Assembly: GCA_022539475.1 (NCBI GenBank)
Contig: VCMS01000063.1
Span: 62,001 to 126,000 of the forward strand
DNA: 64,000 bases
Reading direction: 5' to 3'
Origin: Gracilaria domingensis
Lineage: Eukaryota; Rhodophyta; Florideophyceae; Gracilariales; Gracilariaceae
Positions 1-64,000 of this stretch are shown in pieces (within the stretch, counting starts at the first letter, position 1; every line of letters begins with the position of its first letter). The position numbers and the translations under genes were made by a program. The notes beneath the pieces were generated by a model. That model did not search any database. It was not told where the DNA came from and saw only the letters and a program-made list of their open reading frames with translations.

Positions 1-273
1 ATCAAATCGCATCATGTTCCCAACCTGCACCTCAACGAAGTTGATTCTGAATTAGAGGATGTTTTTGCGCGTCAGCGACTTCGACAAGCTCAAATGGAAG
101 CGAAACGCCTGGTTTACACTAAACGGTCCCAGCAAGAAGCGCTTCTCGAATGCGCCAATATCATCTCTGGCGCCGACTGTGAGATACACCTCATCGCACT
201 GCTGCCGCTGCGGCTTTCCCGTCGCCAACACATCCGGCAGCGTAGTGTACATGAACCATCTTTGTCCATTTAG
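1..273 (+). CDS. 3' end of an unknown protein (partial)
   Basis: Frame 1 is open from the first base to a TAG at 271-273, giving about 90 residues with no start in the window. The composition looks coding: a charged helical stretch (FARQRLRQAQMEAKRLVYTK) followed by QQEALLECANIISGADCE. I do not recognise the family. The gene would start left of the window and end here. No other frame in this stretch gives a more protein-like translation. The call rests only on the open frame reaching the edge and on composition, so a chance open frame remains possible. Confidence 0.4.
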   Translation: MKSHHVPNLHLNEVDSELEDVFARQRLRQAQMEAKRLVYTKRSQQEALLECANIISGADCEIHLIALLPLRLSRRQHIRQRSVHEPSLSI

Positions 274-1104
274 CCGTAGATAGGTCAGTTTAGGTGTCTG
301 TTGCTTTCATTCAGGCTCTAGATTGTCGATTAATGCTTCTATTTGTGCCCGCAAGCAGAACGCGTTTCGCCGATTGAACGCTTTCCACATTCATGGTGAC
401 GCGTGCGCCGCTCGCCGAGCGGCGCGGAAATGAACGCCATCGGTTTGAGGCCTGTGGACGAACAGCTCTCTTCCAGCTCTGATTCGCCACAAAAGCAAGG
501 CCTTCGTCAAAAGTATTTGAATGAATGTCGGAGCGACTGAGCGAAGGTAAGAAGGGCAAATGAATGAATGAGGCCTCTTTTTGCTGACACAGACTCTGTG
601 TCACAGAGGGGGCAGAGTACTGTAGATATCAAAGGTACGACGGTAGTTGTGAGTCCGGCCAGACATCTGATGCACGTGGACAGTTGCACTTGCAGTGGTC
701 TCTCACGTTTGATTGCGTGTTGACAGCTCACCGCTCAGCAAGATGTGATGAGCGATTGCGAGACACACTTGAAATCAATCCCTTCTGGAAAAAATGGCAA
801 ATCTCTGGTCACCGGGAAGCTTACCCTTGGTATGAGTACATCTGATACGAAAGGCTTCCGTGTCGAAAACATCTCTCCAAACTTGTTCAGAGACAAATGA
901 GAACTGAGTCGTAAGACCTGCGATTGCCAACAAAGAAAGTAAGGGCTAACTGCGAACTCGAAGTACTTGTAGCAGTTCTCTCGCTCTTTTTATTGTTTAA
1001 GCTCGCACGATAATTTCTCGTACGCGTAGCTTTGCACAAGACCAACCAACCTGTATAATACCTCTATAAGATATCCGGTCTCCTCATTAGAAGAAGTTTT
1101 GTTG
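274..1104. other. Intergenic, no gene seen
   Basis: Only short overlapping frames without protein character. It holds one exact copy of the 11-mer TACCCTTGGTA (822-832), which recurs elsewhere in the window. Confidence 0.5.
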
Positions 1105-1332
1105 TCATGCTCTGCCCAATCTTGCCTTGGCGTCCAAAAGATTTTTTTCAACTGCAATCTGCTCCTTCATGTGCAGGGTGAGGCCAGACTTGGCAAAAGA
1201 GTCTACGCGCTCGCTTTGTAGAACTCCACACCACGAACACCATGCAGGGTAAGCATAGCCTATGTAGTAGGCGAGCGACGTGCTGAACGCGGTGCGATTG
1301 CAGTTACAAATCTGTTGCGGTGTTGCGTTCAT
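1105..1332 (-). mobile_element. LINE (non-LTR retrotransposon) RNase H relic
   Basis: The minus-strand translation contains WCSWCGVLQSERVDSFAKSG, a degraded form of the end of a LINE RNase H domain (usual pattern W-x-x-GH-x-G-x-x-GNE-x-AD-x-x-AK-x-G). The same signature, better preserved, occurs at 30479-30961. Only about 60 residues remain and the usual GH and GNE residues are substituted, so this is a dead fragment. An exact TACCAAGGGTA lies just outside it at 1365-1375. Confidence 0.5.
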
Positions 1333-2165
1333 CGAGCCATTTTTCTGCTGTAAAGGAAAAGATTTACCAAGGGTATAAGGATAGCCTCTATTGTGTTCTC
1401 GTCTTGTGTGTGAGCATTTGGTCGCCGATGATTTCCGCTGTTCATCTCTTGTTGGTGAAGTCGAGCATGCAGCAGCATGGCTTCACACGATGAAACTGAA
1501 ACCTTCAGACGCATTTCTAAAAACCAGCTGTAAGCCCACTCGCTGCGCGGCTCGCCAGCGTGACGCACGTCTCTTGCACTCGCTGCGCTGAGCTCACAGC
1601 CGTGACGCTGACGGTTCTGAAAATGATGCTTCTCGGTGAGAAGTTTTCACATTTGATGAGAGAACTCTCTCACTGAAAAGCATCATGACACAAAAGTGCA
1701 ACAGATAGCCTTCAAGAAGGCTACCCTTGGGAAGAAAGAAAGCGAGAGAAGGCCGGGCTTCGGCCGACGAGGCGCTAACTTTGCAAGAGTCAGCAAAACT
1801 ATTCGCAAGGTACAGCATAACACAATGTTGTCCTTGCGACACGGGTGGGCTTTTCTCGAAGGCACAGCTACGCCAAGAGGTGAAAGCGGGACCCACGTTC
1901 TTTTGCCATCTCTGATGAGACTATAAGGTCTCCAACGAGCAATCGAAGTTCCACAAGTCCTTCCATGGTGCACGCGGTAGGGAGGACACACTGTGCTGTT
2001 CTGCTGATTGTTTTGCTTCGAACTCTGTTGCACCTTCAGCATGGTCACTAATCTAACCAGTGAAGTAGATCTGGGTCTAGCTCTGTTTGGGCTTCTTTAT
2101 AAATCATTCGGCGCCTTGCGCTGCGCTTCTTTATTTTGCTTGATGAGGCTAGGGTAACCGGCGGT
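1333..2165. other. Intergenic with one imperfect hairpin
   Basis: No gene seen. Positions 1623-1643 and 1664-1686 form an inverted repeat of about 20 bases (ATGATGCTT...GTGAGA against its complement) around a short loop. A minus-strand AATAAA (2130-2135) lies about 31 bases downstream of the thiolase stop and is its likely polyadenylation signal. Confidence 0.5.
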
Positions 2166-3472
2166 TCACTTCGTATCAGAAGCTCTCTCAAAAACCATTG
2201 CCGTAGATCCACCTCCGCCATTACATATGCCAGCCACCCCCACTCGAGAATCCGTATGCTTCATGACACTGAGCAATGTAACTGCAATTCGTGCTCCGCT
2301 ACACCCCAGTGGGTGCCCTAAGCTAACTGCACCTCCAAAAAGGTTTACCTTTTCTTCTGGAAGTGCTAAAAGCATTGAGTTTGCCAAAGCTACCACGGAA
2401 AAGGCCTCATTCAATTCAAACACATCGACTTCGTCCATGCTCCTACCCGCTCGTTTCAATGCTTTCGGAATAGATAATGATGGTGCTGTAGTAAACTGTT
2501 CCGGTTCTACCTCAGCATCGGCAAACCCGCGTATAGTGACCAGCGCTGATAAACCGAGTTCAACGGCTTTTGCCCTGCTAGCAAGCACCAGCGCTGCTGC
2601 ACCATCGTTTAACCCGGACGCATTTCCTCTGGTTACTGTACCACTCCCGTCTTTGATGAAACATGCTGACAATGACTCCATAGTAGACACATCAATGCGG
2701 AAACATTCCTCATCTCTTTCCACACATAGATCCCTTCCACCTTCGCTTACAACGACTGGTACAACTTCCGAATAGAACCTTCGATCTTCCCATGCGGCTC
2801 TAGATCGTCGATAGCTCTCTTTTGCGTGCCTGTCTTGCATTTCCCGGGTTATGCCATGACGCTCTGAACAAATTTCGGCGCAAAGACCCATGTGGTTCTG
2901 GCTATCTGGATCGATTAACCCGTCGTTCAGCAGTCCGTCTACCAGCTGTCCGTCGCCAATACGATAGCCGAAACGGGCCTGTGGAACGTAGAATGGGATT
3001 TTCGACATATTCTCCATACCCCCTGCAACGACAATGTTAGCTTGCCCTAAGATTATGTCTTGGGCAGCCATAGATAAAGTCTTAAGGCCTGAGGAACATA
3101 CTTTGTTTACTGTGGTACATACACAGGAAACTGGTAAGCCTGCCCCCATGGCTGCCTGCCGGGCTGGAGCCTGTCCAAGACCGGCAGAACAAACGTTTCC
3201 CATATAGCACGCATCCACATCACACGGGCGGACGCCGGCCTTTTTCAATGCGCCTGCAGTCGCAAGTTAGTTTCGATCTGGCCTCAGTACTTTGTACGAT
3301 GGGCTGGATTACACGCACCTTGGATAGCAATCGAACCTAGTCTGGTTGCAGAGACTCTTGAAAGTGATCCACCATATGAGCCAATTGGCGTTCGTGCTGC
3401 TCCGACAACAACGACTTCATTAAGCGCATTTGTAACATCTGCGTTCATGTTTTGACTTCCAGAAGATGGCAA
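2166..3472 (-). CDS. Acetyl-CoA C-acetyltransferase (thiolase II), one intron
   Basis: Joins two acetyl groups from acetyl-CoA to acetoacetyl-CoA, feeding the mevalonate and sterol route or ketone metabolism. Exons are 3472-3319 and 3253-2166, separated by a 65-nt intron; the joined product is 413 residues, normal for the family. The thiolase core is complete: catalytic Cys at about 104 in NKVCSSG, His at about 365 in [10 protein letters not shown], and the second Cys at about 395 in CNGGGGST. The N-terminus is short (about 20 residues before [12 protein letters not shown]), with no clear organelle peptide, and the C-terminus (ASDTK) is not a peroxisomal signal, so a cytosolic enzyme is inferred. 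It is divergent from the FAM173-like gene, about 500 bp between starts. Confidence 0.93.
3254..3318 (-). other. Spliceosomal intron of the thiolase gene (65 nt)
   Basis: Donor GTGCGT, branch-like ACTAAC and acceptor CTGCAG on the minus strand. Removing it joins SIAIQ to GALKKAG in frame, exactly as the thiolase family requires; reading through gives a stop. Confidence 0.9.
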
Positions 3473-3978
3473 AAGGCTATGAGGTTATCCTTTGTAGTCT
3501 TGAATCGTTCCACGACGGTCGTCGAACTGCAGAATGAATGAATGAGGCCGTTACTGCAGAAGTGAAAAAGAAAAGTAATCAAGGTCTTATTATTATTTGC
3601 ACATTGTACGAGGTGAGAGGGAACCAGTTTCGCGCAAGACTTTAGTAGCATTCTGTCCGTACTGCTGCGTCAACAACAAGAATAACGAGAAGATTTGAAC
3701 GACGCGGAACGGGCCTCTGTCATGTGGACTGCGTACTAGTCTAGTAGAGAGAACGGAGAACGACATCAGTCAGAATATTCGTAATCTGTTCGAACTCATG
3801 CTCTCGAAAAATTGCCTGGCAATGTGTCTGAATGGTGAGGTTCTCATGATGATGAAAATGTGCTTACGAGCAGCTCCTCTTCGTTCGACTTCGTCGCAGT
3901 TTGCGCTATTCACGGTTGATATGGAACCTGAATTCACGAGTTCAGTTTTTGGCTGTGTTGTCAAGCATATATTCCCTG
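3473..3978. promoter_or_regulatory. Divergent intergenic region, thiolase / FAM173-like
   Basis: About 500 bp between two divergent starts, so both promoters must lie here. A short frame at 3798-4001 is out of phase with the methyltransferase and could be an upstream exon, but no junction can be fixed. Confidence 0.4.
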
Positions 3979-4611
3979 ATGGGTGGCGACTCGCCATCTG
4001 ATCGATACACCAATATAGCAGCAGCTGGACTGACAACCATCGCTTGTACCACTGCCGTCCTAGGGTTGATAACCGCTCCATTCCTTCGAACTTTCTCCGG
4101 GGCGCCATATGTTACGTCATCTAATCTGGCCCGTCACACTATCCGTCGATTTCTCCGTGAAGAAGCTTTAAAGAGGACAAAGATACGGGAAGCTCCTCTC
4201 CGGCTTGTTGATCTTGGAGCTGGCTCAGGTGACCTTGTTCTTGACGCCGCAGAGGAGGGCTGGATTGCGAAAGGTGCTGAGCTGAATATATGGTTAGTTT
4301 TGACTGCTAATTGGCGGTCATGGAGAAGAGGCCTATTGGCGAGAGCTTCAGTCGAATGGCGAGACATGTGGACCACGAAAGTGAGCGAGTTCGATGTTGT
4401 AACTGTTTTTGGAGTACCAAGCATCATGGAAAGAGTCGGAGCAAAAGTGTTGGAAGAAGCTAACACGGGGTGTGTAGTATGCTGTAATGGATTTGAGATC
4501 CCGGGCTGGAAAGGAAGGAGAGCTGGCGATGTTTGGTTCTATGAAGTCAGCGACCAAAGATTGCATGTAAACGGTACTACGTACAGCAAGCGCGAAAGGA
4601 ATCGGAGCTAA
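3979..4611 (+). CDS. FAM173-type protein-lysine methyltransferase
   Basis: A 210-residue SAM-dependent methyltransferase of the FAM173 family (human ATPSCKMT and ANTKMT, which methylate a lysine of ATP synthase subunit c and of the ADP/ATP carrier in mitochondria). Family marks in order: an N-terminal hydrophobic segment (about residues 13-35), APYVTSS, the SAM-binding motif VDLGAGSGDLVLDAAEEGW, ELNIWLV and FGVPS. The frame runs upstream to 3856 but 3979 is the first ATG. The product is of normal family length. Mitochondrial inner-membrane location is inferred from the family and the single hydrophobic segment. Which carrier or ATP synthase subunit is the substrate cannot be told. Confidence 0.8.
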   Translation: MGGDSPSDRYTNIAAAGLTTIACTTAVLGLITAPFLRTFSGAPYVTSSNLARHTIRRFLREEALKRTKIREAPLRLVDLGAGSGDLVLDAAEEGWIAKGAELNIWLVLTANWRSWRRGLLARASVEWRDMWTTKVSEFDVVTVFGVPSIMERVGAKVLEEANTGCVVCCNGFEIPGWKGRRAGDVWFYEVSDQRLHVNGTTYSKRERNRS

Positions 4612-5023
4612 TCATAATTCATGACCTGATACATTTCAATACAATAGAAGTTAACGCAGTCTTCCTAAAACCTTCTTTGGTATGGAACAATGTTCGTGAA
4701 GTACAAGCATCGACTCATAAGCCTTTCGAGCGCTTTACATCCATCTTCGACACAGCTGCAACTCCGCGTTATCCACATTACTCTATACAAAAGTTAATTG
4801 GCTTTCTTGCGATAGTCTTGATCAGGATGATCGCAAGGAAGCTGGTGTTGATAGGCAGCATTTGTTTCAAGGAGTTGTCCATCAGTGAGATAATTCTCAT
4901 TGGCGACGAACTATGTGAAGATCCTGTTTCTGTGATTCCTGCATGGAGAACACATCAGCTTGTCCATGTGTATCGCGAACGAATTACTACGCCTAAAACA
5001 AACACATCCTACACACGTTCCTA
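4612..5023. other. Convergent intergenic region
   Basis: Lies between the FAM173-like gene and GWD. A 118-codon plus frame (4677-5033) without its own upstream ATG is present; it is not supported as a gene (see rejected items). Confidence 0.4.
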
Positions 5024-8000
5024 TCATACTTGAGGACGAGCTTGCACAACATAAAACTGGCCATCTTTGAAACAGCCTTCAATGTCTTGTGGAGCTCCGC
5101 CCATGATGTCTTCTACTTCGACACCAATTTTTGCCACACCCCGCATCAAAAAGTCGCGGAACTCGTCGTCCATCATGAGGCGTTCCTTTCCATAATCGAT
5201 ATCAACAACTTCATTCTCGGAAAGGGGAAGTGAATCATGAAGCCCAGCTCCGGCAAAGCCATCCAAATCTTCGGCGTTACTGTCAGACCGGAATATGAAA
5301 TCACCGCCAAACAAAGCGATTGCTTTGCTCGGGTAACTTCGAATCACTGGCATTACTGTGTCGAGGTCTTGGTCCTTGCGGACTGTAAAACCAAGCGCTT
5401 GCCCTGGTGCGTTCCCCACGAGAGTTTCCCCCAATCCGACAACAACTTCACCGTATAACTCGTTCTCATCCATAGTTACTGGATTAGACGTGTGAATGAC
5501 AAATGCATAGTCAGCATCTACCACCTTTTGACACAAGACTGCCATATCGACATCATCCACATCAAGGTGAAGCTTCTGTCGAGCAAGATGTGCGCGTTCA
5601 TTCCAGATGCTTGCCCATACACCCTTAACTGATACCCAGGCTGAAGGAAGCGTGCTGTCGATATCATCGCAGCCGAGATCATCAAGAACGCCCCTAAGTG
5701 CTTCCTTCAAACCTTCAGGAGATTCAAGACTTTTGATAACCTCTCGAAGTTTTGGGCATAACTTCACATCGCCGATCTTAGCTGATGATATTTCTTTCTT
5801 CAGTCGATCATACTCTTCCCGAAGATCTTGGTTTGTATCGAAGTTCATGACCTTCTTCATAGCGCCAAACGGAATAGCGACCGATACTGGCGTGTTGATC
5901 CACGACGGCAAACCAAGCGCGACTAGACGTTGCAAGTTCAGCGATTTTCCTCCTACAAGCTCGTCGCTGAACTCCGAAGGACGAATGGCCCATGGGGCTC
6001 CCAACTGTCTCTTATGCAGAGCTACCTTCTTTTCTCCCAGAGCTTTGAGGGCGCGTTCACTAAGCTCCCTTCTCGTCAGACGCCCGGCGCCGTCCTTGAA
6101 GATACTACCGCGTCGTAAGCCAGCAAACATACCTGGAGGAGTCATCATGCCACTAGGTGGAGTAATATACCCTAGGGACTTAATGCGCTTCATCACCATT
6201 TGCGCTCCTGAACTCGGAGACATTCTTGCCGTGTCATCGATAACCTCGATATGAAAATCTTCTCCCCTTAGCTGTGCCTTCACGACGCAGCCATGGAGAC
6301 CTCGAAGTTCGGCAAGCTTAGTTTCGTCGAGGCAAGCAATGAGACCATGGCGTTCGTTTCGAGCTCGAACAGAGACATGCGAAAGGACATCAACAGTAGA
6401 TCCGATTACCACATATCTAACGTTCTTCGGGACATCTTCGCTACCGTCACATTCATTGGCGATTATCACAGTTCCGCGTTTCATAGTTGCACCTTCAGAT
6501 TCTCTGAGCTTATTGAACACGACCACCGGGCCCTTAGTCTCTTTGTCCATTGGGGCAATTATTGCATAGGGACCGAGCTCAGCAACACGACGAACAGCGG
6601 GACCAGCTCTGCGTAGTAATGTTGACAACGAGAAAGCCGGGCCACCTCGAACACATTCCTCAATGAAAGTTGAAATGACATGCTTATCGGCATTAAAAGC
6701 CATTCCAAGGCACCTCGAGACCGGACCAAGACGTTGATTGTATCTATCAATGATCGCAGTAAGAACGTTTCTCATAATATTCATCCCAGCTGCAGCTCTG
6801 AGCCCAACATCATGAGATTCGCCCTGGTGGCCAAGCCTGTCTATTACTGAATCCAGGTCATTCATCGCTCGTGATATTTCTCCCTCAGTAGGTAGCCCGG
6901 ACTCTGAACTCTTTAAAGCCTTGGCGCCTGCCCGAATAGCAACCAGGTGCGAATACAAGGTACCACCATGTCCAGACCCCCCAGCCGACTCTAGAATTCT
7001 TCGGCCATCCGACTCTAAGGCCAGATCCAAGAAGATGAGATCTCGTCGTGACTCGTCATGAAGTGAATTTGAGAAAATGACCTGTTCGCACACCTTCTTC
7101 CGCGCTGCAGCGACTGACATGAGTTTGTCGGTCAACGGCGATTGGGAATGGCGATTGTGCATGAAATTGTTCACTTCATGCCTCGTATCGCCATCCATCA
7201 CACCCTGGCATCTTTCCACAATTGAGTTCAAGTCTGTACCAAGATGGACTTGTCGAAGAAGCGCACCGTATCTTCGAAGCTCCCACAGCATGGTGTCTTT
7301 GATATGCCCTCTAAAGTCGGGGTCGGAAGTGATTGGCTGTTCGTAGGAAGCCATTCTTTCACGTGTGAGTCCTTGTGAATATATAGCATCCCAGTACCCA
7401 GACAGGTTGCCGTTACCTTCCCAGAATCTGATTAGCGCGTCACATATTACAACGTCGTCCGGGCTTGTGTTGTTATGTAGTTTCTGGTGCCATTGCTCCA
7501 TCATGGATCCATGACCCCAGTCCCGACAATGACGCAGGATAACAAGAATATCATCTCTGATGCGTTGACCTAAGTCGCCTGAGCCACCTCGGCCGACGCA
7601 TGACATTACCAAACGAGCCAGCCACCTTACTTCAGGCACGTCCTTGTATTTGTTCGCAAGGAGGGTAACAAGTGACAATTGAGCAGCGCTTAGCTCACGG
7701 GGCTTTGTGTTATACTGTCGTTGCCAGTCGAGGACGCGAATCTGGGAATATCGCATCCAAACATAAATGGAGCCCCAACACGTCTCATCCGCGCCCACAA
7801 CAGAACTCACGAAATGTCTCGCATAGTGGTATCTATGCATAAGGGTCCATGACCCATACTCCATCTCTCTTTCGATCACGCCTTCGAGTAGTCCAATACA
7901 TGTGTCTGAGACGTCATCCTCAGGACCTAGGCCCGGGAGCGGTGGTTTGCGAGCTATTGGTACGTAAATATCTCCTCCTTTCGCTCCTTGTATCCATTGC

Positions 8001-9058
8001 AGATGGGCTGGAGCATGTGGAACGTGAATCACAGCATACATCCCTGCGATATCTTCATCGGCTTCTAAATTGTCAATACGCGTGACTCTCAAACCGGAAT
8101 CACCGCGAGGCTGCAAAACTGTTTGCACAGCTTTTCCATCTGGCATTACGGTAGTGCCCTCCGGAATCGAATCAGATGGTGCGGCACACCATCCGCCTTT
8201 GCGACCGCGTTTCACTCCCCAATGCAAAATGACATCTGAGCCTTCGATGGCGATAGTTGAGACAACATGGACTTGAACACGTCTGTTCTCGGAATCAATC
8301 TCTGATTGGTCTTCTTCCGGGCTTGATTCAAGGACTCTGAAGAAGAGAGACCCAAATTCGTATACTTCTTCGTGGGGTTTGAACAGCTTCCACTCCGAGC
8401 TGGAGGGAAGTTCCTCTAAATACTTCGCAGCTTCTTCTGCCCTCTTGGCCTTCAGAGACTCTTCTCTCTTCCTTCTTTCTTCTACTTCAGCAAGTTGTCG
8501 AGCCTTCCTTTCTTCCTCTTCCCGCCTCCTCTTCTCTTCTCTTCTCTTCTCTTCTTCTACGAGTCTCTCTCGCCTTTTAGTTTCCTCATCGCTAATAGCT
8601 TCGGTGAGGTCAACGTAGAAGCTGCTACCATCGGGTCTCTTCAGCCATTGCTCACGAAAGCCATCGCCCCCGCGAATCATGAATAGAAACACAAAGCCGG
8701 CTGGCGAGAACTTCTCATCAAAGGAAAAGAGCAGCACTCCTTCCTCACTGAAGGGGGATTGCACGCTAGGTTCGCCGTGACGAGGGTCGGTGCCTTCCGG
8801 CCATAAAGTCTTTGGTGGGCGAACGTAGACAGAATGGTCATCGGCATCGTTTTTCACGATACCCCAATGTAGATGCAATGGCTCTCCCTTGCGTTGAACA
8901 GGTTTGCCCGTACGTTCAAACTTAACCTTGATTCCAGTATTTCGGTTATGGCGAGATACAGACACCGTAACCTCCAATGGATGTGCTTGAAGTTCGGCTG
9001 AGGAGCTGTACTCCGGACCGGGGGCACCGGCAGCTTCGGAAGCAGCGCTTGCGCCCAT
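5024..9058 (-). CDS. GWD: Alpha-glucan, water dikinase (GWD)
   Basis: Phosphorylates glucosyl units of storage glucan using ATP and water, opening the granule for breakdown. The first ATG (9058) gives 1344 residues. Domains in order: starch-binding CBM45-like region (LHLHWGIVKN near residue 61), a highly charged E/R/K helix of about 60 residues (about 158-218), a second CBM45-like region (VILHWGVKRG near 277), the middle domain, the phosphohistidine segment LSHVSVRARN with catalytic His near 894, and a C-terminal ATP-binding domain (FRSDSNAEDLDGFAGAG) ending FYVVQARP. No transit peptide is seen, in line with cytosolic floridean starch. The frame runs on to 9175 but without an ATG, so a 5' exon cannot be fully excluded. 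Confidence 0.95.
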   Translation of the reverse strand: MGASAASEAAGAPGPEYSSSAELQAHPLEVTVSVSRHNRNTGIKVKFERTGKPVQRKGEPLHLHWGIVKNDADDHSVYVRPPKTLWPEGTDPRHGEPSVQSPFSEEGVLLFSFDEKFSPAGFVFLFMIRGGDGFREQWLKRPDGSSFYVDLTEAISDEETKRRERLVEEEKRREEKRRREEEERKARQLAEVEERRKREESLKAKRAEEAAKYLEELPSSSEWKLFKPHEEVYEFGSLFFRVLESSPEEDQSEIDSENRRVQVHVVSTIAIEGSDVILHWGVKRGRKGGWCAAPSDSIPEGTTVMPDGKAVQTVLQPRGDSGLRVTRIDNLEADEDIAGMYAVIHVPHAPAHLQWIQGAKGGDIYVPIARKPPLPGLGPEDDVSDTCIGLLEGVIEREMEYGSWTLMHRYHYARHFVSSVVGADETCWGSIYVWMRYSQIRVLDWQRQYNTKPRELSAAQLSLVTLLANKYKDVPEVRWLARLVMSCVGRGGSGDLGQRIRDDILVILRHCRDWGHGSMMEQWHQKLHNNTSPDDVVICDALIRFWEGNGNLSGYWDAIYSQGLTRERMASYEQPITSDPDFRGHIKDTMLWELRRYGALLRQVHLGTDLNSIVERCQGVMDGDTRHEVNNFMHNRHSQSPLTDKLMSVAAARKKVCEQVIFSNSLHDESRRDLIFLDLALESDGRRILESAGGSGHGGTLYSHLVAIRAGAKALKSSESGLPTEGEISRAMNDLDSVIDRLGHQGESHDVGLRAAAGMNIMRNVLTAIIDRYNQRLGPVSRCLGMAFNADKHVISTFIEECVRGGPAFSLSTLLRRAGPAVRRVAELGPYAIIAPMDKETKGPVVVFNKLRESEGATMKRGTVIIANECDGSEDVPKNVRYVVIGSTVDVLSHVSVRARNERHGLIACLDETKLAELRGLHGCVVKAQLRGEDFHIEVIDDTARMSPSSGAQMVMKRIKSLGYITPPSGMMTPPGMFAGLRRGSIFKDGAGRLTRRELSERALKALGEKKVALHKRQLGAPWAIRPSEFSDELVGGKSLNLQRLVALGLPSWINTPVSVAIPFGAMKKVMNFDTNQDLREEYDRLKKEISSAKIGDVKLCPKLREVIKSLESPEGLKEALRGVLDDLGCDDIDSTLPSAWVSVKGVWASIWNERAHLARQKLHLDVDDVDMAVLCQKVVDADYAFVIHTSNPVTMDENELYGEVVVGLGETLVGNAPGQALGFTVRKDQDLDTVMPVIRSYPSKAIALFGGDFIFRSDSNAEDLDGFAGAGLHDSLPLSENEVVDIDYGKERLMMDDEFRDFLMRGVAKIGVEVEDIMGGAPQDIEGCFKDGQFYVVQARPQV

Positions 9059-10370
9059 GATTTCCTCTCGGAACGCGAAGAGTCTCAGACAGGTACGGTT
9101 GGGCACGCCGCTTGCAGCGTTGACGCTTGAAACCGGAGGCAGAACTCGGAAGAGTTGGAAGATGACGAGTGGCAAGGTATGGAGGATACGGTCCTACCAG
9201 TGGTGAACTGTGGTTGGGAAGTTGGTCGTACAAGGATCAGCTGGGAGTTCTCCCAGAGTGGCCAGCATGGACGCGGAGACCACAGTGACGAAGACAAACC
9301 AGATCGCGAAGGTTGACCACGGACGGTCACGTGAATGGAACGCATTACAGAACGAAATATCTTGCGTTTTGATTTGCAGTTGGAGGCGGATCTTCACATT
9401 TCCTGAGTTGGCCAAATCGTGATGCGATCGCTAACGCCTCCGCCCTCCACCTACGCGCACAACTCTGTGCTCCTCCCGCTTCCTGTTGCACTGTGCAGCG
9501 AAGACTGACGGAGAACAAAACACGTTAGGATACGTATGATATGTAACCTTGACTCTTGGGTTCGGAATCAAGCCATCCAAGATTTGTCTGTTTGGCGTGT
9601 CGAACAAGGAATAATCAGCACCGTGTTTTCCAACAGAGATTTCTTTCTATTATTGTCAATCAGTCCTGAGCAGAGGATTCTCCCTGTTTCATTTTGGCTA
9701 TGATCAACCTGGAGGGTTCTGTCAGACGATAATCAGTTCCTAGAAAGTTTCTGCAACTGCACTTGCAGTAAGACAGGAACGAAAATTTCTGTCAGAGAAC
9801 TTCAGGTCGATTCGACTTCAGTGTCGAGTTTGGTCTCGATACGCACGTTGAGAAAATCATCAGAGGCTCTAACTTGCTTCATTCCAGTGTCTCTGTCTTG
9901 TCCTATTAGGATACAACATACGTCTGGCTTCTCAGGTGCGCCCATATTGGGTATACGTTAACGGCGGTACTCATAATTCCAATTTCTTTTACCGGCAGGA
10001 AATAGTTCACCATTCTTCCAAAAAGATACATCATGCTATAAGCTGGCAAAAACTGCGAGCGAAGTTGAAGCATTGAACACAGAAGCTTAGTTCCAGTACA
10101 AGGCTAGGCATCTGTGAATTTCAGTGTGAAACCGAGTTCTCAAAAAGGGAAAAACATCCTACTGTAATTGCCGTCGAGCTGACTGCAAGGGGGTGTATCG
10201 TCAGAATTTTAGACTCGACCCATCAGGAAAGAAGATCAATGCGACTTCTGCTCTGTGGGACTCCCACAGTGGGAGTGCCAAAGCACCTCGCGCTATCGCG
10301 GCGACTAGAAAGCGTTCTACACTTTGGACATTCCCTTTCCCCTTTTTAAGTTTGAAGTAACTTGAGCGGG
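9059..10370. promoter_or_regulatory. Divergent intergenic region, GWD / mitochondrial uL29
   Basis: 1.3 kb between two divergent starts. Nothing in it reads as a gene; the small frames overlap each other on both strands. It should hold both promoters. Confidence 0.4.
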
Positions 10371-10880
10371 ATGAATGCGCAGCTCGCTCAATTCTGCTCT
10401 CGCTTGGTCCACACATCTCGCAGGACACTCTGTAGTGCCAGGAAATCACCCCAACCTCCCCCCCTGAAGATCGATTCACAGGAGGGCGTGTTACAATTCA
10501 TCGATTCCGGCACCAGCGCAGGAGCCACTCGCACAGGCCGTTCGTGGCGTACATCCGAACTGCGCCTCAAGTCTTATGAAGATCTGCACAAGTTGTGGTT
10601 CATTCTGCTAAAGGAACGCAACATATTGCTCTCGGAAAAGGCTTGGTGTAAAACAAATCGCCGTCATTGGGTTAACGGTTCGTCAAACTTGTACAAAGTC
10701 AAGCGCTCCATGGCACGTCTAAAGGGGGTTGTCGGGGAACGAACAAGGGCGTACAAGGCTAAACGTGCAAGGGAAGCTTTGCAATCAGAGCGAGAAGGCG
10801 CGGGACTGGGAGACGCCGTGCTGCCTTCGCAGGTTGACGGAAAGGGAATCAGGTCTAGGACCACCACCACCCACAGCTAG
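10371..10880 (+). CDS. MRPL47: Mitochondrial ribosomal protein uL29m (MRPL47-like)
   Basis: A 169-residue protein of the mitochondrial large ribosomal subunit. The family signature is clear: [20 protein letters not shown] followed by [18 protein letters not shown], then basic residues NRRHW and [18 protein letters not shown]. The first 40 residues ([12 protein letters not shown]) are rich in Arg and Ser and resemble a mitochondrial presequence. The start is the ATG at 10371; an in-frame TTG nine bases upstream is not a plausible eukaryotic start. It is convergent with the glycosyltransferase gene. Confidence 0.9.
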
Positions 10881-11472
10881 GATCTGATGTTTAGGATAAC
10901 TTCGGAGAAAGCATTTAATTTCAGGAACAAAGGAACTGCGACATGTGAGAGGAGACGAGGCGCATTACCAGAAGTACGGCTCATGCAGTTCACTTCCCTT
11001 CGGTCCGAATTGAACCTATCAGAGGATGAAGCTGCACGGGCTGCACATTTTCCTTCACACCGCGAGAATGTTCAGGTGACATGTGTTTCGCCCTCTCCAA
11101 GTGACCACTGTTGCAAGCTGGGAATTTCCCTCGCCAAGTTTGAAGATTTGGAGTTGCAACGAACCTATCACGCTTGTGCTCACACTTCCAGAACACGATT
11201 CAAGAGCAACCGCATCGCACACTGGCTCTCTCTGGTCGTCGAAAGTTGAAAGGTATACAGTCTTTGTAAACAATCCTTTGTGTGACGACAACCATGGCAA
11301 AGTTGCGTGAATCGTTTTCAATGGCACGGTACCTCTTCCACAGGGGTGCTCGTTCAAAACATATAGCACGACTGCGTTCAAATCGTGTTCTTTGGCATAG
11401 CTTCGCCCATGTCATGCTGTTCGCAGCAGCGAAACGCCGCATGGCGACGGGTTACTGTGTGACGAGATCCTA
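10881..11472. other. Convergent intergenic region, no gene seen
   Basis: Small overlapping frames on both strands, none with family character. Confidence 0.4.
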
Positions 11473-13581
11473 TTACGGACGACCAAAGTCTATTCCTGCA
11501 AGCAGGAATCGTGCTCCGCCGATACGCGTGGATAGTTCCGAGAAAGAACTCCAATAACTTCCACGCAACGATAAACACTTCGCTAGCAGTAGGATGTCTG
11601 CAAGTGCAAAAGGTAAACAGTCTCTATCTCGACTGTCGCAATGTCTTGGAGTATAAAATATGCGCGATGGGAACTCATGCTCCAGCTTTGCAAACACTTC
11701 CTTTTGGTCAGCCGCGACATAAAACAATTGATCTGCGGTCTGCTTCCGCATTTCTTCAACGAACGTATCCACCTTCGTCAGATTTCTCCAATAGTCCGTG
11801 GTTCGTGATGACTCTTCCGAATAGTCAGTTGCGTTGATCCCGCTGATATCCGTCTTAATGTTCTTCCCCCTAATATGAATGCCAATCATATTAGACAATG
11901 GATAACTCGAGAACCTTTCAACAAGTCGTACCACATCAACATGAGGGGATAGGGTTCGCAGTACTTGCCAATATGAGCTGGTTGTTCTTATTATGAAAGG
12001 CGTGACCGGAGACTGAATAACATAACATGTTGAAACATAAATGTGACGTTGTCGATCATCAAGAACAGGTTGCTCGGATGAGGTTACTTTCACGCCGTTC
12101 ACTCTCATAAAGTTGTACCATTTCACATCCTTCATTTTCCGATCTTTCTTTTTGTTTAAGGCGAAAGGCCATTCTTCTCCAGGCGAAAACGAATTGCTTA
12201 CGACGAACTCGTCACTGGCGACAAATAAATCTGTGAACCGGCAGTTTAGATGTTGATCAGGGACCCATATGAGTACCAAAACTCTCCCAGTCCTTCTCGC
12301 GAAGGCCATGGCAGAGCCAAGAGCTCTTAAGCGATTTCCGAGGCCATATTGGGTATGTACGAACATAATTCTAGGAGTTTTCACTCCTCGCCTCCTCTTG
12401 CTTTCGAGTTTCAGCAGTAATAGTTTTCTTTCCAGTTCGCCCATTCCCCTCCAGAGCATTTCGGGAATGTCGTAGTCTTCATGAAGCTTAGAATCTGTTC
12501 TCTTTATCTTTCTTGTTTCTCGATGACGACCGAGAATAGATGCACGGGATACTATGTGTGGGGCAACACCTGCTATGGGACGTAACTGATCTTGGAATAA
12601 ACCCTCTTGGAGAGTCCTGGGAGCATACCTTGACCACACAACTTCAGATAATGTTAGTGAGACATGAGTGTCGAGTGCTGCCAAATTATCCAGCGTTGCT
12701 ACATCCTCAGTGTTCCCAATCCTCGGCAATGTCTCGAAGTAATCCTGGGCAGGAGCTCTACTGTCAGAAACGTCCGTCGTTTCCGAGGTATTTGCATCGG
12801 TTAAACTGTTTGGAGCGACAGCGTGAACAACCGTGAATTCTGCCCAGTCGCTAACAACAGTTTGGTTTTCCCCGTGGAAGTCCAGCATTGGGATTCCGAG
12901 TGGGACAAAGATTGCCTCGTCTAATAGGGCTCCATGCGGTGACAAATCCAAGAGATGAGGAATACTAATTTCATCAGCGACTTCAACAAATATGACGGCG
13001 ACTCGGCGTGTAACGCGAGCATACGTGATAGCACTCGCAATAGCACGGAGACATGGATAAAGTCTGCATTTGGTGATGTGAACAAAAAGTGCGCGGCGGC
13101 TTGGTGTTGCCAAAACGCTATTCGACGCTGCCGTAGACATCATCAGAAAAAGATCATGCTGCTGTTCTGGGGTCATGAGTCGAAGATAGCGATTTGGAAC
13201 AGAGTGGAAACGATGCAACTGGCGGTATACTGCAGATGAGCCCTTCTCTTCCGTCAGAAAGGCATAACCCGCCGGGGTTGAAGATAACGCTCCTTGAGAA
13301 GACTCAGCACCGAGCAAAAAGGCGAAGATCAAGAAGGAGATTATTATTATTAAGGGTGTCATTCTTTCCCAAACGCCTCGCTTCGCTCGACTGAACAAGT
13401 GGCGCAATCTAGACCCTTTGAGACATGTAAATTGCACAATCGGTCCATCTTTGAAGATGTAGGAGTCTCTAATGCGCATGGTGATGGAAGAACTATTCCA
13501 TGAAGAAGTCCATGAAAAACGAAAGCGACAAGTCTGTTTCGGATACTGGTTTCCAGTCGCAGGTTTTGTAGAAGCATTCAT
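11473..13581 (-). CDS. Golgi glycosyltransferase of the GLGNRLR (fucosyltransferase-like) type, duplicated domain
   Basis: About 702 residues from the ATG at 13581. A type II membrane topology is suggested by a basic tail (RLRHLFSRAKRGVWER) before a hydrophobic anchor (TPLIIIISFLIFAFLLG, about residues 75-92). The C-terminal half carries HTQYGLGNRLRALGSAMAFA, then TGRVLVLIW and GIHIRGKN, the nucleotide-sugar and catalytic motifs shared by NodZ/FUT8-like and plant O-fucosyltransferase-like proteins. The N-terminal half repeats the fold: VHITKCRLYPCLRAIASAI then YARVTRRVAVIFVEV, with GLGNRLR lost, so it is probably a non-catalytic copy. Role in wall or extracellular polysaccharide or glycoprotein synthesis is inferred; donor and acceptor are unknown. 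The start could also be the ATG just before the anchor. Confidence 0.75.
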   Translation of the reverse strand: MNASTKPATGNQYPKQTCRFRFSWTSSWNSSSITMRIRDSYIFKDGPIVQFTCLKGSRLRHLFSRAKRGVWERMTPLIIIISFLIFAFLLGAESSQGALSSTPAGYAFLTEEKGSSAVYRQLHRFHSVPNRYLRLMTPEQQHDLFLMMSTAASNSVLATPSRRALFVHITKCRLYPCLRAIASAITYARVTRRVAVIFVEVADEISIPHLLDLSPHGALLDEAIFVPLGIPMLDFHGENQTVVSDWAEFTVVHAVAPNSLTDANTSETTDVSDSRAPAQDYFETLPRIGNTEDVATLDNLAALDTHVSLTLSEVVWSRYAPRTLQEGLFQDQLRPIAGVAPHIVSRASILGRHRETRKIKRTDSKLHEDYDIPEMLWRGMGELERKLLLLKLESKRRRGVKTPRIMFVHTQYGLGNRLRALGSAMAFARRTGRVLVLIWVPDQHLNCRFTDLFVASDEFVVSNSFSPGEEWPFALNKKKDRKMKDVKWYNFMRVNGVKVTSSEQPVLDDRQRHIYVSTCYVIQSPVTPFIIRTTSSYWQVLRTLSPHVDVVRLVERFSSYPLSNMIGIHIRGKNIKTDISGINATDYSEESSRTTDYWRNLTKVDTFVEEMRKQTADQLFYVAADQKEVFAKLEHEFPSRIFYTPRHCDSRDRDCLPFALADILLLAKCLSLRGSYWSSFSELSTRIGGARFLLAGIDFGRP

Positions 13582-15045
13582 ATCGAAACGCTGTCGAGGC
13601 ACACCAAAGACGACATACACTGGTACTTGTTCCAGACTGAACGTATCTTCGCACTCCACACGAACGAGGTGAACTTGTTCTTGCCGCAGTGCTGTCAGCG
13701 GTCTTGAGTCACTCGAACACCAGAAGCCAGTCACCTGTTCTTATCGATGGAGGAGGTCTATTCCTTGGAAGGAAGGGAGCTGCGGATGACTGGTGCAGTC
13801 ACTGCTCGGAGGAGTATGACTGCAACGCGCGGTTATTAGTTTGGAAATGCTCAGAGAAGTATCGATAAGACTGCATGTCAGTAAATGCTCCGCACAGTCG
13901 TAGACATACGCATATAAGAAGATATCAGGCACGGCCACGGCGCCGAAACTTCAAAGATTTGACATCCTTGGCTTCGGGCGAAAACCAATGCTGAGGTTGA
14001 AAAGCAACACTGAACCAGCCGCAAGTTTGAAAAAGGTTACCAAGAGTGGGTTTCTCACAAGCTAGACCGACACGGTGCATTACCCAAGGGTACAATCTGA
14101 TGTAGACCAGCCCGATTTTGACGTTCAAATCGTGCAGATGAGACACTTCCGTAAAACGGCGCTTACGAGTGAAACAGAGTGAACAGGCTTAACACTGTAG
14201 AGGGACAAAAGGGGAAGTTAACCTACCCCATGTTCATGACCAGAGGGTACTAAGGGTACGCCATCACCTGGATTGTCAGCAGGCAAGGTCAACATGAGTT
14301 TGAAGGTCGACGGAAAATTCCCTCTGTAGTGTTAACCCTCTCCCCTGTATCACATTCAGTGGGACTTTTCACGTCCCTAGCACATCATGATATGTCTAAG
14401 TGCAATGCGAGCCTTTCGATTACGATGAAAAAGCGTGGTAAACATGGTGCAGTTGTCCCTGGTGCTGTCGACAGCGCACCACTTTCTGCTTGCTGCCATC
14501 TACCAGCACGGCATGGTAAAAGGGCTAATCTCTTGTCTTTAGGGCTGCTGGGATTACCAGTGTGTGAGCAGCGTCTCACGAACTTGATGGGGGAAGCTTT
14601 CACTCCCAGCTGTCAAACGGTCCACATATAAACCCAAACAATAACGACTGTGCGGTGAACAGAAGTGCTCACAAAAGTTCGAAGTCCAACAAATCGAACT
14701 AGGCCCCATAAGTTTCCATTTCATTACCACCACTGCTCGGAGGGGGAAGAGATATGTACGTGAAGAAGACCCGACCTACTGCAGAAAACGTCCCGCCCAA
14801 GGTGTTCATGGGCTAATCTGATAGCCCTAGAACTGCCCTACGAAAAAAACGAACAATAAGAAGCACTACAAAGCCATCGAGTGCTACCTGCCCCTGTTAT
14901 GGCAGTAGTACATTTTCAATTTCCGTTTACGAGTGCGATAAGACTCATGAACCCGCACATCCACCTTTGACGATCATTTAAGAACGAATGAAGCAAATCA
15001 GATTATTGTTCCTCAGCCAAGCAGAGCAGCAGGAGTGCGGAACGT
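13582..15045. other. Intergenic, no gene seen
   Basis: 1.46 kb with only short frames. A near match to the TACCAAGGGTA motif with one inserted C lies at 14081-14092. Confidence 0.4.
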
Positions 15046-17223
15046 CTACTGGCATGGATCTAGGTATTTTGGGCGCTTCTTCGGAGGCACGACCATATGT
15101 CTCCCATCCCTTTCAACCATGTCCGATCTCTGACGCCTGAGAAGGACTTCCCGTCTAACCTGTACGGCGATCTTTTCAGCAATGCGCTTGCGATGAGATT
15201 CAGATACAACACCTGTTTGTATAGTAGGTCCCTGGTTTGATGCAACATTTGAGCATGCGGAAGAGAGAAACTGTTTCTTGCCGAACTTTCTAGTATCATG
15301 AAAGTCATAGCCTTCGCTTAGCGAAGGCGGATTAGAATTTGGTCCGCCGATAGTTCCAATCGCATGTGATGCTTTGCCAAAGTTCTGAATCTGACGCCCT
15401 TCCATTTCCATTCTCGGTCGCGTGTGCACAGAATCCCACCTCGTCGAAAACTGGTGTTCTCCTGAGTCGTTGCTCTGATTGACTAGAACTCTTGCCTTCT
15501 TCTTGGGTGCACCAATAACTGCTTGTTGCCCACCTTCCATTGGCTGTCGCTCGCGCCCAGTCCCAGCATATCTTCCAAAGCGCTTCTGACTGCCAGTAAA
15601 TTCCTTCCGATTCCGTTCCAGCTTTGGCGCCATTGCGACGGCGCGGTTCTCAAGAATATTTTCACCTGGTTCACCTCCATTACTCTGATCAACCATCATA
15701 CTTTCTGTTCGCCCTTTTCCAGTTTCGTTCTGCCCGGCTGCCCTCCTAGGATCCCCGGAGGTCGTTTGGTCATGAACCCTGTGAGCTGACGAGCTAGGGC
15801 CAAATTTGTCGACAAATCCTGGCTTCTGGCTTTCACCATTATTAGTAGACGGAGGAGGATGCCTCTTAGCAATTGGCGAAGAAGCATCAGTGTCACTCTC
15901 TCCGACGCTGTCCTCGGGTGCAGAATGATGAACGTTGACCACCTTGTGATCGACTTCTACCTCGTTTGGCCGTGTTCGTAAAACCTTTTGGCGTTGACGC
16001 TCTGCTGACGAATTCGATTTTGCTATTCTTATCGCATCAACATCCGGTGATATGGGTGAGAGCACTTCATCCCTTTCCCCATTCTTGTACTCTTCGTTTT
16101 CATTACTTTTTAGCTCCGAATTTCTTTGCTCGTCTCTGTTTTCGTCCTCATCCCCGTCACTGTGAGGGGCACCTGACTCCGAAGAATACTCCGGTACTTG
16201 CTTTCGAACATCAGTCGACTGCTGACAACGAGAGAGGAGATCCATCACCTTTTGTTCAGAGAACAAACCCTTCCACTCAACGCGGTCCAAGGTGATACCA
16301 ACTTCCCTTTCCATAAGAACGCGGAATGAAGTCTCAGCTTGGACAGCAAAGGGCTGCATAAATCCTCTCAAGTCGCCAAACTGTTGGGCTATACGATCAT
16401 GTGTCATAACACACATTTCACATACGAGTTGGGCAAACCATGCAATAGTGCGTTCCTGCACGTCGGTGATGCGCACCGCGAATTCTGTTTGGCGCCCCCA
16501 TCTTCTAAGCCTGGGCGGAATTGGCTTTTCCTTCTCATGGTAAAGTTCGGCAACGTTGGTCTTGATCACTCTGACGGCGGTTTCCCAGCCCTGTCTGATA
16601 TCCTGGGGGCTGTTAGGTTCTTCAGGAGACATAGAGGCGGTGCAGAAGCTGGGGCTACTGAAGCGTTTCCAAATTTCAATAGCTCCTGAAGGTGAATGAC
16701 AGTGAGAGCTTCCAATCCATCCACACAGTGTTGCTGAGAAGGCAGCCATGATAAAAAGAAGCTGCAGAATGCGACTTCTAGAGTCCCAGTCAAAGCGAGA
16801 TGCTTCCTTCCATAACCCTGCCCTTAAACGAGAGTTCTTGTCAATGGCTACTTGCTCTTCAGCGTCGTCTGAAATGACGAAAGGTGGGATGAAAGCAATA
16901 TTGAGGACCCCCCCATTTTGTTTGATACTTCCATCCGCCTTCATGTATTCCCTGTAGCTATACACTCTCAAATGCCTGTATCTATGAAGAGTTTGCATGA
17001 CTTCAGGCATGACACATAAACCCGAAAGCTTAAGAAGGCGAACACAAAGTTTTTTGCGATGACAGAGCTTTTCACATACTTTAAGTAGCATTTCTTCGTT
17101 GTTAGACTGAGTGGGACGTATGACCAACTCATTATGTTCCAGTATACTGCGAAATCGTTTGAGCAAACGATAGAGGTTGCTCTTGTTTGGGGGTGGAAAG
17201 CCTTTGCGTGTGCTCATATCCAT
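15046..17223 (-). CDS. Unknown protein, probably nuclear, with long disordered region
   Basis: 725 residues from the ATG at 17223. I do not recognise the family. The N-terminal 250 residues look folded and helical (SNLYRLLKRFRSILEHNELV, KLCVRLLKLSGLCVMPEVM); spacing of leucines loosely recalls a TFIIS-N/LW-type helical bundle, a weak inference. A second helical block covers about 270-370 (RLRRWGRQTEFAVRITDVQE, AWFAQLVCEMCVMTHDRIAQ). The rest is hydrophilic, rich in Ser, Glu and Asn, with basic clusters PKKKAR and PPKKRPK that could be nuclear localisation signals, and a basic helix near the end (VRREVLLRRQR). The frame continues upstream of 17223 only through non-ATG codons. Confidence 0.75.
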   Translation of the reverse strand: MDMSTRKGFPPPNKSNLYRLLKRFRSILEHNELVIRPTQSNNEEMLLKVCEKLCHRKKLCVRLLKLSGLCVMPEVMQTLHRYRHLRVYSYREYMKADGSIKQNGGVLNIAFIPPFVISDDAEEQVAIDKNSRLRAGLWKEASRFDWDSRSRILQLLFIMAAFSATLCGWIGSSHCHSPSGAIEIWKRFSSPSFCTASMSPEEPNSPQDIRQGWETAVRVIKTNVAELYHEKEKPIPPRLRRWGRQTEFAVRITDVQERTIAWFAQLVCEMCVMTHDRIAQQFGDLRGFMQPFAVQAETSFRVLMEREVGITLDRVEWKGLFSEQKVMDLLSRCQQSTDVRKQVPEYSSESGAPHSDGDEDENRDEQRNSELKSNENEEYKNGERDEVLSPISPDVDAIRIAKSNSSAERQRQKVLRTRPNEVEVDHKVVNVHHSAPEDSVGESDTDASSPIAKRHPPPSTNNGESQKPGFVDKFGPSSSAHRVHDQTTSGDPRRAAGQNETGKGRTESMMVDQSNGGEPGENILENRAVAMAPKLERNRKEFTGSQKRFGRYAGTGRERQPMEGGQQAVIGAPKKKARVLVNQSNDSGEHQFSTRWDSVHTRPRMEMEGRQIQNFGKASHAIGTIGGPNSNPPSLSEGYDFHDTRKFGKKQFLSSACSNVASNQGPTIQTGVVSESHRKRIAEKIAVQVRREVLLRRQRSDMVERDGRHMVVPPKKRPKYLDPCQ

Positions 17224-19011
17224 AGCTACCAAAGTGTGTGATAAGCTGAAGAGTGAAAAGTTGGGACGCGATAGAGTAACAATAGCAATCAGGGGACTTT
17301 CTGCGTGTGCGACAATGACGATGAACGAACGCAAACGGTGTGTTCAGCTTATGGAGAGAAAGAGGCGAAAACTTGACAGCGTAGCAATAAGAGGTTGAGA
17401 TAGAGTGCAACAATGCTGTTGTTGAAAAGGCGAAAGAGGAAACATACGTTAGGGGCAAGAAGAAAGTTTAGGCTCGAGCACGTAGGGTAGCTACGAATAC
17501 GAATCTAGGAGGCAGTAGGATCTTTCGGTAAACAAGAGGGACAGCTGCTGTTTTATCCATTCGAAATTGAAAAGGAATATGTTTTGGTCCGATGATATAA
17601 GATATCTGTTGCAGCTCTCAAATCTCGATTTTTCGCAACTCAGCCGCAACTCAATCAGGAACTGCAGCCCAAAAGGCATACAGCCGGGGCCTAGGCGGTC
17701 CAATTCATTTTCTCTTGTATGAACTCTTGGTACGGTTAATGAGTTTAGCTACGGCAACTATCGCTATCGTAAGCTAAGTCACATGGAGGCCATCATATCG
17801 TTTGGAATTCGGTTGCTCTTTCGACCTCTGTGCTTTTTCGAAAGGTCACCATACAAAACCCCCCTTTCTCTCTCTAGTACGAACATGATTGACAGAGCTC
17901 TACCTATAAAAAATACAGGAGAAAATTGGGATATCCTTGCACCTGTTGTCGTCGGCAAGAAAAGCTTCCCCTATGACAAACTCTTTTCTTCTCCCCTCTT
18001 CCTTCCAACAAGCAAAGCTGTTTTGAATCCATTATTGAAACAATTATTGCAGAACAATCATTTCCATTTCAGGAGAGGATAGATGTCTCTTGAACCATAT
18101 TAGACATTTCCCATTTTCGGTGTGGTGAATTTCTTGCCTCAATTGCTGTTTTTGCATGCTTCCGCCTCCATTTAAATCCCGGCGATATCGCCCCCTTCTG
18201 TAATTATCTTCGTCGATTCGCAGCATGGGAACAGGACTCAGTAGCTTAAATAACATGTAGAAGACATCCTTTACATAGAATGGCCAGTTTGGGCTTGACC
18301 GATAAAAGTCGGCTAGTCACAAGAAAGGAGAAGAAGAAGAGTTCATCGTTTGCGTTGTTGTCATTTCTTCGCGAAATTTGTCCTTACTATGTTTTCAGCC
18401 TATATAGATAAAATATGGTTTTGTAACCTTACAGATAACAAGCACTCTTGGTATTCTTCCTCTCCATCACCACATGTTTGGGCAAGGAAGCATGGAATAC
18501 AGCTCGACTTTTCGAAGAAGTCAAAAAACATTCTCCGGACTATGTCTAAGTCTTTCTCGAAAGCTGATGGCTTCCAAATAGAGATTCTTGCAGCGTTAGT
18601 AATTGTGATTGGAGAGAGGAAGCGAAAAGGGATCCCAGTAGTTTACATTAAGTATTGATTATTGTTGTTGCAGAGAAGGACGTGGGCAACAAACTGTTTC
18701 ATTGCCAGTGTCTCCATCTGTGATTTCAGCATCTTTCGGAATAATACTTTAACCGAACTACCTCGTGAACGAGCTCGATTTTCTCAGAAGCAGGAGGACT
18801 GTCTGGCTCTGAAGCATTGTTTGACTAATGGAATACAGCTGATTTTCTCCTGGTGAGGTTGTCTTCAATAGTTTAGGTCCTTTGCCATAGGCAGAATGGT
18901 TCAGATATCAAGCGAACACGGCGTCAAGGAAAAAGGTTGATATCGATTCAGCAAGACTCACAACAGCATTTAATGCTTGCTTACAAAAAGGTTTATATTC
19001 GGCGTTACTTT

Positions 19012-19027
19012 CGTAATAATTATTACG
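19012..19027. repeat. Perfect 16-bp palindrome
   Basis: CGTAATAATTATTACG equals its own reverse complement. It lies in AT-rich non-coding DNA. A second small hairpin (GTAGCC-GAA-GGCTAC) follows about 25 bases later. Confidence 0.6.
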
Positions 19028-20580
19028 TCAGCTTCCCTTTTTCAGTTAGTAGCCGAAGGCTACCAAGCACACTATCAGATGTTTGTGGGCCTCAAGGATA
19101 TGTAGTTTTTCGAACACAAATTTCTTGTATCCGATATGGATTGTAACAAGGGATTGTCAATATGCCCAAATACTGCTGAATGTACGCAAGTTGCAGCGTG
19201 GCCATGATTTCTAGGTGAATTCAATCCTTTTCGCTTTGATGGTTGGGCTTGTCACCTCGATTCGTTTCTGAAGTGGCCATTGGTGCTGTCCAAATCAGAT
19301 TGTGCTTTGTGGAGTTACAGTCAAATGGTGACCATTCAAAAGTTGTCAATTACCCTGGTCCACAAGCTATGGACCTTACAGAGAAAATCATTCTGCGCAC
19401 ATCATGATTTGATTGACTGCGTGTACGTGTTCGCACTCTACTAGGATGTATGAAGACTGTGGTACTATGCAACTTCAAGAGAAATGCAGATATCTATGAT
19501 GAAAGCTGCAAAGCTAGTCTTAAGAGAATTGTAACAATTTCATGTCTCGTAACTAAACCAGAATTTGCAGCTACTAGCATCGCCTTGAGCCTATCATGAA
19601 TGTGCCCACATAGATGTACATGACATGTACATTGTTCACATCTTTTCACAAGTTCCAGACGACCGAAATCGACAGAGCTATTTCATTTCATAAGTGGCCT
19701 ATCGTTTTGATCGCGGTAATTATAAGAGCAGTCACTACTATCTTTGTACCCTTAAATAAAGGTCCGGTTCGTTCGTTGCACCATTGGTAATCATCATCTG
19801 AGTAAGGCTCAACTTGATTATGTGCAATGGACCTTGACCAATATTGGGAAGGCAAATCCATCGTGTGGCTTTTTTGAGTGCTCGAAGACCCCATTCCGTA
19901 GTCCACGATGACTTACCGTGAGTAGGAGCGCAGAGCTTCTGCCGAATACCCGGGGCAGACCATTCTGCGGTCACCGTAGTAGCTGGCAACGAGAGAAACG
20001 TGAAGGTGTTGGGAGTGTGATGCGTAGAGTTTGAAGCACGTAAGCCTCGAGATTTGAGGATGTACAGGGCCAGAGAACGACAAAGACTTCTTTTCGGGTT
20101 CGCGACAGGGTCACCGTTAGCGGAGGTCGGGTGGCACGGCAGCGGAAGTGGGGAACAACTGACGCGTTTTATTGGCGTCGTTACAAGCTTCAGCTAAAGC
20201 AGCACATTGTCGTCTTTTCTAGCAGGTTTGGACCCTCTACGACCTGCGGCGATCTCCGAGGCGATCTACGATAGGCGACTGAGAAATCGCTGGCGCTTGG
20301 GCCTGGTGTGTTGTTTATGTCGCAGGTGAAAGGGGCCAATTCAACGTCGTCCACCTCGCCCAGATGCTGGCACACATTGCTCAGCCCGTTGTGCATCATC
20401 ACCAGGTGTGATTGCAGCTTCTTGGCTACACTGTCTGGTGTGTGAAGGCTGACCAGCGATTACGTCGAAGCAAATTCTGGTGTGACTGATAGCCATACAA
20501 CATCAAGCCGGTGTGTTTGATCTCAACAGACGAAGAGGACTGACTGACTCCCGGCTGCTCTTGTACATGCCATATGATGA

Positions 20581-20674
20581 TCTGTACGTGTAGCTGTTTT
20601 CGGGAAGCCCTACACGTACAGAGTCTGTACCACAGACTAACCCGCTTACAGTTTGGGGGTACGTGTACACGTAC
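20581..20674. repeat. Cluster of three palindromes
   Basis: Hairpin 1: TCTGTACGTGTAG at 20581-20593 pairs perfectly with 20610-20622. Hairpin 2: AGTCTGT-ACC-ACAGACT at 20622-20638. Palindrome 3: GTACGTGTACACGTAC at 20659-20674 is self-complementary over 16 bases. All are built on GTACGTGTA-like words and sit about 460 bp upstream of the transporter start. Confidence 0.7.
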
Positions 20675-21131
20675 ACGATACTATATGAGCCCAAGATGCA
20701 TTATTTTAATCCTAATCCAAGTTTTGGAGGTGATCATCGCGTGCTCTCCGCGCGCCAGGGCCATTCTCGTGCTGGTGGATCTTCATCTCCAGCTGGGAGA
20801 ATTGCCGCATGCGGTGCCTTGATGCGTGATGCCGGGTGCACGCTACGCATTGTAACAGCTGCTGATGAATCTGATGTGCTTATCTATCCCTCATGGACCA
20901 CGAGCACAAACGTTCAACTTCTTCATAGCCGTCGTCGAAACCGCATTTTTTGGTACTTAACCTAACACTAACACTCGTTCTTCACTCCGCTAGTGATCAC
21001 GAACCCTAAAAGAGCTTCAGCCAAGTCATCCCGTACTCTGTTTTAGAAAGATCTGACTTGCTGCCTCGTAAGGAGATCATCAGAAGGTAGAGATCTGAAA
21101 GTCACTTTCTCAGCAGCGGAGATGTTGGAGA

Positions 21132-22619
21132 ATGCTTAAGGCAAATACGAAGGGCATAGCGTTCGTTACAAGTTGGACTGGTGGTCAGCAGCTTAGAGGA
21201 GCAAAGCTATCCGCGGATAGGCGTAGATCTTGGCGGTATATCGAAGCACCAAGAAAGTCTACTCGTCATATCCCGGTATGCAAATCCTCAGCAGAAGGAA
21301 ACACGGGAAGCTCATTAGTACCATCTTCTAATGTTAAGTCCTTTTCAGAGGGTCACTTCAAGTTCAAAATTGTTCGGGGTGCGATCTTTTCCGCGATGGC
21401 TTTAACATATGCGACATATGTTATGCTACGAGCAACTTTTACGTACACAGCCCCTGTTATGGCATCATCGCTCCATCTCAATCTGCAGAGCATTGGTGAA
21501 ATTACATCTGCCTTTCCCATAGCATATGGTTTGTCACGTCTTTTCACAGGAGTGATAGTGGATCGCGCTGCACCTCACGTTGCGCTCGCAACTGGCCTCT
21601 TTCTCGCTGGACTGGTTAATGTAGCTATGGGTTCCGTGACCACAGTTTCCTTACTCGCCTTCTTATGGGGTTTGAATGGGCTGGTTCAGGGCGTGGGTGC
21701 AGGATCCTCGGCAAAAATGTTACTAAACTGGTTCAGCCCCGAAGAAAGAGGATTCTTCTGGGCATTGTGGAGTACGAGTGCTAACGTTGGCGGATTTTTA
21801 GCACCCATTGTTTGCGGGTGGCTTGCGTCGACAAGGGCTGGGTTTCGTGCCGGAATGGCCGTCCCTGGTGCTTTTGCCATGGCTTTAGCATTTCTCACGC
21901 TCATTGTTACGAGATCTTCGCCACGTCAGATGGGGTTCCTAACCAGATGGGAACCGCGGACTGTCGAAAAGAAAAGCGAAGTGGAACAAACAGAGAAAGA
22001 ATCTTGGAAGCAAGCGTTTATAGAAGGGGTTTTAAAGAACCGCATGATTTGGACCTTAGCGATTTCGTACTTCTTTGTGTATTTCGTTCGGGCTGGTATG
22101 AAAAGCTGGTTGCAATTCTGGCTACTTGATGTCCACACTTTCTCGGCCACGGAAGCTGCGTATCGAGTCTCTGGAGTAGAAGTAGGAGGTATCGCAGGAA
22201 CATTTTCCGCTGGTATTGTATCAGACTGGGCCAATGGACGACGAGCGGCAGTAACGATCGTATATCTCCTAGGTCTGGCTGTGAGCCTGGTCGTAACGTG
22301 GTTAACTGGAGGTCGGAATGCACTGTGGGATTTCCTCACCATGGCCATCATGGGGTTCATGATTAACGGACCTCAGATGATGATTGGACTTATTGGTGCT
22401 GAGGTTGCAGATAAGCGCGTCGTTGGAACCGCAAACGGAATGCTTGGTTTGATCAGTTATCTTGGAGCGGCAGCTTCGGGAGTGCCATTGGCGTTTATAA
22501 TCCAAAAGTTCAAGTGGTCCGGGTTCTTTTGTTCGCTCCTCTTCTGCTCCTTGATGTCGGTGCTTTGTTTAGCCCCTCTCTGGAAGCTCAAGGCGCAAGT
22601 TTCTGCGAAAAATGGATAA
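21132..22619 (+). CDS. OPA-family (UhpC/GlpT-like) organophosphate:phosphate antiporter, plastid-targeted
   Basis: 495 residues, start ATG at 21132. The first 75 residues are basic and Ser-rich with no acidic block, like a transit peptide. About 12 membrane segments follow. Family marks include SAFPIAYGLSRLFTG, LNGLVQGVGAGSSAKMLLNW, FSPEERGFFWALWSTSANVG and AVTIVYLLGLAVSL; the WF-S-ERG and G-W segments are typical of the GlpT/UhpT/UhpC branch of the major facilitator superfamily. The likely reaction is exchange of a sugar phosphate for inorganic phosphate across the plastid envelope. UhpC-type hexose-phosphate transporters of chlamydia-like origin are known in red and glaucophyte algae; which substrate this one moves is an inference. 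Not to be confused with plant triose-phosphate translocators, which belong to another superfamily. Confidence 0.85.
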   Translation: MLKANTKGIAFVTSWTGGQQLRGAKLSADRRRSWRYIEAPRKSTRHIPVCKSSAEGNTGSSLVPSSNVKSFSEGHFKFKIVRGAIFSAMALTYATYVMLRATFTYTAPVMASSLHLNLQSIGEITSAFPIAYGLSRLFTGVIVDRAAPHVALATGLFLAGLVNVAMGSVTTVSLLAFLWGLNGLVQGVGAGSSAKMLLNWFSPEERGFFWALWSTSANVGGFLAPIVCGWLASTRAGFRAGMAVPGAFAMALAFLTLIVTRSSPRQMGFLTRWEPRTVEKKSEVEQTEKESWKQAFIEGVLKNRMIWTLAISYFFVYFVRAGMKSWLQFWLLDVHTFSATEAAYRVSGVEVGGIAGTFSAGIVSDWANGRRAAVTIVYLLGLAVSLVVTWLTGGRNALWDFLTMAIMGFMINGPQMMIGLIGAEVADKRVVGTANGMLGLISYLGAAASGVPLAFIIQKFKWSGFFCSLLFCSLMSVLCLAPLWKLKAQVSAKNG

Positions 22620-22939
22620 TGTGAAAGTCGGGAACTCGTTTCTACACCACAGTTTCCTTCATTTTGAATCCCATGTCAATGTCGTATTGAGGCATTGTCC
22701 AACTTTGAGACGCGCTGGCTTCACGACGTGGGTACCGGAAAGCTTCTTGTGTCTCCTGGTTACAGGTGCATCGCGGCGAAGATGAAAAATGGAATAACTT
22801 CAGCAAGCATCACCTTGCGCATCCGGCTACAATAGAGTAATAATGATTCATTACCGCTCTTCACGCGATAAATCAAAAACGCTTCCGGCTCCATGATTCA
22901 AGATGAGTGTTGATGAAAAACCCACCTCAGCAACTGCGA
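22620..22939. other. Convergent intergenic region
   Basis: 320 bp between two convergent stop codons; nothing else seen. Confidence 0.4.
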
Positions 22940-24157
22940 TCAGGGAAAGGGTAGTTTGCATGGCAAAGCTTCGATATGGATCACATTGTGTACGGCTAGA
23001 ATTTTGATTACGCTGTCGTTCTGATGTACAATGAATGAAAGTGGATTACCAGGCGTTTCATGACATTCAAATGCCAAGCCTTGCTCACTCTCTTTCCTTG
23101 GCAATGCAGATACTTGCATGCCGATAGTCTTGTTAAAACTTACGTCCGCAATGCGGTAAACGTCTCGTGCAGATGTTTCAAGAATGTAACCGCCGGTACC
23201 ACGGCGTGCAAACAAAATCCCTCTGGCGTTGCGCACGGTGAGCGGTGTAATCATGACTGAATGCTCGTGAAAAACAGAGGCAGCTAGTTCTGCAGACGGT
23301 AACCGAGCGAGCGCTAACAACGCGGGAGGTTTTCTACAAAGGGCGAGCAGTTTAACAATTCGAAGATCCGACATAGGTAACAAAGGTTTCTGAAGTGTAT
23401 GCAGAAATGCTTCGTCATGTAGCACAGGTGTGTATTCTTTGGTGGGCAGGGTAGGTAAAGACATGAGGTGTGCGCTACTGCTTGGGTTTCGATGTGAGGA
23501 GAAGTTAAGAATTCGAGTGTAGCAAGATGTGAAGGAGTACACAAGTAACATATCAAGTACGACAGCAAGCGAGAACGGGGCCGCGTTTTCCTTTTCTGTA
23601 TGAGAAGGTATCGTAGCGGCAGTGCGCTGAGAGGTTTGTTTGTCCAGATCAAGAAATGCTGCCTGCAGGTGTTGTGGTAACATATTCAATCTCAGCTTCT
23701 GATCATCGCGAAGGGCGAGTGTAGCACGTGAAAAGAAAACTTGGCGAGCATAGACATCCTTCGACCAAGGCAGCGCAATACGCAACAAGCGACTTAGAGA
23801 GCGTGGACGGAGAAGCACCAAGACGGCCGAGACTTGGTCAGCCAAAATCAGCGCGATGACGGACGCATCGGGCGATATCGACAGAGCGCGGATGGCGAAA
23901 TCGGGAGGGGCAGTCCATTCCGCAAGTATGACGGACTCGGAAGGGGAGAGGGGATCTGTTACCTTGAAGGTTGTCAGAACAGACCGAGATGCGGCGGCGA
24001 TGATGTCGACGGCGGTGGCGAGGTAACACAGCGGCTGTTCTGAACTGGAGCGCAGGATGGCTACGGCAGAGCCTTCAGACGGACGGCGCGAGAGCGATTT
24101 GACGCGCGGCGGTGTGGGCGTAGGTGGGATGATGACGTCTGGCGGCGGCTGGCCCAT
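22940..24157 (-). CDS. Unknown protein, possible beta-propeller
   Basis: 405 residues from the ATG at 24157 (MGQPPPDVIIPPTPTPPRVK). I do not recognise the family. Short hydrophobic strand pairs such as IRALSISPDASVIALILADQ and VSAVLVLLRP resemble degenerate WD-like blades, and the C-terminus repeats this style (FIVHQNDSVIKILAVHNVIH). There are no membrane segments and no signal peptide. The frame stays open to 24643 but that extension is an Arg-rich antisense shadow of GC-rich sequence and is left out. It is divergent from the rubredoxin-domain gene with about 400 bp between starts. Confidence 0.65.
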   Translation of the reverse strand: MGQPPPDVIIPPTPTPPRVKSLSRRPSEGSAVAILRSSSEQPLCYLATAVDIIAAASRSVLTTFKVTDPLSPSESVILAEWTAPPDFAIRALSISPDASVIALILADQVSAVLVLLRPRSLSRLLRIALPWSKDVYARQVFFSRATLALRDDQKLRLNMLPQHLQAAFLDLDKQTSQRTAATIPSHTEKENAAPFSLAVVLDMLLVYSFTSCYTRILNFSSHRNPSSSAHLMSLPTLPTKEYTPVLHDEAFLHTLQKPLLPMSDLRIVKLLALCRKPPALLALARLPSAELAASVFHEHSVMITPLTVRNARGILFARRGTGGYILETSARDVYRIADVSFNKTIGMQVSALPRKESEQGLAFECHETPGNPLSFIVHQNDSVIKILAVHNVIHIEALPCKLPFP

Positions 24158-24565
24158 CTCTTCGCGGTCAGAAACAGCCGAGCGGCATCGCTGAGCGGCA
24201 CCGTCGAGCAGAGCGGCACCGTCGAGCAGCATCGCCGAACACACGCCGCCCCCATGTCTGTCGAGCCCAGGCCAGCGAGAGCGTTTCAAGCGCAACTGCG
24301 CCCGGGCGTCGACGATGCGCGCTGGCCACGATGCTTGCGTGGCAGCCCCTGAAATGGATCGGCGGTTGGATCTCGGCGCGCAATCTTGACACTTCAGATC
24401 GGAGCCCGAACAATCTCGCCACCGCCGCCTGGGTTGATCCGTCCGTTTCGTTCCCCTTCGTAAGCCCCGACTCTTACATCCCCTCCGGCGTTCTTCTCGC
24501 GCGCTGCGTCCCGCCCCCTTCTTCATCGGCCTTTGTCGCTTTTTCCGTCGCCCGGCCGCTCTCAG
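24158..24565. promoter_or_regulatory. Divergent GC-rich promoter region
   Basis: About 400 bp, clearly GC-richer than its surroundings, between the divergent starts of the unknown gene and the rubredoxin gene; it probably serves both. It contains two adjacent direct copies of a word with core GAGCAG.GGCACCGTC near 24195-24230. Confidence 0.4.
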
Positions 24566-25807
24566 ATGCATCGTTGCGCGATTCCCACTGCGTTCTCGCC
24601 CGCGTCGCCGGTGCTCTCGCGTCGACATACCGCTGCTCTGCACCCTTCGTTATCTACGCGTCGTCGTCGCTCGGTCACATTTGCTGCCAATCGTGTCACC
24701 CAGCGCATTTCTTCGTCAGCCCAACGGCAAAATGAGCCCCATCCCCCGGCATCTCACAGCTCCCAAAGCGCCAAACTTTCTTCCTCCACCATTCGCGTTG
24801 CCAGCGCACGCGCCATTAGCCCCATGCGCCGTCCTGACGCGGATCGCTTCACTGAGATGCAGCCCCTTCCTTCCCAGAGACGTACTGACTTGATGGCGCC
24901 CAAGACTGTCGGATTTTGGTCAATTATACCGTACATGGCTGCCTCAGCGGTTATGGTTGGTGTGGCTTGGCTCGCGAAGAAGCGCTTTGCTGCCCGACAG
25001 GCCGCTCTTGTAGACGAGTTTGGCCAAGTTATAGTCTTGTATGGGAACAACCCTGACGCAAAGCGCGAAATCGCGTCGGAATACAAGCGGAAGCTTGGAC
25101 CTGGTATTTTGCGAGGCGCTATGTTTGCGTCGTATCTAGCCACGCTTGTCGCTGAAAAGACCATTGCCCCATCCACCATCCAGGAGGTTTCATTGGTGAA
25201 GAAGTTGTTACGTGTTGGTGACGACAAGGCTATCAATGCGATTAACAAATTAGCTGCAACTATGAGTGAATCCCCTAGTTTGTTGGGCAAGCTTCTCTTT
25301 ATTACTGAAAGGATTCTGAATCCGGACAAAGTACCTGGATTGGAACTTGTGCCATTGTTCCCTTATAGCGCGTCCACCGTGGCTGATCTCCAAAGAAACA
25401 TGCTCGAACGGTGTTATCGCGACTTTGTGACACACGAAATCGAGCACAATGGAGCAGAGGAGGTTCCATTGGCTGCTGCTGCCGCACTACGGTTAGACCA
25501 AGCACATGCGAAGCTTCTCTTCGATGGGGTTGTGAAGGAAAGAGTGAAGCGACTTGAGGAGGAGGCCGCGACAGCAGAGGCGGCCGAAGCAGAGGAAGCC
25601 TCCACACTTAGTACCGAAGATCTTGATTACCCCGCCCGCTCTGGAGAACCTGCTAAGGCGGCTGTGCATGCATACCAGTGCTCAGATTGCGGTTATACTT
25701 TGTTCCCCGCGGCTGGAAGAGAGTTTAAGTTTTACGGCGATGACTTTGTATGCCCGGCCTGTGGTGCTCCAAAGGACAGGTTTGTCGATGTAAATGCAGA
25801 AGAGTAG
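24566..25807 (+). CDS. Plastid membrane protein with C-terminal rubredoxin domain
   Basis: 413 residues, first ATG at 24566. Residues 1-45 are a Ser/Arg/Ala-rich transit peptide (FSPASPVLSRRHTAALHPSL). One membrane segment follows (YMAASAVMVGVAWLAKKRF, about residues 120-140), then a helical domain of about 200 residues of unknown function (SEYKRKLGPGILRGAMFASY, VKKLLRVGDDKAINAINKLA), an Ala/Glu linker, and a rubredoxin iron site at the end: CSDCGY (Cys 372, 375) and CPACGAP (Cys 396, 399). The rubredoxin domain binds one iron and moves single electrons. Plastid rubredoxins are known in photosystem assembly and stress tolerance; that role here is inference. The long middle domain is not part of known rubredoxins I can name. 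Confidence 0.85.
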   Translation: MHRCAIPTAFSPASPVLSRRHTAALHPSLSTRRRRSVTFAANRVTQRISSSAQRQNEPHPPASHSSQSAKLSSSTIRVASARAISPMRRPDADRFTEMQPLPSQRRTDLMAPKTVGFWSIIPYMAASAVMVGVAWLAKKRFAARQAALVDEFGQVIVLYGNNPDAKREIASEYKRKLGPGILRGAMFASYLATLVAEKTIAPSTIQEVSLVKKLLRVGDDKAINAINKLAATMSESPSLLGKLLFITERILNPDKVPGLELVPLFPYSASTVADLQRNMLERCYRDFVTHEIEHNGAEEVPLAAAAALRLDQAHAKLLFDGVVKERVKRLEEEAATAEAAEAEEASTLSTEDLDYPARSGEPAKAAVHAYQCSDCGYTLFPAAGREFKFYGDDFVCPACGAPKDRFVDVNAEE

Positions 25808-26871
25808 TTGACAAGGTTTCTACTTCAATCAAGACATCCTGTGCCCACGTGAACGGTTTTTGGTGCTCGTAGATGTTTTGCCGATCAGAGATCAATATTG
25901 TAATCATTTTTTTTCTTCCGAAAGACGGGTGGTCGCGGCTAACTTTGTGAGGTATGCCAAGGCTTCATCTAACTGCCATGGCTTGTATGCATGCTATTAT
26001 GCTCCAAACTAGGTTCCATGATCCGAGTTGATAATATTTTGATGAAAGGTTATGGCAAAACTGTAGCATTTGCCGAGGAATAATTCATCAGTTAGGCGTT
26101 GCACAAATTCCAACTCCACCCATGCAACCCTTTGTAGTTGGGTTACAAGAGCAGGAAAGAGCCTAATCTCATGTCTTCGTGTACGCTGGAAAGAAGGGCT
26201 GAACAAAGAAGACGTCTACAGCGTTGTCTTCAGTCTCTTTATAGTTACTAAAAGGGAAATTCTAATCACGGAACACGTATAAGGCCAACACCACTACTAT
26301 CACGTAATGTTGTAAGGAGTTCCAATGCAGAGCGCCTTTCCAAAGTCTAATTCGTGTTGCCTGCTCTCGGTATCCTTCTACACAAGGTACTACGGTAGAA
26401 CGAACAAACCTCTTTGAGCGAAACGGCTTTAGATACTCTAAAAGTTGAGCGAGGGTGACGTCAGTCGATTTCGTGTTGACTTGATTTCTGTACCGTCGTA
26501 CACGCGTACTGTAACCTATGTAGTTCGGAGAAAAGTGATTTCATTTCCTGCTTTGTCCTGGATGATGTCTATGTACCAAGGGTACAAACTGGGAAGGGTA
26601 GCGTTCTCATCTCCGGGCTTTGGCCCAAGGGTTGTTGTCTGATGCGTTGAGCTCCAGTCTCTGGACCAGAGAAAGATCTGCGTTATGGTTTCCACTATGC
26701 TCAGGAAAATGTCTACCTCAACGAATTTCACTGCTCCCTTTGTATGAGAAATATCTTGGAAAAGAATCTGTTCGAGCATAAGCTTCATCCTTTCGTTCAC
26801 TACTATCCCCACCCTGACAGAGAGCTAAAAAAGTGGGGTGAGCGAAAGATCGGTTCTCTCCGACTGACTCC
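25808..26871. other. Intergenic, no gene seen
   Basis: 1.06 kb with short frames only. Exact TACCAAGGGTA at 26574-26584. Confidence 0.4.
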
Positions 26872-27318
26872 ATGGCATTCATCTGCAGTATCTCGAGGCC
26901 ATGCTCTGCCGTCACACGCATTACTCCAACTTGCAAAAGGAAGAATCACACCCGTAGGCCAAGCCGTCGTGTCCGGCGTCCCCATCATAAACCGGCGTCA
27001 AAGTCGAACAGCAGTTCTACAGGTAATTACGACATCGATACGACTGATATAACAACTTACATATCATGCCCAACTTGTTTTAACAGTATAATGCTCAGAC
27101 CAGAACGACTTTCTGATGCTCCCTTGCGAGTTGTATGCAACTGCTGCGAGCAGGAAATCGATGCCACCTTAGATCGTTTGGAAAACATGGATGGAAGCCC
27201 TTTCAATGCAATGGCGTGGCGAAAGGGTATGACGGTAGCGGCCGGTCAACCTGCTCCATATACAGAGGAAGACGTTGCGACTTATTTTGAAGAACATAAG
27301 TCATTCAATTCAAGTTAA
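26872..27318 (+). CDS. Small zinc-ribbon protein, possibly organelle-targeted
   Basis: 148 residues, ATG at 26872. The first 50 residues are strongly basic (CKRKNHTRRPSRRVRRPHHK), like a targeting peptide or nucleic-acid binding tail. The conserved-looking core is ISCPTCFNSIML and VVCNCCEQEIDATLDRLENM, a C-x2-C ... C-x2-C zinc ribbon. The end (PYTEEDVATYFEEHKSF) is acidic. Function unknown; a nucleic-acid or protein-interaction role is possible. The frame is open only from the chosen ATG region, and coding character rests on the zinc ribbon. Confidence 0.6.
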   Translation: MAFICSISRPCSAVTRITPTCKRKNHTRRPSRRVRRPHHKPASKSNSSSTGNYDIDTTDITTYISCPTCFNSIMLRPERLSDAPLRVVCNCCEQEIDATLDRLENMDGSPFNAMAWRKGMTVAAGQPAPYTEEDVATYFEEHKSFNSS

Positions 27319-28100
27319 GCCTGGTCCGGACTTTCCGGCCGTGCTTATGAACATGGTGCGAGCAATTACAATCAGCCAATTCCGTATAATCACGGACCCT
27401 TGATATTGAAGTTACCCATAATTATCATAGACACTTGAATACCCGAAGGATTTCTCATACTGTATGAGTCATGTGCACGCTACTGAACTCTGTGTTCTAG
27501 TTGTTTTTTGTTGTAGCAATGAGTTAATTGAAGGAATGAGTGAATTGAAGGAATCACCAACCACGTCTAACAATCCCTGGGAACCGTCTGCTATGCAATG
27601 TGGCATCACGGTCTAGCCTGGGGCTTGGCCCAGAACAGGTACTTGGACACTTCGAACGGGTGCCTGTAGCTCAGCAATTTCTCAATTCACTGCGTGATAA
27701 TTCCTCTTAAACACTGAGTTCCCAGTTTTGAAGGCCAGTACACGAGAACACAGCTAATGCTATTCCGATCATGTAACCTTCAACTTCAATGATTATGTTC
27801 AGACCTGTCTCAATCACGTTCCGATAGACAACAATGTCCATTCAGTTCGAAATGAATTGATGTGCTTGCACGTGGTGAAGTACTTATTTTGCTCAACGGC
27901 TGTGCTCAATCCGAACATTCAGGAGCCGTTTTACTGGGTCTATCAATCACCTTGTAGCTAACAGAACGGGTAAGACGGGAAATCTTTGAAAGTGGGTATC
28001 TTCATCACTTCAAACTTCCTCTATCGCGGTAGTACTGTAGTCCAAGCAAGAACCTTCGAAACCATTTGAACGGTTCAGCATAGACTGTATCTGCGCAAAA
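27319..28100. other. Intergenic, no gene seen
   Basis: 780 bp with no protein-like frame. A direct repeat of the word GAGT(T/G)AATTGAAGGAAT lies near 27520-27555. Confidence 0.4.
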
Positions 28101-29421
28101 ATGAACGCAACGAAACAGCTGAACTGTTGTGTTGGGAAACTTGTGTGGAACTTCTCGTTTTTTGTGTTCGTATCGTGTCTGTTTACAACTTGTGTTTCAT
28201 TCACCGAGATTTTTTTGATTTGCCAAAAGCTCCGATGAAGCCATCTTCTATGCAGGAAACAGAGATTCAAATTTCTTCATTGCGAGACGAGATTTAAATT
28301 GTTCCTTCAAATGGGAAACCTCGACGGGGTCAACGAGAGGTGATGATGACAATGACGAGAACAGAGAGATATTCTATGACGCTATTGTTAGTTCTGATGG
28401 TCTCCTCTACGCGGTAGGGACCACAAAAGGCAATTTTTCATTTCCCACCGAAGAAGTCCCAACTTTGGATGCTGTGGTTGTAGTGTACAATGCGACAAAT
28501 GGGGAGCTGGTGAGGCAAGCCCAATATGATGTTGGGAACGGGCTCGATGACATTGCTAAAGCTGTCGTAGAGAGTTCACGCGGAAATCTTCTCCTGTCAG
28601 TTCAAGGGACTCCGCATAATATTCGGAATAGTGCCGTGCACGAAACCAGACTTTTAGAGATTTCTCGCGATACTCTAGCGCTAATCCACACTCACAAACT
28701 TGAGCTAACAACCCACGATCGCCTCATTTCTATCACCGGTGGGCCTTCAATCTCAGACATCGTATACGTAAGGGACCAGGAAGCTATAGTAGCTGCTGGA
28801 CAGTTTCTTGGTAGAGGAGTGTTGTTCTTGTACAGCTTAACGACTGGCACTGTTCTTCGTCAAACTGAGTGGGGCAGTATTCTTGGGAACCAGCAAGTTG
28901 GAGCTCTCATTATGGACGAGACGGGTGCGTTCTACGTCACTGGGTCCAGTGATATGAATGTTCTGGACAACGGAGATCTCAAAAACAACGAGACTAAACA
29001 TTATCATGCCTACGTCATTCGCTACGATAATCTTCTCGACGGGGCACCTGTACGTTCCTGGGTGAGACAGTTAAGCGGCTATGGGAGCAGCCAGTCTGGA
29101 GACGACATAGGGCTTGATCCGGTCACAGGAGAACTTGTAGTGATTGGTTCCTTCGGTGGGAACTTTACAATGTCCGATAAGCAGTCTGGTAGAACATACG
29201 AGTTGAACACTCTTACGAACAACGGGCTTACTGATATCTTTGTGTGGTACATCGACGCAGGTTCTGGTTCTTTCAAAGATTTGGGGCTGTCGTCTGCCGC
29301 AAGCACTCTATCTGAAGATCGTGTCAATGCCCTTCAAGTGTTGTCTTCGAGACGCCTGGAAATTGGTGGAGTCATCAATGACGGTGCAGATGACGAAGCG
29401 TTATCTTGTTTGGGAGAATAG
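28101..29421 (+). CDS. Secreted beta-propeller protein (SBBP-type repeats), 5' junction unresolved
   Basis: The main frame is open from 28219 to 29421 with no early ATG. It reads as successive propeller blades: DEAIFYAGNRDSNFFIARRD, FYDAIVSSDGLLYAVGTTKG, ALIMDETGAFYVTGSSD, GLDPVTGELVVIGSFGGNFT. A separate ATG frame at 28101 encodes a good signal peptide (NFSFFVFVSCLFTTCV). The two are in different phases, so a short intron (for example donor 28175 or 28181 with acceptor at 28229, about 50-55 nt) or an indel must join them; I cannot choose. The product, about 410 residues, would be secreted or cell-surface. The last blade ends abruptly (GADDEALSCLGE), so a 3' exon could be missing. Ligand and role unknown. 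Confidence 0.6.
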
Positions 29422-30274
29422 ATGTTTAACTAATCACAGAGCGACAATTACTCCAAGAATAATTTTTCTTGTGCGCAGTGAGAACTTCCATCACCCACAA
29501 CAAAGCGAAGAAGCTCGAAGACAGCCTTGGTGAGCCGTGAGCGTTGTGTTTGGTACCCTTGGTACTTCTGTAGTTAAAGGAAATGTAGCACAAATATCGT
29601 GCTATCAAGGACCTGTCAGTAGACCTCCCGTTCTGTGATGGAAGTTCTTGTTGCTTGTACTAACGATACCATCCTGGTACTACCTTTGGTACCATGACTC
29701 GGTTGCATTTGGACTTTCCACTGTGGGTCTTTTGCAAGTCAATCACTAGGGGAGAATCGACTGACTATTTGCAGGTGCATCCGCTACTCTTCTTATTCTC
29801 GTTTAGTATAGTCCTCTACTCCTTATTTCAAAGTAGCGGGAGAGCTCACCGTCAGATGTAGCTCTCTCCTAAAAAAAAGGGCCGAAAGCTTCGACGGCCA
29901 CTGCCTAATCATGTCCATCATTGTTTTGTCTCAACTCAATTATTCTCGTTTACGCCGTTCACGGCGTTCACGTTCACGTTCTGTTAAGAAGGGGCCTAGC
30001 CGTTCTGTTAAAAACGGGCCTTGCCCTTACTGTGCGAACTTCTTCTCTGCGGGATCTGTTTGTGTGCGGGCATCGAAACAGTACGTGTTGAACGTCTATG
30101 TGCGCATGTACACTGCATTCGCATCGAAGCGGTTTTTTGTTCAAGTAAAAAGAAACCGGATGTAGCTCTAAAACATGGCCTGTAGAGAGAATTGCGCAAG
30201 CACAACCTCATCCGCTACTCGTTGTAGCGCAGCTAAGAAGATTATATCTGAGAGCCTATGACAACGCGCTATTG
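29422..30274. other. Intergenic with simple repeats
   Basis: No gene. Exact TACCCTTGGTA at 29554-29564. Near 29955-30030 the words TTCACG(G/T) and TTCTGTTAA..GGGCC are repeated in tandem. Confidence 0.4.
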
Positions 30275-30453
30275 AAGCGGTTTCTTCTTCTTCTTTACTG
30301 TGGACAACAACATCTAATTCCTAAGTTGTAGTATAACTTTCTACAGAAAGTTTTCTCTCTTTAAGAAGGCCAACATTCTGTGCGGAAATTGTCTAATCAT
30401 CTCTGGAAGACTAAGATTTTGCCTTTCGGCCATTGGAGGTAGTGTTTCTCGGC
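30275..30453 (+). repeat. Degenerate direct repeat, copy A
   Basis: Similar over about 175 bp (roughly 70-75% by eye) to 31040-31207. Shared words include AAGTTTTCTCTCT, GGCCAACATTC and GACTAAGATTTTGCCTTTC. The two copies flank the LINE fragment at 30479-30961. Confidence 0.65.
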
Positions 30454-30478
30454 GTGAAGCGGTTTATCTGCCAACTCC

Positions 30479-30961
30479 ATGAAAACTAAAAAGCTCACTA
30501 CGAGTTCCTGTATTGGGCCAAACGAACGCGCGGACAGCCTTGCAAAGTCCGGTCTTAGTCTCCCTCTACAGCTGCAGCTAAATGTTCCAATTGACTACGC
30601 TGACGCCATATCCATAATTAGAACAAAGCAGAGGAACAAATCTATTGCACAAACGTGCGATATCAAAGATTGGAATGAGGCAAGAAAGGCCGAGGTTCTT
30701 TTGGCACAGTTTGCGACAGGACATGTCAGTTCCCTACACCCAGTGGCATCTTATGTGGAAAACAAACCTCTACGATGCAACTGCGGAACAAACGTTAAGA
30801 AGGATGCTGATCACGTGTTGTTTCGATGCCCTCTAACTAACGCATCACGAAGGAATGAATTACCAGCCCCTAAAGAAAGCAAAGACAAGCGCATGATAGA
30901 AATGATTAAGCAATGGCCGTCAAAGTTTTTGCGGTTCTTTCGGAGAGAAGGCTACTTCTAG
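30479..30961 (+). mobile_element. 5'-truncated LINE: end of RNase H domain and C-terminal zinc-finger tail
   Basis: A 160-codon frame. It begins inside the RNase H end (GPNERADSLAKSGLSLPL) and continues with the C-terminal tail typical of I/Jockey-like non-LTR elements: AQFATGHVSSLHP, then CNCG...ADHVLFRCPLTNASRR. The reverse transcriptase is absent, as in a 5'-truncated insertion. The frame is still open over this stretch, so it is fairly young. It is not a cellular gene. Related degraded tails lie at 1105-1332 and 32527-32772. Confidence 0.75.
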
Positions 30962-31039
30962 GTATAAAAATAGCCTTACTTCTGCCTGGTAATTGCGGGC
31001 AGATGACTATAAAGGAGAGAGTGTTCCTGAATACCCGCA

Positions 31040-31207
31040 GAAGCGACCTTCTTCTTCTGTAATGTGGCCAACAACTTCTAGTTTCTAGGTTGCGCTAAAA
31101 CTCTACACAAAGTTTTCTCTCTCTGAGGCCAACATTCGATGCGGGTATTGTCTACTCAGCTCGGGGAGACTAAGATTTTGCCTTTCAGCCGTTCAAGGTA
31201 GTGTTTA
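31040..31207 (+). repeat. Degenerate direct repeat, copy B
   Basis: Partner of 30275-30453, same orientation, about 765 bp away. A further shared word (AAGATTATATCT) occurs at about 30238 and 31495, so the repeated unit is probably longer and interrupted. Confidence 0.65.
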
Positions 31208-32526
31208 GAACCGGCCTCATGAACGAGCCGTCGGGCTGCACATGGCCGATGCCCTTTCTGATTTTGAAGAAGAAATGCGGCCAGCGGCAAAAGTTGACGT
31301 GCAGCTAGTTCATGAGAAGCGGTTTGAGAAGCTGCCTCATAAACCAGCCGCGTGTTAAGTTTTGTCGCTGGCCGTTCTTCCTCGTACTCAGAAAGTGAAA
31401 CTGCCACGTGCAGCCTTTGAACTCTCCGCTCATCGCGACAAACAATGTTGCGAACATACTCCTTCAAAACCGCATTGTAGTGTCCCCCGAAGAAGATTAT
31501 ATCTTAACAGCCGATAACAATGCGCTCTTCTTTCTGCTGAAGAAGAAAGGACAGCGGAGGAAGGGTTGCTAACGGTTGTAGTGTCCCTCGAAACTACAAC
31601 TGTCAACAACCGTTCCTCTGCTCACCTATCTGCAATGGGGTGCACTACCAGATGTGCTTGTTGGTTTCGAAGTGAAGCGCATGTTGTTAGGAGCATTGAT
31701 TAGTTTCCGCTGCAATTAGGCAAGGAACCATAAACGAGACGAGAACACCTTAGAGATCTAATGCTTTCTTAGAATAACTATCAGCTGCTCAACGTGCGTA
31801 ACGCGGCTACATACCTGTAGTCTGTGGCTACATTTTGACGAAAGCCTTATAGGTTGTAGGGGGTTCTTAGCAAACCCCACACGATACGAGGAATTAGCGA
31901 AACGTGCTCACATTAAAGAAGAAGAAGAAGAACCATAAAAGCTGACGTATCGATTATAAGGCGATTTGTCTACACTATCGAATGCAAGAAGCGGCAGTGC
32001 CAAACGGATTTCGATTCACCGCCAACGGCCGACGGCGGTGGAGAGTGGCTTCATCCGGCGTAAACGAACGCCGACAAAGTAAAGGCAGATCAAGCAGCGG
32101 AGAAGAGCTGTCGGTGGATCTTTGTCCTTTGTTGGTTCTTGCGTAGAGCTACGCGTTCTTCACCGCATGCCGCAACACTCGTTGGCACGGCCGGAGTCTG
32201 GTCCCCACGGCTGAGATCAGCGAAATGAGTCGGCCGGTGGATCTATGTTGGAAGCCGAGGTAACATAGATATATTTACTGAGATATGTCTAAAACCCATA
32301 TCTGTACCATTATAATAGTACGGATGTGTTTTTGTTTTACTTTAGAACCCACAGCAGTTTAGTGCCGACCAAATCAACACTTGATGCTCTCAGTAAACGA
32401 CACATGTCTTCTACCTACTCAAAGAAGCGGCGAGCGAGAAGAAAACGCGGACAATGGCACAGGTCAGATGCTTCAGCAGTATTCACAAACAAAATCAGTT
32501 GGTGCCGTTATTTGGCACCGAAATGC
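31208..32526. other. Repeat-derived sequence, no gene
   Basis: Includes an imperfect inverted repeat (31559-31584 against 31590-31615, about 26 bases, core CGGTTGTAGT) and a GAA-rich stretch near 31918-31933. The frame at 32381-32563 (SVGAVIWHRNAQRFFLF) may be a remnant of an RNase H start, in line with the LINE relic that follows, but this is weak. Confidence 0.4.
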
Positions 32527-32772
32527 TCAACGCTTCTTCTTGTTCTCTACACAAGGACAGTAACTTCTTATTACGAAGCTAAAATAAAGACCCAATGAAA
32601 GCTTTCTCTCTGTAAAAGAAGTCTCTGTCCCAGGGTCGTTACGGATCAAAAATTGCACCGACTCTTTCCCTTTGCGTGGCTGACCTGCCAACACCTGTCT
32701 TCTTGGAATGTTTTTCATAGGACATCGCAGCCCGACATTCTCAGAATCTTTATTATCGTTCCACGAGGACAA
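32527..32772 (-). mobile_element. LINE C-terminal tail relic
   Basis: The minus translation NVGLRCPMKNIPRRQVLAGQ aligns with HVLFRCPLTNASRRNELPAP of the LINE fragment at 30479-30961, in the opposite orientation. The upstream zinc-finger cysteines are gone. Dead fragment. Confidence 0.5.
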
Positions 32773-33103
32773 GACACCGTCTTCTTTTCAAGATATGAAA
32801 TAACTGGGCGAAGTGACAAGTACGTGTTCGGTAAAGAACTGCAGAACGGCCAGATAAGCTTTGCAAGCTGCTCCGTCTCCTGACAGGGAAGCTATTCCAG
32901 AACTTGCAATCTCATCAACCATGTCATATCGGACGAGACCTCAGTATTTCCTCTTAAGCACGGATTTCAACCACAGCATCGAGGACATTGGTACTAACCT
33001 CAGCCTGCTTGCTCACTGGTATTGCTCTAGTGAATTTGCACAGGGGTTCAGCCCAAGCTTTAATATCTGATTACGAGATAAGAAGCCGAAAACATATTCA
33101 TGA
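32773..33103. other. Spacer downstream of SF3B1
   Basis: No gene seen; contains the 3' flank of SF3B1. Confidence 0.4.
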
Positions 33104-36100
33104 TCATATACACAGGAACAGTTCCTGCCGCTCGTACCGATCGTAGTCGAGCTGGTCGTCTACACTTGCTTGTATGTCAGCAGTAGTGAGACTCGGGTAA
33201 GATGGTACGAGCCCTTCCTGAGCGTATATATAAATACCATTGTATATCCGCCAGTACACTTCTCGCACCTTCTTGGCTGGATGAAACAGTCCTTGAAGTA
33301 GATACATGAGTATCGGCCCCGGGCCCAAGGCCACGGCACATCCCTGTATGGCCGAGATCACGGCATTGATTACATGCGGACTAGTTTCGAATATGTTAGG
33401 CCATACATGGTTTAGAAGATGCACAAGAGCGTCTTCAAGACCGAGCCCACGAACACCGAGCGCAAGATGTCCCACAGCAGTACATGCCGTTTGTCTATGT
33501 ACGAGATCACGATCAATCAATGCATCTTCTAACATTGGAGTCACTGCATATATGTAGTCTCCGGCCATATCTCGAATATACTGAAACAGGAAAGAAAGCG
33601 ACTTGAGGATTCCATTTTGTACATGTAGTTCTGGAATTCGATACTCGTTCATCATTGAAGGAAGTACAGTATACGGCTGGCACGTTTCTGCTACAATTGC
33701 AATTGCCACAGTTGTGCAAACACGTTGTGTTCGTTCCTGAACCTTGAGATTATTCAACAAGGTTGTTAGTACATTACTTGGTCCAATGGCTTTCGCAATG
33801 TATCCAAATGTGGCAACAGCAGACTTTCTGATAGCCTTTATAGGCGCTTTGAGGAGCTCAAGAAGCTCAAAGCATATCCTCATCCACTCCTTTGGAGATA
33901 CGAAGTGGGCTCCTTTGTTTGCAATCTTTCCCACAAGAATGATACAATTCTCTTGCACTTTTTCGTGCCTATTCTTCAGAATTGGAGTCAGTCTTGGCAG
34001 AAGCTCGTTAATTGGGGGTTGCATATCGTTGATACCTATTACTTCTACGATCGACTTCATAGCACGAAGGATTGATCCCAACACATCAGGGAATTCCTCT
34101 CCAAGATACTCGAATAAAACAGTGCCCATATGTCCCATTAAGGCGTCCTCATCACAAGCTTTCATGACTGATGCGATGTTACTGACCAGATCCGCCGCAT
34201 GTTCACGAATCTTGGCACTCTTGTTGTTCAAGCGCCATTTTACGATACCTACGATCTGCTGAAGATATGGTTTTGCTCTGAGACTCAGTTTTTGAACAAC
34301 GACGGACAAGGCCCTTAGCGCACTTCCAGAATCATTATAGTTTCCTTGAGCTTGAAAAGCAAAAAGCAAACCATCAATAAGCCGGGCCTCCAAAGCACCG
34401 TTTACACCCGATAGACCTAGCTTGTCAGTCACGTTTTCAACTGTTTCGAGAACCATGCGTCTGTAAGGATCCGACTCATCCTTTAAATCTCCAACAAGAC
34501 GGCCCAAGACATCAGGTACACCAATTTTCATAGCGATTTGCAGAGTAGTGTCTACGACAGCACGGAAATTTCGTCGGTCAAGAGCCATTCGACGAATCCA
34601 AAAACAACGAAAGTACTCAGGAGCAATATCTTCCCTCACGTACCTTGGCTCAACCCCTGAACAAGAAACACATTGCATGACGACTTTGAGGACCACTGTC
34701 TTCATTTCTTCATCCGGGGATTTGAATTCCCGAATCAAGATCGGATTTACATCTTTGGCCACTTCGTTTGCCTCATTCGGCTCCATAAGGGGCATCATAA
34801 ACCCAATGGCCTTCAAGAATGCTGCCAAAGTTTTTCCCCTATGCAACAGAATCCCGCTCCATAGAGCTTCTGAGACAGATTCAAAAGATTCAATCCCATA
34901 CGGAGCAGATGCCTCCGCAAGATTTGCGAGTGCATGAGCTGTGATAAGTCTTACTTTTCCTTGCTCATCCTGCAGGCCGCCCTGGATGATTTCAACAAGT
35001 TCCTTCAAATGGGGAAGCAAGGCAACACCCATGCGAATTGCTATTTGCTGCACAGTCTTGATACCAGTGTGCCGAGCTTCCCATGACTTCTTGCTTCCAC
35101 ATACTGCTCTTAGAAATGGAAGCATTGACGGAATACCAAGCGCAGAAGTAACAACAGCAAACGCTCTGGCGGTAGTGTTACGCAAATTCGTCTTGATGAT
35201 CGATATCGGGTCGCATGGTAGATATCATAGTTGGCAACCCTGCAGCTTTGGCGAGATTGGATATAATCTCCCTTCCTTCCACTCTTGCGTAATAGTCATC
35301 GTCGATGAGCATGGGTTCAATGACTACCAGTATGTGACGGACGTGGGGGCGAACAAGATCTCGTAACTTGTGAAGTATGCGATCGATCACTTTCACATAC
35401 AGATGCCTCTCCTGGTGTTCCAAGGTCGGTGACATTAGAAGTGGCAAAATCTGTTTCAGAAGAGGTTCGGCACCGAAATCGCGAGCCTTCTCTGATATTT
35501 GTCGCATAGCTACCTTTCTGACGTTAGGCGTCCCATTCTTAATTTTCAAGAGCAGCCGCATGACCTTTCGCTCAACTTGTTCCTCAGCAGGCAGATCCTC
35601 ATCTTTAGAGTTCTTGTCAAGCACCCTCGCAAAATTCTTATAATCCTCGGGCTTCATTTCAATACTCTTGAGTGCATCTGGCATTTCCACCGGAATCCCC
35701 AGTGTTTCTCGAGCGAATCCATTTTCAGTCGGAAGACTGTATAAAGGTGTCTGAGGAACTGCAGAGGTCTTCATCAGTAATCGTGCTGGAGTTTCTACAG
35801 GTTTATATGAATCCGGAGGTTCAAGAATGGTGTACCCTGCAGATGGTAATAGTTCATCTAACTCTTCATCAGTGAGAGGCCGATTTCGCATTTCAATATC
35901 TCCCTGCCATCGAGATAAGTTGACAGCGTCCGGAGAGCCACTTTGGAGGAAGGGCGTGCTTAGCGCGGCTGATCCTGCTCGAACCATTGGTGTAGCTCCC
36001 GCAACCGCAGCGGCTTGTACTAATGGTGTTTCATCCCATCGCGATTTCTTTGTCACTTGCGATATTGACATGCTGCCAGGTGTGGCATCCCATCTCGAAG

Positions 36101-36845
36101 AACGGGATGCGCCGGTTGATGTCGGTACTGGGGCATCCCATCTTGAGTGTGTTGGAACTGTCGGTTTCGACAAAGTTTGGGGAGCAGAAGGAGGCAAGGT
36201 ATCTGGTACAGGAGTCGCATTCAGGGGCATGGGCGTGTCCTCTGCAGTTATTTGTGTATCAGTTGTCGAAGTGTCTGCAACTACATCCCAGCGCCGCCGC
36301 CGCTTTGGACGAGATGTAGGAGTAGCCTGCGAAAGATTGACATTCGGTCGTGGCGGCCGGTTCCCGCTAACTGGCACTTCGGCGCTCTCGCTGCGTTGTT
36401 CCACGTCGGAGCTCGACTGCTTCGCAACGGTCGTTTGCTTCGCTATGTTTGCAGCATGTTCCGCTCTGAGGGGTGACAGAACTCGTTTTCGACCTCGAGC
36501 GAGATACGAATTCTGCTGCTCAGCTATTGTCTTTGGCATGTACGGCTTAAATGGGTCCTGCGGGTTCAACTTCGCTGACGCCGCTTCCGCTTCCGCAATG
36601 AGATACTTAGGTGCGGTGATACTAGCAGCTGTTGCTTTTTTTGAAGCCAAGAACGCTGCTTCCAGTTCATCTTTCTGCTCCTTATCGGCTTCAACATCCG
36701 AAGGGTTTATGGACGAAACATAGCCCTTGCGGTTTCGAAGCGGCCCGGAAGAATCGTACAATTCTTCATCAAATCCTGCCACTTCGGTTCCAAAAGCTAC
36801 TCCAGTAGAAGCACCCTGTTCCGAATCACGCGTAGATCTCGGCAT
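33104..36845 (-). CDS. SF3B1: Splicing factor 3B subunit 1 (SF3B1/SAP155), frame broken once
   Basis: The U2 snRNP protein that clamps the branch-site/U2 duplex. Both halves are unmistakable: an N-terminal part (36845-35178) and a HEAT-repeat part (35185-33104), about 1246 residues together against about 1300 in humans. The N-terminus holds tryptophan ligand motifs for U2AF-type domains: RWD near residues 185, 235, 251 and 269 and RWQ near 312. The p14-binding segment [19 protein letters not shown] follows. Residues at human cancer hotspots are kept (HTGIK; DEQGKVR with Lys near 630). At 35178-35186 the frame shifts by +1: GAA TTT GCG TAA C, where the family continues with [11 protein letters not shown]. 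This is either an assembly error, a real lesion, or a programmed shift. It is divergent from the PET100-like gene. Confidence 0.93.
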
Positions 36846-37334
36846 ATTTCCAAGACCAAGGATTGTAATAAGCTTTAGCAGAAGGGAAGGTGACGAGTTT
36901 GGTAACGTAGAAAGAACAGCTCAGCGTGTGCGAGGTGAACTGGTGATCCTGAGGAGGCATTTCGACCTCAACTTGGAAAGTGTCGTTAGTTCATAAACAA
37001 CGAGAAGCAGAGGACGCTAAACTCTGGAAGTTCAAATGCCCCTTGCATCAACGAGGGTGAATCCACTCAACTACGTTCTTGCCGAAGTAGACTTTCGCCT
37101 TGTAGTTGTACACGAAGAGCCGTAACTGAATATCAATTTTTCCTAACAGGGGTAATGAGTTTGGGTAATTAAAAAGAATTTTTTCTTCTGAAGCTCATAA
37201 AGAAACGGAACCGAAAGACTCGTCACGGGAATTGAGACCAAGCTCGGTTCATCTTTGATCCTAAAGAAGCGCCAATTGCACGAGACAAACATAATCGCTC
37301 GCTTTTCCTAATCATCTCGACGGAAACGATTAGT
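36846..37334. promoter_or_regulatory. Divergent promoter region, SF3B1 / PET100-like
   Basis: 489 bp between the two start codons; no further frame. Confidence 0.4.
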
Positions 37335-37673
37335 ATGGCAAGCGGACATGCAGGCCGGCAATGGCTAGAGGTCTTGAAGTTCAGTGTTTATGTCGCCACT
37401 CCCATTGCGGCAACTGTGTACCTTGGTACTGGGGCGTACCCTTACTTGGAGAGGATTATTCGTAGCGTAAGTTAGGATTCTAAAGGCTTGCCGCTGCGTG
37501 CGCTTGAAAATACTAACCTGTGCCTTTTCCGTCAGACTTCATATGTCGTTTATCCGCCCGAAGGAGAAGCACCTCCAACATCGACGAATGAGATAAAACT
37601 TGCCCGGGAGGAAAGGCGAGTGAAGCTTCAACGACATTTAGCCGAACAGCCCACGTATGAAAAGGTAGAGTAA
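37335..37673 (+). CDS. PET100-like cytochrome c oxidase assembly protein, one intron
   Basis: Two exons, 37335-37466 and 37536-37673, give 89 residues. Exon 1 encodes WLEVLKFSVYVATPIAATVY and YPYLERIIRS; exon 2 begins TSYVVYPPEGEAPP and ends in a basic helix (REERRVKLQRHLAEQ). The order of a short N-terminal LEV-K segment, one membrane helix, a PPE element and an R/K/E-rich tail matches PET100, a small inner-membrane chaperone of complex IV. Sequence identity is low, as usual in this family, so the call is moderate. The small size explains why it is easily missed. It is divergent from SF3B1 and convergent with NUF2 (161 bp between stops). Confidence 0.7.
37467..37535 (+). other. Spliceosomal intron of the PET100-like gene (69 nt)
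   Basis: Donor GTAAGT, branch TACTAAC (37511-37517), pyrimidine-rich tract and acceptor GTCAG. Phase 0; splicing joins IIRS to TSYVVYPPEG. Confidence 0.88.
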
Positions 37674-37834
37674 GCATATTCTAGGTCACGTTTTGCAAGA
37701 ACGGAACACAACAGTTCGCTCTCCAAATCTTGTTTGTTTCAAGCGCATCTTTTTGTGAAAATGGTGCCGCTAAATTTGCGCAATGTCTAACGCAGTGGGA
37801 ACTACTGAGCGAACCGTGCTCGCAGTCGGTGAGC

Positions 37835-39262
37835 TCAAGAATCGCTCAAACTCGAAAGCAACTTGCTGTTTTCCTCGAGCATAATTGACAAGGCCTTTTG
37901 TACGTTTGTATGCATCTGTGCCCGAGATCCATTGACTGTGTTGTGCACATCAAACCAATCCTCGTACATATACTTCAACGTTTCGAGAGCCTGCGCAGCT
38001 TGGCTCGCCAGATCTTCTTTTTCTCTGTTCTTCTCCTGCAGAATTTGCTCCATTTTCTCCTTCTCGCTCGTTAACTCCATTCGAGCCTGAACGAGAACAT
38101 GATCTTCCTCTGTTTTTCCTTTTTCTATTTCGCTTTGCTGCTCGTCAACACGAGTAATTTTGGCCTCGGCTGATTCAAGCCATCGCTTGACTTGATCTTG
38201 CTTCTCTTCAATGGCCACCACCTCTCCTTCAGACTGCGCATTTTTTGATTCATACTGGTGTTTGCTCTGTTCAAACTCTTCGACCTTGCTGCGAATTGCG
38301 ATATTCTCCTCTGCTGCCTGGTATGCTTCTTTTGCAGAACGCTTCGCCGCGGTTAGTTCCGCCGCCAAGTGGTTCAAGGATCTTCGCTCGCTCTCCGAGG
38401 ACGCAATGTGCTCATTTTCAGACTGGAGGGATTCGCGCATGCTATCTATTTCTCCTTTCATACGGTCGGGTGATGATACTACCTTGGCAGCCATGCGTTC
38501 GTTATCAACTCTCAATTTAGTTCTTTGAGCTTGTTGCGAAGCACTTGTCTTGTTCTTTTGTCCAAGCATTTCCTTTATCTCCCTAGTTTCATCCACTAGC
38601 GCGCGCTGTTGTTTATGGAGTTCGTGCAGCTCCATGCTGAATTCTGACACGGTCTGTCGAACTCTTTCAACTTCCGGTTCTTCTGCAGTGCGCTTTTCTT
38701 CGATGCTTGAGATGTTTTGTCGAAGATTGGACGTCTCCGCTAGATTCTTTCGCTCCGTTTCAATCAAGTCATCAGCTTGTCTTGTCTTGTTATCGAACAA
38801 TTCGAGTCTGGTAGCACGAAATTTGCTGAAGTTGATTAGCGCTGAGAGCTGCCATAAGAAACGGGTCTTCTCTGGGGCAAGTATATCTCTAATGCTGAGC
38901 TCGTTGAAGCTCGCAGCCTGGCATAGCTTCTGACATTCCATGATGTAGTGCAAGGTTGGAATATTCTGTTCGTAGAGTTCCGGATAGTCAACACATTCAA
39001 GGCTCTCGAATTCAGGCTGAGCCATATCCTCCGCTCGCTTTCCATATACTTCTTCAATGAAAAAGTCCATGACCGCCTTGGCATCAGTAACAGAAGGGTT
39101 CTTCAGAGTTTCTCTGGTAATCGGGCAGTTGAAAATATTCTTCATGTCATCCTGGATTTCCGCGGATGTCATTCGAGGGAATGGAAAAGTAGCTTGTGGC
39201 TCTGGTGCTGGAGCAAGATGGTCCCCCGGTCTGCTGCGGCCTCGCGATGGTGGTAGCGCCAT
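37835..39262 (-). CDS. NUF2: Kinetochore protein NUF2 (NDC80 complex)
   Basis: 475 residues. NUF2 pairs with NDC80 to bind microtubules at the kinetochore. The N-terminal calponin-homology domain (about 27-150) has the family signature: FPFPRMTSAEIQDDMKN, LKNPSVTDAKAVMDFFIEEV, CVDYPELYEQNIPTLHYI and SIRDILAPEKTRFLWQLSAL INFSKFRATRL split here by a space only. The rest is a long coiled coil (about 155-465), as expected for the complex. The start is the ATG just before the Pro-rich leader. It is convergent with the PET100-like gene. No partner gene of the complex is in the window. Confidence 0.93.
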   Translation of the reverse strand: MALPPSRGRSRPGDHLAPAPEPQATFPFPRMTSAEIQDDMKNIFNCPITRETLKNPSVTDAKAVMDFFIEEVYGKRAEDMAQPEFESLECVDYPELYEQNIPTLHYIMECQKLCQAASFNELSIRDILAPEKTRFLWQLSALINFSKFRATRLELFDNKTRQADDLIETERKNLAETSNLRQNISSIEEKRTAEEPEVERVRQTVSEFSMELHELHKQQRALVDETREIKEMLGQKNKTSASQQAQRTKLRVDNERMAAKVVSSPDRMKGEIDSMRESLQSENEHIASSESERRSLNHLAAELTAAKRSAKEAYQAAEENIAIRSKVEEFEQSKHQYESKNAQSEGEVVAIEEKQDQVKRWLESAEAKITRVDEQQSEIEKGKTEEDHVLVQARMELTSEKEKMEQILQEKNREKEDLASQAAQALETLKYMYEDWFDVHNTVNGSRAQMHTNVQKALSIMLEENSKLLSSLSDS

Positions 39263-40688
39263 TTGGAAGAAAAAACGTTGTAGAGCGTTATGGATAGCAG
39301 AATTAGACTGCCTGTCGGAGCGCTCGCTTCCTCACAGGCTAAGAGACTCCGATAATCTTCGTCTTGCGGGAGACAATGGCCTACGTGGAGACGAAAACAC
39401 CCAACGCTGGTGATGAAAGAACAGGTAGAGAGTGTGCGCTATCAACCAACCAAGTGCCTGGAGCTTAGTCACAGTCAGCCCAAAGGAGAAGAAGGAAACA
39501 GAATTTGAAAAGCGACACGCGCGAGATGAGACACAGACTGGACCAGCAAGAACTTCTTACCAAGAAGCGAACGAGCAGAGTAAATATGATGACGTTGTTG
39601 GGGGTGGTTTGGTAAATGTCAGGACGTAGAAAAGCGCAACGAACTAGTCTTTGAACAGGTGAGATGCAATACGGCGTTTCAAGAGTCATTCCTTCGGCAA
39701 CGTTCACAATGTCCTGGCTCATTGAAACCAGTCTGAGTTCAGATAAAACTTTCCAATTTGAATTTTCAAATTACGCTCGTGTAGCCTTAGATGCTCAGCT
39801 TTTCTTGGCGGGAAAATGTGATGCTGATACGAAGGCACTGCCTTGAAGGCAGTGCCTTGAAGGCAGTGCCTTGTATCATTCCAGGCACCCCAAGGGTGCC
39901 TGTAGAACCTTGTAATTGCAAGTTGCAGTGCGCAAGAATGCTGCGATAGATTCCCTCTATAGATTCTATCGCAGCATTGAGAACATCTCTCCCAGCTGCT
40001 TTCTGTCTTCGTACATAACACTAGAAACAACGTACACTTCCACAAGTACAGAGTATCCACGCCTACCATCACGACGGGAACATAGGTTACTGTATTATCA
40101 GCACTCCTACCAGTTTTAAGAATAGGCAAACATTGTGTCTCCTGTTTAGAACTCTTATGAGCAGGACACGTTCCGCAGGCCGTGAGAATCCTTCTTCCTT
40201 CTTTACGTCTGTACAGTTCGAGAACGGCAATTAACTTTCCTGACGGGGTGAATGGGAGCAAATCTCGTTGCTGCATGCAGAGTGTTTCGTCTTCAAGACA
40301 TTGCTACAAGTACAATCTCAAATACCCTGCAATCCATGTGTATAATGCACTTGATCGGGCTTGGTGGACGCTGTGGGAATGTTGACATACCCCGCTTGGG
40401 GGACAAGCAGCCAACCACACATGATGGAGATATGCAAAACGAATTTCAGCCAACTCCTCCGGGCACAGATCACACAGATCATTCCGCCCAGCTTAGAGAA
40501 TTTAATTGCGAAGTTTCGATGGCTGATATGAGCTCCCATGATACCTGCCTAGCTTCCCCCACTTTGTTTAGATATATTGACAGAGAACTTGAGGAGAAAA
40601 CTGTATACCGATAAACACCACAGTGTGCTCCAAGAAAGATCAGAGAACGAAATTTTATCCACGTCAGAAAAGCAACTTTCCGGCTCTC
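39263..40688. other. Intergenic with a hairpin cluster
   Basis: 1.4 kb with no credible gene; a 185-codon minus frame (39719-40276) crosses the hairpins and lacks protein character. See the repeat at 39825-39978. Confidence 0.45.
39825..39978. repeat. Cluster of hairpins including a palindromic 14-bp tandem repeat
   Basis: Three tandem 14-mers at 39831-39872 (GAAGGCACTGCCTT once, GAAGGCAGTGCCTT twice), each nearly self-complementary, are bracketed by TGATAC (39825-39830) and GTATCA (39873-39878). Next comes CAGGCACCC/GGGTGCCTG (39882-39890 with 39894-39902), then a perfect 14-bp stem AATGCTGCGATAGA/TCTATCGCAGCATT (39937-39950 with 39965-39978). Confidence 0.85.
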
Positions 40689-42079
40689 TCAGGCTTGCTT
40701 CTCGTCGCTACTTTTCTCCTGCTGTTTTCGGCTGGCAATCAACGTTGCAGCAATTATGAGAGCACCACCAGCCAAACCTCGAGGTCCAAAGCTTTCCCCG
40801 AGCAAAACGGCAGCCAGGGCGCTTGCCCACAACGGCTGAGTGGCAAATATCACCACCGCTTCGCTCGCAGGAACGCCCTGTTGTCCCTTTGTTTGCGCCC
40901 AACCCGACAGTGCGGACGAAACCAACCCAGTCCAGCCAACGACAAGTGCATTGATAGCAATAGCATTGAAGGTCCATGAAACGACGTGTTCCGGGGAATC
41001 GCTAGGGGCGTGTACGATATTGGACCCAACCTCCGCGAAAAGAGCCCACCCAATTGACAAAAGCGCCTGCACAGCAATCTTTGTTGCCACCAACGGATTC
41101 GCCGCGACTGTGTTGCAGTACTTTTCTAATCTAAACACGTATGTCGAGAAGAAGAGAGCAGACAACACTTCTAATGCATCCCCTGATAGGGAGGCGACCG
41201 TTCCGTGTCCCTTGTCAGAGCTGAGGAGCGCAACACCTGAAACGGCGACCAAAGAGGAAACCCATGTGGTGATTGGGATTTTGGCCCTGCCAAGAACGCC
41301 CGCCATGACAGGGACAATTACTGTCTGCAGCTGCACCAGAAACGCAGCTCGACTGGCGCTCGTCTGTTGGAGCCCGATGACCTGTGCGACATTCGCCAGA
41401 AACACGTAAACACCAAGCTCAATGCCCGCGGGAAAAAATGAAAAGCGATTATCTTTGTCGGAGAGGGTGTCATCGTTGTTACGATTTAAAAACGTTTTCG
41501 CTTCGGATATGAGATGGGGACGTAGATCATCGTGGACAGCAAGAGACGCTCAGAGTTGAAAATGGCGGGATCTTGATGTGGGTCTTGTGAGAATAAAAGA
41601 CGGACAGCCGGCGCGAAGGATCCCCACATGAAAGGCACAGTGAACAGCAACCATCTTGATGGTACGCTCAACTTTAGCGGACCCAGTGAGAGCTGAACGC
41701 CTGACGCGTCTGGTGGCTTAATTGGTTCGGCGCTTGAATGGGCTTCCGTAGACGGTGACGGAATGCCATTGGAAGTGGCGCTGTTCGTCGTTCCCCTCTC
41801 CTGTTCTGGCGGATCATTTGTGAACTGACTTGTTGCGGAGCTTGTGTCCTCTGCAGACGGTGAGGTGAGCGGTTGGGCGGTGGACTTCTGTTCATCGCTC
41901 TGAATGGAAAGATAGGTGGGTTTTCTTCGTTGAGAGTTGGTGGTGACGTGAAATTGGGATGTTCTACGACGCTTTGAGGTGGTGTAAGTTGTTGTTACAT
42001 AGTTGTTGGTGCGGTGACGGAAGGAAAGTTGAAACGAATGCGGTGTGACGAAGGTAGAACATTGCGCAATAGACCGCAT
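40689..42079 (-). CDS. EamA/DMT-superfamily transporter with N-terminal transit peptide, frame broken once
   Basis: A 10-helix-type drug/metabolite transporter, probably in the plastid envelope. The 5' frame (from ATG 42079) encodes a Ser/Thr/Arg-rich presequence (SIAQCSTFVTPHSFQLSFRH), then SRWLLFTVPFMWGSFAPAVR and SERLLLSTMIYVPI. The 3' frame gives FFPAGIELGVYVFLANVAQV, IGLQQTSASRAAFLVQLQTV and the second EamA repeat (SEAVVIFATQPLWASALAAV LLGE). The first frame hits TAA at 41488-41486, while the second is open upstream of this, so a -1 shift is needed within about 41486-41540. A one-base assembly error or a lesion is most likely; a 41-nt intron (GTTTTT...CAAAG) would restore phase but is shorter than the introns seen here. 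Substrate unknown. Confidence 0.75.
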
Positions 42080-42539
42080 GGTACCCACGTTTTCGCCGCC
42101 AGTGGCGCGGAAAGACTGACGGATCGAGCACGCAAACAGAAACCGTCGTATAAATGTTCGTTCGGCGAACAGCGAGCTCTGTTTCCACGGACGAGCACCG
42201 GCGCAACGGCGGTTGGCGGCAGCTCGCGAACGAACATGCAAAACATGCGGCTGCGGAGAGAAGCAGTGCTCGCATGCATGGAGCCCATGGCTCCAAGAGA
42301 TATCTGCATGCCAGTAATTTCCGCGATAATTTCCAAGGGCGATGTTAGCGCACGCGTTTGTGGCTCTCATCGCTTGACGATTCGATGTCGCCGCCACTGG
42401 GCACTTTCTCATTCGATAGCCTGTCATGAGCATATCTCATGGTGCGCTTCGTTTCGATACTACGACTTCTCCCAAGAGCTGACGGAGAGAGAGCTGCGAA
42501 TGTTATCCTTACCTACGGTACCGCCTCTGTGAAGTCGCA
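42080..42539. promoter_or_regulatory. Divergent promoter region, EamA transporter / TPR protein
   Basis: 460 bp between divergent starts. The minus frame stays open up to 42433, so the transporter could begin further upstream; MRSIAQ at 42079 is preferred because it gives a typical presequence. Confidence 0.4.
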
Positions 42540-43592
42540 ATGCTTCGAATCAATGCAGCTCGCGGTGTGGATACTGCAAATGCAGCAGAAATGCATCGCC
42601 ACCGACAGTCAGCGCGCAGACAGACAGTGCTATACTGCCTCAATGGCACGTTCACCCACAACACTCGATGGCAAACAGTTACGAGGTCATGTATCCCACA
42701 GGAACAGCCGCTGCGAGCGATGCATAACAGAAGCGTCACGTCAAATAAAGCGCAAACAAGTCGCACTCGAAGAAGCTTTCTGATAGCCGCCGCAACACAG
42801 TTAGTACTAACCCCATTCGCGGCAGCGAAAGCGGCAGCACCTTCTACGCAACAGAACTCTGCCGCGGTGGAAGAATTTCGAAAAGTAACCGCTCTACAAG
42901 ATCTAGCGTTCGAGTACACTAATCAACTACGTTTCTCAGATGCGGAGATTTTGTGGACCAAGCTGATTGCTCTCAACGAGAACAATGCTGCGGCGTACAG
43001 TAATCGCGGCAATTGCCGAACGTCACAAGCGAAGTTCGACGAAGCCATTGAAGATTTCTCGCGCGCTATCAGGCTGGCGCCAGAGGAACCGGACAGTTAT
43101 CTCGGTCTGGGCGTGGCATTAGAAGGACTGCGAAAATACGAAGATGCTTTGCAGGCATACCAGACGAGCAACGAGTTGTCCGTGAAGCGGTTCGGCAAAG
43201 CAGATGCAGTGGCACTGAACAACATGGGAAACGCCTATGGAGGGCTGAACAATTGGAAACAAGCGTACGAATATTACAAGCGCGCCGCGCTGACGGAGAA
43301 TCGATTCGTGTTCGCACTGGCGAATCAGGCGTTGGCCGAGCTGGAACTGCGAATGGATGAGGACGCGATGCGCACGATGCGCTTTCTTACCAGAAAGTAT
43401 CCGCGCTTCGGCGACATGCACGCGGCAATGGCCATGGTGCTGTGGGAGCGCGGCGACGGCGCCGAGGCAGAGGAGGAGTGGTTCAAGGCGGTGGAGACCG
43501 ATGGCAGGTACGGTATTGATCCATTTTTTCGAATGCGCGAGATTGAGGCCGGTGTGAGTCGGCAGTTGCACCTCAAAACCTTGAGAGCGTGA
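42540..43592 (+). CDS. Thylakoid-lumen TPR protein with twin-arginine signal
   Basis: 350 residues, ATG at 42540. A bipartite plastid presequence: a basic Ser/Thr/Asn-rich region, then a twin-arginine lumen signal TRRSFLIAAATQLVLTPFAA (RR at 77-78) with an AKAAA cleavage region near 96-100. The mature part has tetratricopeptide repeats: NNAAAYSNRGNCRTSQAKFD, EEPDSYLGLGVALEGLRKYE, AVALNNMGNAYGGLNNWKQA. It resembles the plant chloroplast-lumen TPR family of unknown biochemical role. Use of the Tat pathway implies it folds before crossing the thylakoid membrane. A later ATG (MHNRSV) could be the true start without changing the call. Confidence 0.82.
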   Translation: MLRINAARGVDTANAAEMHRHRQSARRQTVLYCLNGTFTHNTRWQTVTRSCIPQEQPLRAMHNRSVTSNKAQTSRTRRSFLIAAATQLVLTPFAAAKAAAPSTQQNSAAVEEFRKVTALQDLAFEYTNQLRFSDAEILWTKLIALNENNAAAYSNRGNCRTSQAKFDEAIEDFSRAIRLAPEEPDSYLGLGVALEGLRKYEDALQAYQTSNELSVKRFGKADAVALNNMGNAYGGLNNWKQAYEYYKRAALTENRFVFALANQALAELELRMDEDAMRTMRFLTRKYPRFGDMHAAMAMVLWERGDGAEAEEEWFKAVETDGRYGIDPFFRMREIEAGVSRQLHLKTLRA

Positions 43593-44236
43593 GAAGTACT
43601 GACACTGCGGTGCGTGATCGAGCGGAGCAGGTACGAAGACGTGGAGTGGGTGCGCGACGTGAGAAGGTGGCCGCCCAGACTGGTGACGATCTTGACACGC
43701 TTCCACCCGCTGCGTAGCTACGCGCCGTAGGGCGGAAGGAGTGTCAAGTTCAGGAACGGCGGCGGCCATGCGAGCGCTACAAGCAGCAGCGCGAAGAAGA
43801 CGCGGCAGTGTCAGCGGCGGCAAGCGGAAGAAGATGCGCGCTTGCAGCAGGCGCTGGCGCCGTGTACGGTAAGCACTCGCAGTTGGACGTGTAGGCTAAT
43901 TGCGCGTGCGCCAATCAACGCGCGCGCTTTAAAGTTTGAACGCGACGGCCTGTGGGCCGCAGGTGGCGGCCGCGCTCGGCCCATTACACTGGCAAAGGCG
44001 CAGTGCGCCTGCGCCGCATCGCCGCTTCAAAATCGCTCTCTCTCGTCACATTGCCGTGTGCTATTCTTGATTCAACGCGTCGCCTAACTTCCCCGTTTGC
44101 GTCCGCCCGCTCTAACGCCTGCTGCTCGTCGTGGTCCACCGCTCGCGCCCCGTGTTCTCCGTCCTTCTTTCCGTCCCCTCGCCCCCCTCCCCCTTCCTGC
44201 ACCAGCTGCTGCCGCCCCGCGACCCCGCCTCACTCT
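43593..44236. other. GC-rich intergenic region
   Basis: About 640 bp, GC-rich, containing the promoter of the sulfotransferase-like gene. The open frame upstream of 44237 has composition-driven Pro/Ser/Arg sequence and is not taken as coding. Confidence 0.4.
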
Positions 44237-45346
44237 ATGAAGCCACTGAGCCCGTGGCAGAAGGAAAGAATGAAGCAAGTATCCAAGCAGCTCATCGCCA
44301 ACATCGTCGTCATCGTCCTCGTTTGCTACGTCATCCTCGCAATCGAGCAGATACGCACCGCCGACTGCAACATCAACGAAAGTATTCTCGCCCCTCTAAA
44401 CACCTCTCTTGCCGCTCTTGCACAGCCACCTCCGCCACAACCCGAGCCACTGCCAGCCACTGTCATCGATTCCTCGGAGCCGCTACGCGATACGCCCTTG
44501 TCCTATGCAACTCGCAGCCGCCATGAACGGCCGCTGCCTGAATGCGCAATGTCTGGTAAACCAGCGCGTACCTTTTTGATGGTTTTTATGGGCCATTCTG
44601 GATCTAGTGCTCTCTTGTCTGAGCTGGCGGCCCATTCCAAAGTTCATGTTGAAATCCCTGAGCTCGTCGACCACCAGGAAGTGTTCAACACAACTGCTGC
44701 GATTGAAACTACGCGTGCTTTCTTTGACCGTGGCATAGAAAAAGGCATGATTCCCGGCTACAAGATCCGTCCTGTGCATATCATGAACGAACCGGATGAG
44801 TGGCGAAAGCTCGTTCAGGAATATGACACCAGAATAATATGGCAGTATCGTAAGAACTTTTTCAAGGCTGCGGTGGGTGAGTACAAACTGCGCTTCTTGA
44901 ATGACACCAGTGTCATTGAGGGTCTTAGATCGAACATGACTCAGGCCAAGCGCTGTGAAGTCGGCACCTGTTCGTTCCCCGTCACCGACTTTGAGTTTTT
45001 CCAGAGTTTAGTCAGGAATGTATGGCGCTCACAAAGAAACATTGTGTCGGGCGTGAGCATCGTGTCGCGGGGCAGTTGTATTCGCGAAGCTCCTTATGAA
45101 GATTATTTGCACAATAGAGAAAGTACACTGAAGGATATGTTCCGATTCCTTGGTATTGAACATGAGGAGACCCAACCTTCTCGCTTTAAGGCGACAAGCG
45201 ATAACCTGTGTGATGTGGTAACAAATTGGGAGGACTTGTGTCGAAAGTTCTATGTCTGCCCGAACTTGGCGTTTTTGATGGAGGATGAAAATAACAACTG
45301 CTACTGCCCTGCAGTGAGTGGGTCCACCGAACTGTGTGAGATCTAA
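44237..45346 (+). CDS. Golgi sulfotransferase-like type II membrane protein
   Basis: 369 residues from ATG 44237. A short basic tail (WQKERMKQVSKQ) precedes a membrane anchor (LIANIVVIVLVCYVILAI, residues about 19-36), then a Pro-rich stem. The lumenal domain starts with a nucleotide-binding-loop-like motif FMGHSGSSALLSELAAHSKV, as in PAPS-dependent sulfotransferases, followed by IIWQYRKNFFKAAVGEYKLR where an Arg-Ser/Asn pair would contact the 3'-phosphate. Later parts include YEDYLHNRESTLKDMFRFLG, typical of the C-terminal helix of this fold, and a Cys-rich end. Red algae make sulfated galactans, so a carbohydrate substrate is plausible, but this is inference. Confidence 0.7.
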   Translation: MKPLSPWQKERMKQVSKQLIANIVVIVLVCYVILAIEQIRTADCNINESILAPLNTSLAALAQPPPPQPEPLPATVIDSSEPLRDTPLSYATRSRHERPLPECAMSGKPARTFLMVFMGHSGSSALLSELAAHSKVHVEIPELVDHQEVFNTTAAIETTRAFFDRGIEKGMIPGYKIRPVHIMNEPDEWRKLVQEYDTRIIWQYRKNFFKAAVGEYKLRFLNDTSVIEGLRSNMTQAKRCEVGTCSFPVTDFEFFQSLVRNVWRSQRNIVSGVSIVSRGSCIREAPYEDYLHNRESTLKDMFRFLGIEHEETQPSRFKATSDNLCDVVTNWEDLCRKFYVCPNLAFLMEDENNNCYCPAVSGSTELCEI

Positions 45347-46072
45347 AAGGCAGGGTTTGTTCTGCCTGAACTAGATAAATTACTGTGCCGGTTTTTCTGC
45401 GCCGTGGGATGATCTGGATTGGGGTCGTGGTGTGGCATTTGGATGGTGCGGCGCAAGTTTTGGAAAGCGTGACTGAGGTGCGCTGGAGGTACAGGGGTAT
45501 GGCGGTCTTAGTTTTGTGTGTACTCTGTGGTTGAAATTCCTTTTCGTTGCATCTTTCTTTGCGGGCTATTGCTCCTTCATGTGCATGGTTGGGGAGAAAG
45601 ACTGCAGTCGGCGGTGAGTGCGTGAGATTGAGACATGATGAGGAACTGGCCGACAACTTTAAACGACTATCGATCTGCGCTTGACGCACTGTTGTTGATG
45701 CTCGTGCCTTATGATAGCTATCGTTGCGTTGGTAAAGCTTGTTTGCAGAGCTGGTTTGAGCTACAAAACAAAAAGATGTGCTGATTTGGCGGCTTTTTGA
45801 GCGATTGATCCGACCGCCAGCGCTGGCGATTGGCGCCGCCAAACACCGCCAACGGCCTGTCGCTCTAGTAGATAGATTGCTAGATACGCGTGTCTCGTGC
45901 GCGTCGCCAGTATCGATACTCTCTTGCGCACGCAGGTACACTGAAGCTGTGTGACCTGCAGGGCATTCTTGCTTCTCCGCACTTGTTCAAACAGCTGGCG
46001 CCACTGGCCCATGACGCCGGAAGCGCTGTTCTTACAACCTCTAGTAGTTGCACCGCCGCCGCCACCGCCGAG
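45347..46072. other. Intergenic region upstream of TTC27
   Basis: 725 bp. A plus frame runs in phase into TTC27 from 45890 but starts with GTG, so it is taken as 5' leader. No other gene. Confidence 0.4.
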
Positions 46073-49000
46073 ATGGCTCCCGTTCACCACGACACTCACT
46101 TGTCGTTGGCTGCTTTTGAACGCGCACTTCTCACGGGAGATGTGAACGCTCTTCATGCCATTCGACCTGACGCCGCCGCCATCGTTGCCGGTGACTATAA
46201 TCTTTTCCTGTCGCGAATCACCCCTCACCACACGCCCGAATCGCATCAAGACTTATCTGTGGCAATCACCGCCGAATGTGTTCAGGGCGCGGCACAGGTT
46301 ACCATGCGTAGTGACAATTTGAAGAACGCTTTGATTGAAGCTGCGAATGGAAACGTTCTCAGTTTGATTTCCGCTTACTTGGCGGGCGTTGCTTTGCTTC
46401 AGGCGTTTGCAAGGGAGAATTGGGCCGGCCCTATCTCTAAAACTGCCTCGGCAGTGCAGAGTGAGACCGCTTCCTTCTTTCTTGTTTTGGATGGAGAAGA
46501 TGTTGCTATCCCGGCTAAATGTCTTCATTGGCTACGTGCTGCTAGATTCATCTTGGTTGAACATGTTCAACAGTTCGTTAGCTGTGGTGCCACTTTGGCC
46601 CCTTGGTGGGCCGCAAGGGTGCTGTTTGCGCACCAGTCCGTTCTTGCAAACCCGACTCCGACCCTGCAATACGCCTTGTTTCGAATGTATGGTAGATTTC
46701 TTGGCAAACAGGTCGCAGATATGTGTTATCGCTTCGACGATAGTGACGATGCAAATCCGCCGCATGAAGGTACGCAGGAAGAGGAGCATGAAGCAGATGA
46801 TTTCGATCTATTGCCAGCACCTGTCGCGGATGGGAATGACACAATTGCTGATGAGGATGATGACTTTGCGCAAGTTCTAGATGTACACGACGCGCATGAC
46901 AGGCAGTTGATGGCACTTGCCTATATTGAACTGGCACACGTACAGAGATTGTTTTATGACGGAGATGGTGCGCTTTCAAGTCTGAAGGCTGCTGGCAAAC
47001 TTGACCGTGTTACCTTCCGTCTTACTGGTGAGATGGGCGTTCGTACCAAACACCAAAGCAAACCAACTGCTCAGCTCATCGCCAGAGCCTTTATCCTGAA
47101 CGAGCCGTCCGATACCTTTGTAGACGATTCTGGGAAAAGCACATTCTGCTTCAAGTTTCCTGCGGATGTGGAAAGAGCAGAGAATGGGGCAAATGGGTCG
47201 GCAATATGGCCGATCAATACCTCCCTGCCACTTCCTAAAAATATTCAGGTTTGTGACGAAGATGTGCTTGGATTTGTGAAACTGACTAGCAGTGACGAAC
47301 TTTTAAGTGAGGCAATAAGTGCCAAAATTGAGGTTGATGATAGCGATGAAGAAGCATCTAATCCGGAGACTATTGGAGCTGAAGTGCGAAACCTTACCCC
47401 TTTGCAGCAAGCTTTAGCGCTGTGCCATGCGAGTGTCATTCGTGCTAGAAACGCGTCACATATTTTGACAAAGGAGCAGATGTCGCCGTTTGTGAGCTTG
47501 GTTTTGGAAGGAGCAAAAAGTCCGTATGGAACGAGCAGTGTGTTGCAACTACGAGCATTGATGCTTCGCGTGGGGCTCGAAGGAGAACGTGGACGCTTTC
47601 TAGAGAGGTGCATGCAACAGATGGAGGAGGTTGGACGTTTTGTTGACGATCCCCTTGAATCACTGGACATCAGTCTCAAACATTCTGCTGCAGCAGAAAG
47701 AACGGTGTTTTTGTATGGGTCCTCCTTACCACCGCGATGGGAACTGAAGAAGGAGCTTGCGATTTCATTCGGCAGGATTGGGTTAGTTAGGTCTGCTATG
47801 GAAATCTTTGAGGAGCTAGAGTTTTGGGATGAACTAGTTGACTGTCATCGATTGATCGGCAATCTCGGAGCCGCTGAAGACCTCGTACGTAAAGAACTAG
47901 ATCGACTTGACAAAGCAGTGCTTGATGAAGGAATCTCGGACGATGCCACTTCTGATCAGTCTTTCATGAAGGGGGCTTCTGCAAGGGCCGTTCGGACGCG
48001 AGCTGCGAGAAGACCGCGATTGCTTTGCGTGCTAGGAGATGTAACTCGAAATCGCGAGCACTTTGAAACAGCTTGGGAAGAGAGTGGCCATCGATACGCT
48101 CGAGCGAAGCGTGCTTTGGGAATGATGTGCATTGAAGCTGAGCAATGGGAATCAGCGATGGGACATTATAAACAGGCGCTCGCCATCAATTCCCTCTTCC
48201 CGGAGGCTTGGTTCGTTTACGGATGCGCTGCGATTCAAACTGGTGAAATACAAACCGCGGCCCATGCGTTCACGAGAGTTATTCAACAAGCGCCTGAAAA
48301 CGCAGAAGCCTGGAACAACTTAGCTAGAGTTCTGCATGAACTTGGGAAGAAGAAGGAAGCGCTAAAAGCTCTGACAGAAGCGGGTAAACTCATGCGAGAT
48401 TCTTGGCGCATTTGGAATAACGTCCTGCTCCTCGCGACAGAACTCCTAGCCTGTCCCGAAATTCTCAGAGCTATGGACAGGTTAATGGACATTCGCGGGA
48501 AAGAGGGTGTGTCGGCCCAGTCTATTGGGGTGGTTGTTGCTGAAGTGATTCGCATGTCCGGCTCGTCAGATCCTGAGGACAAAGCAGCAGTCGGCCCTGT
48601 ATCTCGCAAGCTTCTCAAGGTCCTGGCAAGGTGCTCATCGCTGGTTTCAACCAATCCATCTGTATGGGCCGCGTACGCACAGCTGTACGAACTGCTTCCA
48701 TCGAACGAAGACAAGCAGCGAGCTTTCGAATGCAGATTGAAGCAAGTGCGATCGCTCGTGGCACAAGGGGAGTGGAAGACTGAGCTCACGGCCCTTCGTC
48801 ACATGGCAATTGCGTGTGATGCTCTCGGGGTAAATGCGCTATCGACAAAGAACACACTTAGCATCAGAGCTGCAAAGATTCAAACCAGGAGTGTCGTAGA
48901 ACAGACCAGACAAGATTACCATGATTGTGACGCATTTCAACGACTCGTGGAAATCCAGAACTCTTTAGAAGAGGCCTGTGACCCCGTTTGTAGCCCGTGA
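46073..49000 (+). CDS. TTC27: TTC27 / Emw1-like tetratricopeptide protein
   Basis: 975 residues from ATG 46073. The family (human TTC27, yeast Emw1) is conserved and essential in several eukaryotes; biochemical role not settled. Marks: WWAARVLFAHQSVLANPTPT, YIELAHVQRLFYDGDGALSS, the central TPR-like block ELKKELAISFGRIGLVRSAM EIFEELEFWDELVDC, and the highly conserved end: HYKQALAINSLFPEAWFVYG, AWNNLARVLHELGKKKEALK, SWRIWNNVLLLATELLACPE. An acidic low-complexity insertion lies around residues 220-270. Length is slightly above the human protein (843). Convergent with the RBMX2-like gene, 73 bp between stops. Confidence 0.92.
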   Translation: MAPVHHDTHLSLAAFERALLTGDVNALHAIRPDAAAIVAGDYNLFLSRITPHHTPESHQDLSVAITAECVQGAAQVTMRSDNLKNALIEAANGNVLSLISAYLAGVALLQAFARENWAGPISKTASAVQSETASFFLVLDGEDVAIPAKCLHWLRAARFILVEHVQQFVSCGATLAPWWAARVLFAHQSVLANPTPTLQYALFRMYGRFLGKQVADMCYRFDDSDDANPPHEGTQEEEHEADDFDLLPAPVADGNDTIADEDDDFAQVLDVHDAHDRQLMALAYIELAHVQRLFYDGDGALSSLKAAGKLDRVTFRLTGEMGVRTKHQSKPTAQLIARAFILNEPSDTFVDDSGKSTFCFKFPADVERAENGANGSAIWPINTSLPLPKNIQVCDEDVLGFVKLTSSDELLSEAISAKIEVDDSDEEASNPETIGAEVRNLTPLQQALALCHASVIRARNASHILTKEQMSPFVSLVLEGAKSPYGTSSVLQLRALMLRVGLEGERGRFLERCMQQMEEVGRFVDDPLESLDISLKHSAAAERTVFLYGSSLPPRWELKKELAISFGRIGLVRSAMEIFEELEFWDELVDCHRLIGNLGAAEDLVRKELDRLDKAVLDEGISDDATSDQSFMKGASARAVRTRAARRPRLLCVLGDVTRNREHFETAWEESGHRYARAKRALGMMCIEAEQWESAMGHYKQALAINSLFPEAWFVYGCAAIQTGEIQTAAHAFTRVIQQAPENAEAWNNLARVLHELGKKKEALKALTEAGKLMRDSWRIWNNVLLLATELLACPEILRAMDRLMDIRGKEGVSAQSIGVVVAEVIRMSGSSDPEDKAAVGPVSRKLLKVLARCSSLVSTNPSVWAAYAQLYELLPSNEDKQRAFECRLKQVRSLVAQGEWKTELTALRHMAIACDALGVNALSTKNTLSIRAAKIQTRSVVEQTRQDYHDCDAFQRLVEIQNSLEEACDPVCSP

Positions 49001-49073
49001 CCGGGCACGCATCTCGGTGGTACGGGATACTTGTTCGAATCTTGGACCATGTACACACACAACATTGAATTTG

Positions 49074-49853
49074 CTAACCGCGTGAATCCTGGTCTTGTTG
49101 GGCTTTCTTTTCGGCACGCCGTTTTCGTATTCTTGCGCGTTCCTGGCGACGTTTCTCTTTTTCTCGACGGCGCCTCTCCTTATCTCTTCGGTATGAATCG
49201 GACGCCGTTGCATGGGTTGTGTGATTAGTTTCCTCAATGAGTGTGTTTTGTGTCGCCTTTGAGGGCTCAGGTTTGTCTTCATGAGTTGAAAGTTCTCTTC
49301 GTTTCGAATCTCGCGCTTCAGTTTGTGAGGTTGATTGGATACGTTTTCGTTTCCGCAGTGATTCCAATCTCTCCATGACAGCCTTTTGTCGCCTCTTCTC
49401 AGCAGCAGACTCTTCAGCATGCGCTTCCGAGTTGTGCTCGTTCGCAGCGTCGGTGGCTTGGGATTCATGAAAGCCATCTGGGGTAGTATCTAGTCCACCA
49501 TCTTCGGGCATTCGGTAATTCTCGACGTGATCTACGCGAAGACTTCGTCCATCAATCTCAAAGCCCGTAAAATTGTCCACCGCGAGCACACAACTGCGCG
49601 GGTCTGCGTAGCGCACGAACGCATACCCTTTCGATTCACTGGTGTTCGCGTCGCGTAGGAGGTTGATGTGCAGAACGGTGCCGTACTGCTCGAGAATCGC
49701 TAGCAGGCGGTCTTCGGTTATGGACGGGGATAAGCCGCCCACCCAGATAGCGTCGGAGGAGATGTATTTATGATGCCATGAGGCAGATGTACCGGCAATG
49801 CCCTGCTCGAGCTCAGTTTGGTTGAGGTTGTTGATGACGTTGACCTTGTTCAT
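49074..49853 (-). CDS. RBMX2: RBMX2/Ist3 RRM protein of the RES/SF3b-associated splicing complex
   Basis: 259 residues. The N-terminus matches RBMX2/Ist3(Snu17): NKVNVINNLNQTELEQGI, SWHHKYISSDAIWVGGLSPS (RNP2 region IWVGGL), KGYAFVRYADPRSCVLAVDN (RNP1 KGYAFVRY) and GRSLRVDHVENYRMPEDG. One RRM covers about residues 34-112. The rest is a charged tail ending in dense Arg/Lys/Glu (RRDKERRRREKEKRRQERAR). The protein joins the activated spliceosome and helps pre-mRNA retention and splicing. It shares the window with SF3B1, its neighbour in the U2/RES region of the spliceosome, though the genes are 13 kb apart. Confidence 0.93.
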   Translation of the reverse strand: MNKVNVINNLNQTELEQGIAGTSASWHHKYISSDAIWVGGLSPSITEDRLLAILEQYGTVLHINLLRDANTSESKGYAFVRYADPRSCVLAVDNFTGFEIDGRSLRVDHVENYRMPEDGGLDTTPDGFHESQATDAANEHNSEAHAEESAAEKRRQKAVMERLESLRKRKRIQSTSQTEARDSKRRELSTHEDKPEPSKATQNTLIEETNHTTHATASDSYRRDKERRRREKEKRRQERARIRKRRAEKKAQQDQDSRG

Positions 49854-50458
49854 GGCGGGACGCAGGCACGGAGCAGGCGCGGATTTATTTCGCTGCTCTG
49901 GAACACGTCACACGAGCCGGTTTTACGCGGTGCGAAATGCGCTGCATGCAGGCAGCGAGCAAATATAGTTAATGCACCGCTTGCACTGCAGCGTGTATCA
50001 GCCAGTCGCGCTGCACGGGCGAAATCGATAAAGGCGTCTCCGTGAAAGTGAGTCGAAGGGCGCCGTGCTTGGCGCTACCATCGATAGTGCCCGCCGTCCA
50101 TGACGCAGATGGGCCAGCGTGTGCATACCGTTGTAATCCGCGCTGCTATTACAAGTATCGAGTTTAATACGCTCTCCACTGTAAACCGAATCTTTCCTAC
50201 TAAATAAATACTGCGGCCGCCCCAAGAGCTCTCCGTGCTTTTCGTTCGTTCACAGAGAGCACCTTATGGATTTAGAAGGCTACCTTCACTGCGGAACGCC
50301 ACGAGTCAAATCAATGAGCTGCGCCGCGGCAGAAACTAGACTGCGAGACTTAGCTTCTCTAATCTCTACGTCCAACATTTTGCCGCTGCGGCATCTCTGC
50401 GCATACAACATCACTCACAGTGCGTGTGTATCACCGATGCGTGAGGTCCATTGATGCA
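49854..50458. other. Intergenic, no gene seen
   Basis: 600 bp holding the promoter of the RBMX2-like gene and the 3' flank of the first NYN gene. Confidence 0.4.
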
Positions 50459-51034
50459 TCAGACAGCCCGTGAAAACTGGATTCTGCGATGCTCCGAGCG
50501 AGGCTGTACGACAAAGGGGTGATCTACAAACGCAAATGGAATCAAAATGTTTTCGCGCATATCGCTGACTAGTTCTGGACGGAAGCCAGTAAGCCAACTT
50601 TCCAACACGTATTCAAGCTCGTTGTTCGTAATAATTGCTGTCGCATCTGCAGGAATATATTCACTATTCGTTCGCTGGTCATAACGAGTTCGACAGCCAA
50701 AACCGTTGCACCGCCAAAATTCTATAAGATTTTCCTCATTGACGATTGAGTCGTTTGTACTTCCTTCGATTTCAATCAAACGCCCTTCTTCAATCAGTCT
50801 GTGCAATTGCGCCTGATTGCTTTCGCTCAAATGATTCATTGGAGGAGCGACAGCGATAACTCTTTCATCAAGCTTCTCAAAGTACTCCAAAGCGAGCTCA
50901 ATACGCTCAACATGAAACTCACTGTTACGCTTATCGTCAGTTCCCACGTTTAACCCGTCAATGATAACATCATACTTCTGCTCCGCCGCACTTCTGGAGA
51001 TCATCAATTCGAGATGCTCCCTGAGCTCCTGCAT
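50459..51034 (-). CDS. NYN/PIN-like ribonuclease domain protein, Zc3h12a (Regnase) type, copy 1
   Basis: 191 residues, almost only the nuclease domain. Family pattern: YDVIIDGLNVG (Asp 26), VERIELALEYFEKLDERVIA VAPPMN, a variable loop, ADATAIITNNEL (Asp 130) and NILIPFAFVDHPFV, matching the Regnase order (IDG-N-V, the SND-like motif, LL-Y-F-ND-F). At the position of Regnase's paired aspartates (DD in YDDRFI) this copy has NEENLIEFW, glutamates instead. There is no zinc finger. A nuclease acting on RNA is inferred; activity is uncertain because of the acidic-residue change. Lies in a duplicated block with copy 2. Confidence 0.6.
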   Translation of the reverse strand: MQELREHLELMISRSAAEQKYDVIIDGLNVGTDDKRNSEFHVERIELALEYFEKLDERVIAVAPPMNHLSESNQAQLHRLIEEGRLIEIEGSTNDSIVNEENLIEFWRCNGFGCRTRYDQRTNSEYIPADATAIITNNELEYVLESWLTGFRPELVSDMRENILIPFAFVDHPFVVQPRSEHRRIQFSRAV

Positions 51035-52599
51035 TCTTCCCGTACCTTTGAAAACTGCGTTATTTCCTTATGAATACAAAACGGCAAGGAGCTGTTTCTC
51101 TCTAAGCCCCTCGATGTAAATACGGGAGAGCTCCTAGACCGTTCTTTTCGAGAATGGTGCCAACAAGGAGAAACCTCTTCTGAAAAAGAAGAAGAAGAAA
51201 GAAGAGCGGCTTAAAAGCTATTGAACTAGAAAATAATCTGGGATGAGGTTGCCACCAAAAGTTCAGATTGTTTCGTTCAAAGGGTCGGCTCGCTTAGTTT
51301 GACGATTTGGCTGGGCTCGCGACGATGCGATTTATTGTCCAGTGCTTCCATGGTTAGTTCTTTCTCCGCTTTACACAAAAACTAAACAATACCCTTTCTA
51401 GTAACGAAACGTTGCGATGGAGTCAGCAACCCCTAACTAGTGTAGATGCAGACTACGTTTTGAAATTGGAGCCTGTCTGAAGGAAGAGGGTTTCAAAGCT
51501 GTCGCATCTCATTCACTTGGGACAAGTTCGGCTTTGGGAACAAACTTGTACAAAAGGATGCCCAGAAAAATTCGTGTCACCCCTGGGTTATATTTGTTCA
51601 GCCCGAAGTCGCCGTTGTGGCCCACAAGCGATTGGCTGACCTCATCCTCGATGTCAAAAATATCCTTCATGAAGGAGTTTCTGTCCAGTTCCTCTACAAT
51701 GCCCCTTTGCTAAAATGTATTAATTTAGAAGTATGAAATAACGAGATACAGGTACATTCGAAATGATTCAACAATATCAGTAATGGCCTTTGTCTGTTAG
51801 GATACCAAGGGTTAAGGACACCATGAAATGCTGTTTTCGCATCTTCTTCAAATCAGAGGGATACACCACATTAAAAAGAGAGAGAATCGAGCGACTGTAG
51901 CGACAATGATTCTGCATAAACGATAAGGAAATTTTGAGACCCAAGATATTTATGTATCCCGATTTCCGACATTCTCTTCTTTACTGCGCACATCAGTACT
52001 TCTAGAGGCAAGAAAGAAGAAGACTTTCTAATTAAAGTCATTAGGTCTAATGTATCTAAGATTAAATGAGACCCTCAGATAAGACGGGAGAAGTGTATCG
52101 GCCTCCTGTTTTAAAGGTCTCTCATATGCGCACCTAATGGAAGACACGCAAGGGTCTCCTTTGACTGGTTTAAGCTCAATCTCGAGCTTTTCGGTTACTC
52201 TCAGTTCTTGTAAGTCTTTCTAGAAACAGTACTCTCTTCCAGCTTTGGCATAGACACTCACTTCAATGACACTTGGCTTCATGACCTCAATGTCCTACAC
52301 AAGCTTTCCAATTCTTTAGCAGAACGGGGCTTATTGAAATAAGTATTTCAGTGATATAAAGAGATCATGCGTAGAATCCAAATGAAGCGATTGAAGCGTG
52401 AACCTTAATGTAGATGTGGCTTGACTCCATCGATAAAACTCTTTAGGCAGCTGTGTGTTCCAACTCTGACTCGGATGTATCTGTTGCAGGCGTGCAGCGA
52501 GAATTGACTATCTCAAACGTGCTCTCTGCATCCACATAGGGTATTCGCATTAGAAAATAAAGCAATTTCATACGTAGCTTTCTCCGCAGTTAACACTGA
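51035..52599. other. Upstream region of NYN copy 1, degenerate
   Basis: No intact frame. Positions about 51305-51460 are clearly similar to 54315-54460 upstream of copy 2 (shared TGTCCAGTGCTT, AGTTCTT, CACTAG reversed), showing that more than the gene was duplicated. In copy 1 this part reads CKAEKELTMEALDN against CRAVEELTKKALDK in copy 2, but with in-frame stops nearby. Confidence 0.45.
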
Positions 52600-53400
52600 A
52601 CTTTTTTCCTAACTTGTCAATTCGTGTTTCAGCACCTTCGACCTGGACGCGAGTAATGGCAGAAAGAAGCGGATCTCCAGCAACAGGTTTGAAAAACAAC
52701 AAACAAGGTGTCACTCACCTGATGTTCCGAAAAAGTTTTGCTGATAGACTTATTGGTCCTCCCGCTTCACCATATAAATCAATTCCTTTAATTCCTGTGT
52801 CCAAGACTCTACATCAAATATGCTTGCCTTGTTCAAAAAAAAACTCATTGGTTTCTGCAAAATGTAACGAGCAATCGTACTCACTCACGACATCACTGAG
52901 AATGAAGCTTTTTCGTAGTATTTAACAGAGCATCTTCGTTTACATCAAATTGCTTTAAGGCCGACAGCAGGGACCGAATTGCAGATGGCAACACATGTCT
53001 TAACCTGGTTTACCAACCAGTCATGCTATTGTTAAATGCGTATCAACTACCGCAATTAGGTTCAGAGAAGATAGACGAGTATCATTGGTTCGCTCAGCGT
53101 TTTTTGAGATGCGCCTTAACATTTTTGGAATTTGCGCGGTTTTCGATTCCCGTTCGATGCCGCCCCAGTTTTGTGGTACTCTGTTTAATATATCGATGTG
53201 AATATCGTGAGGAGCACCACCCGTCACGGCAAAATCGCGAGATTTGACTTCTAAAACAAAGTAGCGCATACACAGCAAGATACCTTTGGCACGTTCGTGT
53301 CTTAGTACGCCGCTCTACCATCATTTGCAATATTTGCACAAAGTAAGGCAACCTGTTCTTATGTAGCATACCAAATTTTGAGATGAAGAAACCTCTTTAT
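52600..53400 (-). pseudogene. Broken coding-like stretch, family unknown
   Basis: The minus strand reads in protein-like pieces in changing frames: PYFVQILQMMVERR, then YFVLEVKSRDFAVTGGAPHD IHIDIL (53278-53021), then HVLPSAIRSLLSALKQFDVN EDALLN, then an EFFFEQGKHI piece interrupted by TGA before CRVLDTGIKGIDLYGEAGG PISLSAKLFRNI with a GTGAGT donor. The pieces are in order but separated by stops and phase changes. Either a multi-intron gene with very short introns or a decayed copy; no family is recognised. Boundaries are approximate. Confidence 0.35.
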
Positions 53401-53539
53401 ATCAATACCGAGGGGATAACTTCCGGTCAGCTCTGATCCACATCGAAATTTTGCTGGAGGTTCATTTGCGCCCCGCAAAGTCACTCAAAGTATCCATCAA
53501 GATTCAAGAGGGTCCACTAATTCATCAGACTTATCATCA

Positions 53540-54022
53540 TTAACGTAGTGCCTCAAAACGTTCAGATTCGAACGTGAATGGTATTAATATGAATGAACGC
53601 ACTCTATTGATTACTTCAGGCAGCCACCATTTATCCAATTGTTTATACTTGTTGTTGGTAATAATTACTGCTGCATCCGACCGTGAATCTAAATGATCCT
53701 TTGGGACACCATCATGACCGTGCAAAAGCCAAAAGTTTAAAATGGCGTGCTCAAAGAGTGGTGGGAGCTCGGCAGATCCCCCTGCGATTTCAATCACACT
53801 TTTCTCGCTTATCAATCTGCGCAAATGTGCTTGATCGCACTGGTCATAATGATGAAGAGATGAAACGACAGCGATGACAGTCTTCTGTTGCTTTCGGAAA
53901 AACTCCAAGGCGCGCTCAATACGCTCAACTCGAAACTGCCTCTTAAACTCAAAGGCTGTTCCAACGTTTATCCCGTCAATGATAACGTCATACTTCCGTT
54001 TCTTTGTGATTGCGGTGACCAT
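53540..54022 (-). CDS. NYN/PIN-like ribonuclease domain protein, Zc3h12a (Regnase) type, copy 2
   Basis: 160 residues, diverged paralogue of 50459-51034, about 3 kb away in the same orientation. Shared pattern: YDVIIDGINVG (Asp 16), FRVERIERALEFFRKQQKTV IAVV, AHLRRLISEKSVIEIAGG, SDAAVIITNN (Asp 116), SFILIPFTFESERFE. The paired-aspartate site reads PPLFEHAILNFW, again without DD. It lacks the C-terminal 25 residues of copy 1. The upstream sequence has a further helical frame (VEKDILRTLCRAVEELTKKA) ending at a stop, perhaps an unjoined 5' exon. Activity uncertain. Confidence 0.55.
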   Translation of the reverse strand: MVTAITKKRKYDVIIDGINVGTAFEFKRQFRVERIERALEFFRKQQKTVIAVVSSLHHYDQCDQAHLRRLISEKSVIEIAGGSAELPPLFEHAILNFWLLHGHDGVPKDHLDSRSDAAVIITNNKYKQLDKWWLPEVINRVRSFILIPFTFESERFEALR

Positions 54023-55257
54023 GTTCTGCTCGCCTGGCTCGCGAATGCTATCAACACCTTTTGAAGAATACGTTAATCACTGGAGAACACAATACAACGG
54101 ATACGTATCCTACAGATTAACTTAGAAAAAGTCCCGTGCAGGAAAGCCACAGTCCGCTACTTTCGAGGGTGATGGACGTAAGGAGAAGCATCTTCGTGCG
54201 GTTCTGAAGGCCGTTCACTTAAACCACATCTGAGACGAGGCTTGCCATATCTAACTCAGACTGTTCGTTCCTACGGTTTGGCCCTGTGGGTCTGTCTAAT
54301 TATCTGTCCACATAAGGATACTATTTTGTCCAGTGCTTTCTTCGTAAGTTCTTCCACCGCTCGGCACAATGTTCGAAGAATGTCTTTTTCAACTAAGGAA
54401 CTCAGGATGAAGTCGACAAGCCCTTGCTAGTGAAGGTACAGAGTGAAGATTGAACATCATCACGTGCAACCCGCCACTTCACGTTGGCGAAGAATAATCA
54501 TCTCTTTGAATTGCATCGATCCAAGTTCCAAACCAACTAACAACTGAGATGATCCAAAGGGAAATGACTTGATGGCAGACCCATACTCTACAAAAGCGCA
54601 AGAGGAAGCCCGGAGCCAAACAACGTTTCTGTGGCGAGCAGCAAAACATACTTGCTGCCGCTCCCTGCTCTTGTAAGGTGCCATATAGCAAGCTACAAGT
54701 TCGAAGAGACCGCTCTATACGAGCTAATCACGAAACGGATTCTTTGCTAATTGCGCAACCTGTGCATCGACATATGTCGTAAGACTCACCTTGTAGTTCC
54801 GACGCTGCAGGATTCATCCACGAATCCCTTCTATCATTCGACATGTTCCTTTTTTGCTCCGAGAGACATGAGCTTCCAAACCTCGAAATGTGGATAGTAC
54901 TGCCTCTTTCAAGCATCAAAAATGCGAAAACCATATGGCGCCAATTTCACAGTACTGCAATATAAGAATTTAGGATAGCACTCATGCCAAGATAATGAAC
55001 AAAGAAAGAGAACCTGTTCTCTTCAAGCACTATCACAAAATGATAAAGAGAACATAGTTCAAGAACTCGTTTGATGGAGGAAAATACGAAGATTTTGTAT
55101 CCTGAAGCCTCTTCCAGAAATTGTTGGATAAGTTTGGAGGGATACAGACAGTTACAGACATCCCTCGTTGTAAACACCGCGCAAGATGAACATCTACTGT
55201 ATAAGAATTTGGAACCTGTCTATAACGGTCAGACCCCTCTTCAAGCATCCCAATCAA
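54023..55257 (-). pseudogene. Coding-like fragments upstream of NYN copy 2
   Basis: Minus-strand pieces with protein character: VDFILSSLVEKDILRTLCRA (about 54423-54280), FVEYGSAIKSFPFGSSQLLV GLELGSMQFKEMI (54684-54460), VFAFLMLERGSTIHISRFGS (54934-54728) and VDVHLARCLQRGMSVTVCIP PNL (55257-55033). The last one recalls the second strand-helix unit of the NYN fold (VERIELALEYF..VIAVAPP) and may be a third, decayed copy. Stops and frame changes separate the pieces; introns could explain some (GTGAAG...CACTAG, 68 nt, but its phase does not fit). Confidence 0.3.
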
Positions 55258-56035
55258 TACTTTTCAGAATACGGATATAGTAATAGTTATCTGTAGCTGT
55301 AAAAAGCAAGTGCTTCATAAATGACAATTTCTATGTAACAAGTCATTCTTGGTACGAGAATTTCGTTTTCCTTACCGTTCATATTGTAGGTAAATTCTTT
55401 GCGACCAAAGTAAAACATAATCCAAACGTTACTTAAACTGCCACCTACAATCTAACCTATAGAAAATAGCCGTTGCTTCAGACCATGTAAACAAAACCAT
55501 GTAACCCACAAAAAGAAACAGAAAACCAGCATCACCATTTTAAAACCTAGATTATCGTTCTGGCGCTCACGTCCTCGTACTCAACAGTGCAAAGCGAGAA
55601 AAAAGACTAAACATGTGAAAAAGTAGTCGGAAAGAGAAAACAAAGATATCTCTTTAATAAAAAAGCTATTTATTGATTAAAAGCTGTCCTATATTGTGAT
55701 AGTGCTCCAAACCTTAACAGAACAAGGCGATGTAAGCAGCACAGTTATCGTTGCTCTATGAAGGACCCACCGTGTGCTGCGCAGCATTTTTCAAGAAGAG
55801 AATTTGAGGCGGTGGTGCTTGCCCTTTACTAGATGGTTTCACGGAAAAAGCGAAGATGCGTAAATACCACCATAACGTTAAAATTCTCTTTGCACAGTCT
55901 ATATCGACATTCTGTTCACGGGGCGAAAACATTCAGAGATAGACCCAATAACATCTCTTAACATCTATTCTAGGTAAAGTTTCTATCTTGCAGGTCCTTA
56001 TAGTGTGCCAATTCAGCTGGTTTGCCATATGCAGT
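55258..56035. other. AT-rich intergenic region
   Basis: 780 bp without protein-like frames. Confidence 0.4.
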
Positions 56036-56425
56036 AGATACGGATGCGAGCGACTACCAAGTCGACTGTGCCCTATTCCAGACCATCAATGATGGGGAGC
56101 GATTGCCAATTGGGTATTGGTCATAGAGCCTCAACGTTCACGAGAGGAATTAATCGGTATCCAAGAAGTGCTTGGCAGTTGTCTAAGCATTACAGACACT
56201 GCGGCCCTATCTTATGGGGATACGCTTTATTGTCCATACCAATCAATCCACCTTACGCTGGCTACTCTCTATCGCAGAGCCATCTGGCCGCTTGATGCGG
56301 TTGAGACTTCGCTTGTCGGAATTGGACTTTGAAATCCGCTTCAAGAAAGGACTCCTGAACACTCCGGCTGATTGTAGTATAGCTCGGCCAGATCAACGGG
56401 GGCTCTACAAGACCGAGTGGTGACG
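56036..56425 (+). mobile_element. Ty3/Gypsy RNase H relic
   Basis: One frame still reads as the Ty3 RNase H domain: DTDASDYQVDCALFQTINDG, LPIGYWS, then TLRPYLMGIRFIVHTNQSTL RWLL and SGRLMRLRLRLSELDFEIRF KKGLLNTPADC, interrupted by at least three stop codons (TAG, TAA, TAA). It resembles but is clearly diverged from the same domain in the adjoining intact element (near 61390-61740), so it belongs to another, older family. Confidence 0.8.
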
Positions 56426-57076
56426 TCACGGGCTCCCGGGCACGTGTGCCTACTGTACCACGTGGGACGCGTAAGCGCAGGCTTGGACAAGACTAATTAG
56501 TCTATTTTCGTTAATTTAGAATTAATATTTACTCGGTAGTGTAGATATGTGGCCGGGGTGGTGCACCACAAATGCACCTCCCGGTGACCCACGTGGCACT
56601 AGGCCCGTGAGAGCCGGAGGGGCGCTCGGGTGTACTAAACCCCCGAGACGCCAACCTCCCACACCAAATGGTAAAGTCAAGCACCAACTAGGCTGATTTG
56701 ACACCAGTTCGGTTCTACAGTCACCAATTGGTAAGTCTAGTAGTCCTCTAATAGTTTTGCTGACCTCGAGGGTTATACGTGCCTGCCGCACACCAGTGCA
56801 GGCGTATTTACCACTTGGTCACCGTGCAATATAGGCAACGGCGGGTGCTGCTGACCTATTAGGTGTCACGCGTTTCACTCCTCCGCAGGGTCGAGCCCAC
56901 GCAGGGCTCCCCACAAGCAGCTCGCACCGATCGGTTATACCACATATTTTGGTCTCCGGACCAAAAATTTGTGGATTACCAAGTGGTTTTGGAAAGGCAG
57001 GATTTGGAAGTCACGAGATATCTGAGTGGTTTGGTTCTCGTTGCCGAAGCAATTTACTCCGACACCAGTTACCTAA
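56426..57076 (+). other. 5' non-coding part of the chromovirus (LTR and/or leader)
   Basis: 650 bp with no gene. It contains six CCANNTGG sites (56458, 56589, 56664, 56724, 56811, 56979). No primer-binding site ending TGG next to a CA terminus could be fixed, so the LTR end is not marked. Confidence 0.5.
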
Positions 57077-59341
57077 ATGGAGAAGCGGGGCGTGCGTCAC
57101 CCGAAAAGGGCGCCGAGCGCTCCACCAAGTGGCCACCTAGTACGGGGTTCAGTGTCCTATCCGGTATTGGATAAACCGGAGGACCTGATTTGGAAGGAAG
57201 GCCCACCGAGGGGGAAGAAAGTAGACCGAGAGGCTGGGGGCCCCTCGACCCTTCCCCGGGCTGACCAAGTGGACGGAGGAGCAGGTTCCGCAACGGAGGA
57301 GCCCGCTCCTGTAACAACCCCAGTGGTAGACCAAATAGAGGTGCCAGTCGGGCCGCGACTGGACCTGGACGAGGTCACCCGAGTGGTAGTTGATCGAGCC
57401 TCCCAGGAGGTCCTCGACAAGGTACCCGTGGTGGTGTTACAGTACCTAGAGAACGAGGTACGAAGACACATTGACCGAATGGTTATGCTGGCTTTGCAGA
57501 AGCAGGGGGCCAAGCTACCATCTCAGGTAGCCCATGCTGCCCTCATGAAGCAACCTCCCCGGCCGGCAGCGGAAGTCACCAAACCACTTGGTATTTTCCA
57601 TCCTACCCTTCCTACACAACCGATTGGTGAAGGATTTAGCGACCGCATGGGGAAAGGGGCAGAGCTTCCGGACATGGAGGGCCCGAGGTACGTATACCTC
57701 CCCCAACCCACTGGTGTAGCTCCGTCAGGACCACGTGGTGGAGACCCTGATGGAGATTCGTCGAGCTCAGGAGACGAGCGTCGACGTAAACCAAATGGTA
57801 AGAAGAAGAAAACCAAAAGGGGAAAGAGAAAGAGTCGCCGGTCGGACTCGGACTCTTCGTCCTCAGACACCGATTCGGATTCGTCAGGAGACGACGACCG
57901 TACAGGTTCACGACGCAAGAGGAAGGACTCTCGCCATAAGAAAGGAAAGAATCCCCGCAAGGGTAAGACCAAAAGGTATAACGATTCGGACTCAACTTCC
58001 GACGAGGAGACTGACCTAGAGGTGCTTACGCCGCTCAATGATTTATTCACCAAAGCGGTTGACTATCGTACCTATAGGTTAGAGAACAGACAGGCTGAGT
58101 ATACCAAAGAGGTAGCTCAGAAGATAACGAAGCATCATAGAAAGCTTCGTTTCCAACTGGGTGAAACTCGCTTTAGCGGGGATGACCCTATTGCGATCAT
58201 TGATTTCCTTCAAAGGTTCAAGATCGCTTGTGACCAGAATGGGTTTTCAGAGGCAGCAGCCATGTGGCTGTTTCAATTCTACCTAACTGGTCAGGCTGGA
58301 GCGTTGCTCCACAGCCGCCTCCAAGGAAACACCATGGCGGTGGACGAAGACCAAACGGAAATGTTGACGACATACCCACAGGTGGTTAACTTCCTACTGG
58401 AAACCTACGCGACCGATGAGGTAATCCAGGAGGCGTACGCAGAGGTGCTTGCGTACCGCCAGCGCGCGGGACAAACCGAATTGGAATTCGCTCGCTCCTT
58501 ATGGGCATTAGCCTCCCGCTGTGGAAGCGTCTTTACTACCAAAAGGTTGAAATCGATGTACGCCGACAACGTGGCGAAGTCTATCCGATCACAGGTTCGT
58601 AACTACCTAGCTACCGACCGCACGGTCGACTACAACGCACTAGCCCGCCATGCACAGGGACTAGGCGACACCGTTCGGTCAGGGGCCAGGAAAGACTCCG
58701 CACAACTTGGCAAACCATCGAAGGAGAAAGGAAAAACCAGGCGGTCAGTGTTTGACGTAGAGGAAGAGGAGACCACTACGGAGGAGGCGTCCACACAATA
58801 CGCCTCCCAGGGTCACCCAGTCCACTTGGTGCATGCGCAACCGACAACTCGATCGCACGGTAATACCTCTTGGTCCAGCTCGCTATCCAGCGAGCCACCC
58901 TCAAGACAAACCTCAGCTCTACCATCAGAGGTATCCGTACCGGTCAGCCCGGTCCTAGCGGTACCATTCAAGCAATATGGTGAACGAGGACCACCCCCGC
59001 AGCAACGGAGTGCAGTACCTACTGGAGGCCGTCCCCCATCGCGCGCGTCGTCGCTCGCGATGAAGGACCCCACAACCGGCAATCTCCTCTGTTGGTTCTG
59101 TTTGTCGCCTCACCACTTGGCCACAGCGTGCCCAAGTGTGGCTCCGCAGAACAGGAACGCTCTCCTGACTGCTCGCCAGCAGAACCACCAGGATATATTT
59201 GGGCCCCCGGCGCGGAGCGCAGGCACGGGACACGCAAATGCGCGACCCAATGCAGCCACACCTCATCAGGTACACCTCGTTACGGAGCAGGACCAAACGG
59301 ATCCCGCCCCGCAGGCGGAAAACGCCGAACAGTTGGGATAG
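57077..59341 (+). CDS. gag: Gag polyprotein of the chromovirus
   Basis: 754 residues. Residues 1-230 are low-complexity. Next is a strongly charged Ser/Asp/Lys/Arg block (KKKTKRGKRKSRRSDSDSSS and following, about 235-310), likely nuclear-targeting or nucleic-acid binding. The capsid-like retrotransposon gag domain follows: FQLGETRFSGDDPIAIIDFL, AAAMWLFQFYLTGQAGALLH, YAEVLAYRQRAGQTELEFAR. Near the end is a CCHC zinc knuckle CWFCLSPHHLATAC. Gag forms the particle that packages the RNA. Pol overlaps its 3' end in the -1 frame. Confidence 0.88.
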   Translation: MEKRGVRHPKRAPSAPPSGHLVRGSVSYPVLDKPEDLIWKEGPPRGKKVDREAGGPSTLPRADQVDGGAGSATEEPAPVTTPVVDQIEVPVGPRLDLDEVTRVVVDRASQEVLDKVPVVVLQYLENEVRRHIDRMVMLALQKQGAKLPSQVAHAALMKQPPRPAAEVTKPLGIFHPTLPTQPIGEGFSDRMGKGAELPDMEGPRYVYLPQPTGVAPSGPRGGDPDGDSSSSGDERRRKPNGKKKKTKRGKRKSRRSDSDSSSSDTDSDSSGDDDRTGSRRKRKDSRHKKGKNPRKGKTKRYNDSDSTSDEETDLEVLTPLNDLFTKAVDYRTYRLENRQAEYTKEVAQKITKHHRKLRFQLGETRFSGDDPIAIIDFLQRFKIACDQNGFSEAAAMWLFQFYLTGQAGALLHSRLQGNTMAVDEDQTEMLTTYPQVVNFLLETYATDEVIQEAYAEVLAYRQRAGQTELEFARSLWALASRCGSVFTTKRLKSMYADNVAKSIRSQVRNYLATDRTVDYNALARHAQGLGDTVRSGARKDSAQLGKPSKEKGKTRRSVFDVEEEETTTEEASTQYASQGHPVHLVHAQPTTRSHGNTSWSSSLSSEPPSRQTSALPSEVSVPVSPVLAVPFKQYGERGPPPQQRSAVPTGGRPPSRASSLAMKDPTTGNLLCWFCLSPHHLATACPSVAPQNRNALLTARQQNHQDIFGPPARSAGTGHANARPNAATPHQVHLVTEQDQTDPAPQAENAEQLG

Positions 59342-59397
59342 AGGCCTTCCCCAACTGTCCGAAGACGGAAGGCCTTCCAGAACCAAGTGGTGCAAGT

Positions 59398-62300
59398 ATG
59401 GACAATTACCCATTGGTTACAGGGGAGGAGAGCCTCATGGACGGCACCGAACCGATATGCTTTCTCAAGCATAGTAACTATAAGGTAAACGTCACCCTCG
59501 GGTTTACTTCTAACCACTTGGTACCATGCGTCACTGTCCTGGACACCGGGGCAGGACCTAATCTGGTGAATGCCAAATTATTAACTAACAGACAACTTAA
59601 TAAGCTTCAGCCATGTACATTAACTAACCCACTGGTTGACGCCAACAACAGACCACTAACCGTCATGGGAGCGCTTACCATAATGGTATTGATTGACACC
59701 ATGAGGGTCCGAGTTCGCTTCATAGTCGTCAACCAACTGGCAACAGACTGTATCCTCGGAACAACTTTTATAGACCAGCATGTCAGGGCAATTGTTCCAC
59801 GTTCTAAGACAGTTCTGTTCCATAATGGCCCCCGGATCGCCATTATTGGTAACCACAAGGGTGCCTCTACGAAAGAGAACCGCACTCAACACCAACCGGT
59901 CCCGGAAAACACACTCTCCAACAAGGTGCGATTGGCAAAGGCGGTAACAATACCGCCTATGAACCACTTGGTAGGGAAGGTCACGTGCCAACAACCTGGC
60001 CTGTTATCCAATCAGAACCATTCACGGTTGGCCGAACGACACATGACCTTAATGGCGAATGGCATAGTCGACAACATACCGACAAAACCGTTTCAGGTCT
60101 ACCTGAGTAACTTCAGCAACCGCCCGGTCAAGTTGCCAAAGCACACCGTAATTGGTCTTGCCTTACCGGCTCCCCGTACGATCTTTACAATTATACCACA
60201 ATGGTCCCACGAGGTCGTGGATGCTAAGGAAGGGGGGGGCAGTGTCAATTCGTTGAATTCGTCGCGAACAGACCATATGGTGCAGCGACTGGCTGAGCGA
60301 GAAGACCAGAAACTAGAGCTCGACCCAGTGACCAATTGGAAGACGGAGGTGAATATAGGACTTGAAGGGGAAGAGCTCAGAGCTCGGATCCTTGGACTCC
60401 TGGAGCCATTCAGTACCATGTGGTCGGGTAAGCTGGGAGCCATTAAGGCCACCCAGCACAGGATTGACCTCAAACCGGACTCCCGTCCCATCCACCAACA
60501 GCCATACCGCGCGGGACATAAGGCCCGTGAGGTAGAGCTGGAGGAGGTAGAGCGGATGCTCCGCGAGGGGGTTATAGAACCGGCAAACTCGGAATGGGCT
60601 AGCCCTGTAGTGCTAGTCCAAAAACGAGGAGAGACCCGTATGAGGTTCTGTATTGACTACAGAAAACTTAATGCCGTAACGGTAAGGGACTCGTACCCCA
60701 TCCCGAGGATGGATGAATGCATCGACTCCCTAGGAGATGCGAACATCTTTACCACACTGGACGCGAACTGCGGGTATTGGCAGATCGAAATACCAGAGGG
60801 TGACCGTGATAAGACTGCGTTTACATGCCACGCAGGCCTGTATCGCTTCTTACGCATGCCGTTTGGTTTAAGAAACGCCCCCGCTACCTTCCAAAGGGCG
60901 TTAGACATCATACTGTCTAAAGTGAAGTGGACAACCGCATTGGTATACATAGATGACGTAGTCATCTACTCGAGGTCCATAGAGGAGCACTTCTCGCACG
61001 TCCAAGTGGTACTGCAGTTGCTACAAGAGGCAGGCGTGACCCTCAAACTACGAAAGTGTATGTTCTTCAACCAAGAGGTAGAGTACCTAGGGCATACAAT
61101 AAGCCCCGGGAAACTCGAAGTGACCAAACGGAATATCCGAGCGGTACAGGAAGCGAAGCTCCCTACGTCGCAGACGGACATACGATCCTTTATAGGTCTA
61201 TGCAACGTCTACCGGCGGTTCATCAAGGGTTTTGCAAAGATAGCCGCACCCCTGAACCGGAGGTTGCAGAAGGGGCAGCCCACACACTTTGACCACCTGG
61301 AAGAGGACGAGGTGGAGGCGTTCTATACATTGAAAGCAGCGCTTCTCTCCCCACCGGTACTGGCATTGCCCAAAACGGGACTCCCGTATACACTGGACAC
61401 AGATGCGTCGGACGCCCAAATAGGTTGCTGCCTAATGCAGGAACAGGAGGACGGCAAGCTCGCACCAATTGGGTATTGGAGTAGAGCTCTTAACCAAGCG
61501 GAGCAGAACTACACCGTAACGGAGAAGGAATGCCTAGCGGTTGTTTGGAGTATGCTCATGCTACGTCCTTACCTATATGGTGTGCGCTTCACGCTCCGAA
61601 CGGATCACGACTCCTTGAGGTGGATATTAGGCTTGGCGGACGCATCGGGTCGTCTGGCCCGATGGCGTCTGAGACTCTCGGAGTTTGAGTACGATGTGCA
61701 GTACCGCCCCGGGGTCAAGCACCGAGTGGCGGATGCATTGTCCCGGTTGAATACCGAAGGATTGGACACTGACCCAGTGGACGACGACATCCCATGCTTT
61801 ACTATAGAACCAGCTAACCACGAGGTCAATGAAGTTCTGAAGGGATACTGGCATGATGACAGTACGTACCAAGTGGTAGTGGAGACCCTCCTTCCTGTGG
61901 AGGAAGGGGAACACGCTCCAATCACCCGTGAGGAATTCTTACGCGAACAATCGACCGATAGGTTGTGCAAAACGCTCGCTGACGTACTTGGAAGGAAGGA
62001 TTCTCATTTCGACGTCGACCACAATGGGTACCTCATCAGACGCTCACCTTTAGACGGAGCTCTCCAGAAGGTCGTACCTGAGTCATTAAGACAAAGGGTG
62101 TTATATCTGTCACACAATCCACGGCTTTCGGGACACCCTGGAGCCACGCGGTTGTACTATACCCTTCGGAGGCAATTCTACTGGCCGCATATGGCTAACG
62201 ATGTATATACCTATGTGGCGCAATGCAATTCGTGCATTAAGACCCGAGGTGGTGTGGCGAAGCACAGGAAGTACCTAAAGCTATTCCCGGCGGCGGGGCC

Positions 62301-63642
62301 CCTGGAATTCGTAGCAATCGACATACTGGGGCCCCTGCCTAAGACCTCAGAGGGTTACCGCTTTGTAGTAGTCATAACCGACAGGTTCACAAAGCTCACC
62401 AGAGCCATACCTCTGAAGAACCAAACGGCAACGACACTAGCGACAGCCTTCCTGGAGAATTGGGTCTACCCGTACGGTGCTCCCATGTACCTACTGACCG
62501 ATAACGGTTCGAACCTAGCTTCTAAGTTCTTCGAGGCGGTTTGTACAATGCTAGGGGTCAAGCACTACTTTACCACGGCCTATCATCCGCAAACAAACGG
62601 CCAAGTGGAACGCTTCAATAAGACCCTAGTGGCACGCCTACGGCACTATGTCGAAGAGCACCAAACCACATGGTCTGAGTATGTCCAACCATTGACATAT
62701 GCGTACAACCTCCAGGTCCACAGGGTCACTCAAACAACCCCATTCGACCTGGTACTTTCGCGAACACCACATGGTATTATCGTCCAGCCCGGACCTGACC
62801 GCTCGGAAGCGGCCGGGACACTCACACCGGCGAAGGTCAAGAGAAACATACTCCAGAAGTTACGCGCCACTTTGGCTGCTGCCAAAGTTAAGATGACAGC
62901 AGCCCAAGAACGGTATAAAGCGGACTATGACCGAACGGTGAGCAAAGTGACCAAAGTGGTAGCAGGAGACATGGTCTTCCTTGACGTGCCACCAAAAGGT
63001 AAGCGACCAACCCCAGCGGAGATGGAAGAGGACATCCGCCTTGAGGAGGATATCAATTCTAAACTACTACCCAAGTCCACGGGACCATACAAGGTGATTC
63101 GCTCCGATGAGCATACCGCTACGGTCATAATGGAAGGTTTGGAGAACACGGTCTCCATCGACAGGATTGTCAAGGCCGCACAACCGACGACAGCGAATAC
63201 ACAACCAATAGGTGAGCCAACGCAGCAAGAAGCGGAGAGGGAGCAAACGTCTCCCATACCCCCTCCTATGATGAGTCAGCCGAGCGGTCAACCTTCCACC
63301 AGAGCCGTAACGGCTGACCCCACGACCCAAGCGGCACAGGAGATCGAGCCTCGGCAAGACCAACGGGTCACACCACCCACGGGGAGCCACGCACCCCATG
63401 ACCAAATGGAAGAGTCACACCCTCAAGTAGACACTCAGGAGTGCGCTATTGACACCATTGTAGGTCACGAACACACCACAAAGGGTATGCGCTACCGGGT
63501 AAGATGGTATGGATGGTCGCCCGAGCACGACTCTATGGAACCACCTGGTCATATCCCTAACAACTTCATCATCCGATACTGGCGCAAACAAGGGCGAACG
63601 CCCCCACCAACTGGTATTGCTTCGCGTGGTACGCGTCGCTAA
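59398..63642 (+). CDS. pol: Pol polyprotein of the chromovirus (PR-RT-RH-IN-chromodomain)
   Basis: The pol frame is open from 59092, overlapping gag by 250 bases in the -1 phase; its first good ATG is 59398, 57 bases after the gag stop, giving 1414 residues. Protease: VLDTGAGPN (59541-59555). Reverse transcriptase: RFCIDYRKLNAVTVRDSYP and catalytic YIDD (60946-60957). RNase H: TDASDAQIGCCLMQ. Integrase: zinc HHCC (HNPRLSGHPGAT to CNSCIKTRG), catalytic Asp in AIDILGPLP, Asp in LTDNGSN, Glu in GQVERFN. C-terminal chromodomain: YRVRWYGWSPEHDSMEPPGH. Expressed either by -1 frameshifting in the overlap or by reinitiation; no canonical slippery heptamer is evident. The chromodomain suggests insertion into marked chromatin. 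Confidence 0.93.
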   Translation: MDNYPLVTGEESLMDGTEPICFLKHSNYKVNVTLGFTSNHLVPCVTVLDTGAGPNLVNAKLLTNRQLNKLQPCTLTNPLVDANNRPLTVMGALTIMVLIDTMRVRVRFIVVNQLATDCILGTTFIDQHVRAIVPRSKTVLFHNGPRIAIIGNHKGASTKENRTQHQPVPENTLSNKVRLAKAVTIPPMNHLVGKVTCQQPGLLSNQNHSRLAERHMTLMANGIVDNIPTKPFQVYLSNFSNRPVKLPKHTVIGLALPAPRTIFTIIPQWSHEVVDAKEGGGSVNSLNSSRTDHMVQRLAEREDQKLELDPVTNWKTEVNIGLEGEELRARILGLLEPFSTMWSGKLGAIKATQHRIDLKPDSRPIHQQPYRAGHKAREVELEEVERMLREGVIEPANSEWASPVVLVQKRGETRMRFCIDYRKLNAVTVRDSYPIPRMDECIDSLGDANIFTTLDANCGYWQIEIPEGDRDKTAFTCHAGLYRFLRMPFGLRNAPATFQRALDIILSKVKWTTALVYIDDVVIYSRSIEEHFSHVQVVLQLLQEAGVTLKLRKCMFFNQEVEYLGHTISPGKLEVTKRNIRAVQEAKLPTSQTDIRSFIGLCNVYRRFIKGFAKIAAPLNRRLQKGQPTHFDHLEEDEVEAFYTLKAALLSPPVLALPKTGLPYTLDTDASDAQIGCCLMQEQEDGKLAPIGYWSRALNQAEQNYTVTEKECLAVVWSMLMLRPYLYGVRFTLRTDHDSLRWILGLADASGRLARWRLRLSEFEYDVQYRPGVKHRVADALSRLNTEGLDTDPVDDDIPCFTIEPANHEVNEVLKGYWHDDSTYQVVVETLLPVEEGEHAPITREEFLREQSTDRLCKTLADVLGRKDSHFDVDHNGYLIRRSPLDGALQKVVPESLRQRVLYLSHNPRLSGHPGATRLYYTLRRQFYWPHMANDVYTYVAQCNSCIKTRGGVAKHRKYLKLFPAAGPLEFVAIDILGPLPKTSEGYRFVVVITDRFTKLTRAIPLKNQTATTLATAFLENWVYPYGAPMYLLTDNGSNLASKFFEAVCTMLGVKHYFTTAYHPQTNGQVERFNKTLVARLRHYVEEHQTTWSEYVQPLTYAYNLQVHRVTQTTPFDLVLSRTPHGIIVQPGPDRSEAAGTLTPAKVKRNILQKLRATLAAAKVKMTAAQERYKADYDRTVSKVTKVVAGDMVFLDVPPKGKRPTPAEMEEDIRLEEDINSKLLPKSTGPYKVIRSDEHTATVIMEGLENTVSIDRIVKAAQPTTANTQPIGEPTQQEAEREQTSPIPPPMMSQPSGQPSTRAVTADPTTQAAQEIEPRQDQRVTPPTGSHAPHDQMEESHPQVDTQECAIDTIVGHEHTTKGMRYRVRWYGWSPEHDSMEPPGHIPNNFIIRYWRKQGRTPPPTGIASRGTRR
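60223..60239 (+). promoter_or_regulatory. Candidate central polypurine tract
   Basis: GCTAAGGAAGGGGGGGG, 17 bases identical to 63638-63654 at the end of pol. It lies inside the pol frame just after the protease region (reads DAKEGGGS). A second plus-strand primer site, as in Ty1 and lentiviruses, is the obvious reading. Confidence 0.55.
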
Positions 63643-63654
63643 GGAAGGGGGGGG
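63638..63654 (+). promoter_or_regulatory. 3' polypurine tract
   Basis: GCTAAGGAAGGGGGGGG spans the pol stop codon (TAA at 63640-63642) and is followed by TTATCG. Such a purine run after pol normally primes plus-strand DNA synthesis and borders the 3' LTR. Confidence 0.7.
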
Positions 63655-63792
63655 TTATCGAAGCCGTTGAACGCCACGCTACACGAAAAGCTAACTAACT
63701 AACCTAACAGGAAAACAAAAGAAGATCAGAGATCACAATGCAAGACACTTTATTAGTCGAGAAGAATCCACGAGAGCGAACGACGAGGTGAC
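63655..63792. other. Spacer between pol and antisense frame
   Basis: No gene. Includes tandem CTAACTAACTAACCTAAC (63691-63708) and the minus-strand polyadenylation signal. Confidence 0.5.
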
Positions 63793-64000
63793 TTAGGAGG
63801 CCTTGGAGGACCCACGGCCACGTCCGCGTCCACGACCGGTTCCACGACCGCGACCACGTCCACGAGAGGTCCCGCGAGATAAAGCGGAACCTCCACGACC
63901 AGAGGACACCGACACAGGTCCGGCGGAGCTTCCGCCCCCGCCGCTAGCCGCGCTCGCTGGCGCACCACCACTTGGTAAGGGAGCAGAAGTACCAGCAGGT
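63793..64000 (-). CDS. C-terminus of an antisense GAR/RGG-rich protein (partial)
   Basis: On the minus strand one frame is open from the edge to a TAA at 63795-63793, 68 residues. It reads PLPSGGAPASAASGGGGSSA, VSVSSGRGGSALSRGTSRG, then repeated Gly-Arg (GRGRGTGRGRGRGRG) and ends SSKAS. Such GAR/RGG tails bind RNA or are methylated in nucleolar and Sm-like proteins. An AATAAA on the minus strand (63754-63749), about 40 bases past the stop, supports a real 3' end. The frame contains an ACCAAGTGGT site, so it is probably part of the retrotransposon rather than a host gene; the alternative is a host gene next to the insertion. Start lies outside the window. Confidence 0.5.
   Translation of the reverse strand, partial: PAGTSAPLPSGGAPASAASGGGGSSAGPVSVSSGRGGSALSRGTSRGRGRGRGTGRGRGRGRGSSKAS

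Follow-up and report, generated by a model that had tools for sequence, protein, structure and literature searches.

Family-specific palindromes run through the coding sequence of red-algal chromoviruses, with an antisense gene product as candidate reader

Why should a retrotransposon repeat one short palindrome through its leader, gag and pol? The question is raised by a stretch of 64,000 nucleotides from the red alga Gracilaria domingensis, here called the window, in which a sequence-only reading had noticed such a palindrome and had proposed that a protein recognizes the element in bulk. Open-licence full texts yielded no description of a motif array inside the coding sequence of a Ty3/gypsy element, nor of these red-algal elements, and each is a weak absence.

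The element and its motif

Pfam matches in the element follow the order RVT_1, RT_RNaseH, Integrase_H2C2, rve and Chromo, which assigns it to the Ty3/gypsy chromoviruses, the Chromo match being just over the cut-off (E 1.2e-5). By self-match it has a pair of LTRs (56373-56944 and 67518-68089, 98.4% identical), and a 5-bp TSD, CTGAT, flanks it at 56368-56372 and 68090-68094. The extent first given, 56458-63975, was too short, as the LTRs and TSD put the element at 56373-68089. It sits nested inside another chromovirus (the nest element), the right part of which lies outside the window, with pol from 68090 and an antisense ORF at 71578-73413. Between pol and the 3' LTR of the window element lies an antisense gene, which in this copy is divided by a single in-frame stop into pieces of 522 and 374 codons.

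Table 1. Features of the chromovirus, its surroundings and its motif sites
Feature	Position	Strand	Remarks
Second chromovirus (nest element), left fragment, RT/RNase H	56013..56372	+	insertion target of window element
Ty3/gypsy chromovirus copy, window family (A)	56373-68089	+	11,717 bp; runs past window end at 64000; LTR self-match, TSD, Pfam domains
5' LTR	56373..56944	+	572 bp; densest motif region, 15.7 sites per kb
gag ORF	57077..59341	+	754 aa, one CCHC-type zinc knuckle
pol open frame	58984..63642	+	overlaps gag; RT, RNase H, integrase, chromodomain
Antisense gene, 3' end	63796..64000	-	whole frame 66486..63796, mostly beyond window
CCANNTGG core site, example in LTR	56664..56671	.	other LTR sites 56724, 56811; leader 56979
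CCANNTGG site, example in pol	59964..59971	.	ACCANNTGGT starts one base before CCANNTGG
ACCANNTGGT starts 1-9 of 18 in window	56663, 56723, 56810, 56978, 57583, 57730, 57790, 59382, 59513
ACCANNTGGT starts 10-18 of 18 in window	59963, 60272, 60415, 61868, 62665, 62766, 63540, 63606, 63967

About 31 CCANNTGG sites had been claimed in 56458-63975; we counted 33, and dinucleotide shuffles gave 2.66 (largest 8, n=200). For ACCANNTGGT at least 18 had been claimed, and 18 starts are found, but 17 sites are wholly inside this interval and the last overruns its end by one base; the dinucleotide-shuffle expectation is 0.19 (largest 2, n=200). The motif is at chance elsewhere in the window, as had been noted: 1-56372 has 12 CCANNTGG (shuffle mean 11.8) and 0 ACCANNTGGT (shuffle mean 0.57, 40 shuffles). 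In the whole element, ACCANNTGGT (27 sites versus 0.25 expected) is the strongest sub-form of a wider motif, ACC-N4-6-GGT. This motif has 127 sites in 11.7 kb, about one per 93 bp (68 with N4, 39 with N5 and 20 with N6), against 15.4 expected from dinucleotide shuffles (largest 24, n=200); the saturation is real and bigger than first claimed. Sites occur in the LTRs (6 ACCn4GGT and 3 ACCn5GGT in the 5' LTR), gag, pol and the antisense gene, and they are spread across gag, pol and the antisense region with near-Poisson spacing. The everted control, GGTn4ACC, is at expectation in the window element. The middle bases, described earlier as free, are only partly so, the inner pair being A..T at 49 of 216 CCn4GG sites. 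The variable spacing between half-sites is unusual for a rigid dimer.

Sites in coding sequence

In codon-preserving shuffles, the refuting check set in advance, the motif excess survived. Gag has 15 ACCn4GGT (shuffle mean 3.4) and pol (59344-63639) has 25 (mean 5.9), and the observed count was reached by 0 of 400 shuffles in either gene, nor in the 522-codon antisense piece. A shared peptide is ruled out by these shuffles; as the sequence-only reading had it, no common peptide lies behind the sites, which form a dyad-symmetric DNA motif. Controls were not flat everywhere: TGGn2CCA in family A pol occurs 5 times versus 1.9 (6/400 shuffles), and GGTn4ACC in the pol of C342, a member of the A' group, 4 times versus 1.3 (7/400 shuffles).

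For cross-validation, the motif was chosen outside pol and then tested in pol with 500 shuffles. It carried over in four families, with 25 versus 6.0 in A, 21 versus 5.8 in B, 27 versus 5.2 in B' and 19 versus 4.4 in D (0/500 shuffles each). The motif picked outside pol in family E failed to transfer to pol; CCn3GG does carry over there (75 versus 38.3). Motif enrichment is absent from the antisense ORF of family E.

Palindromes of related families

A CC...GG palindrome is the top inverted triplet in all 13 verified chromovirus groups (z 6.5-20.3), and its base and spacing vary between families. The types are ACCn4GGT, ACCn5GGT, CCGn2CGG, CCGn3-5CGG, CCCn3-4GGG, CCAn1TGG and CCGn6-7CGG. Groups B, B', B'', D, D2, C169 and the nest element have the CCGnCGG type and the others have ACC, CCC or CCA variants, with dense ACCn5/n4GGT in the A' group. 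The lowest score is that of the nest element (CCGn6-7CGG, z 6.5), barely above the best host window (6.1). A 14th stretch, C77 (L057), picked from an antisense match, was left out of the 13 groups because just a short pol-like piece was found in it; it has CCGn7CGG 15 times versus 2.0.

The family-specific palindrome is absent from the sampled host DNA and copia element. Host DNA was sampled as 17 windows of 6 kb starting at 1-48001 (top z 3.0-6.1), and the transposon controls were one copia element of 3.8 kb (top z 3.7) and one copia fragment of 0.9 kb.

Conservation and turnover of sites

In six of six comparisons of related families, conservation is higher for paired half-sites than for lone triplets, with nominal p<0.05 in four; in B/B', 84/154 paired half-sites are conserved versus 152/473 lone triplets (p=9e-7). 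Site differences between related families are seldom purely synonymous: where a site is in one of the two families, the peptide is identical in 4/45 (A/A'), 11/45 (B/B') and 21/63 cases (E/E2). A comparison of copies of one family, also called for by the first reading, gave no support. Among 28 young copies, half-site columns vary about as often as other columns (20/258 versus 275/3798), and a further run gave the same null (30 versus 30.8); of the 30 rows at the start, L011 with 421 differences and L032 with 216 were dropped as diverged or misaligned.

We consider it very likely that the array is a selected recognition array in double-stranded DNA. Each family would carry its own dyad site along its whole length, coding sequence included, in which two GG-type triplets (GGT, CGG, GGG or TGG) stand in inverted orientation, with a spacing that is specific to the family and slightly flexible. 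Selection would keep and re-create sites by way of the codons chosen and of such amino-acid changes as are tolerated. We propose that the sites are under selection because a family-specific dimeric DNA-binding protein would have to find and coat the DNA of its own element.

The antisense gene

The antisense gene is present in 10 of the 13 verified groups. An antisense ORF lies between pol and the 3' LTR in A, B, D and E, where both LTRs were seen, and beside pol in B' and the nest element; a homologous core was read in all six, and in E2, D2, B'' and C169 antisense matches lie where the gene would be expected. Among the 87 matches listed, 24 have an antisense frame of 935-959 codons that no stop interrupts within the match. 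Identity to A is 28-31% for the antisense core, against 36-46% for gag and 47-50% for pol; in comparisons among B, D and E the cores reach 38-40%, little under gag (43-47%). One antisense homolog, P0001, derives from a transcriptome assembly.

The product is an orphan that evolves fast and is probably helical. Pfam and sequence searches of PDB gave nothing credible for the antisense protein, with no Pfam match for the A pieces. A Pfam search of six core members, with E values up to 10 admitted, returned a single weak match, to a family other than TRP28 (PF04195). An AlphaFold model has a mean pLDDT of 63, with no Foldseek match at E<=0.001. An element-encoded Zn2Cys6 reader was dropped, as a regex search for CX2CX5-7C...CX2C found no such pattern in the products of gag, pol and the antisense gene in A, B, D and E, or in the antisense proteins of B' and the nest element.

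Linkage in cis between the antisense gene and the motif is not strict, because C342 (A'), whose 3' region was read and lacks an antisense homolog, and C150, in which a clear homolog was not found, both have the motif. Another A' stretch, C62, has no antisense match beside it among the matches listed.

What may read the sites

That a protein recognizes the element in bulk follows well from the dyad motif, the codon-shuffle excess and the family specificity; which protein, and for what purpose, does not follow from them. The best overall explanation, to which we give a probability of about 0.5, is that a family-specific dimeric DNA-binding protein, likeliest the antisense product, reads the element in bulk. 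The protein encoded between pol and the 3' LTR is a candidate that would bind the sites, and for this identity of the reader we see roughly even chances. Bulk binding would most likely keep the family's own copies, and only these, transcribable, by anti-silencing or activation as with VANC; this purpose we suggest only tentatively.

Another protein of the element, Gag or integrase, might read the sites instead and use them to collect its own cDNA or DNA copies, whether to bring these into the nucleus, to protect them or for self-targeted integration. C342 would fit, as it retains a pol open frame of 1087 codons with no detectable antisense gene, and so would the CCHC knuckle of A gag and the nesting of the window copy in another chromovirus. 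We hold this to be unlikely. Zinc knuckles bind single strands and are a poor fit to a dyad in double-stranded DNA, and compared with A, gag and pol are more conserved than the antisense core. Nor are the sites a matter of integrase end recognition, because families A, B and E share similar LTR ends, the part that integrase sees, despite having different motifs; in D and A' the ends look unlike these.

A dimeric DNA-binding family of the host, acting as activator or silencing factor, is improbable as the reader; on this view the element families would have diverged by recruiting different host factors. It would account for the motif in C342, which has no detectable antisense gene, and GG-type half-sites at set spacing recall the fungal Zn2Cys6 regulators, which read CGG triplets at set spacing. 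Sirevirus palindromes, too, matched mainly stress-related plant factor sites in the cited part of PMC2829016. Yet the coding sequence is filled throughout, beyond the LTR, and several host factors would be needed to read the roughly seven types of site in this genome; against a silencing factor selection for loss would be expected, yet the sites build up and show a tendency to be conserved.

A signal in genomic RNA, with small hairpins (3-bp stem, 4-6-nt loop) serving packaging or dimerization, is very improbable, although ACC-N4-GGU could fold into such a stem with a tetraloop, and hairpin reading was rejected because flank complementarity is not beyond expectation: summed over 11 stretches, complementary pairs number 726 versus 854.6 expected two positions outside the site and 869 versus 854.7 three positions outside, the latter with a slight excess in B'' (53 versus 42.5) and B' (92 versus 80.2). 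The family B sites CCGn2CGG and CGTACG are incapable of such loops, and inverted triplets without CC/GG are just slightly enriched (A 417 versus 350, B 254 versus 247, D 407 versus 370, E 552 versus 478). That general excess, largest in A and E, is what a mutational artefact making short inverted repeats, such as template switching by reverse transcriptase or biased repair, would have for it, but strong enrichment is confined to specific triplets at family-specific spacings, paired half-sites tend to outlast lone ones and the copia element and host windows have no such pattern, so this origin was rejected as hardly credible.

Known systems compared

The closest parallels are VANDAL/VANC of Arabidopsis and the palindromes of Sireviruses. 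VANDALs are Mutator-like DNA transposons, whereas the window element is an LTR retrotransposon. In the cited parts of PMC5735166 and PMC10398659, each related VANDAL family has many copies of its own short motif, and motif and reader co-diverge; here motif and candidate reader both vary by family. The VANDAL motifs given there, YAGTATTAY and AGTTGTCC/AC, are not dyads, unlike the sites of the window family, and they lie in non-coding tandem repeats (PMC5735166, in part), whereas the red-algal sites are scattered through coding sequence. The VANDAL parallel drawn by the sequence-only reading therefore holds for the family-specific motif and not for its placement. VANC acts by removing DNA methylation and silent marks (same two sources), and a VANC-style role is unproven here because no DNA methylase family was found, DNA_methylase (PF00145) having no match in the G. 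domingensis genome. About 8% of the genome of Gracilariopsis chorda is methylated, mostly at non-CG sites, according to the cited part of PMC8566409 (citing Lee et al. 2018), which sits awkwardly beside the missing PF00145 match.

Sirevirus palindromes are likewise family specific, nearly all with a CGG/CCG signature and varied spacing, at 8-32 copies per element and absent from the classic retrotransposons compared (PMC2829016, in the part cited). Sireviruses are Ty1/copia elements with motifs in the LTRs and the linker before env (same part), whereas the red-algal chromoviruses are Ty3/gypsy and have as many as 127 sites in one element, spread over gag, pol and the antisense gene. The extra gene resembles the aORF-3R of Grande, RIRE2 and Retand in position, orientation and unknown function, and DNA binding is predicted for the TRP28 of Retand (cited parts of PMC7264820 and PMC11963269). 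The red-algal antisense proteins differ in having neither TRP28 (PF04195) nor another credible Pfam match, and Retand belongs to a non-chromovirus lineage, whereas these elements are chromoviruses of a red alga.

What the palindromes may mean

Related elements each bear their own palindrome dozens of times, as if it were a private barcode for a protein specific to their own copies. That a clade of LTR retrotransposons writes such a barcode into its coding sequence, and that the antisense product reads it so that own copies are recognized and protected, we would put at somewhat less than even odds. What antisense genes do in LTR retrotransposons is described as an open question in the cited parts of PMC7264820 and PMC11963269. 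The elements offer about seven natural types of site, and most types come with an antisense protein of their own, which makes that function directly testable; the antisense proteins are also candidate sequence-specific DNA-binding proteins of no recognized fold. If true, the proposal would assign antisense retrotransposon genes their first function and would mean that VANC-like self-recognition arose a second time, independently, in a host that yielded no DNA_methylase gene. It would also show that selection for a DNA-binding code can act on all the coding sequence of a genome parasite, a constraint that is overlooked when coding sites are taken as neutral.

A palindrome throughout one chromovirus

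The window's contig has 205,725 bases in a genome of 77.9 Mb (78 Mb as published, PMC10388701). In the window, CCANNTGG occurs 45 times, 33 of them within 56458-63975, and ACCANNTGGT, its fuller form, 18 times, all in that interval (17 without the last one, which overruns the end by one base). Since dinucleotide shuffles of the interval give 2.66 and 0.19, the enrichment described in the sequence-only reading holds, as does its statement that the motif is at chance level elsewhere in the window (12 versus 11.8 and 0 versus 0.57 in shuffles). When all 64 inverted triplets were ranked by gap, ACC-N4-GGT (ACCn4GGT) was the core with 68 sites, and gaps of five (39) and six (20) were also enriched. 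Together they make 127 sites versus 15.4 in shuffles (maximum 24 among 200), one per 93 bp with near-Poisson spacing, at 15.7 per kb in the long terminal repeats (LTRs) and 7.6 to 12.4 per kb in the leader, gag, pol, antisense region, and 3' region. Genome-wide, ACCANNTGGT has 4164 occurrences versus 1620 for a reversed control.

Chromovirus groups and other features, with the top inverted triplet of each. C plus a number is a contig; other coordinates are those of the window.
Feature	Location	Top palindrome	Remarks
Thiolase gene	2169-3266		in window; 99% match to Gracilaria domingensis
Host window	24001-30000	CGT-N2-ACG	10 vs 1.5 expected, z 6.1; top inverted triplet among host windows
A (window element)	56373-68089	ACCn4GGT	LTR pair of 572 bp each at 98.4% identity; TSD CTGAT; gag, pol (RT, RNase H, integrase, chromodomain), antisense frames
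Antisense frames of A			522 + 374 codons, single stop between
Nest (chromovirus hosting A)	flanks 56013-56372 and 68090-74000 (latter outside window)	CCGn6-7CGG	palindrome its own
Nest antisense ORF	71578-73413		distant homolog of that of A (E 1e-7)
A' (C342, C62)	C342:112913-122841	ACCn5GGT
B, B', B''	C508, C123, C26	CCGn2CGG
C	C150	CCCn3-4GGG
D	C198	CCGn4CGG
D2 and C169	C340, C169	CCGn3CGG
E, E2	C69, C16	CCAn1TGG
C77 stretch	C77:110500-116000	CCGn7CGG	15 vs 2.0; near antisense match, just a short pol-like piece; left out of the 13 groups
Copy on C4	C4:149087-154874		RT-region protein 100% (rounded) to that of A, antisense protein 91%

Each family has its own palindrome

Relatives were taken down a ladder of reverse transcriptase identity from 100% to 65% (104 of 2563 candidates scored), and 13 stretches were verified as chromoviruses. 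The top-ranked inverted triplet belongs to the CC...GG type in all 13 (z from 6.5 to 20.3). The 13 are not independent: several are samples of 5.5 to 9 kb, and close relatives are among them. The weakest is the nest, the second chromovirus, which contains the inserted window element; its 6.5 is barely over the best of 17 host windows (starts 1 to 48001; top z 3.0 to 6.1). A copia control element has no such enriched palindrome (top z 3.7), and direct triplet repeats reach at most 5.7, barring microsatellites in D (13.2) and C169 (45.8). Copia (RVT_2) matches are numerous and closely spaced on a few contigs (C435, C447, C344, and others), which look like copia-rich blocks.

The signal lies in the DNA

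Synonymous codons were permuted in 400 shuffles. ACCn4GGT was found 15 times in gag versus 3.4 expected, 25 times in pol versus 5.9, and 5 times in the 522-codon antisense piece versus 1.4, and none of the 400 shuffles reached the observed count in any of the three, which rules out the protein sequence as the source and bears out the earlier view that no shared peptide explains the sites. In the window element, the everted control GGTn4ACC matches its expected count; two controls exceeded expectation, TGGn2CCA in pol (5 versus 1.9, reached by 6/400 shuffles) and GGTn4ACC in the pol of C342 (4 versus 1.3, reached by 7/400). For cross-validation, the motif was picked outside pol and scored in pol against 500 codon shuffles: A, B, B', and D were each above all 500, and in E the triplet picked outside pol was not above the shuffles. 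CCn3GG is enriched in the pol (75 versus 38.3) and gag (44 versus 21.9) of E, with 0/500 shuffles reaching either count, and not in its antisense ORF (16 versus 14.6). The antisense ORF of D has a clear motif excess (22 versus 6.9) and that of B a weak one (CCGn2CGG, 4 versus 2.2).

Hairpins were rejected, as the flanks outside the sites are not complementary beyond expectation: summed over 11 stretches, including the unverified C77 stretch, pairing is 726 versus 854.6 expected two positions out and 869 versus 854.7 three positions out. A:T accounts for 68 of the 216 outer pairs at family A CCn4GG sites (background expectation 22.9), and the remaining complementary pairs are under expectation. 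This pattern is explained by recognition of a particular half-site and would not be by stems.

Sites turn over while density is kept

In pairwise codon alignments, related families have retained part of their sites and replaced part, at similar density. A and A' have 30 and 33 sites with 9 in common, B and B' 34 and 43 with 16, E and E2 81 and 76 with 47, and the nearly identical D and D2 43 and 44 with 43; A and B have no common site at an equal start column. The difference is synonymous at few of the sites present in one member only (4/45 in A/A', 11/45 in B/B', 21/63 in E/E2), so amino acid changes contribute to turnover. Paired half-sites were more conserved than lone triplets in B/B' (0.545 versus 0.321, P = 9e-7), D/D2 (0.994 versus 0.937, P = 0.003), B/B'' (0.484 versus 0.368, P = 0.03), and E/E2 (0.701 versus 0.641, P = 0.04), with A/A' at 0.437 versus 0.342 (P = 0.085) and B'/B'' at 0.822 versus 0.750 (P = 0.15); three of these comparisons have B-type families in common. 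Among 28 young copies, half-site columns are as variable as others (20/258 versus 275/3798).

An antisense gene as candidate reader

Between pol and the 3' LTR lies an opposite-strand gene whose orphan protein is the candidate reader of the motif. The 3' region was read in eight groups. Six of them have this gene with a homologous core adjoining pol (A, B, B', D, E, and the nest), and no clear antisense gene was seen in the 3' regions of C342 and C150. E2, D2, B'', and C169 have a match at the expected position, giving 10 of 13 groups overall; C62, whose 3' region was not fetched, has none among the matches listed. The frame has 935 to 959 codons and is stop-free within the match in 24 of 87 genome-wide matches listed. 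Core identity to A is 28 to 31% in B, D, and E, versus 47 to 50% for pol and 36 to 46% for gag (aligned parts); among these three, the values are 38 to 40%, 50 to 53%, and 43 to 47%, respectively. No credible relative of the protein was found in Pfam or PDB; a EukProt transcriptome assembly supplied a single distant homolog. A structure model of the core, of low to middling confidence, is mostly helical, and a fold search with it gave no match. The 91% antisense identity of the C4 copy, despite its RT-region identity of 100%, suggests that the 3' region was exchanged between subfamilies.

An element-encoded, coevolving reader would be expected to yield family-specific sites replaced in step across the element, and the observation of a separate site for each family, replaced element-wide, fits such a reader. 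The LTR termini are similar in A, B, and E despite their differing motifs. The C342 element, with 33 ACCn4-5GGT sites in a 3' region of 2234 bp and no detectable antisense gene, may be non-autonomous and parasitic on the A family; either the A protein would act on it in trans, or the reader would be something else.

Possible role of the arrays

VANC proteins bind family-specific motifs in noncoding tandem repeats of VANDAL elements and cause methylation loss (PMC5735166), and in thirteen Sireviruses palindromes specific to the family occur in the LTRs and in the linker preceding env, in all but one case with a CGG-CCG signature (PMC2829016). The red-algal arrays are like both but saturate Ty3/gypsy coding sequence, for which searches of open-licence full texts found no such array. 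Passages in PMC7264820 and PMC11963269 describe antisense ORFs of plant elements as having no known function.

Anti-silencing, as in the VANC case, is the best analogy for the role of the arrays. CpG observed/expected ratios range from 0.93 to 1.24 across seven Ty3/gypsy stretches; for the copia element the ratio is 0.89. Because the genome search gave no match to C5 DNA methylase (PF00145) and four Piwi-domain matches, the silencing that the arrays oppose, if any, is more likely to be small-RNA or histone based.
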